The notes beneath the pieces are model-generated. The model was not told where the DNA came from. It did no database searches and saw only the letters and a program-made list of their open reading frames with translations. Positions 1 to 45,231 of a stretch of 45,231 nt of DNA are shown here, piece by piece. Within the stretch, counting starts at the first letter, position 1. Each line of letters starts with the position of its first letter. A program made the position numbers and the translations under genes. The DNA lies in NCBI GenBank assembly GCA_023667395.1, contig JAMPAC010000004.1, positions 76,432 through 121,662 on the forward strand, in the 5' to 3' direction. Source of the DNA: Blautia sp. (GTDB taxonomy: Bacteria; Bacillota; Clostridia; Lachnospirales; Lachnospiraceae).

Positions 1-1183
1 CTTTTATCGGCTCTTTATCGGCTTTTATCGGCTCTTTATCGGCTTTTATCGGCTCCTCACCAAAATCTTCCTCCGGGCGATAAAAGCACACCACAAAACC
101 GGATTTCATTTTTTTAAATTCATACCTTACCCCCGCCGCATCACAGGCATCCGCAATCCGCTTTAGTCCCGTGCCAAAACTTTCAATCGCTTTTGAATAA
201 TATAAAATTCTTGCTATTTTGGGATTTCTGCGTATTGGCCGCTCCGGCCTGTCTATAAAATCCTGCGGATCAAAACCTTCCGGAAACGCGCCGGGATTAT
301 ATATCTCAATCCTGTCTTTATATATAGCAACTTCATTGCTCTGTCCCAGGGAATAATCCTTATGGCAAAATGAGTTCAACAGGGCTTCTCTCACAGCATC
401 CATGGGCACCTCCGGAATCTCCGCACGCTGCAGGGCGCCTGTAAATTCAACTTTCCAATGAATATTGCTCTTTATATATGCCTCTGCAATGTCCACCAGC
501 TTCAGCACCGGTCCATGATGCCTTTGTATGTCATTAAAGGTCAGTCTCTCATTGGTCGCAAATATTGCCATCTGAATATCCTGTACCAGATCATCGCTGA
601 AAAGCGCCATGCCCGCATTCAACAAATGAGAACCATCCGTTAATTCCAGTTGGTTTAAAACAGTCTGCCTATCCGTATAAGAAATAGCAATTCTTCCCGA
701 TTCATGCGCTTCAAGGATATATTTCTTCAATAATTCCTCATCCACATCATCCACCATTTTATTTGAGATCAGGTTTTCCCAGCGATTGCCCTCCCGGCCG
801 CTTTTCAGAAGTAATTCTGTAATTTCTTCCGGAGACATCTGCAGATCCTCATCCGCCACCCTGATCCTGGCCACTCCATACGCAAAATACGGCGTATGAT
901 TTCCTTCAAATTTTACATGAATACATTCTTTTCCATCAAGGATGACTTTATTGATCTCGGGATATATCTTTGGTTCAATAAAGTTACTGATCTTCTGGCT
1001 GACATCCCGCAGGGATTCTTCCGTAACTGCCTGTCCTATGGGCGTTCCGTCAGCCCTTACGCCAAAATATAATTCTCCGCGCTGATGCTTATTTAACATG
1101 GCGCAGATCGAATACATTGCCTCTTTTAACTCGCCTGTAGACCGCTTAAATTCAATTGTTTCCGTCTCTATACCTAAATTCAA
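1..1183 (-). CDS. AlbA/Schlafen-type DNA-binding regulator with HATPase_c_4 domain (3' end outside window)
   Basis: Probable regulator of the COG2865 type: an N-terminal AlbA_2 nucleic-acid-binding domain, a divergent GHKL-like ATP-binding region and, in complete members, a C-terminal winged helix. The frame is open from a TTG start at 1183, preceded by GGAGGTG at 4-nt spacing, to the window edge (394 codons). The first 120 residues carry the AlbA_2 pattern (ETIEFKRS, GELYFGVRADG). Around residue 271 is E-x-L-x-N-x-x-x-H-K-D-Y, the HATPase_c_4 signature. The visible end is a repeated EPIKADK linker, so the winged helix must lie outside the window. The gene starts 17 bp after the addA stop, so it is probably co-transcribed with addA. 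It is a distant paralogue of the protein at 6755-8128. Its target and ligand are unknown. Confidence 0.85.
   Translation of the reverse strand, partial: MNLGIETETIEFKRSTGELKEAMYSICAMLNKHQRGELYFGVRADGTPIGQAVTEESLRDVSQKISNFIEPKIYPEINKVILDGKECIHVKFEGNHTPYFAYGVARIRVADEDLQMSPEEITELLLKSGREGNRWENLISNKMVDDVDEELLKKYILEAHESGRIAISYTDRQTVLNQLELTDGSHLLNAGMALFSDDLVQDIQMAIFATNERLTFNDIQRHHGPVLKLVDIAEAYIKSNIHWKVEFTGALQRAEIPEVPMDAVREALLNSFCHKDYSLGQSNEVAIYKDRIEIYNPGAFPEGFDPQDFIDRPERPIRRNPKIARILYYSKAIESFGTGLKRIADACDAAGVRYEFKKMKSGFVVCFYRPEEDFGEEPIKADKEPIKADKEPIK
2..55 (-). repeat. 21-bp tandem repeat encoding EPIKADK
   Basis: About two and a half copies of a 21-bp unit run to the window edge in frame with the AlbA/HATPase gene, reading EPIKADK-EPIKADK-EPIK. 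Because 21 is a multiple of three, copy-number change would lengthen or shorten the linker without breaking the frame. The true copy number cannot be seen because the window ends inside the array. Confidence 0.9.
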
Positions 1184-1200
1184 ATTTTCACCTCCATTTT

Positions 1201-4200
1201 TCAATACCTCTCCAGCGAAAAGGAATACAGCACCCGCTCTTTCACCAGCTGCCCCGTCAGTTTCTGCAGGGCTTCCCGGTAATAGTCCATCTGGGTCTCA
1301 TAGCGATTCCACAGTTCCGCCATGGAACGGACGGAATCCGTCTTGTAATCCAGCAGTACCAGCCCGTCTTCCTCCACAAAGAACACGTCTATGATCCCCT
1401 GGATCAGGACAGTCTCCGTCCCGGGGAATTCCTGCCCCAGCCTGTCCGCGCTGATCCCCATTACAAAGGGCTGTTCCCGGAAAAGACCTCCCGCTCTGTG
1501 GGCGCGGTACATGCGTTGTCCTATTTCCGAAGACAGGAAACGCAATATCTTTTCTTTCCGCACCGCTTCAAAATATTCCCTGCTCAAACGGTTCTCTTCC
1601 ACCTGTTCCAACAGAAAATCATGCAGAATTGTCTTTCTGGCTTTCCCGGGCTCAGCCGCCATGATCACATCCAGGTCAAGGATCTCCATGACCCTGTGGT
1701 ACGCGTTGCCGCGCACAGTGCCGCTGACCTTCTCCTCCTCCCTGCGGAACAGGGGAATATAGGGCTGTATCTCCTTTTCCTCAAAGGTATGGAAAGCCTC
1801 CTCGTCCTTATCCGCCATGGCAGCGATCTTTAATTCGGATACGGTGGTCTTGGTGTAGAGACCGGACAGGTTTTCATACGCATATACGCTTCCCAGGCGC
1901 TGCTTCAATTTCATATATGCGTCATTTTCCAGCGCTGTCTCCTCCTGCTCCGTCTGTCCTGACTGCCCAGGCGGCTGCTCCTGCATCTGCCCTGACTGTT
2001 CCGCCGCTTCCGGCTGCCCAAACAGTTGCTCCTCCTGCATCTGACCTGACTGTTCCGCCTCTCCCGTCCTTCCGACCCGCTCCAGCTGCACCTTTTTCTC
2101 ATACAGGGACAACTGTTCCCTGAACGTATCCGCCGCCAGTTCTTCTTCTGTCCTGACCTGCACCTGAATGCCGGTTTTCGCCAGCACAGGCAGCAAAAAG
2201 TCCAGATAACTCCCCGCCTCCGCATAATCCAGGCAGGACAGTCTGTCCATCCCTGCGTCTTTCCACAGTTCCCACTGTTCCTGCGCGTTTTCCATGGCCG
2301 CTGTCAGAATCAGCTTCTCTTTCGCGCGGGTCAATGCCACATAAAGTACCCGCAATTCCTCCGCCAGGCTGTCCTCCCGCAGCTTCACGGAGAGCACAGC
2401 ACGGCGCAGCGTCCTGTTTTTGATCCGCCTTTCGGGATCCACATAATCCGTGGCAAGCCCCAGGTCCATATCGGCGATCATGGACTGGTTGGCGTCCTGC
2501 ATATTGAAACGCTTGCCGAGACCGGAGACGAAGGTTACAGGAAATTCCAGCCCCTTGCTCTTATGGATGCTCATGATCCGCACCACGTCGGCATTTTCAT
2601 CCAGCAGTTCCGCCTCCCCGTAATCCACGTCATATTTTTCCAGCTGCTCCATATAACGGATAAAATGAAACAGGCCGAAATAACTCGTCTTTTCAAAGTC
2701 CGACGCCTTGGTGAAAAGCATCTCCACATTGGCGCGCCGCTTGCTGCCTGCGGGCAGCGCCGTCACATAATTCAAATAGTCAAAATCAGTCACCAGACGG
2801 GTCAGCAGTTCCCGGATAGGCATATATGCTGTCATCTCGCGGTATGTATCCAGCATTTTCAGGAAATCCGCCGCTTTTCTGCGGAGCGCCGCCACATCCG
2901 TATCTCCTGTATCCGCCGATTCTCCCCCACATGCTTCTCTGTCGCCCGCGTCTCCTGCAAATATCACTTCGTCAGCTGTTTCCACATTGGTCATTCTTCC
3001 TGCAGGCATCTCCGCATCCGACGCCCTCCGACCAGATACCCCTGCCGATATCTGTTCATCCCCGCCCAACGCATATTCCCGCACAGCCTCATAAAGAGCA
3101 CATCCCTTTTTCCCGCCGCGCAGCTTCGCCAGTTCCTCCTCCGTAAAACCGCCGAACACGGATTTCATCACGCCGAACAGCGGGATATCCTGTGTGGGAT
3201 TATCCAGCACACGCAGGAATTGCAGCAGTTCCTGCACTTCCGTTGCGCCAAAATAACCGGTCTTGGAAGTAATGTAAACCGGTATGCCCTCCTCTTCCAG
3301 CACCTGTTTGAATTCCTCATCCCAGCCGCTGTTGGTGCGGAGCAGAATCACCATATCGGAATACCGCACAGGCCGCAGACAGCCGCTCTCCTTATCCGTC
3401 ACCTGAAAACCTGCCATCAGTCCCTTGATCTTACCTGCAATTGCCCTGGCCTCCGCCTGCTTCGCATTCTCCTCCGCATCATCGCCAGGCTTTTCCACCA
3501 GCAACAGTACACTTTCGTAATTTCCGCAGTCGTTCTCCTCCGGGTACACCGCCCCGGGATACAGCGCCGCCTTTTCGTCATACTCAATCCCACCGATTTC
3601 CCTGCTCATGATCCTGGAAAACACACTGTTGACCGTATCCACCACCTGGGTACGGCTCCGGAAATTCTTCGCCAGATCGATCCGGCGGCAATTTCCGCCT
3701 GCCTGACAAATGTCCTCTGCCAGACTTTCTTTCTCCCTCAGACACTCTTTCCCTGCCAGACGGTCTCCATCCTCAGATGCGTATGTATCATACTTTTCCA
3801 AGAAAAGCTCCGGCCTTGCCAGGCGGAACTTATAGATGCTCTGCTTCACATCCCCCACCATAAAGCGGTTAAACTGCCCCTCCTCCTCGCCGGAAACCGC
3901 TTTCAGCAGATACTCCTGCACCAGATTGCTATCCTGATACTCGTCGATCAGGATTTCCGCAAAATGCTGCCTGTACTCCAATGCCACGGCGCTGGGCAGA
4001 ATCTGTCCATCCTCTTTTTTCAGCAGGATCCTCAGGGCAAAATGCTCCATATCCGAAAAGTCGATGACTTTCCGCTCCTGCTTCTTCTCCCCCATCCGCC
4101 TGTCAAATTCCAGCACCAGATCCACCAGCGTCCCCACCGGCTCCATACAGGCATGTCCCTGCTTCACCGCCAGTTCCAGGGATGTGGCAAAAAAACGCTC

Positions 4201-5139
4201 CGCCAGCTTCTTCAGGCTGTCTTTTACCTCACCCCTGAGTTTCTTTGCCAGTTCCCGCTTCACAGGGGAAACGCCGGTGTCTTTCTTCGCAGACAGCCTG
4301 CCAAAGATGACTGCGGGCAGCCCCCTTTCATAATCGGACAGGGACTGGCAGGCGGCCAGCGCCTCCAACATCTCTGTCTCCTGCTCCACCAATTCCCCGT
4401 ACATATAAGGACCGTCCGGCTCCTCACACAGCTTTTTCACACGGTTTAATTTCTCGATGCACCCCTCCGTCATCCTCCCCAGATGCTTCAACAGGTATTG
4501 CCCGTAATCGCTGACGGAAACGCCCTCCACATCCTGGGCCTGATAATCTGCCTTTCTCGCCAGAAGCCATTCTTCCGGAAAAGGGAAACTGGCGGCATAC
4601 CTGGACAGACTCAAAATATGCTGCTCCAGCACTTTCTCCCTGCCTCCGGGACAGAAAAATTCCACACAGAATCGGAAGGTTTCTCCCCCCTCCCTGTAAT
4701 TGTCCTCCATCAGTTCCTGCAGAACCTCCTGCTGCATCAGCTTTATTTCACCCTCGTCCGCCACACGGAACGCCGGATCCAGTCCGATCTCATTGAAATG
4801 ATTCCGCAGCAGAAAGAGACAGAAGCTGTCAATGGTAGTGATCTGTGCGTTATGCAGCAGCGCCGCCTGCTTCTGGATGTGCTCCGACTCCGGCCTTTCC
4901 TCCAGCTTCGCGGCGATCCCCAGGGCGATACGCTCCCGCATTTCCGCCGCCGCCGCATTGGTAAAGGTAACGATCAGCAGCCTGTCAATATCCACAGGCC
5001 GCGCCTCGTCACAGACCATCTGGATGATACGCTCCACCAGCACCGCTGTCTTGCCGCTTCCCGCCGCTGCGGAGACAAGGATATTGCAGTTATGTAAATC
5101 TATGACCTTTTGTTGTTCCGGTGTAAATGAAATCGCCAT
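1201..5139 (-). CDS. addA: ATP-dependent helicase/nuclease subunit A (AddA)
   Basis: Helicase-nuclease subunit of AddAB, which resects double-strand breaks and loads recombinase, the Firmicutes counterpart of RecBCD. UvrD/Rep superfamily 1 motifs run in order: Walker A AAAGSGKT (K30), TFTNAAAAEMRERI, DEYQD near residue 398, GDVKQSIYKFR, SIHKSKGLEF and VALTRAKEK. A RecB-type nuclease motif, LLDYKTD, lies near residue 1263. I chose the ATG at 5139 (MAISFTPEQQ) because GAGGG sits 5 nt before it; the ATG at 5151 has no comparable site. At 1312 aa it is somewhat longer than usual, through two low-complexity insertions at about residues 693-746 and 1026-1070. It starts 32 bp after hsdM, and its partner addB lies 10 kb away beyond the restriction system. 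Confidence 0.97.
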   Translation of the reverse strand: MAISFTPEQQKVIDLHNCNILVSAAAGSGKTAVLVERIIQMVCDEARPVDIDRLLIVTFTNAAAAEMRERIALGIAAKLEERPESEHIQKQAALLHNAQITTIDSFCLFLLRNHFNEIGLDPAFRVADEGEIKLMQQEVLQELMEDNYREGGETFRFCVEFFCPGGREKVLEQHILSLSRYAASFPFPEEWLLARKADYQAQDVEGVSVSDYGQYLLKHLGRMTEGCIEKLNRVKKLCEEPDGPYMYGELVEQETEMLEALAACQSLSDYERGLPAVIFGRLSAKKDTGVSPVKRELAKKLRGEVKDSLKKLAERFFATSLELAVKQGHACMEPVGTLVDLVLEFDRRMGEKKQERKVIDFSDMEHFALRILLKKEDGQILPSAVALEYRQHFAEILIDEYQDSNLVQEYLLKAVSGEEEGQFNRFMVGDVKQSIYKFRLARPELFLEKYDTYASEDGDRLAGKECLREKESLAEDICQAGGNCRRIDLAKNFRSRTQVVDTVNSVFSRIMSREIGGIEYDEKAALYPGAVYPEENDCGNYESVLLLVEKPGDDAEENAKQAEARAIAGKIKGLMAGFQVTDKESGCLRPVRYSDMVILLRTNSGWDEEFKQVLEEEGIPVYITSKTGYFGATEVQELLQFLRVLDNPTQDIPLFGVMKSVFGGFTEEELAKLRGGKKGCALYEAVREYALGGDEQISAGVSGRRASDAEMPAGRMTNVETADEVIFAGDAGDREACGGESADTGDTDVAALRRKAADFLKMLDTYREMTAYMPIRELLTRLVTDFDYLNYVTALPAGSKRRANVEMLFTKASDFEKTSYFGLFHFIRYMEQLEKYDVDYGEAELLDENADVVRIMSIHKSKGLEFPVTFVSGLGKRFNMQDANQSMIADMDLGLATDYVDPERRIKNRTLRRAVLSVKLREDSLAEELRVLYVALTRAKEKLILTAAMENAQEQWELWKDAGMDRLSCLDYAEAGSYLDFLLPVLAKTGIQVQVRTEEELAADTFREQLSLYEKKVQLERVGRTGEAEQSGQMQEEQLFGQPEAAEQSGQMQEQPPGQSGQTEQEETALENDAYMKLKQRLGSVYAYENLSGLYTKTTVSELKIAAMADKDEEAFHTFEEKEIQPYIPLFRREEEKVSGTVRGNAYHRVMEILDLDVIMAAEPGKARKTILHDFLLEQVEENRLSREYFEAVRKEKILRFLSSEIGQRMYRAHRAGGLFREQPFVMGISADRLGQEFPGTETVLIQGIIDVFFVEEDGLVLLDYKTDSVRSMAELWNRYETQMDYYREALQKLTGQLVKERVLYSFSLERY

Positions 5140-5171
5140 GTTTTCCCTCATTCCATGCTCTTAGCCGTTAT

Positions 5172-6671
5172 TCATGCATTCTCATTTTTCAGCTGTCCCA
5201 TTAATTCCTGAAAACCCGCCAGCGCATTCTGCAGGTTCTCGATAATATCCCCTGCCAATTCATCCGCCGGTGGCAGATGATCCAGGTCGGCCAATGACTT
5301 ATCCTTGATCCAGAAAATGTCCAGGCTGGTCTTATCCCGTTCCAGGATTTCCTGAATGGAAAATTTCCTCCATCTTCCATCGGGATTGCTTTCCGAATAT
5401 GTTTCCGTGCGCTGATGGCGGTTCCCCGGATGATAGCAGGAAACAAAATCCTCCAGGTCGGCCTCCGTCATGGGATGCTGTTTCAGCGTAAAATGCACAT
5501 TAGTGCGAAAATCATATATCCATACCTCTTTCGTCCTGATATCCGGGCTGGCAGGACATTTGTCAAAAAAGATCACATTGGCCTTGACGCCCGGTTTATA
5601 AAAGATACCCGTGGGGAGCCGGAGAATCGTATGTAAATCTGTGGTTTCCAGCAGTTTCTTCCGTATGATCTCTCCGGCTCCGCCTTCAAACAACACATTA
5701 TCCGGCACAACCACAGCGGCCGCCCCGGTAGATTTTAAAATTGTGTTGATGTGCTGGACAAAATTCAGCTGCTTGTTAGAACTCGTGACCCAGAAATCCT
5801 GTCGGTTATATACAAGATCCTCATCCTCCTGTTCGCCTTCTTCATTCGTAAATGTGATGGAAGACTTCTTGCCAAACGGCGGATTGGTCAGTACATAATC
5901 ATACCGGATCCCCGGATCGGTCAGTAGCGAATCCCCCAACTCCACCGGAATTTCTCCGTAAATATCCCCGATATTGTGAAGATACAGATTCATCAGGCAC
6001 AGCTTAAACGTGGCTGCCACCAACTCGTTTCCATGAAAAGCGCCATTCTTCAGAAATGCCTTCTCCTCCCTGTCCAGTGTGTAATTCCCCGGATCGGTCA
6101 AATATTCCTGCGCAGCCAGCAAAAATCCCCCGCTGCCACAGCAGGGATCGCAGATTGTCCGCATCGGTTTGGGACGGATGCATCTCACCATGGCCTTGAT
6201 CAGGGGACGGGGCGTAAAGTACTGCCCTGCGCCGCTTTTCACGTCCTCCGCGTTTTTCTGCAGCAATCCCTCATAAATTTCACCTTTCACATCCGAGGAC
6301 ATGGACACCCACTTTTCTTTATCGATCATCTGAACAATGCGGAACAGGATCGCCGCATTGCCGACCTTGTTGGTTGCCCCCTTGAAAATTTTCCCCAGGA
6401 TTCCGCCCTGTTCCCCCAGTGTTTCCAGCGTAGCCCTGTATTGCTCCTCCAGTTCCGCGCCTTTCAGATCACGCATATCGCTCCAGCCATAGCCTGACGG
6501 GATGCCAGTCTCCCTCTGATAGGGCGGTCTTGCATATTCATCGGACATCTTCAAAAAGATCAGGTAGGTCAGCTGCTCCAGGTAGTCTCCGTAAGACACG
6601 CCGTCATCCCGCAGGGGTGCGCACAGTCCCCAGACTTTTGAGATGATCGTGGATGTGTTTTCGTTTATCAT
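5172..6671 (-). CDS. hsdM: Type I restriction-modification methyltransferase subunit HsdM
   Basis: N6-adenine methyltransferase subunit of a type I restriction-modification complex; with HsdS it protects host DNA. The SAM-binding motif DPCCGSGGF lies near residue 177 and the catalytic NPPFG near residue 262. The HsdM N-terminal helical domain precedes them (TSTIISKVWG, YLEQLTYLIFLKMSDE). The ATG at 6671 gives MINENTSTI, after a GGAAGG-rich stretch; the open frame extends 21 codons further upstream without family similarity. The length of 499 aa is normal. It is unusual that hsdM is last in the cluster, separated from hsdS by two other genes and followed directly by addA. All key methyltransferase residues are present, so it should be active. 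Confidence 0.96.
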   Translation of the reverse strand: MINENTSTIISKVWGLCAPLRDDGVSYGDYLEQLTYLIFLKMSDEYARPPYQRETGIPSGYGWSDMRDLKGAELEEQYRATLETLGEQGGILGKIFKGATNKVGNAAILFRIVQMIDKEKWVSMSSDVKGEIYEGLLQKNAEDVKSGAGQYFTPRPLIKAMVRCIRPKPMRTICDPCCGSGGFLLAAQEYLTDPGNYTLDREEKAFLKNGAFHGNELVAATFKLCLMNLYLHNIGDIYGEIPVELGDSLLTDPGIRYDYVLTNPPFGKKSSITFTNEEGEQEDEDLVYNRQDFWVTSSNKQLNFVQHINTILKSTGAAAVVVPDNVLFEGGAGEIIRKKLLETTDLHTILRLPTGIFYKPGVKANVIFFDKCPASPDIRTKEVWIYDFRTNVHFTLKQHPMTEADLEDFVSCYHPGNRHQRTETYSESNPDGRWRKFSIQEILERDKTSLDIFWIKDKSLADLDHLPPADELAGDIIENLQNALAGFQELMGQLKNENA

Positions 6672-6712
6672 GTGTTGTTTCCTTCCTGTAAAGGCTTTGT
6701 GCAGAGTTAACC

Positions 6713-6739
6713 AAGTCATAACCATTTTGGTCATGACTT
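6713..6739 (-). promoter_or_regulatory. 12-bp inverted repeat in the hsdM leader
   Basis: Arms at 6713-6724 and 6728-6739 match at 11 of 12 positions around a 3-nt loop. They lie between the stop of the AlbA/HATPase gene and the start of hsdM. No T-run follows on the minus strand, so this is not a standard terminator. It could be an operator or an mRNA processing/stabilising hairpin. The arm contains TTGGTCA, which recurs three times inside the upstream gene. Confidence 0.5.
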
Positions 6740-6754
6740 AATTTTAAGCTTTAG

Positions 6755-8128
6755 CTATGAATAATATTTTTGATTTTTACTTTTGGGCTTGTTGGGAATT
6801 GTCATTCTTAGTTGTCCCGCTTTAATCATTGGATTAAGATAATGCCTTCTGAAAAAACTTCGGTCACTTACCTTAATATGGTTCATGATTTCCTTGGCAG
6901 AATGCGGATCTTGGCAAAAAGCAATTATCATCTTGGTCACATCTTGGTCAGTATCTTGGTCATTTTGACCAAGATACAAATTACTCTCAGTATTCAATAA
7001 TTTTAAATACTTATCACACGCCTTACAGAGCACCATAATTCCTGATGCATTGATATCATATTCCGGCAAAGGCGCATCATATTGCGCACATGCTTCCCTG
7101 ATCTTTTCAAAGCCCCTTCCCCAAGCTTCAATCATTCCACTTTTAAAGAAAACGTCCGCCAATTTGGGATTATACGGTTTTGAAGAATGCTTCATAAACA
7201 ATTTATCTGTTGAATCTAAACCGGCTGGCATCTCGCCATCATTCCATATATACATTTTATCTTCATACACACTAATCTGGATAGGATTGCAGCTACTATA
7301 GTCTTTATGTACGATCGCATTTAGTAATATTTCACGGAATGCGTCCTGATGAAACATAAACTGCTCCATTCTCTGCACTCCGTCATAATCAATCAATGCT
7401 TTTAAATACTTCGTATAAACTAAACCAATCGTCCTGTCAACCTGTTCCATTAGTGAACCATGTATTTCATCCTGATATTTCAGGTCAGAATCAGAATCTC
7501 CAAAATAACCTATCTTGATGTAGGCGCCTGTAACCCACTTCTCCGGATCTTTATAAAATGCCAGCAACGCGGCTCTTATCAGATATCCATCTTCATTGAT
7601 TAAATGTAAATTTTCCATCAATATGACATCATCAACCCCTGTTTCTTCCTCTGCAAGTCTTCCCCTTTTTAAAGCTTTTTCTTTAAACAAATCAATTGCC
7701 TCTCTCTTCAAATCAGTTACTTTCAGTTTTGGAATCGGCATACCGTCCCATGTTCTGCCCTGTGATTTCAGGATCGCTTTGTCCAATTCTTTTCCAGTTA
7801 TCGTTCGCATTGTACTGCCGGAACGATAAAAATATTTGCCATGATAACTGATAAGAGAAGGATACTTGTCCACAACAATCTCAATGTATTGTATTTCGTT
7901 TTCATACAACAAATTGACATCTGCTACAATACCCATTGTATCCGTAATCTTATTGGGAATACTTTCCAATAATTTCTTTCTATCCTTATCGCTAAGTCCG
8001 ACAACATCTCCATAGTCATTCTTACCAATATAAAGCGTTCCGCCATAAGCATTGGCATATCCGCAAATCCACTCCAAGTACTCATCATGCCAAGATTCTT
8101 TCCATTCTATTGTTTGATGTTCCGGCAT
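6755..8128 (-). CDS. AlbA/Schlafen-type ATP-binding regulator embedded in the hsd cluster
   Basis: Probable COG2865-type protein with an AlbA_2 nucleic-acid-binding N-terminus (TIEWKESW, YANAYGGTLYIGKND), a HATPase_c_4 region with the E-x-x-L-N-x-x-x-H-K-D-Y motif near residue 274, and a C-terminal winged-helix segment (HSAKEIMNHIKVSDRSFFRRH). A short acidic repeat linker, NDQDTDQDVTK, precedes the winged helix. I chose the ATG at 8128 (MPEHQTIEW), which has AGGTG at suitable spacing; the open frame extends 62 codons upstream but overlaps the preceding gene and lacks similarity. It sits between the 286-aa unknown and hsdM. In family terms it could regulate the cluster; an effector role in defence is an alternative. 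No direct evidence separates the two. Confidence 0.85.
   Translation of the reverse strand: MPEHQTIEWKESWHDEYLEWICGYANAYGGTLYIGKNDYGDVVGLSDKDRKKLLESIPNKITDTMGIVADVNLLYENEIQYIEIVVDKYPSLISYHGKYFYRSGSTMRTITGKELDKAILKSQGRTWDGMPIPKLKVTDLKREAIDLFKEKALKRGRLAEEETGVDDVILMENLHLINEDGYLIRAALLAFYKDPEKWVTGAYIKIGYFGDSDSDLKYQDEIHGSLMEQVDRTIGLVYTKYLKALIDYDGVQRMEQFMFHQDAFREILLNAIVHKDYSSCNPIQISVYEDKMYIWNDGEMPAGLDSTDKLFMKHSSKPYNPKLADVFFKSGMIEAWGRGFEKIREACAQYDAPLPEYDINASGIMVLCKACDKYLKLLNTESNLYLGQNDQDTDQDVTKMIIAFCQDPHSAKEIMNHIKVSDRSFFRRHYLNPMIKAGQLRMTIPNKPKSKNQKYYS
6933..6972 (-). repeat. TTGGTCA repeats encoding an acidic DQD linker
   Basis: TTGGTCA occurs at 6933-6939, 6944-6950 and 6956-6962, with an inverted copy at 6966-6972. 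Read on the minus strand this encodes NDQDTDQDV, the linker between the ATP-binding region and the winged helix. Another TTGGTCA lies in the hairpin before hsdM. Confidence 0.7.
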
Positions 8129-8195
8129 ATTATTCACCTGCTTTCTACTCGCATTATATGCAATCATCTTCATAACATTTCGTTTATTCATTTTA

Positions 8196-9056
8196 TCACT
8201 GCTGATAAAGCGCGATAATTTCCAATTGATACACAGGTTTTCCATGAATAGCGGAAACCGCAACCGCTTCAAAGTCAAAAATATCTTGATCCGCAATCTT
8301 TTGTACAGCATCAATCAGTCCCTGCTTAGCCGCAGTATCCTTGATCTTTGTAAATATTGTATTTTTCATCAACTCGGTACCATTGGGAAAAACACGTTTT
8401 ACCTGTGCCAGGCATGTAAGTTCCGTGCCTATAAGGTCATACCTGACTGATTGATATAAATTGTCATCTGTTATATTTCCAATGACTGCATAATCATCTG
8501 TTTCATAAAACATTTCTTCTCCTCCAAAAAGGACTTGCATGGTTTTTAGAATACTATTTATATCATTATTACTTTTCCCAACCCCCTTCACGATTGCCCC
8601 TAATTTCTGCATATCTCCGGCCAGCTTAAGTAATTCTGCCATTTCCGTGAGTAATGATTTGATTGAATTAATAGACAGTAACACTGGCAGACACACGAAC
8701 TGTCCCGCCTTTGCACCTTTAATATCATGCAAATATCCCCTATCGGAAAGTATTGATTTCACAATACTAAGAACAGAAGTAACCGTTTGCACTTTTTTCT
8801 CTTTATTCTCATTTGCATGACTATCTACTTTCTCTGCACTGCCAGAAATGCTTCCACCAAAATCAAAAAGTTTGAATCCACCTTTTGCAGATAAGTCCGC
8901 CTTTCCGTCTTTTGTTTTTTCAACACTGATTGATGTCGTAATCTCTGCATATTCTGAATATCCGCCATTTAAAATAGCATATATATCTAATAGTCTTCCC
9001 TGATTGATATAATATGGGAAAAAAAGCTCCACATTCTTTTTCTCTTTGCCGTTCAT
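8196..9056 (-). CDS. Unknown 286-aa protein between hsdS and the AlbA regulator, DUF6414-like
   Basis: The function is not known. The N-terminus (FFPYYINQGRLLDIYAILN) resembles proteins I recall as the DUF6414 family, found near mobile and defence genes; this is a recollection, not a search result. A glycine/serine-rich stretch follows (about residues 55-75), then a lysine/glutamate-rich segment, a mostly helical middle and a C-terminal alpha/beta part. No signal peptide or clear membrane segment is seen, and no nuclease or ATPase motif was recognised. The ATG overlaps the hsdS stop as TAATG, with GGGAG inside the hsdS end, so translation is coupled to hsdS. The next gene starts 67 bp downstream. 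Its fixed place inside the hsd cluster suggests an accessory subunit or a regulator of restriction. Confidence 0.8.
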   Translation of the reverse strand: MNGKEKKNVELFFPYYINQGRLLDIYAILNGGYSEYAEITTSISVEKTKDGKADLSAKGGFKLFDFGGSISGSAEKVDSHANENKEKKVQTVTSVLSIVKSILSDRGYLHDIKGAKAGQFVCLPVLLSINSIKSLLTEMAELLKLAGDMQKLGAIVKGVGKSNNDINSILKTMQVLFGGEEMFYETDDYAVIGNITDDNLYQSVRYDLIGTELTCLAQVKRVFPNGTELMKNTIFTKIKDTAAKQGLIDAVQKIADQDIFDFEAVAVSAIHGKPVYQLEIIALYQQ

Positions 9057-10228
9057 TACAATAATCTCCCTTCAAATGCCTGTTTTAAAATACTTCGTCT
9101 CATGGCTTCCGCCTGCTGCAATGCGGTATCTACTGTCTGCTCGATGCGGTCACAGACAGACAGCCTGCTCTCAATCCGCGCAACCGTATTCATTGCAACC
9201 ACATCGCTTACAACAGGCACTGCGGTATCCCTGATATCATCAAGTCCGAGACCTAATTTGCCTCCACCACGCTTGTTTCGCAATAAATCTTTCTGTCCCC
9301 ATTCACTTTTAAGATACCATGCCATATATGTACCCTGATTTGTGTTCTTAAAGCGAATCATTGCAATATGTTGATTGATATATGCTTCTCCTACGGAATT
9401 CGGAACAAGCGCAATGCTCCCCAAATCTGCCGTGATTGAAACAAGCACATCATTTTTCATCAGTAAACTGCGTTTCCCCTCTGCAGTATATGGCAAATCC
9501 ACATATTGTATATTATCGTTTTTTAAACAGATCCTATCTCTTGTTAAATCTGTGATTCTAATGAAACGCGCTCCATGATCCGAATAGTATTTAGCCCATC
9601 CACGAGAACCACTGGTCACCAACAATGCCAATTCACGAATAGGACGTTTTTCTTCAATTTCTTCAAACGCTTCTTTCAGCACCGCCTGGCGGTATACTGT
9701 CAGTTGTACTTTTGTGACTTTCAGTGTTTCAACACTCTTGTCCAGTTTGGAAAACAATTCTTTAATGCGTTTAACAATGTTCTTCTGTTCCTCTGGTGAA
9801 GGACAGGGAACGGGAATTTTTTTCATAGCTGCCTGTGTCAGCTTTAATCGTGTCGTCCCCGAGACAAAGTCCTTGTAACTAAATACATTCAAATAATAAC
9901 AAAGAAATCTACTATTTATTTTTGCTCTCAATATATGAGCATGATTATTTACCCAACTTCTTCCCGAAATCAAATATGCTTTTTTTGCGAGAGCATCTAA
10001 AAATGGTGCTCCGTCCTCTCCCAACAAAACATACTCACCATCAATTATATATTCATCTATATATCCAACCTGTCCTGTCGCTCCATAGTATGGATATAAT
10101 TCTTCCCGCTTTTTCCCTTCAAGTCGTTTAGCTCGTTCTTTACCATTAACAGGTTTACGCTGATTATCACAAATTTCAGCAACATCTTCCAATGTTGCAA
10201 TAGGCCAGACGCTACTTTCAATCTTCAT
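9056..10228 (-). CDS. hsdS: Type I restriction-modification specificity subunit HsdS
   Basis: Target-recognition subunit that tells the HsdM/HsdR complex which bipartite sequence to methylate or cut. Two target-recognition domains are seen (about residues 1-155 and 205-345), each followed by a conserved helical spacer (PSPEEQKNIVKRIKELFSKL; the second around NTVARIESRLSVCDRI). The tail IEQTVDTALQQAEAMRRSIL and KQAFEGRLL is the classic HsdS C-terminus. I chose the ATG at 10228 (MKIESSVWP) because it starts 16 nt after the remains of a small upstream gene; its ribosome site is weak (GAGAAAG, far upstream). A longer frame to 10321 has no family similarity. At 390 aa the gene is complete. Confidence 0.93.
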   Translation of the reverse strand: MKIESSVWPIATLEDVAEICDNQRKPVNGKERAKRLEGKKREELYPYYGATGQVGYIDEYIIDGEYVLLGEDGAPFLDALAKKAYLISGRSWVNNHAHILRAKINSRFLCYYLNVFSYKDFVSGTTRLKLTQAAMKKIPVPCPSPEEQKNIVKRIKELFSKLDKSVETLKVTKVQLTVYRQAVLKEAFEEIEEKRPIRELALLVTSGSRGWAKYYSDHGARFIRITDLTRDRICLKNDNIQYVDLPYTAEGKRSLLMKNDVLVSITADLGSIALVPNSVGEAYINQHIAMIRFKNTNQGTYMAWYLKSEWGQKDLLRNKRGGGKLGLGLDDIRDTAVPVVSDVVAMNTVARIESRLSVCDRIEQTVDTALQQAEAMRRSILKQAFEGRLL

Positions 10229-10244
10229 GTATGTATACACTTTC

Positions 10245-10453
10245 TCAATCTTGTTTTGTTGCCTCTTTCCCAAAATCAACCATCCTCTTATAATATTCCT
10301 TCTGTTCCTCCGTTCACCCATTCCGATGTACCGCCATCGTTTTCAGTGCCTCAAACGCAGCGTCACGTTCCTCGCCGGAAACCGTGATCTTTCTGTCCCC
10401 ATTGCCATTGCAAATACCTTGGCAAGACCGATAAACTGACTAAATTCGTCCAT
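10245..10453 (-). pseudogene. Decayed small gene (about 70 codons) between hsdR and hsdS
   Basis: It starts with ATG at 10453, seven nucleotides after an AGGAGG directly behind the hsdR stop. The first frame (MDEFSQFIGLAKVFAMAMG) closes at 10343. Protein-like coding continues in another frame (KITVSGEERDAAFEALKTM) to a TGA at 10314, and beyond that TGA in the same frame (EEQKEYYKRMVDFGKEATK) to 10245. One frameshift plus one in-frame stop would explain the layout. The 36-residue first frame could still be made. No family was recognised; it looks like a former hsd-linked small protein. Confidence 0.55.
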
Positions 10454-10464
10454 ATCTTTCCTCC

Positions 10465-13206
10465 TTACGCCACCAATTCCACATTCATCTCATCCAAAAT
10501 TTCCTCATACCCCTCGCCAAACACCTCGTAGAACCGCCCAAGCCCGCCCTTATGGTCAAAGGGGCTTAACAGGTCATCCTTTTCAATACTGAGGGATGCC
10601 GCAATATGGTCTTTTACCAGACGCAGCCATTCCATCTGCTCCCCGGTAAAGTGTACCGCACCGGCATTCCGCCGGAGCGTCCATTGCATGAAGTTATAAT
10701 TTACCCGCTCCGCAAAGGGCTGCAGATGGTCTGCATACCCCATCTCAAAGCGGATCAGGGAAATCAGGTCTGTCAGCTGTGCCAGCGTGCCGCGTTTTAC
10801 CTTATCAGGACGCTTCACGGCATAACAATCCCATAACCGCTCCACGGTAACTCCCTTTGCTTTCAGCTTTTCATACAGTTCTTTCAGTCTGCCGATGGCC
10901 ATAGGACGGTTTTTATAGCTTTCATGATAAATGATCCTGAGAGTGATGATCTCGTCCCTGTTTTCTTCGATAAAGTCATGAAAAGTCTGTATGACGCGCT
11001 GCGCGTTCTCCTCCTGCTGGCTGTCATATCCGGCGAAAAGAACCTGGTCCAGATTTACATTATCCATGATCTGTTCATGACTGCGGCGCACATTTTCAAT
11101 ATATTCCCGCACCTCTGGTTGGCAAAACGGCTTTACCGCTTCTTCCGCCATTTTCCGGGATACATCCTGCAGCTGCTCCTGCGTCGGTTCATCCGTCTGA
11201 TATATTTGCCGTGCCTTATCACGGATCTCATCCTCATCGAAAGCGTCCAGCAGCCTTTCAGCCAGCTTCCCTGCAGACACGCCCGCTTTTTCTTCAAATT
11301 TCTTTCGTTCCGCCTGGTTCATCTGCGCATTTAACCGTATCAGACGATTGGCAAGGGACGTCAGCGTATCCTCGTCCCTGGCTCCCAGCGCGACTTTCAG
11401 CATCAGTTCTTTCATACTGACACCCGGTCTACGCTCCAGCGTTCGCGTCTCTGTTTTCTTTGATTTTGTCACTCCCACTGCGTCCACAATGACAAAATGG
11501 TCTTTATTTCCACTGGCGGATGGGGTCACCTTTTTCAGGTCCTCCACATCCAGCGTTCGCGTTCCGCGGCCTTTCATCTGTTCAAAATAATTTTTGCTTC
11601 TCACATCCCTCATGAAGATCAGGCACTCGATCGGTTTCACATCCGTCCCCGTGGCGATCATATCTACCGTGACCGCAATCCTTGGGTTATAGCCATTCCG
11701 AAAGGAACTTAATACATTTTCCGGATTTTCTGCGGCATAGGTCACTTTCTGGCAAAATGCATTTCCCATTCCGAATTCTTCCCGCACGATCTGGATAATA
11801 TCGTCCGCATGGCTGTCCGTTTTGGCAAAAATCAGGGTCTTGGGCACTTCCTCCCGATGCGGAAACAGCGTCATGTGCAGATTTTCCTTAAAAGTGCGGA
11901 TCACGGTACGGATCTGGCTGGGATTGACAATATCACGGTCCAGCTGACCCGGCTGGTAGTCTATGTCTTCGTCCAGCTGCGCCCAGCGCCTTGCCCTGGA
12001 CAACCGGTTGCGGTACTCCACCAGCTGACGCATCAGATACGCGCCATTCCTGGTGATCTGTGTCTCTATCAGGAAAATGTCCTCTCCCACATTGACCCCG
12101 TCAACCATGGCCTGTTCCCTGGTATACTCACTGACAACATTCTGATCAAAAAACGCCAGTGTACGCTTGTCCGGAGTGGCTGTCAGCCCGATCAGAAAGG
12201 CGTCAAAATACTCCAGCACCTGTTTCCAGACATTATAGATCGACCGATGGCATTCATCCACAATAATACAGTCAAAAAATTCCGGCGGATATTTTCTGTT
12301 ATAGACTACCTCTTTGGGCGGTTTCCCCGACTCTGATTCGCGATGTTCCGCAGACTCCATCTCTTCTTCTGTTTTTTCATCCAGTTCTTCTCCCCGGAGA
12401 ATCGAGTACATCCTCTGAATCGTACTGATGCAGATCTGTACATCATCGGGGATATAAGGACTTTTCAATCGTCTTACCCCATATATCCGGGAAAACGGCC
12501 TTGGATCCTCATTGGGAATATACGCCATAAACTCCCTCTCGGCCTGTTCCCCGAGAGTTTTGGTATCTACCAGGAACAGGATCCGATTCATCTTTCCGTA
12601 TCTTAGCATTCGATAAGCGGCCGTTATCGCTGTAAAGGTCTTGCCCGCGCCTGTTGCCATCTGTATCAGGGCTTTCGGTCGATTTTCAGCCAAAGAATGG
12701 TCCAGGTTCCTGATTGCCGTGACCTGGCATTTACGGAAGCCTGTTTCATCCAACGGCGGAAAATGTTTCATATGATTACGGATCGTATCCGATACTGATA
12801 ACTTTTTTTGCAATGTCTGTGGCTGGTGAAAACTGAATACATTTCGTGAACGATAATTGATATCGTCATAATCGGTAAATCTTACCAACTCACCTGTAGC
12901 TTCATAGGCAAAACGAATCCGGTACTCATAGTCGATCCATTGAAAAGTACTGTTCGCATAACGGGCAGACTGTGTTTCCACGGTTGTGATGTTTTCTCCG
13001 GCATCGCCTTTCTTAGCCTCAACTACGCCGACGGGCCTGCCCTCTATAAACAGTGCATAATCAACCGGGCCGGTACTTGTGGGAAACTCCCGCACCGCTA
13101 CGCCAGGAGACGCCATGGGATTCAACTGTCCTGCATCCTGAACGATCCAGCCGGATTCTTCTAATTTTCGGTCGATTATTTCTCTCGCTTTTTGTTCCGG
13201 GCCCAT
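10465..13206 (-). CDS. hsdR: Type I restriction enzyme, DNA translocase/endonuclease subunit HsdR
   Basis: Restriction subunit that translocates and cuts unmodified DNA using ATP. The PD-(D/E)XK nuclease is visible at D49, E63 and K65 (VVEAKKGD). Superfamily 2 helicase motifs follow: ATGAGKTFTA near residue 185, DECHRSIYNVW near 317, GLTATPDKRT, and QMKGRGTR late in the second RecA fold. A C-terminal helical region for complex assembly completes the 913 aa. I chose the ATG at 13206 (MGPEQKAREI), which has GGAGG at 7-nt spacing; the frame opens 8 codons earlier. It is the first gene of the minus-strand cluster and is divergent from the toxin-antitoxin pair at 13439. All catalytic residues are intact. 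Confidence 0.97.
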   Translation of the reverse strand: MGPEQKAREIIDRKLEESGWIVQDAGQLNPMASPGVAVREFPTSTGPVDYALFIEGRPVGVVEAKKGDAGENITTVETQSARYANSTFQWIDYEYRIRFAYEATGELVRFTDYDDINYRSRNVFSFHQPQTLQKKLSVSDTIRNHMKHFPPLDETGFRKCQVTAIRNLDHSLAENRPKALIQMATGAGKTFTAITAAYRMLRYGKMNRILFLVDTKTLGEQAEREFMAYIPNEDPRPFSRIYGVRRLKSPYIPDDVQICISTIQRMYSILRGEELDEKTEEEMESAEHRESESGKPPKEVVYNRKYPPEFFDCIIVDECHRSIYNVWKQVLEYFDAFLIGLTATPDKRTLAFFDQNVVSEYTREQAMVDGVNVGEDIFLIETQITRNGAYLMRQLVEYRNRLSRARRWAQLDEDIDYQPGQLDRDIVNPSQIRTVIRTFKENLHMTLFPHREEVPKTLIFAKTDSHADDIIQIVREEFGMGNAFCQKVTYAAENPENVLSSFRNGYNPRIAVTVDMIATGTDVKPIECLIFMRDVRSKNYFEQMKGRGTRTLDVEDLKKVTPSASGNKDHFVIVDAVGVTKSKKTETRTLERRPGVSMKELMLKVALGARDEDTLTSLANRLIRLNAQMNQAERKKFEEKAGVSAGKLAERLLDAFDEDEIRDKARQIYQTDEPTQEQLQDVSRKMAEEAVKPFCQPEVREYIENVRRSHEQIMDNVNLDQVLFAGYDSQQEENAQRVIQTFHDFIEENRDEIITLRIIYHESYKNRPMAIGRLKELYEKLKAKGVTVERLWDCYAVKRPDKVKRGTLAQLTDLISLIRFEMGYADHLQPFAERVNYNFMQWTLRRNAGAVHFTGEQMEWLRLVKDHIAASLSIEKDDLLSPFDHKGGLGRFYEVFGEGYEEILDEMNVELVA

Positions 13207-13387
13207 GACGCTGCCTCCTCGATTTCCCAAATATATCCCATTGCCGGATACCCCTGCTGCCTGTATATTCGCCTGTGGTTAAATACGTTTATAGCGTATC
13301 ACAAATTGAAAGATTAATCAATCTGACTGTCTCGGGTAAATAACAGTTTCAATTTATATAAAATTGCACCTTTTGAGTTCATATCTA

Positions 13388-13415
13388 TTGTATCTTTCCG
13401 TCTTTTGAGTATAAT
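13388..13415 (+). promoter_or_regulatory. Promoter of the RelB/PIN toxin-antitoxin pair
   Basis: TTGTAT (13388-13393), a 16-nt spacer and a perfect TATAAT (13410-13415) lie 23 nt before the antitoxin start. CTTTTGAGT occurs twice (13370-13378 and 13402-13410), one copy abutting the -10, so it could be an autoregulatory operator. Confidence 0.6.
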
Positions 13416-13438
13416 AAATAGTGAGAGGAGGTATCATT

Positions 13439-13732
13439 ATGGCACAGGCAACCTTTAGTATCCGAATGGATGAGTCCTTGAAGCGGCAATTTGATGCCCT
13501 TTGTGCGGACTTCGGAATGAATGCTACCACCGCATTCAATATATTCGCGCGGGCTGTAGTTCGGGAAAAGAAAATCCCGTTTGAAATCCATGCTTCTGAT
13601 GAAATTACCAGAGCCTCCGGCATGCAGGCGTTCCTTGCGCTACGGGATGAGGCAAAGAAAAATGGTATTCAAGATCTGACCTTAGATGAAATCAATGAAG
13701 AAATCCGACAAGCACGGTACGGAGGTGAATAA
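13439..13732 (+). CDS. RelB/DinJ-family antitoxin
   Basis: Antitoxin of a type II module; it binds DNA through a ribbon-helix-helix N-terminus and neutralises the adjacent toxin with its C-terminus. The N-terminal TFSIRMDESLKRQFDALC and GMNATTAFNIFARAVV are characteristic of RelB/DinJ proteins. The ATG at 13439 has GGAGG at 7-nt spacing; the ATG at 13421 does not. The C-terminus is charged and probably disordered when free. The stop codon is immediately followed by the toxin ATG, so the pair is coupled. The gene is divergent from hsdR. Confidence 0.92.
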   Translation: MAQATFSIRMDESLKRQFDALCADFGMNATTAFNIFARAVVREKKIPFEIHASDEITRASGMQAFLALRDEAKKNGIQDLTLDEINEEIRQARYGGE

Positions 13733-14149
13733 ATGACCTGTTATGCAGTAATCGACACGAATGTCCTGGTCTCTGCATTGCTTTCAAGCCATAATGATAC
13801 GGCTACTGTTCTTGTTGTCGGAAAACTATTTTCCGGTGAGGTCATCCCACTCTTCAATAATGCTATTCTGAAAGAGTATTATGAAGTGCTGCAACGTACA
13901 AAATTCCACTTTTCAAAAAAAGTTGTCAGCATACTTCTTCAGACCATTGAAAAGTATGGTGAACGAGTTGTTCCCTCGTCCACCGGAGAGTTACTGCCGG
14001 ACATGAAAGACTTACCATTTTATGAAGTTGTCCTCGAAAAACAGACAGATAATGTATATCCGGTTACCGGAAACATGAAACACTTTCCACTGAAACCATT
14101 CATTGTCACGGCAAAAGAGTTTCTGGACATTCTAAACACAGCTAAATAG
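13733..14149 (+). CDS. PIN-domain toxin
   Basis: Putative endoribonuclease toxin of the PIN family that pairs with the antitoxin before it. D8 (VIDTNVLVSALLS), E48 (ILKEYYEVLQR) and D90/D93 give the acidic metal-binding cluster. The fourth position is VTGNMKHFP, with asparagine at 114 where many PIN proteins have aspartate. This variant is common in the PIN subfamily of toxin components, so I do not take it as loss of function. Its ribosome site, GGAGGTG, lies inside the antitoxin's last codons, giving zero intergenic spacing. The length of 138 aa is normal. Confidence 0.9.
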   Translation: MTCYAVIDTNVLVSALLSSHNDTATVLVVGKLFSGEVIPLFNNAILKEYYEVLQRTKFHFSKKVVSILLQTIEKYGERVVPSSTGELLPDMKDLPFYEVVLEKQTDNVYPVTGNMKHFPLKPFIVTAKEFLDILNTAK

Positions 14150-14200
14150 AACGCATCCAAACACTCATCAATCACAGACTGATCAAAAGGAGGATACCCC

Positions 14201-15163
14201 ATGAATCCCGATCCCATAAAACACAACCTCTCAAGAATAGGCTTGGGAACGCATCTTGGTTCTTTCTCAGACGAGGATTCCAGGCAGTATACAGAAGCCA
14301 TCTCGTTCGCGGTAAAGAACGGAATCACCTCCATCGACACCGCCATCAATTACAGGGGCATGCGTTCGGAAAAGGATGTGGGCAATAGCATAAATGCCCT
14401 GATTTCATCCGGTGAAATCAGGCGGGAAAACGTTTTCATTTCATCAAAGGCCGGGCTCCTGTTCGGGGATATCACGAGGGGATTAAACCCTGCGAAATAT
14501 CTGCATGAAATCCTGGAGCCTACAGGCATCCATTCCAGTGATTTCAGCGAATTTGAGGGTCTGTATCAGACGCTGAATCCCGGTTTTTACGAAATCGCTT
14601 TGCAGACAAGCCTCCAGAATCTGGGGATCAACACTATTGACGTCCATTACATCCATATTCCCGAAATTACCCGCGCCAAATTATCGGAAGACGACTTTTA
14701 CCGGCAAATGGCGGATCTTTTCACATGGTACGAAAGCAAAGTAGCAGAAAGAAAAATCAGATTTTACGGGCTGGCGTTTGAAATGCTCTGCATGGAACCG
14801 GAAGAAGAAAAATGGTACGTCAATATAGAAAGGCTAGACCGAATCGCGCGGGAGATCAGCCATGAAAACAGCCATTTCAAGTACCTGCAGGTCCCTTACA
14901 ACATGAAATATCCCTTTGCCGCCACGGTGCAGAACCAGCCTTATAAGGGAGAAAACTTTTCCCTGATCGAGGCGGCGCACAAAATGGGGCTGAAAGTAAT
15001 TGGCAGTATGCCCCTAAACTGCGGAGAGGGCCTGAAGGAATCCTCCCTGGCGGAAATGATCTCATTTGCGCTGAACGGCGTGGACGCGATCAATGTGGGC
15101 AGTAAAAATGCAGATCATATCCGGGAGATATTGGATGTATATGCTCCGCATTCCACGTCCTGA
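14201..15163 (+). CDS. Aldo/keto reductase
   Basis: NADPH-dependent oxidoreductase with a TIM-barrel fold that reduces aldehydes or ketones; the substrate is unknown. The catalytic tetrad is visible: D46 and Y51 (SIDTAINYRG), K83 (ISSKAG) and H152 (VHYIHIPE). The cofactor end is represented by NVGSKNADHIREIL. AGGAGG stands 7 nt before the ATG. At 320 aa the length is normal. It follows the toxin gene by 51 bp on the same strand and converges on addB. Nothing ties it to defence, so it may be a passenger of the inserted block. Confidence 0.9.
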   Translation: MNPDPIKHNLSRIGLGTHLGSFSDEDSRQYTEAISFAVKNGITSIDTAINYRGMRSEKDVGNSINALISSGEIRRENVFISSKAGLLFGDITRGLNPAKYLHEILEPTGIHSSDFSEFEGLYQTLNPGFYEIALQTSLQNLGINTIDVHYIHIPEITRAKLSEDDFYRQMADLFTWYESKVAERKIRFYGLAFEMLCMEPEEEKWYVNIERLDRIAREISHENSHFKYLQVPYNMKYPFAATVQNQPYKGENFSLIEAAHKMGLKVIGSMPLNCGEGLKESSLAEMISFALNGVDAINVGSKNADHIREILDVYAPHSTS

Positions 15164-15174
15164 TGTCATAAACA

Positions 15175-15246
15175 GGCTCCCTGTCCTCCCATGAAATGAA
15201 GATTCCATTCCTTTGTCCATCCATGATCCGGTTTGGACAGGGCGCC
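15175..15246. terminator. Possible hairpin between convergent aldo/keto reductase and addB
   Basis: Arms at 15175-15186 and 15235-15246 pair over 12 bp with one G-U pair and enclose a 48-nt loop. The long loop and lack of a clear T-run make this weak as a terminator. It lies where a bidirectional terminator would be expected. Confidence 0.35.
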
Positions 15247-15262
15247 TATCTGTTTGTAAATC

Positions 15263-18200
15263 CTATGCTTTCTCATCAATGCCTTCCGTTTCTTCCGCCA
15301 TCCTCATAAAAACCTCCGCCCAGTTCAGGTCTTCCAGCTTCCGCTTGCTGCATCCAGGCATGCTGCTCTCGAATCCGCAGACTTTCCGGTAAGCGCAGTA
15401 GGTACAGGCCTCCTCCGCTCCCCGCTCATAGGGATTTAAAGAAATCTTCCCCTGCAGGATCTCCCTGCCGATCTCCGCGATCTTCCTGCTCACATAGTCG
15501 GAGACCAGCTTCAGTTCCACATCGCTCATCACGGAAGACCTGGCGGAAAAGCTGCCGTCCTTTTTCCTCTCCACCGGGATCACATCCGATTTCTCCACCA
15601 TGTATTTGTCCAGCCGCTCTATGATGTCCGGGGAAGCGTTCACAACCCCGTTCATGCGAAGCTGCTTTGTCAGCTGTTCCTCCAGTTCTTCCGGCGTCAA
15701 TTCCACCGGCGTCTCCACGGAAGGATCCTCAATATGATAGTACAGCAACGCCGCCGGAACCGCCTCCTTGCCGGGATGTTTCTTCCCCTCCAGTTCCAGC
15801 GCCGTATTCATGTAAACCACCAATTGCAGCTGCAGCCCATAGTACAACGCCGCCAGGTCAAACCGCGTATTCCCGGATTTATAATCAATCACTTTGACGT
15901 AAACATATTCCTCATCCTCCGACACATCGATGCGGTCGATGCGCCCCTGCAGATGCATCCGCTCCTGCTCGGAGAGCGCGATATTCACGCTGTCCAAATG
16001 ATCCGCGTACTGGAAAGAAAGTTCGTAGGCGTCCGGTGCAAAGCTGCCTTTTTTCAGCTGTTTCTGCAGCGTCAGCACCGTCCGGGTCAGGATCCGTCCC
16101 ATGCGGGTGATGGCGTATTCATTCCGGGCGCTGCTGTAGAGCACCGTGTCCCCATAGGTGGCGGCATAGGCTTCCAGCGCCTCCCGCACTGTCCGGGCGC
16201 CGAATTCCTCCGGAAAATCGAACCAGGTATAACCATTCTCCGCCAATTTTGCGGCAAAGGTCTCCAGAACCGCATGATACACATTTCCCATGTCCACATT
16301 TTCAAAAGAAAACTCCTGCCGCTCCTTTAAGGTAAGTCCATACTGCAAAAAATGGCGGTACGCACAGGCGGCATAGGTCTCCAGGCGGGTAACGCTGTTT
16401 TCCAGGTATTTTCCGTAAAGCGCCCTTGCCACCGCCGCCGACAGTCCCGTATCCTGATACCGCCGGAACGCGGCGTCCGTCAATGCGCTCCTTTTCCCCG
16501 CCAGCTTTTCCTCCCCGTAAACACGGTACAGGGTGAAAAACTCCTGGGTTTTTTCCCGGGACAATGTTCCCGACACATACTCCCGCAGCCCCTCCGCCAG
16601 GTAGCCCGCTCCCTCCGCCGGGGTGACGATCTGCTCCAGCATGGGGCGAAGCTGGGGATATTCCGTGGGAATCCCCGGGAACAGCTTTTTCACCGTGTCG
16701 ATGAGATAGGCGGGGCGCAGGGATTTACCGGAACTGTTGACCTTGGACCAGGACAGGAAAAGCCGCTCGGAGGGCTTGGTCATATTCAGGTACAGATAGA
16801 GCCGCTGGATATACATCTGCTGCCTGGGGCTGGGAGCCAGTTCCAATTCCGACTCCCGCAGAAACTCCCTGTCCATATCGGAAATGATCCCGCCCCTGGA
16901 GGCATTCTTGGGAATATTGCCGTCATTGACCCCCAGGAAAAACAGCGCCTTTACCTGCTTTAAGCGGGTGCGTTCCATATCCCCCGCTACCACCCTGTCC
17001 ACGTTCTGGGGGATGGTGCCCACCTGGATCTCGCCGAAGCCTGCCTCCAGGATCTCCCTAAACTCCGCCAGGGGGATGGTCTCCTCCCCCAGCAGTTCGT
17101 AGATCTGATCCAGCAGTTCCATGACCAGCCGATAGATCTGGGCATATTCCCGTGCCCTTGAGGGCTGCCCCTGTTCCTCAAACTGCCGCTCATAGGCGAC
17201 CAGCTTATTCTGCACCTCATTCCGCACCAGGAAATCGTAAAGCCCGTCAATATAATCCCTGACCCTGCCCTCCTTTTTCCTCACAAGGGGGGAAAGCTGT
17301 TCCATCATCTGTTCCCGCAGATGGTTGATGCGCGCCAGGGCTTCCTCGTCCTGTTCCATCTTTTCCGTCTTACGGGTAAAAAGGCGGCTGTAACTGCGGT
17401 ATCCCCGGAGACCCGTGCGGATCGCATAATTTTCCAGTTCGTCGATTTCCGCCCGCTCCAGGTCGGCCATTCCGCTCCTCAGATAATGGAACACCGCTTC
17501 ATAGGTAAAATCTTTTTCAAACAGTTCCAGCGCGCTCTTGATGTACTCGATCATGGGATTTAGCGCGATCCCCCTGGTGCGGTCGATAAAGCAGGGAATC
17601 TCCATCTGGGCAAACTCCGTCTCCACATAGGGGGCGTAACCCTCCAGATCCCCCATGATCACCGCGATATCCCGGTAGGCAAGCCCCTGCTCCCTGATCA
17701 GTTCCTTGATCTTCAACCCGGTCTGGTGCACCTCATCCCTGGGCGTGGTGGTCTCAAAAAGGCTGATCTCCGACTGCTGCCCCTGGTAAACCTGAAAAGG
17801 ATAGCGGAATAGATTTTTTTCCAGATGCCCCAGCGCGGGAGACGTTTCAAAACGGTAATGGGTTCCGATAAACACGTCTTTCTCCCTGGGCACGCCCGCC
17901 TCCTTTGCCAGTCTGTCCAGATCCGCCACCGTCTTTTTGCTCAGATAAAACAGCTTCTGTTCCCCATCCTTTACATAGGGGTCCTCTCCCTGTCCCAGGG
18001 TGACGGTCAGGATCACCTCGCCGCAGACCTGCATCAGTTCCTGGATCAGCTGGTTCTGGATCGGCGTAAAACCGGTGAATCCGTCAAACACCACCACGCT
18101 TTCAGGCAGCAGCTTTGATTTATGCAGGGAGCGGCGCAGTACGTCCAGGGTCTCCTCGGTGGTGATGAAATTGCCCTCGATATACTCCATAAAGCCCTTA

Positions 18201-18688
18201 TATAAAGTTTCCAGATCCTTTAATTTCCCCGCCAGCGCGCCGCGCTTTCCCGCGTAAGCGATCAGCTTTGACACATCCTCCGTGCCGATGCCGTACTGCA
18301 TGAATTCCGAGATGGCGCTCTTTACCTCATGGATATAGCCCTGCCTGTGCAGAAAGCTGCCCAACACGGGAAGTTCCTCTTTCAGGTTCGCCGCCACTTT
18401 CTGGAGCACCAGGCTTTTCCCCGTGTCGTCCAGCACCGGTATCTCCGCCCTGCCCACCTCTTCCATAATGCGGTGGTTCAGCCTGCCGAAGCTGAGCACG
18501 TCTATATTCATAATGCCGCCCCGGTCGTTCAGGAGCACCAGTTCCTTCTGGGTCTGCATGGTAAACTGGTCGGGCACCACGATCAGGAAATTCCGCCTGG
18601 GATTTTCCCTTGCCCGCTTTGTGACCTCGCTGTAAATCTGCCTGCTCTTTCCGGATCCTGACGATCCGAATATGAATTGTAAACTCAT
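15263..18688 (-). CDS. addB: ATP-dependent nuclease subunit B (AddB)
   Basis: Second subunit of the AddAB helicase-nuclease, with an inactive-helicase-like N-terminus and a RecB-type nuclease C-terminus. Walker A GSSGSGKS is at the very start. The nuclease motif VIDYKSG lies in the last quarter. The iron-sulfur staple cysteines are present: one in the segment TYAACAYRHFLQYG and three in CTYCAYRKVC close to the end. I chose the ATG at 18688 (MSLQFIFGS), which has GGAG at 9-nt spacing and overlaps the glycosylase stop as ATGA; the frame extends 57 codons upstream inside that gene. At 1141 aa it is full length. addB normally sits next to addA; here about 10 kb separates them. Confidence 0.97.
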   Translation of the reverse strand: MSLQFIFGSSGSGKSRQIYSEVTKRARENPRRNFLIVVPDQFTMQTQKELVLLNDRGGIMNIDVLSFGRLNHRIMEEVGRAEIPVLDDTGKSLVLQKVAANLKEELPVLGSFLHRQGYIHEVKSAISEFMQYGIGTEDVSKLIAYAGKRGALAGKLKDLETLYKGFMEYIEGNFITTEETLDVLRRSLHKSKLLPESVVVFDGFTGFTPIQNQLIQELMQVCGEVILTVTLGQGEDPYVKDGEQKLFYLSKKTVADLDRLAKEAGVPREKDVFIGTHYRFETSPALGHLEKNLFRYPFQVYQGQQSEISLFETTTPRDEVHQTGLKIKELIREQGLAYRDIAVIMGDLEGYAPYVETEFAQMEIPCFIDRTRGIALNPMIEYIKSALELFEKDFTYEAVFHYLRSGMADLERAEIDELENYAIRTGLRGYRSYSRLFTRKTEKMEQDEEALARINHLREQMMEQLSPLVRKKEGRVRDYIDGLYDFLVRNEVQNKLVAYERQFEEQGQPSRAREYAQIYRLVMELLDQIYELLGEETIPLAEFREILEAGFGEIQVGTIPQNVDRVVAGDMERTRLKQVKALFFLGVNDGNIPKNASRGGIISDMDREFLRESELELAPSPRQQMYIQRLYLYLNMTKPSERLFLSWSKVNSSGKSLRPAYLIDTVKKLFPGIPTEYPQLRPMLEQIVTPAEGAGYLAEGLREYVSGTLSREKTQEFFTLYRVYGEEKLAGKRSALTDAAFRRYQDTGLSAAVARALYGKYLENSVTRLETYAACAYRHFLQYGLTLKERQEFSFENVDMGNVYHAVLETFAAKLAENGYTWFDFPEEFGARTVREALEAYAATYGDTVLYSSARNEYAITRMGRILTRTVLTLQKQLKKGSFAPDAYELSFQYADHLDSVNIALSEQERMHLQGRIDRIDVSEDEEYVYVKVIDYKSGNTRFDLAALYYGLQLQLVVYMNTALELEGKKHPGKEAVPAALLYYHIEDPSVETPVELTPEELEEQLTKQLRMNGVVNASPDIIERLDKYMVEKSDVIPVERKKDGSFSARSSVMSDVELKLVSDYVSRKIAEIGREILQGKISLNPYERGAEEACTYCAYRKVCGFESSMPGCSKRKLEDLNWAEVFMRMAEETEGIDEKA

Positions 18689-19329
18689 AAATAAAATCTC
18701 CAAAGATAGTCCGCGGCTTCCTCCGCATAGTCGATGCCGATCCGTTTTCCCGCATGAATCTGCGCAGGCTCCACCCGGATTCCCTCCGTCACATAGAAGC
18801 CGTGGCTTTCCACCATGTCCACATCGTTGTCCGCCGCAGTAATATGCATGGCGATGCACAGCTTTCCCGGGCCGTCCGCCAGGTGCTTATCCAGGGAAGC
18901 GGGATACCGCTCCATGGTATAGGGTTCCCTGTCTCTCTTCCTCTGCTTCCGGTTCAACTCCTCCAGCCGCAGCTGCCGCATGATGCATCGGGACGCTTCA
19001 TCCGCAGGAATGACGCTCCGAAGCAGCACCGCCTGGGGATTCCCCTCCGTCATGGCGGCGATATTCATGCAGCTGTACATGCCATAGATGAGATAGACGT
19101 AGGAGGTTCCGCCCTGATGGTACATGGGCTCCGTCCTTGCGGTACGCCTGCCGCCGTAGCTGTGGGCGCCTTTGTCCGTCTCGCCCATGTAACTCTCCAC
19201 CTCCGTCAGGATACCCCGCACCGTCCCCAGGGGTGTCTCATGAACCAATGTCTTTCCCAGCAGTTCTTTCGCCACCGTGATCCCGTCCCTTGTGAAAAAG
19301 GCTCTTTCAAGGCGTTTTTTGTCCGGCAT
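18685..19329 (-). CDS. DNA-3-methyladenine glycosylase (AAG/MPG family)
   Basis: Base-excision repair enzyme that removes alkylated purines such as 3-methyladenine. The family signature ELLGKTLVHETPLG, the catalytic glutamate in TEVESYMG, and DKGAHSYGGRRTART followed by YVYLIYGMYSCMNI are all present. At 214 aa it is a normal length. The start at 19329 has AGGAGG at 6-nt spacing. Its stop overlaps the addB start (ATGA), which couples alkylation repair to break repair. It begins 18 bp after the PIN toxin stub, so it may share the promoter at 19802-19830. Confidence 0.95.
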   Translation of the reverse strand: MPDKKRLERAFFTRDGITVAKELLGKTLVHETPLGTVRGILTEVESYMGETDKGAHSYGGRRTARTEPMYHQGGTSYVYLIYGMYSCMNIAAMTEGNPQAVLLRSVIPADEASRCIMRQLRLEELNRKQRKRDREPYTMERYPASLDKHLADGPGKLCIAMHITAADNDVDMVESHGFYVTEGIRVEPAQIHAGKRIGIDYAEEAADYLWRFYL

Positions 19330-19347
19330 GTGGGGCCTCCTTTCCGG

Positions 19348-19494
19348 TTACTTTAAAACAGGTTCAATGATCTCCATGGCTGTGATCAGAGGTGTCAGAA
19401 TATTTCTGCTGATATAGCCCTGCTTTCGGTTGATCATTTCCTGGACGATCGCTTCATATTCATCAATAATTTCCGCCGTGGCGCAGGCAGTCAT
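19348..19494 (-). pseudogene. Truncated PIN-family toxin stub
   Basis: A 48-aa frame starts in an ATGA overlap with the AbrB antitoxin stop. Its sequence (AEIIDEYEAIVQEMI, then YISRNILTPLI and EIIEPVLK) resembles only the middle of PIN-family toxin components, from the second acidic residue onward. The N-terminal D-T-N segment and the C-terminal acidic residues are missing. It is most likely a remnant toxin left behind its antitoxin. A small functional protein cannot be excluded. Confidence 0.6.
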
Positions 19495-19763
19495 TTCTCC
19501 ATTGGTTTCTTCTTCCTGACAGATTGAATAATATCATCAACATCATTCTCATTGTATCCAACAGACATTGCCCATTTTTGTGCTTCATTCAGTGAGGCTT
19601 CAAATTCTTCTGCTGAAGGAAGTTTTAATGTCTTAAGCATGATAACATCTCCCGAAGTATATGCCACCAATTTATCTCCGGTACCGATTGACAGGCGTTT
19701 TCGGATGCTGACTGGCAAAGAAATTTGACCTTTGGAAGAAACAGTTAATATTTGCGTACTCAT
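19491..19763 (-). CDS. AbrB/MazE/SpoVT-domain antitoxin
   Basis: Swapped-hairpin DNA-binding protein of the AbrB superfamily, probably the antitoxin and autorepressor of a toxin pair. The domain covers residues 1-50 (LTVSSKGQISLPVSIRKRL, then GDKLVAY). The C-terminal helix (EEFEASLNEAQKWA) would bind the toxin. The ATG at 19763 has AGGAG at 9-nt spacing; an ATG two codons earlier is only 3 nt from it. The stop overlaps the start of the PIN stub. Its promoter carries a perfect-arm palindrome at the predicted start of transcription, consistent with autoregulation. Confidence 0.88.
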   Translation of the reverse strand: MSTQILTVSSKGQISLPVSIRKRLSIGTGDKLVAYTSGDVIMLKTLKLPSAEEFEASLNEAQKWAMSVGYNENDVDDIIQSVRKKKPMEK

Positions 19764-19782
19764 TTGCATATGCTCCTTTCTT

Positions 19783-19830
19783 GTAAGAATTTCTTACTTA
19801 TATTATGCCATGATGGGAAAATATATGCAA
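19783..19830 (-). promoter_or_regulatory. Promoter and palindromic operator of the AbrB antitoxin gene
   Basis: On the minus strand, TTGCAT (19825-19830), a 17-nt spacer and CATAAT (19802-19807) form a good sigma-70 promoter. A palindrome with 7-bp arms, GTAAGAA and TTCTTAC around one base, lies at 19783-19797 over the expected transcription start, where a repressor would block initiation. The glycosylase and addB may be read from here. Confidence 0.65.
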
Positions 19831-19903
19831 GAAAAATCAGATCCACCGCTCGACAATATGGCAAGAGCCCGATTGCAGCGTTATCATCCAATTCTTTTTA
19901 GCA

Positions 19904-19932
19904 TTGAAATGCATCCGGGAGAATGCTATACT
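19904..19932 (+). promoter_or_regulatory. Promoter of the HAD phosphatase-pectinesterase operon
   Basis: TTGAAA (19904-19909), a 17-nt spacer and TATACT (19927-19932) lie 24 nt before the HAD start codon. It is divergent from the AbrB promoter. Confidence 0.7.
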
Positions 19933-19956
19933 GAATAAAAATCCAGGAGCCAGATT

Positions 19957-20748
19957 ATGAAAAAACTGTTTTTATTCGATATAGACGGCACCATCGCCGT
20001 AGGAGATACCCTGTACGAGGGCAGCGCCGAACTGCTGGCGCATATCGACGCCATCGGGGGAAGATCCTATTTTATCACCAACAATTCCACCAAAAGCGGC
20101 GCCGACTATGTGAAAAAATTTCGGGACGCTTTCGGTCTTGAGACCACGGAGGATCAGTTCATCACCTCCGGTTATATGACGCTGCGCTTTTTAAAGGCCC
20201 ACTACCAAAATAAAAAGATCTTCGTGCTGGGAACCGCTTCTTTTGTAACGGAACTGCAAAAAAACGGACTGGATATCACGGAGACTGCCGAAGAGGGCAT
20301 CGATTGTGTGGTAGCGGCTTACGACAGCGAACTGACCTATGAGAAGCTGGTACAGATATCCAGGGTTCTTCAGACCACGGATGTTCCGTTTTACGGCACG
20401 AACCCCGATCTGCGCTGCCCCATCGACTTTGGCTTCATCCCCGACTGCGGCGCCATCTGCAACATGATTACCGCCGTCACGGATAAGACCCCTGTCTACC
20501 TGGGCAAGCCCAGCAGGAAAGTGGTGGAACTCTGCTTGGAATCCTCCGGATTTTCCAGGGAAGAAACGCTGGTGGTGGGGGACAGGCTCTACACCGATAT
20601 CGCCTGCGGCATCAACGGCGGAGTGGACACCTGTGTGCTGTTTACCGGGGAGGCTAGGCCGGAAGATATGAAAGACACCGAATATCCCGCCACATATCAG
20701 TTTCAGAATGTGAAAGAACTGCTGCATCATATACAAAACAATATCTGA
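19957..20748 (+). CDS. HAD-IIA family hydrolase (NagD/AraL-like phosphatase)
   Basis: Cytosolic sugar- or nucleotide-phosphate phosphatase of the haloacid dehalogenase superfamily with a C2 cap. Motif I FDIDGT (nucleophile D8), motif II TNNST, the motif III lysine in LGKPSRK and motif IV GDRLYTDIACG are complete and in the NagD/AraL order. AGGAG lies 7 nt before the ATG. The pectinesterase starts 14 bp downstream, so the two are probably one operon. The substrate is unknown; a role in sugar-phosphate detoxification during pectin use is only an inference from that neighbour. Confidence 0.93.
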   Translation: MKKLFLFDIDGTIAVGDTLYEGSAELLAHIDAIGGRSYFITNNSTKSGADYVKKFRDAFGLETTEDQFITSGYMTLRFLKAHYQNKKIFVLGTASFVTELQKNGLDITETAEEGIDCVVAAYDSELTYEKLVQISRVLQTTDVPFYGTNPDLRCPIDFGFIPDCGAICNMITAVTDKTPVYLGKPSRKVVELCLESSGFSREETLVVGDRLYTDIACGINGGVDTCVLFTGEARPEDMKDTEYPATYQFQNVKELLHHIQNNI

Positions 20749-20761
20749 AAGGAGATTTATC

Positions 20762-21805
20762 ATGCCTACTGCAAACGAACTGCATCTCTATGTCAACATG
20801 CCAGGGCACAATCCTGCTTTTGACAGCATTGCCGCCGCTTTGGAAAGCATCCCTTATGAGACGGAGGAAAAAGAATTTCCTGCTCCTGCAGCGGATATTC
20901 CCCCTGCGGTCATCCATATCGGCAAGGGCGTTTACCGGGAAAAGATCACTGTCACCCGCCCCAACGTAACCTTTCTGGGGGAAGGTCAGGACCGGAGCGA
21001 CGTTGTGATCGTCTATGGGGACTTTGCAAAGGACCTCATGCCGGACGGCACAAACCGGGGAACTTTCCGCACCGCCACCGTGCGCATCGACGCCCAGGAT
21101 TTCAAGGCCGTGCATCTGACTTTCCAGAATGATTCCGGCTTCGGTTATCAGGTGGGACAGGCTCTCGCCCTCTACACCGACGGCGACCGCTGCTATTTCG
21201 AGGACTGCGCCCTGCTGGGCGGCCAGGATACGCTCTTTACGGCTCCCCTGCCGGAAAAGGAATTCCAGGCGGGCGGCTTCACGGGTCCCGGCCAGTTCCG
21301 TCCCCGCACCATGACACGCCAGATGTTCAGAAACTGCTTCATCCAGGGCGATGTGGACTTTATTTTTGGCAGCGCCATCGTTTACTTTGACCACTGCGAG
21401 ATCTATTCCCGGCTTCAGGAGGGCAAGCCTTTCCCCGAGGGTTCGGAGAAGATTTACGGTTACATCACCGCAGCCTCCACGCCGGAATCGGAAAAATACG
21501 GTTATGTCTTAAAGGACTGCCGCCTCACCGGCAACTGCCCGCCCCGCTCCATCTATCTGGGACGCCCCTGGCGGGAATATGCCAAAACAGTATTTATCAA
21601 CTGTGAAATGGGCGAGCACATCCATCCCGTGGGCTGGATGGACTGGAACAAGCCCCACGACCATTTTTACTATGGGGAATACCATTCCTACGGCTCCGGC
21701 GCAAGCCCTGGGACAAGGGCGGATTTTTCCCATCAGCTGACGGAAGAGGAAGCCGCTGAATATACGGTGGAAAATGTGTTAAAAGGCTGGAAGCCGGGGG
21801 TATGA
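20762..21805 (+). CDS. Pectinesterase (CE8), no signal peptide
   Basis: Removes methyl esters from galacturonan. It has a right-handed beta-helix of the CE8/PF01095 family. The catalytic set is visible: Q133 (VGQALALYTDGD), Q155 and D156 (LLGGQDTLFT), D199 (GDVDFIFG), and the arginine of YLGRPW. AGGAG precedes the ATG. The protein begins MPTANELHLYV, with no signal peptide, so it should act in the cytoplasm on imported methylated oligogalacturonides. At 347 aa it is a single-domain enzyme. A terminator hairpin overlaps its stop codon. Confidence 0.95.
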   Translation: MPTANELHLYVNMPGHNPAFDSIAAALESIPYETEEKEFPAPAADIPPAVIHIGKGVYREKITVTRPNVTFLGEGQDRSDVVIVYGDFAKDLMPDGTNRGTFRTATVRIDAQDFKAVHLTFQNDSGFGYQVGQALALYTDGDRCYFEDCALLGGQDTLFTAPLPEKEFQAGGFTGPGQFRPRTMTRQMFRNCFIQGDVDFIFGSAIVYFDHCEIYSRLQEGKPFPEGSEKIYGYITAASTPESEKYGYVLKDCRLTGNCPPRSIYLGRPWREYAKTVFINCEMGEHIHPVGWMDWNKPHDHFYYGEYHSYGSGASPGTRADFSHQLTEEEAAEYTVENVLKGWKPGV

Positions 21806-21816
21806 CCCCGGCTTCC
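21789..21816 (+). terminator. Terminator overlapping the pectinesterase stop
   Basis: A perfect 11-bp GC-rich stem (21789-21799 with 21806-21816) with a 6-nt loop; the last codons and stop are in the left arm and loop. TCTTTGGCGTTTT follows. It may work both ways, since the next gene is convergent. Confidence 0.75.
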
Positions 21817-21897
21817 TCTTTGGCGTTTTCACTTTACCATGGTTCCGCTCTGCAGAATCCCACAATTCCAGCGCCAGCAGACTGACTCGTGGAAATG

Positions 21898-22626
21898 TTA
21901 TTCTTCATCCTCTTTTCTGCCTGTCTCTCCAATGATTTCACTGTCCGCATCCTCTGACAGTTCCCCATCCGTCTCTGCAGCGTCATCACCGGATGCGATC
22001 TGCTCTCCCACACTGGCTTCCATGTCTTCCAGTTCCTTCTGCATGGACTGCAGCTTTGTGTCCTGATGAATGGCACGCATAATCAGGTTCACGTCCTCCG
22101 GGGAGAACATGCCCAGCGCCTTACTCAGCTGGCCTATATTGTCCCTGTTCACTTTCAGGTGCCCGCCGCCGGAGAGCGTCACATTGATCACCTGCTTGGG
22201 ATCCGACACATCCCCCAGGCAGATGCTGTTGGTCTTCTCGTCACAGGTGAACAGCACGCCGTTATAAACAATGACGCCGCCTTCCGCCAGATGCCCATAA
22301 GGTACCTTGGGGGCTTTCCGGAGATTTTCTATGGGATTCTCGCCGCCCTTGAAAGCCGCGTCATATATTTTAGCCGCCTCGCTCCTGCCCGACGCGGTTT
22401 CCCCCGCAGCCTCTTCGTCCGTCAGCAATGTCTGCATTCCCTGGGGCTGGTCATCCTCCTCTTTTTCCGTCCTCTGCCACAGCAGGTTTCCCACTGCTGC
22501 CATCCTGCCCCCGTCCGCAGCCTTTGTGGTCTCGGAAGCCACCGCCGAAAAGCGGCTTCCCCTGACGTTTGCACTTCTCGCCGTTGTCCTCGTACCATAA
22601 TCAACAAAACCTGTACCGATCCTCAT
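21898..22626 (-). CDS. Unknown acidic 242-aa protein
   Basis: No family is recognised. I chose the ATG at 22626 (MRIGTGFVDYG), which has AGGAGG at 5-nt spacing; the frame runs 85 codons further upstream without a ribosome site. Residues 1-40 are rich in R, S, T and G and look flexible. The middle (about residues 105-205) looks folded, with VPYGHLAEGGVIVYNGVLF, CLGDVSDPKQ and GGGHLKVNRDNIGQLSKAL. The C-terminal 40 residues are very acidic. There is no signal peptide, membrane segment or catalytic motif. The gene is alone between convergent and co-directional neighbours and has an unusual double palindrome upstream. Confidence 0.75.
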   Translation of the reverse strand: MRIGTGFVDYGTRTTARSANVRGSRFSAVASETTKAADGGRMAAVGNLLWQRTEKEEDDQPQGMQTLLTDEEAAGETASGRSEAAKIYDAAFKGGENPIENLRKAPKVPYGHLAEGGVIVYNGVLFTCDEKTNSICLGDVSDPKQVINVTLSGGGHLKVNRDNIGQLSKALGMFSPEDVNLIMRAIHQDTKLQSMQKELEDMEASVGEQIASGDDAAETDGELSEDADSEIIGETGRKEDEE

Positions 22627-22964
22627 ATGCCCCTCCTGTTTCTCATTCCAGTTCCGTCTCTTCATTGCAGCACCCTTTGCGGGGGAATGAATATTCACCT
22701 GCACAAAACGCAGCTGAATATTCATTCCGGGTGCTTCCATTCCGAGACTGTTTTCAATTGCCGCTTGCGGCAATTTGTTCCGATCTCTGCATTTCAGCGC
22801 CCTGTGCCCATTCACGCAAAAGCCACAGACGGCATGAAATGATTTCTTTACCATCCGTGGCTTCCATATGTTGCATTTCAATAAATATCGGCAGCCCTGA
22901 CCTGATATTTTAGTCTGTCAGGCCGGCTTTCGTTACAATTCATCTGGCTTTCAGGACATTACAG
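22627..22964. other. Intergenic stretch with a double palindrome, otherwise no gene seen
   Basis: It lies between the unknown acidic protein and the broken membrane protein gene. It holds the ribosome site of the former and the repeat at 22684-22728. The rest shows no convincing coding, RNA or promoter signal to my reading. Confidence 0.6.
22684..22728. repeat. Inverted repeat made of two TGAATATTCA palindromes
   Basis: Arms at 22684-22697 and 22715-22728 are perfect 14-bp inverted repeats around a 17-nt loop. Each arm contains the 10-bp palindrome TGAATATTCA, with centres 27 bp apart. Two identical palindromic sites suggest a dimeric repressor's operator; the whole could also fold as one hairpin. 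It lies 58 bp upstream of the acidic protein start. Confidence 0.6.
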
Positions 22965-24273
22965 CTAACGGTTCTCCCATCCCTCCGTTTTCCGGCTGCC
23001 AGAAAACACTGCCACTATCCATACGGCAAATGCATAAACAGATATCGCCATCTCTCGATAGGCAAACCAGCTGTGCAGATACGAGTGGTTTGCCGCCATA
23101 AAATACCATAAAAACGGATAAAGCATGATCATAAGATAAAATAAATTCCAAGTCGTTTTCCTGTATTTAAGGATTGCGGAAATAAACCAGATAATTTCCA
23201 TCACGGCAACACAGTACAGCAACGGTCTTGCATCATGAAAGTTCTCTAATATCGTTGATAACATATCCGCCCCCGACGATCTCGACGTTCTGGTATGTAT
23301 GGCTTCCAAAGCGCTTTCCAAAATATTAGCCCGAACAATGACACTCCCCAAAAACCACTTCGAAGCCCACATACCCAGGTATCCCGTTCCCCAATAGATT
23401 GACTTTACCATGCTTTGTTGCATTCCACCCCCCCGCTATTCTATCCGAATTCAGGAACAGCCATAGGGTCAACGGCACTCCGAGAGAAACCAGCGGGTAT
23501 GTCAAAAAATCAAAATATGATGTCAACCCTCCAACCAAAAAGAAAAAAACATTCCAGACAAATCGATATTCCTTTAAATACTCTGACCCAAAAACAATTG
23601 CTGACATTGCCATAAGCGTGATAATGATAACCGTAGAAAACTGTAACGATAACATGATCGTCACCGGGTTCAGAAACAGCCACATCATGAAAGTCGGAAT
23701 AACCATTCTTTTATCGACTGTCGTTAATTTGACGATCAGGGTCACAAAGAGCCCAAGCTGCACAAACATAAGAATATATCGGATCGTCCCATATTCAAAC
23801 AATGCAAGCAGCGGTTTCAAAAATATCAGATACCCATGCCAATATCTGGCATAAGATAATTCTTCGTATTCCTGCCCGCCTTCCCCATATATATTGATCA
23901 ATGATTCATTGGGATTACGATCCACAACACCATATCTTTTGACATTGACTGCCTGTTCAAACACGGACTCGTCTTCTTCCACATGCGAAGCATTAAGCAG
24001 CATCAATGCATCCGTAAAATTATCCAGCTGTGAGTTTCTCGTTCCCATTAGCCGGGGATATGTATTCATTTCAAAGTTCTTCGCAGATTCTATCATGTTT
24101 TCCTGCATATATTCTTCAGGAATCAGATACGCAGCCACAAGAAGCAGATATCCGGTCAAACACATACCTGCCAAAAGAACAAGCATAAATAAAATCTTTC
24201 TCCCCACAGTCCATTCATCCATTTTACTGCATTGTGCTTTTAAATTTTTCCCATTGTAAAAACCTGCTGCCAT
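22965..24273 (-). pseudogene. Polytopic membrane protein, frameshifted at a G7 tract
   Basis: Two open frames, 24273-23326 and 23423-22965, read as one membrane protein of about 434 aa if one base is removed from a run of seven G (minus strand, 23428-23434). The first part starts at an ATG with GGAGGATAAGAA before it and has a TM segment near residue 35, an extracytoplasmic loop, and further TM segments. The second part continues in the same style (YCVAVMEIIWFISAIL, MIMLYPFLWYFMAANHSYLHSW, YAFAVWIVAVFSG) and its first ATG has no ribosome site, which argues against a separate gene. No family was recognised. Either it is a true pseudogene or the tract slips and switches it on and off. Confidence 0.75.
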
Positions 24274-24351
24274 TTCTTATCCTCCAAAAGGCTGACCTGT
24301 CTGTAAATCGCCTGCTTAATGCATCCAAGGGCAATCATACTATAAAAACGC

Positions 24352-25248
24352 TTACTTTGCAACAAAAAAGGACTGCTCCCCATCCATGCCAAACAGTTCC
24401 TCAAACGCCATATCCCAGTATTTTTCCGGCAGATTGGGCCAGCTCCACTGTCCCGTCTCCTCATGGCACAGCGTGATCACCCGGTTCAGGACTTCGCCGT
24501 GTGTGACCTCCGGCAAGGCTCCCTTAAGCTCCCGCTCCGTGATCCTGCACCAATGCGGCGCACGTTTCGCCAGGCCTGATTCCGCCAGCTGCTCTATAGC
24601 CCTCTGCCTGTCATAATCCAGCGTAATGAACTCTTCCCGCCAGCTTCCCTGCTCTCCGTGCAGTATCATGAACTGACTCTTGCCGCCCGCCTGGTGGGAA
24701 AGCCCCACCGAACCCGGATTGAGCAGTGTGTTCCCCTGATGGCGGAACGCGAACTGGAGATGGGTATGGCCGCAGAGGATGAAAGAGGTTTTCGCATTTT
24801 CCATGACCTCTCTTGTCCGCTCTGTTTCTTTCCACAGCTGCTCCTTATAATTTTCAGGCGAGCCATGGCAGACAAACAGTGTGGGCAGACCCTCAAGCCT
24901 TACCTCCCGCGCAATGGGAAGCGTTTCAAAGAAATCAATGTCCTTATTCGTCAAACGCTGGTATGCGTACCAGAGCGCCCCTGTGGTGGAATCATACTCT
25001 TTCCAGTCATTGCCGCCCTCCGCACGCTGCCTGATCCAGTATTCCTCCTTGTTCCCCCGGATAAAGGTGCAGTCATACTTCTCCATATAAGAAAAAAGCA
25101 GTTCCATGGTACGTTCCGGATAAGCAAACTCCCCCACATAATCCCCCAGGAAGATAAAACGGTCAATCCCCCGGGAAAGCGCGTATTCCATGCATCTCTC
25201 CATGGCCGTGTAATTACTGTGAATATCTGATAATATCGCAATTTTCAT
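24352..25248 (-). CDS. Metallophosphoesterase, YfcE-like
   Basis: Calcineurin-like phosphoesterase that hydrolyses phosphomono- or diesters with a two-metal centre. The motifs are in order: D8-x-H10 (LSDIHSN), GDYVGEF, GNKEE in the GNH(D/E) position, CHGSPEN, and CGHTH. The GNK variant replaces the usual histidine by lysine, which could alter activity. The C-terminal 90 residues (after LDYDRQRAIEQLAESG) are an extension beyond the basic YfcE fold. I chose the ATG at 25248 (MKIAILSDIH); the ribosome site is weak, and a TTG lies two codons upstream. The substrate is unknown. Confidence 0.88.
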   Translation of the reverse strand: MKIAILSDIHSNYTAMERCMEYALSRGIDRFIFLGDYVGEFAYPERTMELLFSYMEKYDCTFIRGNKEEYWIRQRAEGGNDWKEYDSTTGALWYAYQRLTNKDIDFFETLPIAREVRLEGLPTLFVCHGSPENYKEQLWKETERTREVMENAKTSFILCGHTHLQFAFRHQGNTLLNPGSVGLSHQAGGKSQFMILHGEQGSWREEFITLDYDRQRAIEQLAESGLAKRAPHWCRITERELKGALPEVTHGEVLNRVITLCHEETGQWSWPNLPEKYWDMAFEELFGMDGEQSFFVAK

Positions 25249-25398
25249 AGGCAATATGAAAACATATCTTTTTTAACCTTTCGCGTGGAAATATTTTAAA
25301 TTTTTATGAATTTTCTTGTGTAAGCTTTTCAAATATGTTAATCTCATTTACAAAGATAATCATAATATATTTACCCGGGCAGCCGGGGGACGTGTTCT

Positions 25399-25425
25399 CA
25401 CCTATTCCGAGTCTTGCGGAAGGTG
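25399..25425 (+). promoter_or_regulatory. Hairpin covering the toxin Shine-Dalgarno site
   Basis: CACC (25399-25402) and TTCCG (25405-25409) pair with CGGAA (25417-25421) and GGTG (25422-25425), leaving a two-base bulge. GGAAGGTG is the ribosome-binding site of the toxin ATG at 25435, so the hairpin would limit translation, as known for Fst/par-type toxins. Confidence 0.7.
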
Positions 25426-25434
25426 GTGATTATT

Positions 25435-25518
25435 ATGAGTACATATGAGGAATTCATGGTTATTCTGACTGTGGCGCTGCTGATCGTGGCAATTCTGAAT
25501 CTGAAAAATAAGAAATAG
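25435..25518 (+). CDS. Putative holin-like type I toxin, 27 aa
   Basis: A 27-residue peptide: a charged start (MSTYEEF), one hydrophobic helix (MVILTVALLIVAIL) and a lysine-rich tail (NLKNKK). This is the pattern of the Firmicutes 'putative holin-like toxin' family, whose members depolarise the membrane when not silenced by an antisense RNA. GGTGGTG precedes the ATG. The stop codon is inside the left arm of a perfect terminator stem. An antisense RNA enters from the right, and matching repeats occur in both RNAs. It is too short for ordinary gene calling. Confidence 0.85.
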   Translation: MSTYEEFMVILTVALLIVAILNLKNKK

Positions 25519-25557
25519 CCGTCCTGCTCCTGCAAAAGTGGACGGCTATTTCTTATT
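25507..25557. terminator. Perfect 18-bp bidirectional terminator of the type I toxin locus
   Basis: Arms at 25507-25524 and 25540-25557 are exact reverse complements with a 15-nt loop. Each outer flank is A/T-rich, so the stem can stop the toxin mRNA from the left and the antitoxin RNA from the right. Confidence 0.85.
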
Positions 25558-25618
25558 AGCTTTGTCATAAATCTTCGCCGGGACGGGTGATCTGCACTCA
25601 CCTTCCGGCTGTCCTGCT
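25507..25618 (-). ncRNA. Antisense antitoxin RNA of the par-like locus
   Basis: The RNA is predicted to start near 25618, just after the promoter at 25625-25653, and to end at the shared stem, giving about 110 nt. It contains the complement of CTCACCTTCCGG (25597-25608), which can pair with CTCACCT-A-TTCCG in the toxin leader (25397-25409), and it is fully complementary to the toxin mRNA 3' end through the shared terminator. Two-site pairing of this kind is known for Fst/par antitoxins. The boundaries are inferred. Confidence 0.75.
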
Positions 25619-25624
25619 AAGTAC

Positions 25625-25653
25625 ATTATATGCTAAAAAAATCACATCGTCAA
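25625..25653 (-). promoter_or_regulatory. Near-consensus promoter of the antitoxin RNA
   Basis: On the minus strand, TTGACG (25648-25653), a 17-nt spacer and a perfect TATAAT (25625-25630). This is one of the strongest promoters in the window, as expected for an unstable antitoxin RNA made in excess. Confidence 0.85.
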
Positions 25654-25668
25654 GCCCAAAATCTGCGC

Positions 25669-26085
25669 TCACCCCAACCGCTCCAGCTGTCTCATGACAT
25701 ACATGACTTTCTGTCTCGCGTTCTCTACCTGGGTCCGGGCCTCCTTGATCCGGGAATGCATCAGCCAGTCCGCAATGATACCGTCAAAGAAATAATCCGC
25801 AAAGGCCAGGAAATCCCCGGTCTCGATGTGGAATTCCGCCACATTCTCCACGTCCGTCAGTTCTCTCTGGAACCGCTTGAGCGCGCTCCTCGCCTGCTGC
25901 ACCAGCGCTTCCGCATCGTTCATTTTGTAATGTTTCACAAAGGTGCTGATCATTCCGCCGCCCAGCATATCGAAGATGCCCCAGTTTCCGGCGCTCTTCA
26001 GGGATTCCGCCGCCCTGTTCAGGCAGTCCAGCGCCTCCTGTCCGGCAATCCTGGCCTCCCTGAGTTCCTTTTCCCGATCGTCCAT
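25669..26085 (-). CDS. Unknown helical protein next to the HerA-like ATPase
   Basis: A 138-aa protein, predicted mostly helical, starting MDDREKELREAR. The ATG at 26085 has GGAGG at 5-nt spacing; a longer frame to 26112 has none. The N-terminal half has ALDCLNRAAESLKSAGNWG, then a hydrophobic turn (IFDMLGGGMISTFVKHYKM), and the C-terminal half is long charged helices (ARTQVENARQKVMYVMRQL). No signal peptide or enzyme motif is seen. It follows the HerA-like gene by 33 bp, so the two are probably co-transcribed and may act together. I do not know its family. Confidence 0.75.
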   Translation of the reverse strand: MDDREKELREARIAGQEALDCLNRAAESLKSAGNWGIFDMLGGGMISTFVKHYKMNDAEALVQQARSALKRFQRELTDVENVAEFHIETGDFLAFADYFFDGIIADWLMHSRIKEARTQVENARQKVMYVMRQLERLG

Positions 26086-26118
26086 AGCTACCTCCGCACC
26101 AACCCCGGCCAAAATGCC

Positions 26119-27630
26119 TTACTTGAACAACGTCTTGAACAGCCCCCGCTTCAACACCTGCGTACCGGTGCTGATCAGGCTCCGCTCGATCTGGGCCTGT
26201 CTGCGCTCCGCCGCCCTCTCTTTCTTTTTCTCTGCGGCCTCTTTCTCCTTTTGTTTCTTCTTTGCCGCCTCGGCTTCCGCTTTTTCCTTTTGTTTCTGCA
26301 ATTCCGCCTTTTCCTTTTCCAGCTGGGCGCGCTCCGCCTCCAGGGCGCTCTGCTCCGCCAGTACCTCATAGGCGGAAATATTGTCCACGCCGTCGTCATA
26401 CTTTTCCATGCCGTCGGTAGCGATGATCTTCAACCGTTCCACACTGTCCACCGGCCCCATCAGGCTCTGGGGACAGATGATCGCCGTCTGCTGGGCAACG
26501 CCGGGCACACCCTCCTCATCCAAGAAAGAGGTCAGCGCATATCCCACGCCCAGTTCCATGATCACATCCTCCGTCTTAAAGGCCGGATTCGCCCGGAAAG
26601 ACTGCGCCGCCACCCTCACCGCTTTCTGCTCCGCAGGGGTGTAGGCGCGGAGGGCGTGCTGCACCCGGTTGGAAAGCTGCGCCAGCACGCTGTCAGGGAT
26701 ATCCCCGGGGCTCTGGGTCACAAAATAGATGCCCACGCCCTTGGAGCGGATCAGCTTCACCACCTGTTCAATCTTCTGCACCAATACCTTGGGGGCGTCG
26801 GAAAACAGCATATGAGCCTCGTCAAAGAAAAATACCAGCTTAGGCTTCTCCAGGTCGCCCGCCTCGGGCAGCCGCTCGAACAGTTCCGCCATCATCCATA
26901 GCAGGAAACTTGCGTACAAGGTGGGATTCTGCACCAGCTTCACGCTGTCCAGGATGTTGACGATCCCCTTGCCGCTGCTGTCCGTGCGTATCCAGTCAAA
27001 GATATCCAGCGCAGGCTCCCCGAAAAACAGGTCGCCGCCCTGATTTTCCAGGGGGATCAGCGCACGCACAATGGCGCCTATGGACTGTGCCGCGATATTT
27101 CCGTATGTAGTCACATAATCCGCCCTGTGTTCCGACACATAGGTCAGCACGGACCGTAAATCTTTCAGGTCGATGAGCACCAGTCCCCTGTCGTCCGCAA
27201 TCTTGAACACGATATTTAAGACGCCCTCCTGCACCGCCGTCAGCCCCATGATGCGGGCAAGCAGTTCCGGACCCATGTCGGAGATCGTGGCTCTCACAGG
27301 ATGCCCTTTCTCCTGATAGATGTCCCAGAAGCATACGGGGTAGGACTTATAGGTAAAGCTGTCCCTGATGCCGAACTTGTCAATCCGTTTCTCCATGCTC
27401 TCGGAAGCTGCGCCGGGGGTGGCCAGTCCCGACACGTCCCCCTTTACGTCGCACAAAAATACGGGAACACCCGCATCGGAAAAAGACTCCGCCATGGCTT
27501 TCATCGTGATCGTCTTGCCGGTACCGCTGGCTCCCGCAATCAGTCCGTGGCGGTTGCTCATGTTTAACTGCATGGTCACCTGATTCCCGCTGTTGTCAAG
27601 TCCCATGTAAATCCTGCCGTCTCTGTACAT
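26119..27630 (-). CDS. HerA-like ATPase/helicase (DUF853 type)
   Basis: Hexameric FtsK/HerA-superfamily ATPase of the bacterial DUF853 (YjgR) type, thought to act on DNA ends or be a motor of unclear role. Walker A GASGTGKT (K39) and Walker [12 protein letters not shown] near residue 272 are clear, with the sensor segment [19 protein letters not shown]. The last 100 residues are a highly charged K/E/A coiled coil, followed by a basic tail (RGLFKTLFK). At 503 aa it is normal for the family. The ribosome site is weak (AAAGG 12 nt upstream). A small helical protein follows 33 bp downstream. Whether it helps repair, as archaeal HerA-NurA does, is unknown. Confidence 0.92.
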
Positions 27631-27653
27631 TTTTCAATCTTACCTTTCCTGTA

Positions 27654-27668
27654 TCCTGCGGTCCGCAG
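27654..27668 (-). other. Palindrome in the HerA-like gene leader
   Basis: CCTGCGG and CCGCAGG flank a single base. It lies between the promoter and the start of the HerA-like gene and could be an operator; such a short loop would be poor as an RNA hairpin. Confidence 0.4.
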
Positions 27669-27695
27669 GCACAAATTTCAGTTGCACTACGATTA

Positions 27696-27725
27696 AGTAT
27701 AGCATAGTATGGACTTTTTCCGCAA
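27696..27725 (-). promoter_or_regulatory. Promoter of the HerA-like gene
   Basis: On the minus strand, TTGCGG (27720-27725), an 18-nt spacer and TATACT (27696-27701), about 65 nt before the start codon. Confidence 0.55.
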
Positions 27726-27760
27726 CCGGAAGTGTAAAACGACAAAATCTTCCAAAACAG

Positions 27761-27790
27761 TAGACTTCCCACGCAAACATTTGCTACAAT
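27761..27790 (+). promoter_or_regulatory. Possible promoter of the hybrid histidine kinase
   Basis: TAGACT (27761-27766), an 18-nt spacer and TACAAT (27785-27790). A tight hairpin, CCGCCC/GGGCGG with a 3-nt loop, sits at 27813-27827 just before the ribosome site GAGAGG. Confidence 0.45.
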
Positions 27791-27843
27791 ATAAAATAAA
27801 ACACGACCTGCGCCGCCCTCCGGGCGGAAGAATGAGAGGAAAC

Positions 27844-30417
27844 ATGATAGTACATATTATAGTGAACCTGATACAGCTGGCCGGGATCCTGATCCCGCTG
27901 GTGGGATGCGTCTGCCTGCTAAAGCAGGCCCGGAACAGAACCGCCATGTACCTGTTGCTTGCCAACCTGGGATGCCTGATCATCAATGGCAGTTATGCCC
28001 TGCTGCTCCAGACCAAAACCCATGAGGGAGCGCTGATCTCCCTGAAAATGGAATACTTCGGGAATGTGGTATTTTACCTGATGTTCGGCCTGTTCCTGTG
28101 GTCCTATCTGGGAATCAGGAAATTCAGATGGACCAGGATACTGCTCGGCTTCTGGGGCATCATGGATATCCTGTTTTTGTACTGGATCTGGGTCTGGGAC
28201 GGTTATCCGCTGGTATTTGAAACTCTGCATTTTCAGGCAGGCGAATACTCCGGCCTGGTGTTGATCCAGACTGCTCCCGGCGTACTTTACCTGATCCGCT
28301 ATGCCATGATGTGCGTGTTCCTGCTCTATTTCATCATTTATACCATTGTGCGCATTTTTTCCGTGCCCATCGCCTCGGAGCGCCATAACCTGATCAAGCT
28401 GGCATTATCGCAGGCAGTGATTTTCACTTCCCTGATGCTGATGATCCTGTTTAACTTTTCCTTTGATATCGTGCCCATTTTCGCGTCCACGTCCATCCTG
28501 TCCATTATCGTCAGCGCGTTCCGGGATGAATTTTTCGGCATAACGGAACTGGGGCAGCAATGGGTATTCGAGCAGATGGAAGACGCTTTCATCATCGTCG
28601 ATGAGATGTACGGGTATCTGGATTCCAATTCCTACGCCAGGAAAATGTTCCACGAACTGAATTATAAGCGCCGGAATGAAACCGTGTCCGGGGATATGTT
28701 CCGCCTTTTTACCAATGAAGAAAAGGTGGTTCAGGTCTACGGGAAATTTTACAATAAAAAGATCACGGAGATCCGCGACAAGGGAACCCTGTCCGGCTAC
28801 AGTATGCTGCTGGTGGATATCACGGAACAGCATGAACTGATGGAGCGCGTCAGGGAGGAAAAGGAGCGGGCGGACGCCGCCAACCAGACCAAATCGGCTT
28901 TCGTATCCAATATTTCCCATGAGATCCGCACCCCCATGAACGCCATCGTGGGGATGACCCAGATCATGCTGCGCCAGGATGACCTGCCAAAGCAGAACCG
29001 GGATTACCTGACCAATATACAGAATTCCGGGAACGCCCTGCTGACCCTGATCAACGACCTGCTGGATCTGTCCAAGATCGAATCCGGCAAGATGGAACTG
29101 GTTGAGGAGGACTATGATTTCATGGCCATGTTAAGCGACCTGGGAATGATCATCCTGAACAGAATCGGAAGCAAACCCGTGGAACTGCTCTATGACATAG
29201 ACCCTGCCATCCCCGCGAGATTATGCGGGGACGCCCTGCGCATCCGCCAGATCATCATCAACCTGATGAACAATGCCACCAAATTCACGGAAAAGGGCTA
29301 TGTCCGTCTTACCGTGAAAGTGAACCAGATCCAGGGAAAAGAGCTGGAACTGTTCATTGAGGTGCAGGATACCGGGCAGGGCATCCGGGAGGAGGATCTG
29401 GGAAAACTCTTCGGCTCTTTCCAGCAGGTGGATACGAAGAAAAACCACCACAAGGAGGGCACCGGGCTTGGCCTGTCCATCTCCAGGCAGCTGGTGGAAC
29501 TGATGCATGGTTCCATCGGCGTCACCAGCGAATACGGAAAGGGCAGCCGGTTCTATTTTACCATCCGCCAGCAGATCGTTGACGGGCGGAAAGCCGCCCG
29601 GCTTACGGAGGGCAGGCAGGCTGTCGTTGCCGGAAATATGGAGAACGAGGCGGCCGGGGAATTGCTGCGCCAGCTGACGGAACAGTACGGGCTTACCTAT
29701 ATAGACGATATCATGACATATCAGCAGGAGGGGCTGCCTGTTTACTATTTTACGGACAGATACAGCCTGCTCACCGAGGAGCAGAAGAAACGGCTGGAAG
29801 AAAGAAACGCCGTTGTCTGCGGTATGCAGAATCCCATGACGGAAAATGATTTCCCCAAGGGCCTGCCCGCCATGAACAAGCCTTTATACAGCTATAATTT
29901 CTGTAACCTGATCGAGAACCGCCAGGAGGAAGCGGATACAGATCAAATATATCCCCGCAGGGAGGATACGCCGGATTCCGCCCGGCAGCCGGAGGAATTC
30001 ACCGCGCCGGAGGCCCATATCCTGATCGTGGACGACAATGAGATCAACCGCATGGTGGCGGAGGAAATGCTGAAACCCCTGAAACTGCAGATGGACACCG
30101 CTTCCGACGGCCGCCAGGCGCTGGAAATGATCCAGGAGAAAAAATACGACCTTGTCCTGATGGATCACCTGATGCCTGTGATGAACGGCGTGGAGGCGGT
30201 GGAAGCGCTGCGGAAAATGGACGGCGCCTATTACAAAAATCTCCCTGTGATCGCCCTCACCGGGAACACCGGCAAGGATCAGCAGGAAGAATATCTCCGC
30301 GCGGGCATGAGCGACTACCTGTCCAAACCCATCGACCTGGCGGATATCTACCGGAAAGTGCAAAGGTGGATCCCTGATAAGATCGTATTTGTCAGCCCTC
30401 CCGGCAGTAATAGTTAA
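27844..30417 (+). CDS. Hybrid sensor histidine kinase with 7TM sensor and receiver domain
   Basis: Membrane sensor kinase with an attached response-regulator receiver. Domains in order: seven hydrophobic segments (about residues 1-215, HisKA_7TM-like), a PAS-like region (about 220-325), a short coiled coil, HisKA with H359 in NISHEIRTPMNAIVG, a HATPase with N-box LMNNATKF and a GTGLGLSISRQLVELM box, a linker, and a receiver with VDDNEINRMV, phosphoacceptor D774 (LVLMDHLMPVMNG) and ALTGNTG. I chose the ATG at 27844 (MIVHIIVNL), which has GAGAGG at 4-nt spacing; the frame extends 45 codons upstream. There is no output domain, so phosphate must pass to another protein. Its 3' end overlaps the convergent LytTR gene by 26 bp. 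Confidence 0.94.
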   Translation: MIVHIIVNLIQLAGILIPLVGCVCLLKQARNRTAMYLLLANLGCLIINGSYALLLQTKTHEGALISLKMEYFGNVVFYLMFGLFLWSYLGIRKFRWTRILLGFWGIMDILFLYWIWVWDGYPLVFETLHFQAGEYSGLVLIQTAPGVLYLIRYAMMCVFLLYFIIYTIVRIFSVPIASERHNLIKLALSQAVIFTSLMLMILFNFSFDIVPIFASTSILSIIVSAFRDEFFGITELGQQWVFEQMEDAFIIVDEMYGYLDSNSYARKMFHELNYKRRNETVSGDMFRLFTNEEKVVQVYGKFYNKKITEIRDKGTLSGYSMLLVDITEQHELMERVREEKERADAANQTKSAFVSNISHEIRTPMNAIVGMTQIMLRQDDLPKQNRDYLTNIQNSGNALLTLINDLLDLSKIESGKMELVEEDYDFMAMLSDLGMIILNRIGSKPVELLYDIDPAIPARLCGDALRIRQIIINLMNNATKFTEKGYVRLTVKVNQIQGKELELFIEVQDTGQGIREEDLGKLFGSFQQVDTKKNHHKEGTGLGLSISRQLVELMHGSIGVTSEYGKGSRFYFTIRQQIVDGRKAARLTEGRQAVVAGNMENEAAGELLRQLTEQYGLTYIDDIMTYQQEGLPVYYFTDRYSLLTEEQKKRLEERNAVVCGMQNPMTENDFPKGLPAMNKPLYSYNFCNLIENRQEEADTDQIYPRREDTPDSARQPEEFTAPEAHILIVDDNEINRMVAEEMLKPLKLQMDTASDGRQALEMIQEKKYDLVLMDHLMPVMNGVEAVEALRKMDGAYYKNLPVIALTGNTGKDQQEEYLRAGMSDYLSKPIDLADIYRKVQRWIPDKIVFVSPPGSNS

Positions 30418-31138
30418 AATACTGTTCCCGCAGTCCCTTGTAGGCGCCCCTGGGCAGGTAGATCTTCCTTCCGTTATCCATATGGATCTCTTTCGCGTTC
30501 AGGCTGCCTATATATCCGAGGTTGACGATAAAGGCCACCCCAATCCTTACGAATTCCTGATAATGCGAGAGCAATGCATAGATTTCCGCCATGCTCATGC
30601 GCAGCAGACACTGTGTGCCGTTTGCAAGGTACAGCCACTGCGTCTTCCCCTGTGCCTCGCAGCATACGATATCATTGATGGGCACTTTCACAAGCCGTCC
30701 GTCAATCTTCAATAGGATATATCTTCTGCGCTCCTCTTCCACATCGGCCAGCAGCCTGTCCATCAGGGAAAACAGTTTATTTTCCGATACCGGCTTTACC
30801 AGATATTGATCGGCGTCCACGTCAAAAGCCTCCAGGGCATACTCCCTGGAGGTGGTAAGAAATACCAGTTTTCCTCCGTACTCCATACTGCGGAGTTCGT
30901 TTGCGGCATCCATTCCGAAAGACGCTTTGTTTCCTTTCCTGTCCGGCATAAAAATATCCATGAATATCACATCAGGCTCATAATTTTCCTCCCTGATCAT
31001 GCAGACCAGTTCGTCCGCATCCGCAAAATGCTCGATCACCAGATCGCTGCCGGGGTGTTTCTTCTCATAACCGCGCAGCAGTTTTTCCGTCTTGACCAAC
31101 TCCGCCGTTTCGTCGTCGCAAAGCGCTATCAGATACAT
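30392..31138 (-). CDS. LytTR-family response regulator (AgrA-like)
   Basis: Response regulator with an N-terminal receiver (acidic pocket CDDE, phosphoacceptor D61 in IFMDIFMPD, a VDADQYLVKPV lysine segment) and a C-terminal LytTR DNA-binding domain (from about residue 140: DIVCCEAQGKTQWLY, RMSMAEIYALL, FVRIGVAFIVNLGYI). Such regulators bind direct repeats upstream of peptide-signalling, bacteriocin or virulence genes. The start at 31138 has GGGGGAG before it and overlaps the upstream kinase gene by 10 bp, so the pair is translationally coupled. The length of 248 aa is normal. Confidence 0.93.
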   Translation of the reverse strand: MYLIALCDDETAELVKTEKLLRGYEKKHPGSDLVIEHFADADELVCMIREENYEPDVIFMDIFMPDRKGNKASFGMDAANELRSMEYGGKLVFLTTSREYALEAFDVDADQYLVKPVSENKLFSLMDRLLADVEEERRRYILLKIDGRLVKVPINDIVCCEAQGKTQWLYLANGTQCLLRMSMAEIYALLSHYQEFVRIGVAFIVNLGYIGSLNAKEIHMDNGRKIYLPRGAYKGLREQYFNYYCREG

Positions 31139-32463
31139 TTTCTCTCCCCCTGGTGCAGAACCTGCGGTATGCTCATGATCAGTCTGAACACAAACACACC
31201 GTTATCGTTTTTAAAATCGTATTCTCCCTCGTATTTTTCCGCCGTCTTGATAATGCTGGAGACGCCGATGCCGCCGGTAAATTCCGCTTTCGGCTGTCCG
31301 TTCCTGATCTCGGTTTCCATCCTGCAGGTATTGCTGCAGGAGATGATCAGCTTGTTTTTCTTTCTTTTCAGCATCAGGTGGATGAAACATTCCCGGTCTT
31401 CCAGTTTCTGCACTTCCATGCAGGCGTAGATGGCATTTTCGTAGGCGTTGGCCAGGATCGTCACCAGATCGATATTGGGAATGGCCAGATCCTTGCCCTG
31501 CTCCACGTCCAGCGTGACCTTGATCCGCTCATTCCCGGCTTTCCTGGTATAGGCGGACAGGATATGGTTGACCGCAGTATTGGCGCATATCTTCTCCACA
31601 ATGCCCTGATCCATCTCCTTATCATACTCTTTCAGATACTGCAGCAGTTCTTCTTTCTGGCCCTGGCGCACATACTCCGCTATGACCGCGTTGTGGTGCC
31701 GTACATCGTGGCGGATCCGCCGCCCTGATTCCACGGACTCCTCCAGGATCTCCAGCTGCCGCTGCAGAAGCCTGTGGTTCATCTGCATCAGCTGGTTTTC
31801 TTTCTCGTACTCTTTCTCCTTGCCCACATGGAGATAGAAGCGGAACATGAGAAGCTGCAGGGTGCCCGTCAGGATAAAATTGATGACCACCTGATAGATC
31901 CGGTATGGGGTCGCGTCCCTGAGATTGGGATTCAGGATAAATCCAATCCCTAACAGGATACTGATGATCATAAAGGCGACGCTGAACTTGTCCACCTCTT
32001 TCTCCACATATGTGCTGAAAGCCCGGATGGTATTTTTCAGCCTCCTTTCTATCAGGAGCGTCATCAACAGGATCAACAGGATACGGGTGATAATGTCCGC
32101 CCACACATTCCTGTTGAAAAAGATGATCGCAGTCTCCAGTCCGCCGATCAGGAATACCGCCAGCAGGTAAAAGGTCAGCGCCAGTTTATAGATGGACAGA
32201 TAGACGGAATCGCTGCTCATGAAAATGGCAAAGACCGCAAAACACATATACATGGCAAAGGCCACGATCCTCACGCAGCTTTCCCAGTCCACCACATACC
32301 AGATACATGCTATGGAAATGACCGCCACACTGAAACATCCATAGCAGATTACCGTCTTTTTCCCATCAAACCGTGATTCGCTCATGCGGGAAAATAACAA
32401 TATGACCCCCGCCAGGCTTATCGCAAAACGAATCAACGCTACCCATACCGAACCGCCTAACAT
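31129..32463 (-). CDS. GHKL-domain sensor histidine kinase (AgrC-like)
   Basis: Membrane kinase paired with the LytTR regulator. Six or so hydrophobic segments fill about residues 5-210. A coiled linker leads to the H-box RRIRHDVRHHNAVIAEY and a GHKL ATPase with N-box ILANAYENAIYACM and GGIGVSSIIKTAEKYEG. This is the AgrC/HPK10 layout, usually sensing small peptides. AAAGGGG precedes the ATG at 32463. No AgrD-type peptide or AgrB processing gene is seen in the window, so its signal is unknown. It starts 27 bp after the chemoreceptor gene stop, suggesting one operon of chemoreceptor, kinase and regulator. Confidence 0.92.
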   Translation of the reverse strand: MLGGSVWVALIRFAISLAGVILLFSRMSESRFDGKKTVICYGCFSVAVISIACIWYVVDWESCVRIVAFAMYMCFAVFAIFMSSDSVYLSIYKLALTFYLLAVFLIGGLETAIIFFNRNVWADIITRILLILLMTLLIERRLKNTIRAFSTYVEKEVDKFSVAFMIISILLGIGFILNPNLRDATPYRIYQVVINFILTGTLQLLMFRFYLHVGKEKEYEKENQLMQMNHRLLQRQLEILEESVESGRRIRHDVRHHNAVIAEYVRQGQKEELLQYLKEYDKEMDQGIVEKICANTAVNHILSAYTRKAGNERIKVTLDVEQGKDLAIPNIDLVTILANAYENAIYACMEVQKLEDRECFIHLMLKRKKNKLIISCSNTCRMETEIRNGQPKAEFTGGIGVSSIIKTAEKYEGEYDFKNDNGVFVFRLIMSIPQVLHQGERKCI

Positions 32464-32490
32464 GCTTTCCCCTTTCTACTACCATATGGA

Positions 32491-34491
32491 TCAGACCTTA
32501 AAAGATGCCACGGTCTGGTTCAGAAGCCCGCTCAACCGGAACAGTTCCTCCATCTGTTTCATGACCGCCCCTGAATTTTCACTGGAACTCTCTGCGGATC
32601 CGCTCATGTTCCGCATCAGTTCCGCAATCTCCCCCACCAATCCCGTGACGGCGGCAATGGACTCATTGATCCTCGCCATGCTGGCGCTCATTTCCCGGGA
32701 GGAGGCTCCCAGTTCACCGGAAATGCCGCTGTAAAACGCCGCGTCATTCTGGTACATCTGGGCCAGTTCTATCATCCCCTGGTAATCCTCCATCACCTTG
32801 CCGGTCATGAACTCCAGCAGCCCTGCGGAGCTTTTGGACAGGAACGCCACATTGTCCACCACCCCTTCCGTCACCTGACGGATCTTGTCCACCGCCTGCC
32901 TGGAATTGTCCGCCAGGCTCCTGATCTCCTCCGCCACAACGGCAAAGCCCATGCCTGCCTCGCCTGCCCTGGCGGCTTCAATGGATGCGTTCAGCGCCAG
33001 CAGGTTTGTCTGGGAACTGATATTGAGGATCTCCTCCGTAAGGGCATTGATCTCCCCCACTTTCCTGCTGTCCTCGATGGCCTGTTCCAGTTCTCCCTTT
33101 GTCCTCTGATAAAGGGATGTGACCTCCCGGGCGGACTGCCTGGATTCCTCATAACGCTTTCCGGCCCTGTCCATGATGCTGCCGGACTGTTCCGCCGCCT
33201 GTCCCGCTTTCCTTGCCACGTTTTCAATGGCGCTTCCCAGTTCCTGCCCGTTGTCCTTTATGCTTTCCGCCAGTTCCCTGGCTTTCACGGTCTGGTTCAT
33301 CACCAGACCGACAGAATCCGTAATGCCGGAGATATCCTGATTTAATACCGTCATCTTATCAGATGTCCCCTCGGCGATGGAAGCGATGCTTTCCGCCTCC
33401 TGCTTGGTATTCAGGATGATCTCCCTGATCTGCTGCTTTACTTCCACGGTGGCCTTGCTGATCTGCTCCGTCTCGTTCCTATACTCCCTGGGAATGGACT
33501 TTTCCACGCTGGCGTTTTCGGAAAAGTCCCCGGAGGCAAACTGCTTCAGCATCTGCACCGGCGCCAGCATCTTCCCGATCAGCCCCGTCATGAACACTGC
33601 CACAAATACAATGATCACAAGGGCAACCGCCAGCGCAATCACCATCATGGTTCCCAGGGAAGCCGTCACATTCGCCGCCGGTACCGCTACTCCCAGCTTC
33701 CAGCCGCAGCCCGCAATCTCCGTTGACGCGAAATAGCAGGCGCTGCCGTCATAATCATTCAGCCTGCCCACACTGTCCCGGGTTCCGTCCAGCAGTTTCC
33801 ATAATTCCGGCTGCGCATCCGCCACTAAGACCGTGGTATCTTCCGTGGGTTCATAGTCCTTATTTTTATGCGCGATATACTGTCCGCTGCTGTCCACAAG
33901 GAAACCATACACCCCGTCCTCATAATTGATGCTGCCCGTCAGATCCGTCACGGTCTCCAGCGTCACATCCAGTCCGATGACACCCACCGGCACGCCGTCC
34001 ATATACACCGGGGTGGCAATGGTGGTGCACATCTTTCCCGTCAGGGCGTCGCTGTAAGGGTCCGTCACGATGGCGGAACCCGTCTCCAACGCCTGCTGAT
34101 ACCACCCGCGTTCTACCGGGTCATAGCCTGCCGGCATCTCTATCTCCCTGTTGGACCAGAGAAACCTGCTATCGCTTGTCCCGCAGTACAGATTTAAAAG
34201 TTCCCCCCTGCCCTCCGCGTGGGTATCCACCACGGTCTGGAGGAAATCCGTGTCCGTCCTGCCTCCGGCTATGATGCTCTCCACGGCTCCATGGGCGAGC
34301 ATTTTCTCCTGCTCAATCCATGTGTTGATCTCTTCCGCGTATTTATCCGCGTTCAGCTGCAGGGCGCGGGTCTGATCCTGGATTGTCTGCTTCCCCGCCA
34401 CTGCCAGCAGTCCCGCAGTCGTCAACAGGATACTGGCCACCACAATGGCGATCATACTGACGGTAAGTCTTCCTTTGATTGTCCTTAGCAT
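32491..34491 (-). CDS. Methyl-accepting chemotaxis protein with amino-acid-type dCache sensor
   Basis: Transmembrane chemoreceptor that steers CheA activity. TM1 is at about residues 12-32, then a periplasmic-type dCache domain (about 35-280), TM2 ([18 protein letters not shown]), a HAMP-like segment, and a signalling coiled coil whose tip is [19 protein letters not shown]. The dCache domain carries Y123, R128, W130, Y131, Y146, D148 and D175 ([19 protein letters not shown]). This matches in spacing the amino-acid-binding motif known from PctA-type receptors. I chose the ATG at 34491 ([10 protein letters not shown]), which has AGAGG before it; the frame opens 11 codons earlier. It is 666 aa long. 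No flagellar or che gene is in the window. Confidence 0.94.
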
Positions 34492-34550
34492 ATTACTGTA
34501 CCTCTTTCCCTCCGGTTTTATCAAAATGCTGCCTTAAAAAGGTTGACTAC

Positions 34551-34556
34551 ATTATA
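34551..34556 (-). promoter_or_regulatory. Possible -10 element of the chemoreceptor gene
   Basis: A perfect TATAAT on the minus strand, 60 nt before the start codon. No good -35 at 16-18 nt was found, and no clear flagellar-sigma motif, so the class of promoter is open. Confidence 0.35.
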
Positions 34557-34636
34557 CAGATAAAACTGCCGCATTTTTCACTTCCGGTACAGTTCGCACT
34601 TTTTTCGACATACTTTGACAAATTACATCAAAGGCC

Positions 34637-34669
34637 AAGGGCAGGAACCGGTAAACAGCCCCTGCCCTT
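34637..34669 (-). terminator. Hairpin downstream of the isomerase-like gene
   Basis: A perfect 9-bp stem (34637-34645 with 34661-34669) with a 15-nt loop, 27 nt after the stop. The following sequence on the minus strand is not very T-rich, so termination may be partial. Confidence 0.5.
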
Positions 34670-34695
34670 TCGCAATCTGCATATGGCTTATCTCA

Positions 34696-35532
34696 TTAAA
34701 CTTCCGCATACTTCTGCAGGATAAAGTTCTTTACCTGCTGATTATTCTCCGGCCTGGTGTCCTCCAGGGTGGCGTGGATATAAGGCTTCCTCTCTTTCAT
34801 GAATTTCAGCACCTGGGTATAATCCATCTCGCCCAGGCCGCAGCCAACGGAATTCAGCTTTCCGTCGCCGACCACAAAGTCTTTCAGGTGAACCATCGCC
34901 ACATCGGAGCCGAGCAGTTCGATGGCTTCCGCAAAGATGGCCTCCCTGTCCTGGTAATTGGAGATATCCAGCAGATTCACCGGATCAAAGATGATCTGCA
35001 GGTTGGGGGAATCGATCTCGTCCAGTACCCGTCTCGCCCTCTGGGGCGTGGAAACAATGTGGCGGTATACCGGCTCGATGGCAAATACCACGCCCATCTG
35101 CTCGGCGTATTTTACCACCGGGCGGACATTGTTGATGAACAGCTGCAATGCCTCCTCCGTATGGCATTCCGGCGTAAAGGTGTAGGTCTCATTGGGAGCC
35201 CCGGTCTCCGTTCCCACCACGCCGCAGCCCAGCCATGAGGCAAAGCGGATATGCGCCATATAGCGGTGAACCGTCTTTGCCAGCTGCTCCTTGTTGGGAT
35301 TCGCCAGATTCAGATAACAGCCCAGTACCGCGATATCCACCTGATTCTCCGCAAATACATTCTTAACGTACATGGCGAGCCCGGGGGTCATGGCCTCATC
35401 GGTGGTGGGGAATTCATCGATCACCTTTGCCAGCGCCAGATGTCCGCATTCAAATCCCAGATTATGTACATCCGCGATGCGCTCCGCAAAGGGAAGCTTT
35501 GTTGTGTCGTGTAACCTGATTCCTAACTGCAT
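34696..35532 (-). CDS. Sugar phosphate isomerase/epimerase family protein
   Basis: TIM-barrel protein of the AP-endonuclease-2/xylose-isomerase-like superfamily, acting on small sugars or sugar acids. The family pattern of metal ligands is visible: VVGTETGAP, the glutamate in VFAIEPVYRH, IIFDPVNLLD, and MVHLKDFVVGDGK with HATLEDTRP near the end. At 278 aa it has the usual length. GGAGG lies 8 nt before the ATG. A role in pectin-derived sugar-acid metabolism would fit the GH28 and pectinesterase genes nearby, but the family is too broad to give a substrate. Confidence 0.88.
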   Translation of the reverse strand: MQLGIRLHDTTKLPFAERIADVHNLGFECGHLALAKVIDEFPTTDEAMTPGLAMYVKNVFAENQVDIAVLGCYLNLANPNKEQLAKTVHRYMAHIRFASWLGCGVVGTETGAPNETYTFTPECHTEEALQLFINNVRPVVKYAEQMGVVFAIEPVYRHIVSTPQRARRVLDEIDSPNLQIIFDPVNLLDISNYQDREAIFAEAIELLGSDVAMVHLKDFVVGDGKLNSVGCGLGEMDYTQVLKFMKERKPYIHATLEDTRPENNQQVKNFILQKYAEV

Positions 35533-35618
35533 ACTTCTTTCCTCCGTTTGATGATTGATAAATCAAGTGTAACATATTTTCCGGGAATGCAAAACTACTT
35601 TTTCCTGATTGAAGCACT

Positions 35619-36578
35619 CTATCTCTGATCTTCGGATATTTTCTCAAACAGATCATAAATCGCTTCCGGATCCGCACCAGGTCCGCACTGTTTTATTGCG
35701 GCGCATACCTGCTCGATCTTTCCATGTTCTTCTTCAAGTTCCTCCGCTATTGCAGACGCCTCTTTCCCTTTCTGCAGTTTGCGGCAAACCAGTTGGATCA
35801 GCAGCAGCACTTGTCCTTTCTTTTTCCCTTCTTCCTCTCCATCCTCATATCCTTCTTCATAGTTTGCCCTTAATGCGTCCTCCATATTGAACTGTGTAAA
35901 CAGCATATTTGACACCTCCGAACCATATTCACGCATAAATTCTGTCATGATTCCATTTTTCTCACAGTCTTTCACAGTACGCTGAACCGCCGTATCTCGG
36001 TCTATTCCCTGTCTGATATATTCCTTGATCCTCTCGATGAACCAAGAATACTCATATAAAGGTCTGCACTGCCCTAATACACTGTGATTTACAGGCAAGT
36101 TAATATTGATAACTTTTGTACTTAATTCTAGCATGGGTTCAGGGGTATTTACAAGATAGGATTCCGATAATTTCAAAATATGTTCCAGCGGACATGGTTC
36201 GTCCCCATTATAGAAAACATAAAATTCCGGTGTAGGAATTCTGATTCTTTTACGCTGATACAGTTTATCATTCTCCACCAGTTTCTCCATAGTCCTGCCA
36301 TAATAGACAACAGACCGCAATGGCATATTGACGTTTATTGTTGACTGATGTTCGCTGATGACCAGCACTTTGTTCCGCACTGTAAAGGCAAGATCATTTT
36401 TCCTTGCTACAAACAAAACGCTTTCCAAGGTCGTAAACTGAATCTCTTCCGGTTTTACTTCCATGCCTGCCAAAGCCGCATATAGCTGTGCCGCATTCCT
36501 CGGATCACTGAAATAAGTGGTAAAGGCGCTGGATTTCACCTCTCTGTTGGATAATGAACTGTTTTTGCTTTCTTCCAT
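35619..36578 (-). CDS. Rpn-family nuclease/putative transposase-like protein
   Basis: A PD-(D/E)XK-fold protein of the Rpn/YhgA-like group, proposed to promote RecA-independent recombination. The core is in the first third: KNDLAFTVRNKVLVISEHQST, with an aspartate and an E-x-Q in place of the usual E-x-K, which is normal for this group, then MPLRSVVYYGR. The C-terminal part is charged and helical, with a GYEDGEEEGKKKGQ stretch and a coiled coil. I chose the ATG at 36578 (MEESKNSSLS), which has GGAGG at 8-nt spacing; a TTG two codons earlier is less likely. A related protein lies at 44055-45083. Confidence 0.82.
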   Translation of the reverse strand: MEESKNSSLSNREVKSSAFTTYFSDPRNAAQLYAALAGMEVKPEEIQFTTLESVLFVARKNDLAFTVRNKVLVISEHQSTINVNMPLRSVVYYGRTMEKLVENDKLYQRKRIRIPTPEFYVFYNGDEPCPLEHILKLSESYLVNTPEPMLELSTKVININLPVNHSVLGQCRPLYEYSWFIERIKEYIRQGIDRDTAVQRTVKDCEKNGIMTEFMREYGSEVSNMLFTQFNMEDALRANYEEGYEDGEEEGKKKGQVLLLIQLVCRKLQKGKEASAIAEELEEEHGKIEQVCAAIKQCGPGADPEAIYDLFEKISEDQR

Positions 36579-36737
36579 AAGCAATTCCTCCGTTATGAAA
36601 TTATGATGTCATTGAAAAATGCCGCAGAGCCGCGCAGAAAGCAGAACTAAAATCTTACCTCTGATCTTCATTGACCTATTGCCATAATAACATATCCTGT
36701 TCGAAATGTCCACATCCATTTTGATCTTCTTCTGATA

Positions 36738-36768
36738 ACACGCAAGCCCCTGTCAGGAGCCTGCGTGT
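36738..36768 (-). terminator. Hairpin downstream of the GH28 gene
   Basis: ACACGCA (36738-36744) pairs with TGCGTGT (36762-36768), with further partial pairing inside. It lies 24 nt after the GH28 stop codon on the minus strand. Confidence 0.6.
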
Positions 36769-36791
36769 CCAAATTCACCTGAAATTCATGG

Positions 36792-38348
36792 TCACTTTTC
36801 CTCCAGTTCCTCCACCCCGATCAGTTCATACGCCTCCCCGGTCTGTCCCTCAATCTTCACATTCTCCAGCGTCAGCTTTTTCACATTCCTGGCAAACAGC
36901 CCCCTCTTTGTGCTCTCAGGCACTGTCTCTGACATGGCGGGCACGCCTGCTTTCGGGTTCTCCGCATAGCTGACGGAAATATTCCGCATGATGATCTCCT
37001 CGATCTTCTGCTCGGGAAGCCCGTCAAAGAAAGCCGCCGCCACGTGGCAGTTGGCGCACTCCATGTTCTCGAACACCATCTTCTTAATGGAGGGCGTCCT
37101 GTCATCCACCGGGTATAAGTCCCTGGACTGCACATAGGGCGTATGTCCGTCGGGGTCGCAGAAATAAAAGGAATTTACCACCAGCGGCGTCATCACATGA
37201 TCCAGATTCAGATTGCGGAACGTGATGCCGTCCAGAATGGCGTCCTTTCCCCTGCCGCGCCTGGTCTTGATGCGCAGTCCCCTGTCCGTGCGGCGGAAAA
37301 TACAGTCCTCCACGGTCAGGTTGATGATTCCTCCCGCCATCTCGCTGCCCAGCGTCACCGCGCCGTGCCCATCCTCCATCAGACACTGGCGGATCCTGAT
37401 ATTCTCAGAGGGCGTCTTGTATTTTCTCCCCATGTAGATCTTGCCGCTTTTTACCGCGATACAGTCGTCACCCACGGAAAAGTGCACGCCCAGGATATCC
37501 ACATTTTTGCAGGACTCGGGGTCGCATCCGTCAGTGTTGGGCGAGTCCGCAGGATTGGACACAAACAGATCGATAAACTTCACATCCTCGCTGAAATAAG
37601 GATGGAGCGTCCAGGAGGGCGAATTGCATACCTTCACCCCTGCCATGGTTATCTGCCTGCAATGATTCACAAAAAACAGGCGAGGACGGAAGCTTTCCTT
37701 ATATTTCAGCGGCGCTTTCCACCAATCCTCCTTAGAGGCATTCCCGTTGATGGTGCCCCGTCCATAGATCACCACATCCTCCACATTGACGCCGCAGATA
37801 ATGCCTGTGTACATATTCAGGGGATTCCCCTCCCAGCTTCCCAGATTGTAGCCGTCTGTTTCGTCATAACTCTCAATCCATCCGGGGAAGACGGGGAATT
37901 GATCCATCTCCGTAAACGCCTTCAACTCCGCGCCTTTCGCCAGTTCAATGCGGGTATGGCTCTTCAAAAACAGGGACGTGATACGGTATGTCCCCGCCGG
38001 GATCAGCACCCGGCTATGCTCGGGACAGGCAAGGATCGCCGCCTGGATGTGATGGGTGTCGTCATGCTCCCCGTCACCCTTCGCGCCGAAGCGCCTTACA
38101 TCCAGCGTCACAAATTCATAGTCCGTTTTAATGGACAGGCTGCCCGCTTTCTCCGCGCCGTCCCAGACTTCCACGCTGTATTCCGTATTGGGCTTTAAAT
38201 CGTACAGGGACACAATGGTTTTCTCCGTGGTCAGCGCTTCCTCCCCGTTCACCACGATGCGGTAGGGCTTCCTTGTCTCATAACGCCCCCCGTCCCTGAT
38301 CTCCAGCACAGCGCTCCTGGCTGTGTTCATCACATGAATGATCTCCAT
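36792..38348 (-). CDS. GH28 polygalacturonase, intracellular type
   Basis: Glycoside hydrolase that cleaves galacturonan, with a right-handed beta-helix. A small fibronectin-III-like domain occupies about residues 1-78, then the GH28 entry VRRFGAKGDGEHDDT. The four GH28 signatures are present: NTDGCD near residue 269, GDDCIAVKSG near 295, DGHGAVTLGSE near 325 and LRIKTRRGRG near 358. The layout with an N-terminal FnIII domain is typical of bacterial exo-polygalacturonases. There is no signal peptide. I chose the ATG at 38348 (MEIIHVMNT), with GGAGGT 6 nt before it. A GC-rich hairpin lies immediately upstream of that site. At 518 aa it is complete. Confidence 0.94.
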   Translation of the reverse strand: MEIIHVMNTARSAVLEIRDGGRYETRKPYRIVVNGEEALTTEKTIVSLYDLKPNTEYSVEVWDGAEKAGSLSIKTDYEFVTLDVRRFGAKGDGEHDDTHHIQAAILACPEHSRVLIPAGTYRITSLFLKSHTRIELAKGAELKAFTEMDQFPVFPGWIESYDETDGYNLGSWEGNPLNMYTGIICGVNVEDVVIYGRGTINGNASKEDWWKAPLKYKESFRPRLFFVNHCRQITMAGVKVCNSPSWTLHPYFSEDVKFIDLFVSNPADSPNTDGCDPESCKNVDILGVHFSVGDDCIAVKSGKIYMGRKYKTPSENIRIRQCLMEDGHGAVTLGSEMAGGIINLTVEDCIFRRTDRGLRIKTRRGRGKDAILDGITFRNLNLDHVMTPLVVNSFYFCDPDGHTPYVQSRDLYPVDDRTPSIKKMVFENMECANCHVAAAFFDGLPEQKIEEIIMRNISVSYAENPKAGVPAMSETVPESTKRGLFARNVKKLTLENVKIEGQTGEAYELIGVEELEEK

Positions 38349-38362
38349 ACTTACACCTCCAT

Positions 38363-38379
38363 GCCCGCCCCTGGCGGGC
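38363..38379 (-). promoter_or_regulatory. GC-rich hairpin abutting the GH28 ribosome site
   Basis: GCCCGCC (38363-38369) and GGCGGGC (38373-38379) form a perfect 7-bp stem with a 3-nt loop, ending 3 nt from the ribosome-binding site. It may stabilise the mRNA 5' end or modulate initiation. Confidence 0.5.
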
Positions 38380-38457
38380 ACTCATTTCAATATTTGGAAA
38401 TTTACTTCCAAACCTCCCGTCATGCCGCCTCGGCAATTGATTTCGGTCTCTTCACAG

Positions 38458-38988
38458 TTACATATAAGCCTCATACTTCTCAGCCAGCAGTACATAAGTC
38501 TCCCCTGCATGGGCAATGGCGCTGCGGATCAGCTTCTCCGCCTCCGCCTCACCTGCGCTGCCGTCGGTGAATCTGCCATCTTTGTAATAATCGGAAATGA
38601 CTGCTTTTACCGCCGCCTTAAACAGATCCGCCAGTTCTATGTAATACTCATAAAGCTGGGGCGTTACATTGTCGATGGTGTGGATCAGCGCGTCCAGATA
38701 GCGGGCTGTCGTCCCCATGGATGCCGCTTCCTTCTGCTTCGCATCCAGCGCCTCCATCTGCTTTAACAGGTCGGGATAGTTCTCTTTCTTGTTATATTCC
38801 GTTTCATACCAGGCATAAACCGGATAGACCCACCTTGCGGCCTCAAAGCAGTCCTCATCCACGCCGCCTGTGTCAAACAGGCCTTCCGCAGTCCTGGGCA
38901 GCTGCCTGATCTGCTCCGCCGCCGACACCGCCGCGTCTCCGTCCCCCTTTTCCATACTCTGCAGCGCAGCTGCCAATCGTTCTTTCAT
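38458..38988 (-). CDS. Unknown 176-aa protein upstream of the GH28 gene
   Basis: No family is recognised. I chose the ATG at 38988 (MKERLAAAL), which has AGGAGG at 7-nt spacing; an ATG two codons earlier is only one base from it. The protein is helical and charged, with an N-terminal amphipathic helix, a central aromatic segment (RWVYPVYAWYETEYNKKENYPDL) and C-terminal helices (YIELADLFKAAVKAVISDYY). No signal peptide or catalytic motif is visible. It lies 110 bp upstream of the GH28 start on the same strand and could be co-transcribed; no role in pectin use can be deduced. Confidence 0.7.
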   Translation of the reverse strand: MKERLAAALQSMEKGDGDAAVSAAEQIRQLPRTAEGLFDTGGVDEDCFEAARWVYPVYAWYETEYNKKENYPDLLKQMEALDAKQKEAASMGTTARYLDALIHTIDNVTPQLYEYYIELADLFKAAVKAVISDYYKDGRFTDGSAGEAEAEKLIRSAIAHAGETYVLLAEKYEAYM

Positions 38989-39057
38989 CTCCATACCTCC
39001 TGCTATTTTCTTTATTTCCACGCACAACGCACCCTTTCTATCACACAGCTGTGGGGC

Positions 39058-40683
39058 TTATTCCCGCGAGCAATGAGCCAAACGGCCATGCTTGCATGGA
39101 CATTTGGCGAATGCCGCGAGGGTCAATCCCCCGCTGCTTGCAGCGGAGTATTGACTTTCTCTGTCATAATTGATCCCTACCAGCAGGATCTCGCCCGTAT
39201 AGCCTTCCAACGCCTGTATATACCGTCTGTCTTTGATCTGCTGTATGGCAGACTGCGCCGACCCGTCATATTTCAGTTCCACCACAAGGGCAGGCTTACC
39301 CGAGGATGGCAATGGCAGAAAAACCACATCCGCAAAACCCCGGCCTGCAGGAAATTCCCTGATAAGCCTGTAGTCTTTTCGGGCGCTGTAATATGCCAGG
39401 CCGATGGCTGCCCCCAGGGAATTCTCATCGTTATAGGTCAGGATGGAGGCCACTTCCCCATGCGCCCTGTCCAGCCCCTCCGCAACGCTTTCCGCATTCC
39501 CCCGCAGAGTATCTTCCAACAGCTTCTCCGAGGCTTTCAGAACCCTCATGACTTCCGGCCAGCCGCTGACGCTCATGGCATTTTCAAATTCCCCCATGAT
39601 CTCCTTATTGGGAATGAATGCTTCCTTTGTCTCCGCATCATAGCCCAGATACCCCAGATGGATCAGCAGCGTCAGGATATCATCCTTTGTAACAAAATTG
39701 CGCATATCGTTTTGAAAGCTTAATGTGTTCACCCTGACGCACCCGCCGCCCAGCATCTGCACAATGTCCGACCGGAGACCGTCATAATCCATATCCATAT
39801 AAACCTTCAACGCCTCATAGGTTTCCGTGGCGGTCCAGTAATTTGACAGAACATGATTTTTCATTGCCGCCACCACGGACCTGGGATTATAAATATGCCG
39901 GAAATGCCGGAACCTGTACCCGTCGTACCAGTTACCGGTTTCGGCAAAATCCATGCCATATCGTCCGCAAAGTTCCCTTACCTCGTCCTCTGTAAAACCG
40001 GTATATTCCTCCAGTTCATTCTGATCCGTCATGGAATATTCCCAGAACATGTTTAACGCGGAATGGGAGCCGTATTTTTTGACGGGCAGGATGCCGGTCA
40101 TATACGCCAGCGCCACATAGGGACGGTCTTTCAGGAGATTGCGCAGGAAATCCAGATACTGTCTCTGGAATGCCTCCGCTTCCTGCCTTTCACGCATCAC
40201 ACAGTCCCATTCGTCGATCAGGAAGATAAACTGTCTGTCCGTCTCCACGAAGATTTCCCCAAGCGCGGTCATAAGCCCCATTTCCTGTCCGCCCAGGATC
40301 CCCCCGTATTCCTTTTCCAATTCCCGCAGCACTTCCCGCTCCAGATAATCCGTCAGTTTTCCCGGAGCCGCTGTGCTCAGAAACTGCTGCATGTTCAGAA
40401 AGATCACATGATATCGGTTCAGATGCTCCCGAAAGGTATCATTCTTTTCTATTTTACGCCCTTTGAACAGTCCGGCTGAATCACAGCCGCAGCTATAATA
40501 TGCCGCCAGCATTTCCAGCGCCATGGACTTTCCGAACCGCCTGGGCCTGCTGACACAGATATATTTTTCCGATGTGTTCAACAGTGCGTTCGTACATGCG
40601 ATCAGCCCTGTTTTGTCCACATAAATCCTGGAACGGACGGACTCCCAGAAACCTGTATTCCCCGGATTCAGATAAATTCCCAT
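39058..40683 (-). CDS. AAA-ATPase-like protein with C-terminal PD-(D/E)XK nuclease domain
   Basis: Member of the large AAA-ATPase_like/PDDEXK_9 family, common in gut Bacteroidetes and Clostridia and of unknown biological role. The N-terminus has YVDKTGLIACTNALL and the Walker-type loop VSRPRRFGKSMALEML. Walker B is FIFLIDEWDCVM. The C-terminal nuclease fold shows D and E-x-K in GFADVVFLPL and LVVELKYDGSA, followed by IQQIKDRRYIQAL. At 541 aa the length is typical. AGGAGAGG lies 8 nt before the ATG. Family members look like selfish or defence-related genes, but there is no direct evidence here. Confidence 0.9.
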   Translation of the reverse strand: MGIYLNPGNTGFWESVRSRIYVDKTGLIACTNALLNTSEKYICVSRPRRFGKSMALEMLAAYYSCGCDSAGLFKGRKIEKNDTFREHLNRYHVIFLNMQQFLSTAAPGKLTDYLEREVLRELEKEYGGILGGQEMGLMTALGEIFVETDRQFIFLIDEWDCVMRERQEAEAFQRQYLDFLRNLLKDRPYVALAYMTGILPVKKYGSHSALNMFWEYSMTDQNELEEYTGFTEDEVRELCGRYGMDFAETGNWYDGYRFRHFRHIYNPRSVVAAMKNHVLSNYWTATETYEALKVYMDMDYDGLRSDIVQMLGGGCVRVNTLSFQNDMRNFVTKDDILTLLIHLGYLGYDAETKEAFIPNKEIMGEFENAMSVSGWPEVMRVLKASEKLLEDTLRGNAESVAEGLDRAHGEVASILTYNDENSLGAAIGLAYYSARKDYRLIREFPAGRGFADVVFLPLPSSGKPALVVELKYDGSAQSAIQQIKDRRYIQALEGYTGEILLVGINYDRESQYSAASSGGLTLAAFAKCPCKHGRLAHCSRE

Positions 40684-40745
40684 TCAGCGCACCTCTCCTG
40701 CAATATGCGAATCTTTCCTGCTTTTACAGTATAGCACAAACAGAT

Positions 40746-41537
40746 TCAGAAGTCACTCCCCAACAGCATATCCTCCCAGCCGCCGCCCCAATAGTCGTAT
40801 ATCATCTGCATATCCTCGATATACCAGCCCTCCGCCGTGTAGGAACAGTCTATGCATTTGACGCTCTCCGTCCAGGCGTCCACAAAGGCGGCCAGGCGGA
40901 GCATGGCCTTCCCGTCTTTCTCGACGATCGCCGCTCCCACGCAGGCAAAATCCCCGTTTTCCGGGTCAAAGCTGACAGGCTGCGCGGTGGAATATTCATC
41001 ATCGGGAATATCCTCGCCTGTGTAGTCCTCCCACCCCGTCCATCTCAGTTCCAGATCCGGATTTTGTATAAAATCCGCAGGATATTCCGCCAGTTCAGGT
41101 TCCCCTGATTCGCCTGTCCGTACATGCAGGACAGTCACTTCCCCGCCGCCGTAAGTACTTCCGGTGGCAGTCCTGACCAGCACGATATCCGCGATCCCAT
41201 TCCCACTCAGATCCCCTGTGACCAGGTATGAATCCCAATAATCCGGGAAATCCATCTGTGCAATGCCGCCGTCGTCAAACGCAACAAGCACCTGGCTGAA
41301 CGCATAATCGCCGTTTACATTGTCCGTGACCAGCACCCGCTCCTCCCCGCCGTCCCCGTCAACGTCCGCTTTCACCTCTATGCCACGCTGTATGGGAACC
41401 TCGCTGCCTGCATAAACTTTTCCATCGCTCCGGATGTGGAACAGCCCTCCAGCCAGCAGCACGACCGCGCAGGCCGCCCCTGCCATCAGGATCCAGGCCG
41501 TCTTCCTGTTCTTTGCACTATCTCTTTTCCCCATCAT
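40746..41537 (-). CDS. Membrane-anchored unknown protein with FG-GAP/VCBS-like repeat, downstream of the M56 gene
   Basis: A short cytoplasmic start (MMGKRDSAKNRKTAW) leads to one TM segment (ILMAGAACAVVLLAGGLFHI), then an extracellular domain. Two D-x-D-G-type repeats (ADVDGDGGEERVLVT and GDLSGNGIADIVLVR) resemble calcium-binding FG-GAP/VCBS units. The C-terminus has aromatic and acidic patches. The ATG at 41537 has GAGAGG at 4-nt spacing (an ATG directly after it is equally possible). It follows the M56 gene by 25 bp and shares two sequence pieces with it, so it is probably in the BlaI-controlled operon. The function is unknown. Confidence 0.75.
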   Translation of the reverse strand: MMGKRDSAKNRKTAWILMAGAACAVVLLAGGLFHIRSDGKVYAGSEVPIQRGIEVKADVDGDGGEERVLVTDNVNGDYAFSQVLVAFDDGGIAQMDFPDYWDSYLVTGDLSGNGIADIVLVRTATGSTYGGGEVTVLHVRTGESGEPELAEYPADFIQNPDLELRWTGWEDYTGEDIPDDEYSTAQPVSFDPENGDFACVGAAIVEKDGKAMLRLAAFVDAWTESVKCIDCSYTAEGWYIEDMQMIYDYWGGGWEDMLLGSDF

Positions 41538-41562
41538 CTGTCCTCTCCCCTCCCATAAATAC

Positions 41563-43500
41563 CTATTTTTCCAATCCATATCCGCTTATTTTCCAGACCT
41601 CATTTTCCAGGATCCATGTAACGCTCAGATAGGTCAGGGAATCTTCCCCGGGAATGCGAAACTCTATCGACAACTCATACCGATCTGCCAGGGCTTGCCC
41701 CTCGATCCACTGCAGACCCTTGATCTGTATTATTTCCAATTCATCCGCCTGATCAGAAGATTCATAAACCTCTATCGCCCCTTCATAACCGCTGGCCAGG
41801 AAACCGCCTACAGCGTCCCTGTCCCCATTGAAATAAGCCCTGCCGAAATCCGCCATAAGTCGCTCTAATTCCTGCATGGTTCCGCTTACAGGTTCATCGG
41901 CTTCCACAGGAGACTGGCTGTCATCCGATTCGGAATCCATGGCATCCATGCTTTCCAGCGGCCATTGCGATTCATAAATGACCCACTCCAGATCATCTAT
42001 GCCGCATGACGTAAATCCCGACATTGCGCCTGTATTTAACGTCACATCCCCTACCGTTTCACTTAATTCCAGATAAGCGTCTATCAGCGCCTGATCCTCC
42101 TCCGAGTACTGCCTGTCCCCGGGCCAGTCCATGTTCAGAACATATTCCCGGTCTTCCGGTTTATATAATCCAAATACAACATCCCCGTCCATGACCACTG
42201 TCACATCTTCCGTATATTCAAACAATTCCAGCATAAACAGGATCCCGCCGATTCCCGCCTCTGCATTGCCCTTTTCGCAGACCAGCAAACGGCTGACCAC
42301 GTCATTGTCGTTTTCCGTTTCAAAGACAATCCTGTCCCGCCATTCCTCAGGGAAAACGAGTTCCAGCCCTGTGGCAAACCTGACTGTTTTACCGTCGTCA
42401 GACAGAATCTCCCAGAAATCCCCCGGTTCCGGGGACGTCTCCGGCGTCCCTGCGCCCGCATAAACGGTTCCGCCGCTCTGGATATGGATCATATTTCCGG
42501 CCAGCAGCACGAACACGCAGGCAATCACGACCAACAGAATGCCTTTCTTCTTTCTCCCGCCATTCAGGATGCTTTCAAATCTCCGCTTCAAAAATCTCAC
42601 TCCCCTCACATATCCGGTGGAAACAGCGCTGCCCCTGCACTGGCTCCTCTCCACCCAGGCCATGATCACCTCGCTGTATTCCCTGCGGTCCTCCCTAGCG
42701 GCGCCGGACACCACTTCCTCATCACAGGCGATCTCCATATCCTGCTCCGCCGCCCTCCTCAGAAGCCATACCAACGGATTGAACCAATGAATGATGCAGA
42801 CGAGCAGAAACAGCAGCTTCCACAGGATATCCCTGTTCTTACAGTGGAGCGCTTCATGTTTCAGGATAAAACGCATATCCTTTTCATTTTGGACTTCCTC
42901 CGGCAGCACGATGATATTCCTGAATATGCCTGTGGTAAAAGGCCCCATTGTGGAATCCGGCAGGATGTACAGTCCCGGGATTCTTTTCATACCACACTGG
43001 CCGGATATTTCCGCGAGGATTTCCCGGATGCCCGCATCCTCACACTCATATCCCCACCGTCTGATCTTCCTGCGCATCCTCTGATAACCTGCCATCAGAT
43101 AAACCGCCATGACTGCGCCCACACATGCCCATATGACAAACGCCACATCCGCTGCAGTGACTTCTTTCCCGGATGCCTCTGATAAAGGCTGCACCTGCAT
43201 GACCCCAACGGGAGCCGCCTGCCCCACATCGCCCTGCATCATGGCTTCTCCCCCATGATCAGCCTCCGGGATACCAGCCTCCCTCAACACAATATCAGGA
43301 ATCTCCGCCATATAGGCTCCCGGAACCGGGATCAGATGAAACGGTACCAAGAGGCAGAACGCCATCAAAATCCAGATTGTCTTCCTGCTCTTTGCGCTAT
43401 AGCGCTTTCCCCTGAAAAAAAGCAGGATACTGAATACAGCGATGCTTACCCCCACGATCACGGACGTATTCAAAATACCTGTCATAAACTCCCCCATCAT
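41563..43500 (-). CDS. BlaR1/MecR1-type M56 metallopeptidase sensor
   Basis: Membrane zinc protease that senses a signal outside the cell and relieves repression by its BlaI partner. TM segments near residues 8-25, 45-60, 115-135 and 230-250 frame the M56 domain. The zinc site is HEALH near residue 215, with EIACDEEVV downstream. After a further TM (about residue 335) come 310 residues of extracellular domain that do not show the SxxK/SDN motifs of beta-lactam sensors, so the signal is not obviously a beta-lactam. The start at 43500 overlaps the blaI stop (ATGA), with GGGGGAGG before it. At 645 aa it is complete. Confidence 0.92.
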   Translation of the reverse strand: MMGEFMTGILNTSVIVGVSIAVFSILLFFRGKRYSAKSRKTIWILMAFCLLVPFHLIPVPGAYMAEIPDIVLREAGIPEADHGGEAMMQGDVGQAAPVGVMQVQPLSEASGKEVTAADVAFVIWACVGAVMAVYLMAGYQRMRRKIRRWGYECEDAGIREILAEISGQCGMKRIPGLYILPDSTMGPFTTGIFRNIIVLPEEVQNEKDMRFILKHEALHCKNRDILWKLLFLLVCIIHWFNPLVWLLRRAAEQDMEIACDEEVVSGAAREDRREYSEVIMAWVERSQCRGSAVSTGYVRGVRFLKRRFESILNGGRKKKGILLVVIACVFVLLAGNMIHIQSGGTVYAGAGTPETSPEPGDFWEILSDDGKTVRFATGLELVFPEEWRDRIVFETENDNDVVSRLLVCEKGNAEAGIGGILFMLELFEYTEDVTVVMDGDVVFGLYKPEDREYVLNMDWPGDRQYSEEDQALIDAYLELSETVGDVTLNTGAMSGFTSCGIDDLEWVIYESQWPLESMDAMDSESDDSQSPVEADEPVSGTMQELERLMADFGRAYFNGDRDAVGGFLASGYEGAIEVYESSDQADELEIIQIKGLQWIEGQALADRYELSIEFRIPGEDSLTYLSVTWILENEVWKISGYGLEK

Positions 43501-43874
43501 TCATCCTCCCCCTCCAATGAATCAAGATAATTCCTCAGTTCCGTAATCTCCTTTTGGGAGATCTTTTTCCCCTTGCAAAGCTGGGCGATCATCTTCGCGG
43601 CGGAATTGTCGTACAGCTTTTCCAGAAAACTTTCGCTCTCCTGGATCCGGTACTGATCCTGCGAAACCGCCACGGTATAATAATTGGTGCGCGTGCTCCT
43701 GTCACAGTGCACATACCCCTTATCCGCCATCCTCGCCAGGAACGTCATCAGCCCCGCCAGCTTCCAGTCATACTTATCCTTTACCCTGTCCAATATTTCA
43801 TTGGAGGTCATGGGCGCATCCTGGCTCCACAGGACTTTCATGATCTCAAATTCTGAATCCGACAACTTTTTCAT
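43497..43874 (-). CDS. BlaI/MecI/CopY-family repressor
   Basis: Winged-helix repressor that binds its operator as a dimer and is removed when the partner M56 protease is activated. The family pattern is clear: LSDSEFEIMKVLWSQDAPMT, NEILDRVKDKYDWKLAG and MTFLARMADKGYV for the winged helix, then a C-terminal dimerisation helix region (ISQKEITELRNYLDSL). AGGTG lies 4 nt before the ATG. At 125 aa it is normal. It is first in an operon with the M56 sensor and the exported protein, behind a promoter that contains a matching operator. Confidence 0.95.
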   Translation of the reverse strand: MKKLSDSEFEIMKVLWSQDAPMTSNEILDRVKDKYDWKLAGLMTFLARMADKGYVHCDRSTRTNYYTVAVSQDQYRIQESESFLEKLYDNSAAKMIAQLCKGKKISQKEITELRNYLDSLEGEDE

Positions 43875-43926
43875 TTTGCACCTGTCCTTTCTTTTGATCT
43901 GACATTCAATTATTGTTTCTGTTATT

Positions 43927-43956
43927 ATTATACATTATGTATAATGTTATTGTCAA
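43927..43956 (-). promoter_or_regulatory. blaI promoter with embedded BlaI-type operator
   Basis: On the minus strand, a perfect TTGACA (43951-43956), an 18-nt spacer and a perfect TATAAT (43927-43932). A palindrome with 9-bp arms around one base lies at 43927-43945, centred on TACAT/ATGTA. This is the known BlaI/MecI operator core, and it covers the -10 and most of the spacer. Bound repressor would block RNA polymerase, so autoregulation is very likely. Confidence 0.9.
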
Positions 43957-44003
43957 TGCTAAATGCTAAGAAAATATAATTTGTTTTGCATTTTAAATAC
44001 CAA

Positions 44004-44025
44004 AATCCCCCATTTCTGGGGGATT
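44004..44025 (-). terminator. Terminator of the Rpn-family gene
   Basis: A perfect 9-bp stem (44004-44012 with 44017-44025) and a 4-nt loop, followed on the minus strand by TTGGTATTT. It lies 30 nt after the stop codon. Confidence 0.75.
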
Positions 44026-44054
44026 CACGTGATCAAAAAATTGTTCGCCGCAGT

Positions 44055-45083
44055 TTATACTGTCTGCTTTCCAAACCTTTCAAAATATTCCTGTGCCATC
44101 TGCAAAGACACATTTAATTTATTTTGCAGCTTTTCCAGAATATCCTTTTCAGACAGTCCGCAATCGACTCCTGTTTCAACAATGCCTTCTGCCCTGCCTG
44201 CCAGCTTGCCTCTTGCTTCGCCTCTTGCCTCGCCTCTTGCCTCGCCTCTTGCCTCACCTCTTGCCTCGCTCTCCCTTGCGATCTCATCAAATAAATTATA
44301 CATATCAGCATCTCCTTTCCTGTCCAACACATTATAAGCAATCTTACAGTTTGTTGCGCCTGCCAGTGTCATGACCACGGTTTTATCCACTTCATGCTCT
44401 CTTGCATATTTTATGATTTTCTCCTTTGCCTCACTCCCCGGTATGCTTTTATCCAGAATCATTTCCAGCATATTGAAAAAGTCCACGTTGTCTATATTAT
44501 GGAATACCAGGTTATTCCGCCTTGCCTCCACCAACATCATCTTATAATCATTGACGAACTTTTTCATTTTATCCGGGATATCAAGCATCCCATGGAGCGA
44601 CACCGCGCCGTCCCACGGCTTTTCACCGTAATAAATGACAATGGTGATAACAGGCATGAATTTATCCGTCCTTTTCATCCTTGACAGATATTCGTTCTCG
44701 TCCATGCCGTTGGATTTTTTATATTTCCCCGCATTGCTGTCATACTGTTTCTTGTATGTGCCGTAGTCATAACCCATGACACGCAGGGGCATTGCATAAT
44801 GAATGCGCTCCTGAGACTCCAGCCCCAGCATTACGAATTCCATGCCATATTCCCTGGACTTCTTGCTCACCTTGATATTGTCCCTGAACGCTTCGATGCT
44901 CTCCGCATAATCCCTGTGCTCAAGTATGGAGGATTCTTCCGTGTCCCCATTTTCCAGTTCCTCCGGCCTGATGACCTGTTCCCCATCAAACAGAACCGCA
45001 TTGAACAGGTCGGCAAAATGCCCGTTATCATTCCAGTAATTCTTTAGTATTGTATCCGGTTTTAAGTTCTGTGCTTTTGCCAT
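44055..45083 (-). CDS. Rpn-family recombination-promoting nuclease/YhgA-like protein
   Basis: PD-(D/E)XK-fold protein of the Rpn/YhgA-like group. The core lies in residues 15-165: ADLFNAVLFDGEQVI, MEFVMLGLESQERIHYAMPLR (E-x-Q motif) and PVITIVIYYGEKPWDG. The C-terminal part has an EARG repeat array (about residues 272-291), then a regulatory-looking helical tail (GLSEKDILEKLQNKLNVSLQMA). AGGAG lies 6 nt before the ATG at 45083. A good promoter lies upstream and a hairpin terminator downstream, so it is monocistronic. At 342 aa it is complete. Family members are often highly variable and present in several copies; another is at 35619. Confidence 0.9.
   Translation of the reverse strand: MAKAQNLKPDTILKNYWNDNGHFADLFNAVLFDGEQVIRPEELENGDTEESSILEHRDYAESIEAFRDNIKVSKKSREYGMEFVMLGLESQERIHYAMPLRVMGYDYGTYKKQYDSNAGKYKKSNGMDENEYLSRMKRTDKFMPVITIVIYYGEKPWDGAVSLHGMLDIPDKMKKFVNDYKMMLVEARRNNLVFHNIDNVDFFNMLEMILDKSIPGSEAKEKIIKYAREHEVDKTVVMTLAGATNCKIAYNVLDRKGDADMYNLFDEIARESEARGEARGEARGEARGEARGKLAGRAEGIVETGVDCGLSEKDILEKLQNKLNVSLQMAQEYFERFGKQTV
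44209..44268 (-). repeat. Five 12-bp tandem repeats encoding EARG
   Basis: The 12-bp unit repeats five times exactly or with one change, in frame, giving (EARG)5. Its length and purity make it a likely slippage site; each change would add or remove four residues without a frameshift. Confidence 0.9.
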
Positions 45084-45110
45084 TCCACACTCCTGTGTCT
45101 TTCTGGTTAC

Positions 45111-45139
45111 AGTATACTATCAAAATCTGCGGATTACAA
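45111..45139 (-). promoter_or_regulatory. Promoter of the Rpn-family gene
   Basis: On the minus strand, TTGTAA (45134-45139), a 17-nt spacer and TATACT (45111-45116), 27 nt before the start codon. Confidence 0.7.
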
Positions 45140-45231
45140 GGTTTCTTCTTCTTTCGTGACACATATTTTGCGAACTGGTTACTTTTCACGGGGTGGGGAA
45201 AGTTATAATAGTTGATTGTTAAAAACGCTGA
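45140..45231. other. Right edge, no gene seen
   Basis: AT-rich sequence with a TATAAT on the plus strand near 45203. It could belong to a promoter for a plus-strand gene beyond the window, but no -35 at normal spacing was found. Confidence 0.3.

Follow-up and report, generated by a model that had tools for sequence, protein, structure and literature searches.

The window, the whole stretch of 45,231 nucleotides analysed here, contains a minus-strand operon whose open reading frames (ORFs) read, in order, hsdR, hsdS, a DUF6414 gene, a gene for a Schlafen (AlbA_2)-HATPase-winged-helix protein, and hsdM. These ORFs and their order agree with the first-pass annotation of the same DNA. The first gene, hsdR (10465..13206), encodes the type I restriction subunit, with Pfam matches to ResIII (2e-37) and EcoEI_R_C (3.5e-36) and a PADLOC match to REase_I, and the HsdR proteins of related loci are 70 to 76% identical to it. 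The specificity subunit gene hsdS (9056..10228) matches Methylase_S over two stretches (5e-26) and has a C-terminal tail that is conserved across loci; its start more likely lies at 10228 (MKIESS...). The last gene, hsdM (5172..6671, the start at 6671 being more likely), encodes the adenine methyltransferase subunit, with matches to N6_Mtase (4e-67), HsdM_N, and the PADLOC model MTase_I (3e-184). All three subunit genes, the gene set of a type I restriction-modification system, are present and open throughout, and the operon looks complete and intact. Three-frame translation of the gap between hsdR and hsdS gives a 36-codon ORF (10343..10453, minus strand), which we take to be the small ORF noted earlier and which is probably a remnant, because its apparent continuation reads in another frame. 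The end of hsdM is 21 bases away from the addA ORF, and the operon appears to have been inserted beside addA.

Two further genes, on the same strand, lie between hsdS and hsdM. The first (8196..9056) encodes a protein of 286 residues that matches DUF6414 (Pfam ID PF19952; 8.3e-27) over residues 14 to 284, bearing out its earlier description as DUF6414-like. Its start shares one base with the hsdS stop in a TAATG overlap at 9058-9054, the coupling that the first-pass annotation had pointed out. The second (6755..8128) encodes the Schlafen-HATPase-winged-helix protein of 457 residues, which more likely starts at 8128 with its own ribosome-binding site.

This arrangement had been regarded as non-standard, which does not hold for the HsdM lineage concerned, where hsdS before hsdM is the usual order and the gap between them holds no gene in 13 of 30 such loci. 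Among 28 related loci collected through HsdM at high similarity, the window included, the gap is occupied in 15. This count includes four of the 10 plasmid matches from the HsdM search, two loci whose stretch shows no hsdR (L083 and L111), and two that look alike (L106 and L107). Duplicates were removed (L114 and L117), as were loci with another order, a broken hsdM, or hsdS not called (L077, L078, L079, L080, L085, L105, and L109), and L068 and L069, which came from the DUF6414 query described below, were excluded. Genes in unannotated loci are longest-ORF calls made by script. The occupants are unrelated to each other, among them PtuA/PtuB of Septu (L112), GmrSD (L084), a Schlafen-HATPase gene (L116), and DUF5677 (L076), and the hsdS tail and hsdM head flanking them are alike in the 11 loci compared. 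DUF6414 fills the gap only in the window (1 of 28). The hsdS-hsdM gap is a variable slot among these loci, which makes it a practical hunting ground for unrecognised defence genes.

Intervening genes at this position are already known, and the suggestion that the cluster is of an undescribed kind is not supported. Excerpts of two reports describe mlo ORFs between hsdS and hsdM (PMC5183652) and rlo ORFs between hsdR and hsdS (PMC2928727) in Campylobacter jejuni hsd loci. Both inserts of the window, being non-hsd ORFs between hsdS and hsdM on the same strand, have the mlo-type placement; the likeness is one of position, in different bacteria. Portions of three publications likewise describe type I operons that house other defence genes, namely TgvAB in V. 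cholerae VPI-2, DarTG2 in EPEC, and PrrC in EcoprrI (PMC11411939, PMC12255303, PMC12707154). As presented there, these operons embed a GmrSD-like system, DarTG, or an anticodon nuclease, whereas the window embeds DUF6414 and Schlafen genes.

The Schlafen protein matches SLFN_AlbA_2 (Pfam ID PF04326; 3.6e-12), HATPase_c_4 (Pfam ID PF13749; 4.6e-19), and Fic-like_C (Pfam ID PF21247; 8.5e-16), the last of which we take to be a winged helix. Residues N270, H274, D276, and Y277 are invariant in an alignment of nine such proteins (the window protein and eight homologues), as are E3 and K10, and E8 is found in eight of the nine; E3, E8, and K10 presumably correspond to the Schlafen catalytic residues. 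The PDB yields weak sequence matches to the HATPase part (3lmm_A, 2e-4) and the C-terminal part (4rgl_A, 1.5e-3). The combination of AlbA_2, a histidine-kinase-type ATPase, and a C-terminal winged helix is that of the Schlafen RNase-histidine kinase-wHTH proteins, which part of one report describes as back-up effectors in BREX loci (PMC12839542). Both are linked to a restriction-like core, although the published proteins sit in BREX loci and the window protein in a type I operon. Likened in this way by domain architecture, the window protein is a probable back-up effector. AlbA genes also occur in hsd loci elsewhere, namely in four of seven plasmid neighbourhoods examined (17 records matched), immediately following hsdS in L093, and preceding hsdM in L094. 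A PrrC- or RloC-like anticodon nuclease guard was considered for both inserts and rejected, as neither has a Pfam match to an ABC-ATPase or an anticodon nuclease.

A protein query blind to hsd recovered four close homologues of the DUF6414 protein (L067 to L070), which form with it a clade of five at 60 to 64% identity. Two of the four (L068 and L069) lie between hsdS and hsdM in loci from which the Schlafen gene is absent (hsdM of L069 was placed by tblastn and ORF listing). The other two lie in stretches without an intact hsd operon, one near an NgoFVII endonuclease-C5 methylase fusion (L067) and one 38 bases past a short ORF whose end matches HsdR N-termini (L070; 7e-5 in blastp against a set of 12 HsdR proteins). 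All five genes are open, with pS of 0.70 to 0.86 and pN of 0.11 to 0.30. Because synonymous change is near saturation and amino acid changes are few, this conservation is more than chance, and the gene is under purifying selection. Across 26 genomes with DUF6414 above the cut-off, hsdS is near it in only two (the window genome and G009). Searches of plasmids, phages, and viral contigs with the protein or the clade alignment found no relatives at the thresholds used, a PDB search with the DUF6414 profile gave no sequence relative, and the name was not found in the literature searched.

DolA of the Dodola system belongs to the same Pfam family. The profile of the window clade matches DolA at 90% in hhalign, a partial match over 179 columns, and that of the wider branch at 85% over 89 N-terminal columns. 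In Dodola, however, DolB lies immediately downstream of DolA, whereas the next gene in the window is the Schlafen-HATPase gene. Of 29 DUF6414 family regions (one of which, L064, stops at the contig end), 12 have DolB as the following gene, and the window protein falls outside this DolB-linked branch of the tree (100/100). The PADLOC DolA model does not match it at E values up to 1, and Dodola membership of the locus was rejected. The sole PADLOC model to match it within that limit is PDC-M37A, a weak match in the N-terminal part only (4.4e-4, residues 10 to 123). PDC-M37B, which a DolB protein also matches, has no match among the five scanned operon proteins, judged for HsdM and HsdS by the best 25 matches listed.

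Bacteria face phages that block their restriction enzymes, and they carry back-up genes that come into play when restriction fails. Our preferred reading, to which we give a probability of roughly 0.55, is that two independent back-up defence genes are embedded in this type I operon, the first of them translationally coupled to hsdS. The operon would offer its hsdS-hsdM gap as a cargo slot, filled here by two defence genes acquired independently. The DUF6414 protein would be a DolA-family member from a branch that has no DolB partner and sometimes sits beside other restriction systems, with its synthesis tied to that of HsdS through the TAATG overlap. It most likely forms a second line, acting once restriction is blocked or overwhelmed and limiting the infected cell. 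The Schlafen protein would most likely be a regulated RNase and a second back-up arm, in which the HATPase and winged helix serve as the sensor or control part and the AlbA_2 domain cleaves RNA. Guardians named in part of a recent review of the back-up to blocked restriction are PrrC and PARIS (PMC12707154).

A broader and more tentative proposal concerns the non-Dodola DUF6414 proteins as a whole. Genes without DolB lie no more than three genes from restriction genes in at least 5 of the 13 family loci scanned, a raw count made without control neighbourhoods. The neighbours are XamI (L038), AlwI (L048), Eco47II with Abi_alpha (L061), hsdR/hsdS fragments (L056), and a GmrSD relative (L049), and in L045 the gene comes after RloA-RloB; in the other 8 of the 13, no restriction gene was placed among the matches listed. 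The scan covers 68 of 75 listed proteins (six from L063 and one long L048 protein were omitted) and 25 of 85 matched families; GmrSD_N and C5-methylase each had two matches, of which one was not assigned to a locus. These proteins might form a portable guard family on type I (hsd), type II (XamI, AlwI, Eco47II, and NgoFVII), and RloAB loci, with one fold and a back-up response when the partner enzyme is inhibited; DolA-DolB would be the branch with its own AAA+ motor, and the window member would be wired by hsdS translational coupling. If true, a portable family related to DolA and found next to a range of unrelated restriction enzymes would amount to a new class of guard open to testing, and it would hint at the function of DolA, a component of a system whose mechanism an excerpt of one paper lists as unknown (PMC12322248).

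It is rather unlikely that DUF6414 instead belongs to the HsdRMS enzyme, as an accessory subunit or a regulator dedicated to it, for example one controlling restriction activity or assembly. In the three slot loci (window, L068, and L069) the gene lies between hsdS and hsdM and either overlaps hsdS or stands 2 bases from it, which, like the missing DolB partner, would fit such a role, but close HsdM/HsdR relatives do without DUF6414, their slot being empty (L072) or holding unrelated genes, L067 and L070 have it without an intact hsd operon, and some members of the wider branch sit beside type II systems. We consider it less probable still that a mobile hsd operon carries the two inserts along as passengers, in which case the AlbA_2-HATPase-wHTH protein would be an ordinary transcription regulator and DUF6414 would have no defence role. 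AlbA_2-wHTH proteins are frequently annotated as regulators, some plasmid Schlafen homologues are not near restriction-modification genes, and the apparent insertion beside addA suits mobility; against this stand the conservation of DUF6414 across five genomes, the recurrent proximity to restriction genes, the presence of Septu and GmrSD in this slot at other loci, and the published back-up effector reading, as given in part of PMC12839542.

Least probable is the first-pass proposal of one two-gene system, a DUF6414 effector with an AlbA/HATPase sensor, which the adjacency of the inserts in the window, the presence of both in L116, and a stretch of 44 residues next to one Dodola locus (L037) that matches the HATPase part favour, but which we rejected as the main reading because L068 and L069 carry DUF6414 alone and the pair in L116, the only other locus with both, is non-adjacent (DUF6414 at 25.6 against a Pfam cut-off of 25 bits). 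Moreover, the DUF6414 HMM labelled nothing in the four plasmid stretches where a Schlafen gene accompanies a type I locus (6 kb to either side, or as far as the record reaches), and PF04326 never lies within 10 kb of PF19952 in the 26 genomes, the window excepted. Each gene recurs in hsd loci, as had been anticipated, but the two do not make up a single conserved pair; the second-line effector idea is supported for the Schlafen protein by the published reading of its architecture, whereas the single effector-sensor unit is not. A promoter and terminator scan gave 17 promoter-like sites, no more than shuffled sequence (mean 17.0), and 10 terminator-like sites, compared with 7.1; the single terminator-like site on the minus strand falls within hsdM.

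ORF reading, Pfam, and PADLOC show a type I restriction-modification operon that looks intact on the minus strand of the window (13206 to 5172). The gene order hsdR, hsdS, DUF6414 (Pfam ID PF19952; 8196..9056), Schlafen(AlbA_2)-HATPase-winged helix (6755..8128), and hsdM agrees with what the first-pass annotation had described, and the small ORF that follows hsdR has 36 codons and is remnant-like. The hsdS stop codon and the DUF6414 start codon overlap (TAATG), which suggests translational coupling, and a terminator scan of the sequence found no terminator-like site on the minus strand of the hsdS-hsdM interval. A RelB-type antitoxin and PIN_3 gene pair lies directly upstream of hsdR on the plus strand (13421-14149).

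The interval between hsdS and hsdM is a variable slot. Loci with a related HsdM were drawn from 397, 392, and 391 genomes, plasmids, and viral contigs; where hsdS precedes hsdM (30 loci), 17 have one or more genes in between and 13 have none, and the slot is occupied in 15 of 28 once L068 and L069 are set aside as loci collected with the DUF6414 query. Clustering of the 21 slot proteins by blastp (1e-3) gives 13 groups, including DUF6414, Schlafen-HATPase, PtuA/PtuB (Septu), GmrSD, DUF5677, small membrane-type proteins, unknowns, and a possible HEPN protein (weak match, 0.036). PADLOC identifies the Septu genes PtuA (E 0) and PtuB (5e-108) between hsdS and hsdM of L112 (6439-8996). The HsdS end and the HsdM start are similar across the 11 compared loci, regardless of slot content. 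Among the 28 HsdM-found loci, only the window has DUF6414 in the slot. Embedded defense genes are published for type I operons of V. cholerae and EPEC, and intervening ORFs (rlo, mlo) for both hsd gaps of C. jejuni (PMC11411939, PMC12255303, PMC5183652). A PtuA-PtuB pair in L113 (6519-9001), assigned by similarity, is likewise embedded between hsdS and hsdM, and a slot family of about 200 residues with a hydrophobic N-terminus recurs in L074, L082, and L100 (35-43% identical). The hsdR-hsdS gap has a family of its own in four related loci (L068 7042-7830, L069 7063-7839, L082 6768-7556, and L098 9079-9858), 33-51% identical and with a hydrophobic N-terminal stretch; the L068 member, the one scanned, has no Pfam match over the cut-off.

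A genome scan with the DUF6414 protein as sole query yielded four relatives with 60-64% identity. Two of them, in a Lachnoclostridium MAG (L068) and Colidextribacter sp. OB.20 (L069), lie between hsdS and hsdM, 2 bases behind hsdS, in operons whose HsdR (72-76% identical) and HsdM (82% identical) are close to the window proteins. The first-pass annotation had suggested that the two inserted genes could be an effector and its sensor, to be sought side by side in other hsd loci. This reading is supported in part: the hsd context of DUF6414 recurs in these two loci, but neither has a match to the window Schlafen protein. In L070, the ORF that ends 38 bases ahead of DUF6414 is short, and its final ~23 residues match HsdR N-termini (48% to the L076 HsdR; 7e-5 when 12 proteins were searched); hsd genes are unmatched elsewhere in the stretch, and L070 is probably a decayed locus. 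The neighborhood of the fourth relative (L067) holds an HNH gene and a fusion of C5-methylase with NgoFVII endonuclease. The gene is open in all five copies, with pS 0.70-0.86 (synonymous differences near saturation) and pN 0.11-0.30, and the five form a single branch (support 100/100).

The Schlafen gene has type I company of its own. Plasmid searches gave 17 records, and of seven neighborhoods read, four are type I clusters (Deinococcus, with hsdR outside the stretch, Arcobacter, Aliarcobacter, and Synechococcus); the other three are not, one having hsd genes ~3 kb off on the opposite strand. Among genomes, hsdS is followed by an AlbA_2 gene in L093, and an AlbA_2-HATPase gene by hsdM in L094. 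The closest copy seen (G370; 89% and 75% identical over two ORFs) has another hsdM-hsdS pair upstream of it. All nine aligned proteins keep E3 and K10 and, in the HATPase part, N270, H274, D276, and Y277.

PF19952 is above cut-off in 26 of 397 genomes of the window's family; the whole genome G000 has seven Methylase_S and eight AlbA_2 matches in all, yet a single DUF6414 match. The family includes DolA of the defense system Dodola, whose mechanism is listed as unknown (PMC12322248). A DolB-type AAA+ gene comes next after DUF6414 in 12 of 29 regions fetched around matches, and these pairs are Dodola-type; the one pair tested against PADLOC models (L055) matches DolA (7e-73) and DolB (5e-118). 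The upstream neighbors that were tested are an MmeI-type enzyme (L055), BrxL (L039), and IetAS (L060). Membership of the window protein in Dodola is ruled out by the absent PADLOC DolA model match and by the tree, where a branch with 100/100 support separates the 12 DolB-linked proteins from the window clade (positions of L116, L061, L062, and L056 are unsure; long rows). Given also its partial profile similarity to DolA, the window protein is, by sequence comparison, a DolA relative outside Dodola. DUF6414 is unnamed in the literature searched.

Neighbors were scanned for 13 of 14 chosen non-DolB loci (68 of 75 proteins; best 25 of 85 matched families). Restriction genes lie within three genes of DUF6414 in at least 5 of the 13, a suggestive count and not a statistic: a XamI endonuclease and Eco57I-type methylase (L038), a D12 methylase and AlwI endonuclease (L048), a C5 methylase, Eco47II endonuclease, and Abi_alpha followed by DUF6414 (L061, 9170-12915), hsdR and hsdS pieces with DUF3800 (L056), and a GmrSD relative three genes downstream (L049). 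In L045 (7060-11524), an RloA-like AAA ATPase gene and RloB come directly before DUF6414 and an HNH gene directly after it, and RhuM is nearby in L044 and L051; no restriction gene was placed in the remaining scanned loci among the matches listed. In L116, a viral-collection contig with an HsdM 59% identical to the window's, a DUF6414 protein barely over the cut-off (25.6 versus 25 bits) is encoded upstream of hsdR, and the slot between hsdS and hsdM is filled with a Schlafen-HATPase gene.

We infer that the two inserts would be separate back-up defense genes borne by the type I operon. RNA cleavage is the probable activity of the Schlafen product, whose ATPase and winged helix would sense the triggering signal. 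The protein encoded by the DUF6414 gene probably comes into play once restriction has failed, because several restriction enzyme types accompany members of its branch and its relative DolA belongs to a defense system.

In the window, the hsd operon lies between addA and addB (1201-5151 and 15263-18859), normally neighbors in the genus. In the genus, 39 genomes carry addA; 30 of these loci were fetched, of which 28 could be used, the other two lying at contig ends. The addB end is at most 311 bases from addA in 23, and the pair is interrupted in five, including the window. In the closest relative (AddA 88%), the window's hsd genes are unmatched between addA and addB, the interval holding an aldo/keto reductase, a flavodoxin-like ORF, and a small ORF (names from sequence reading). 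The usual adjacency and this hsd-free interval make the operon look inserted beside addA. The addA ORF begins 21 bases behind the hsdM end, so that transcription of the hsd operon may now extend into addA.
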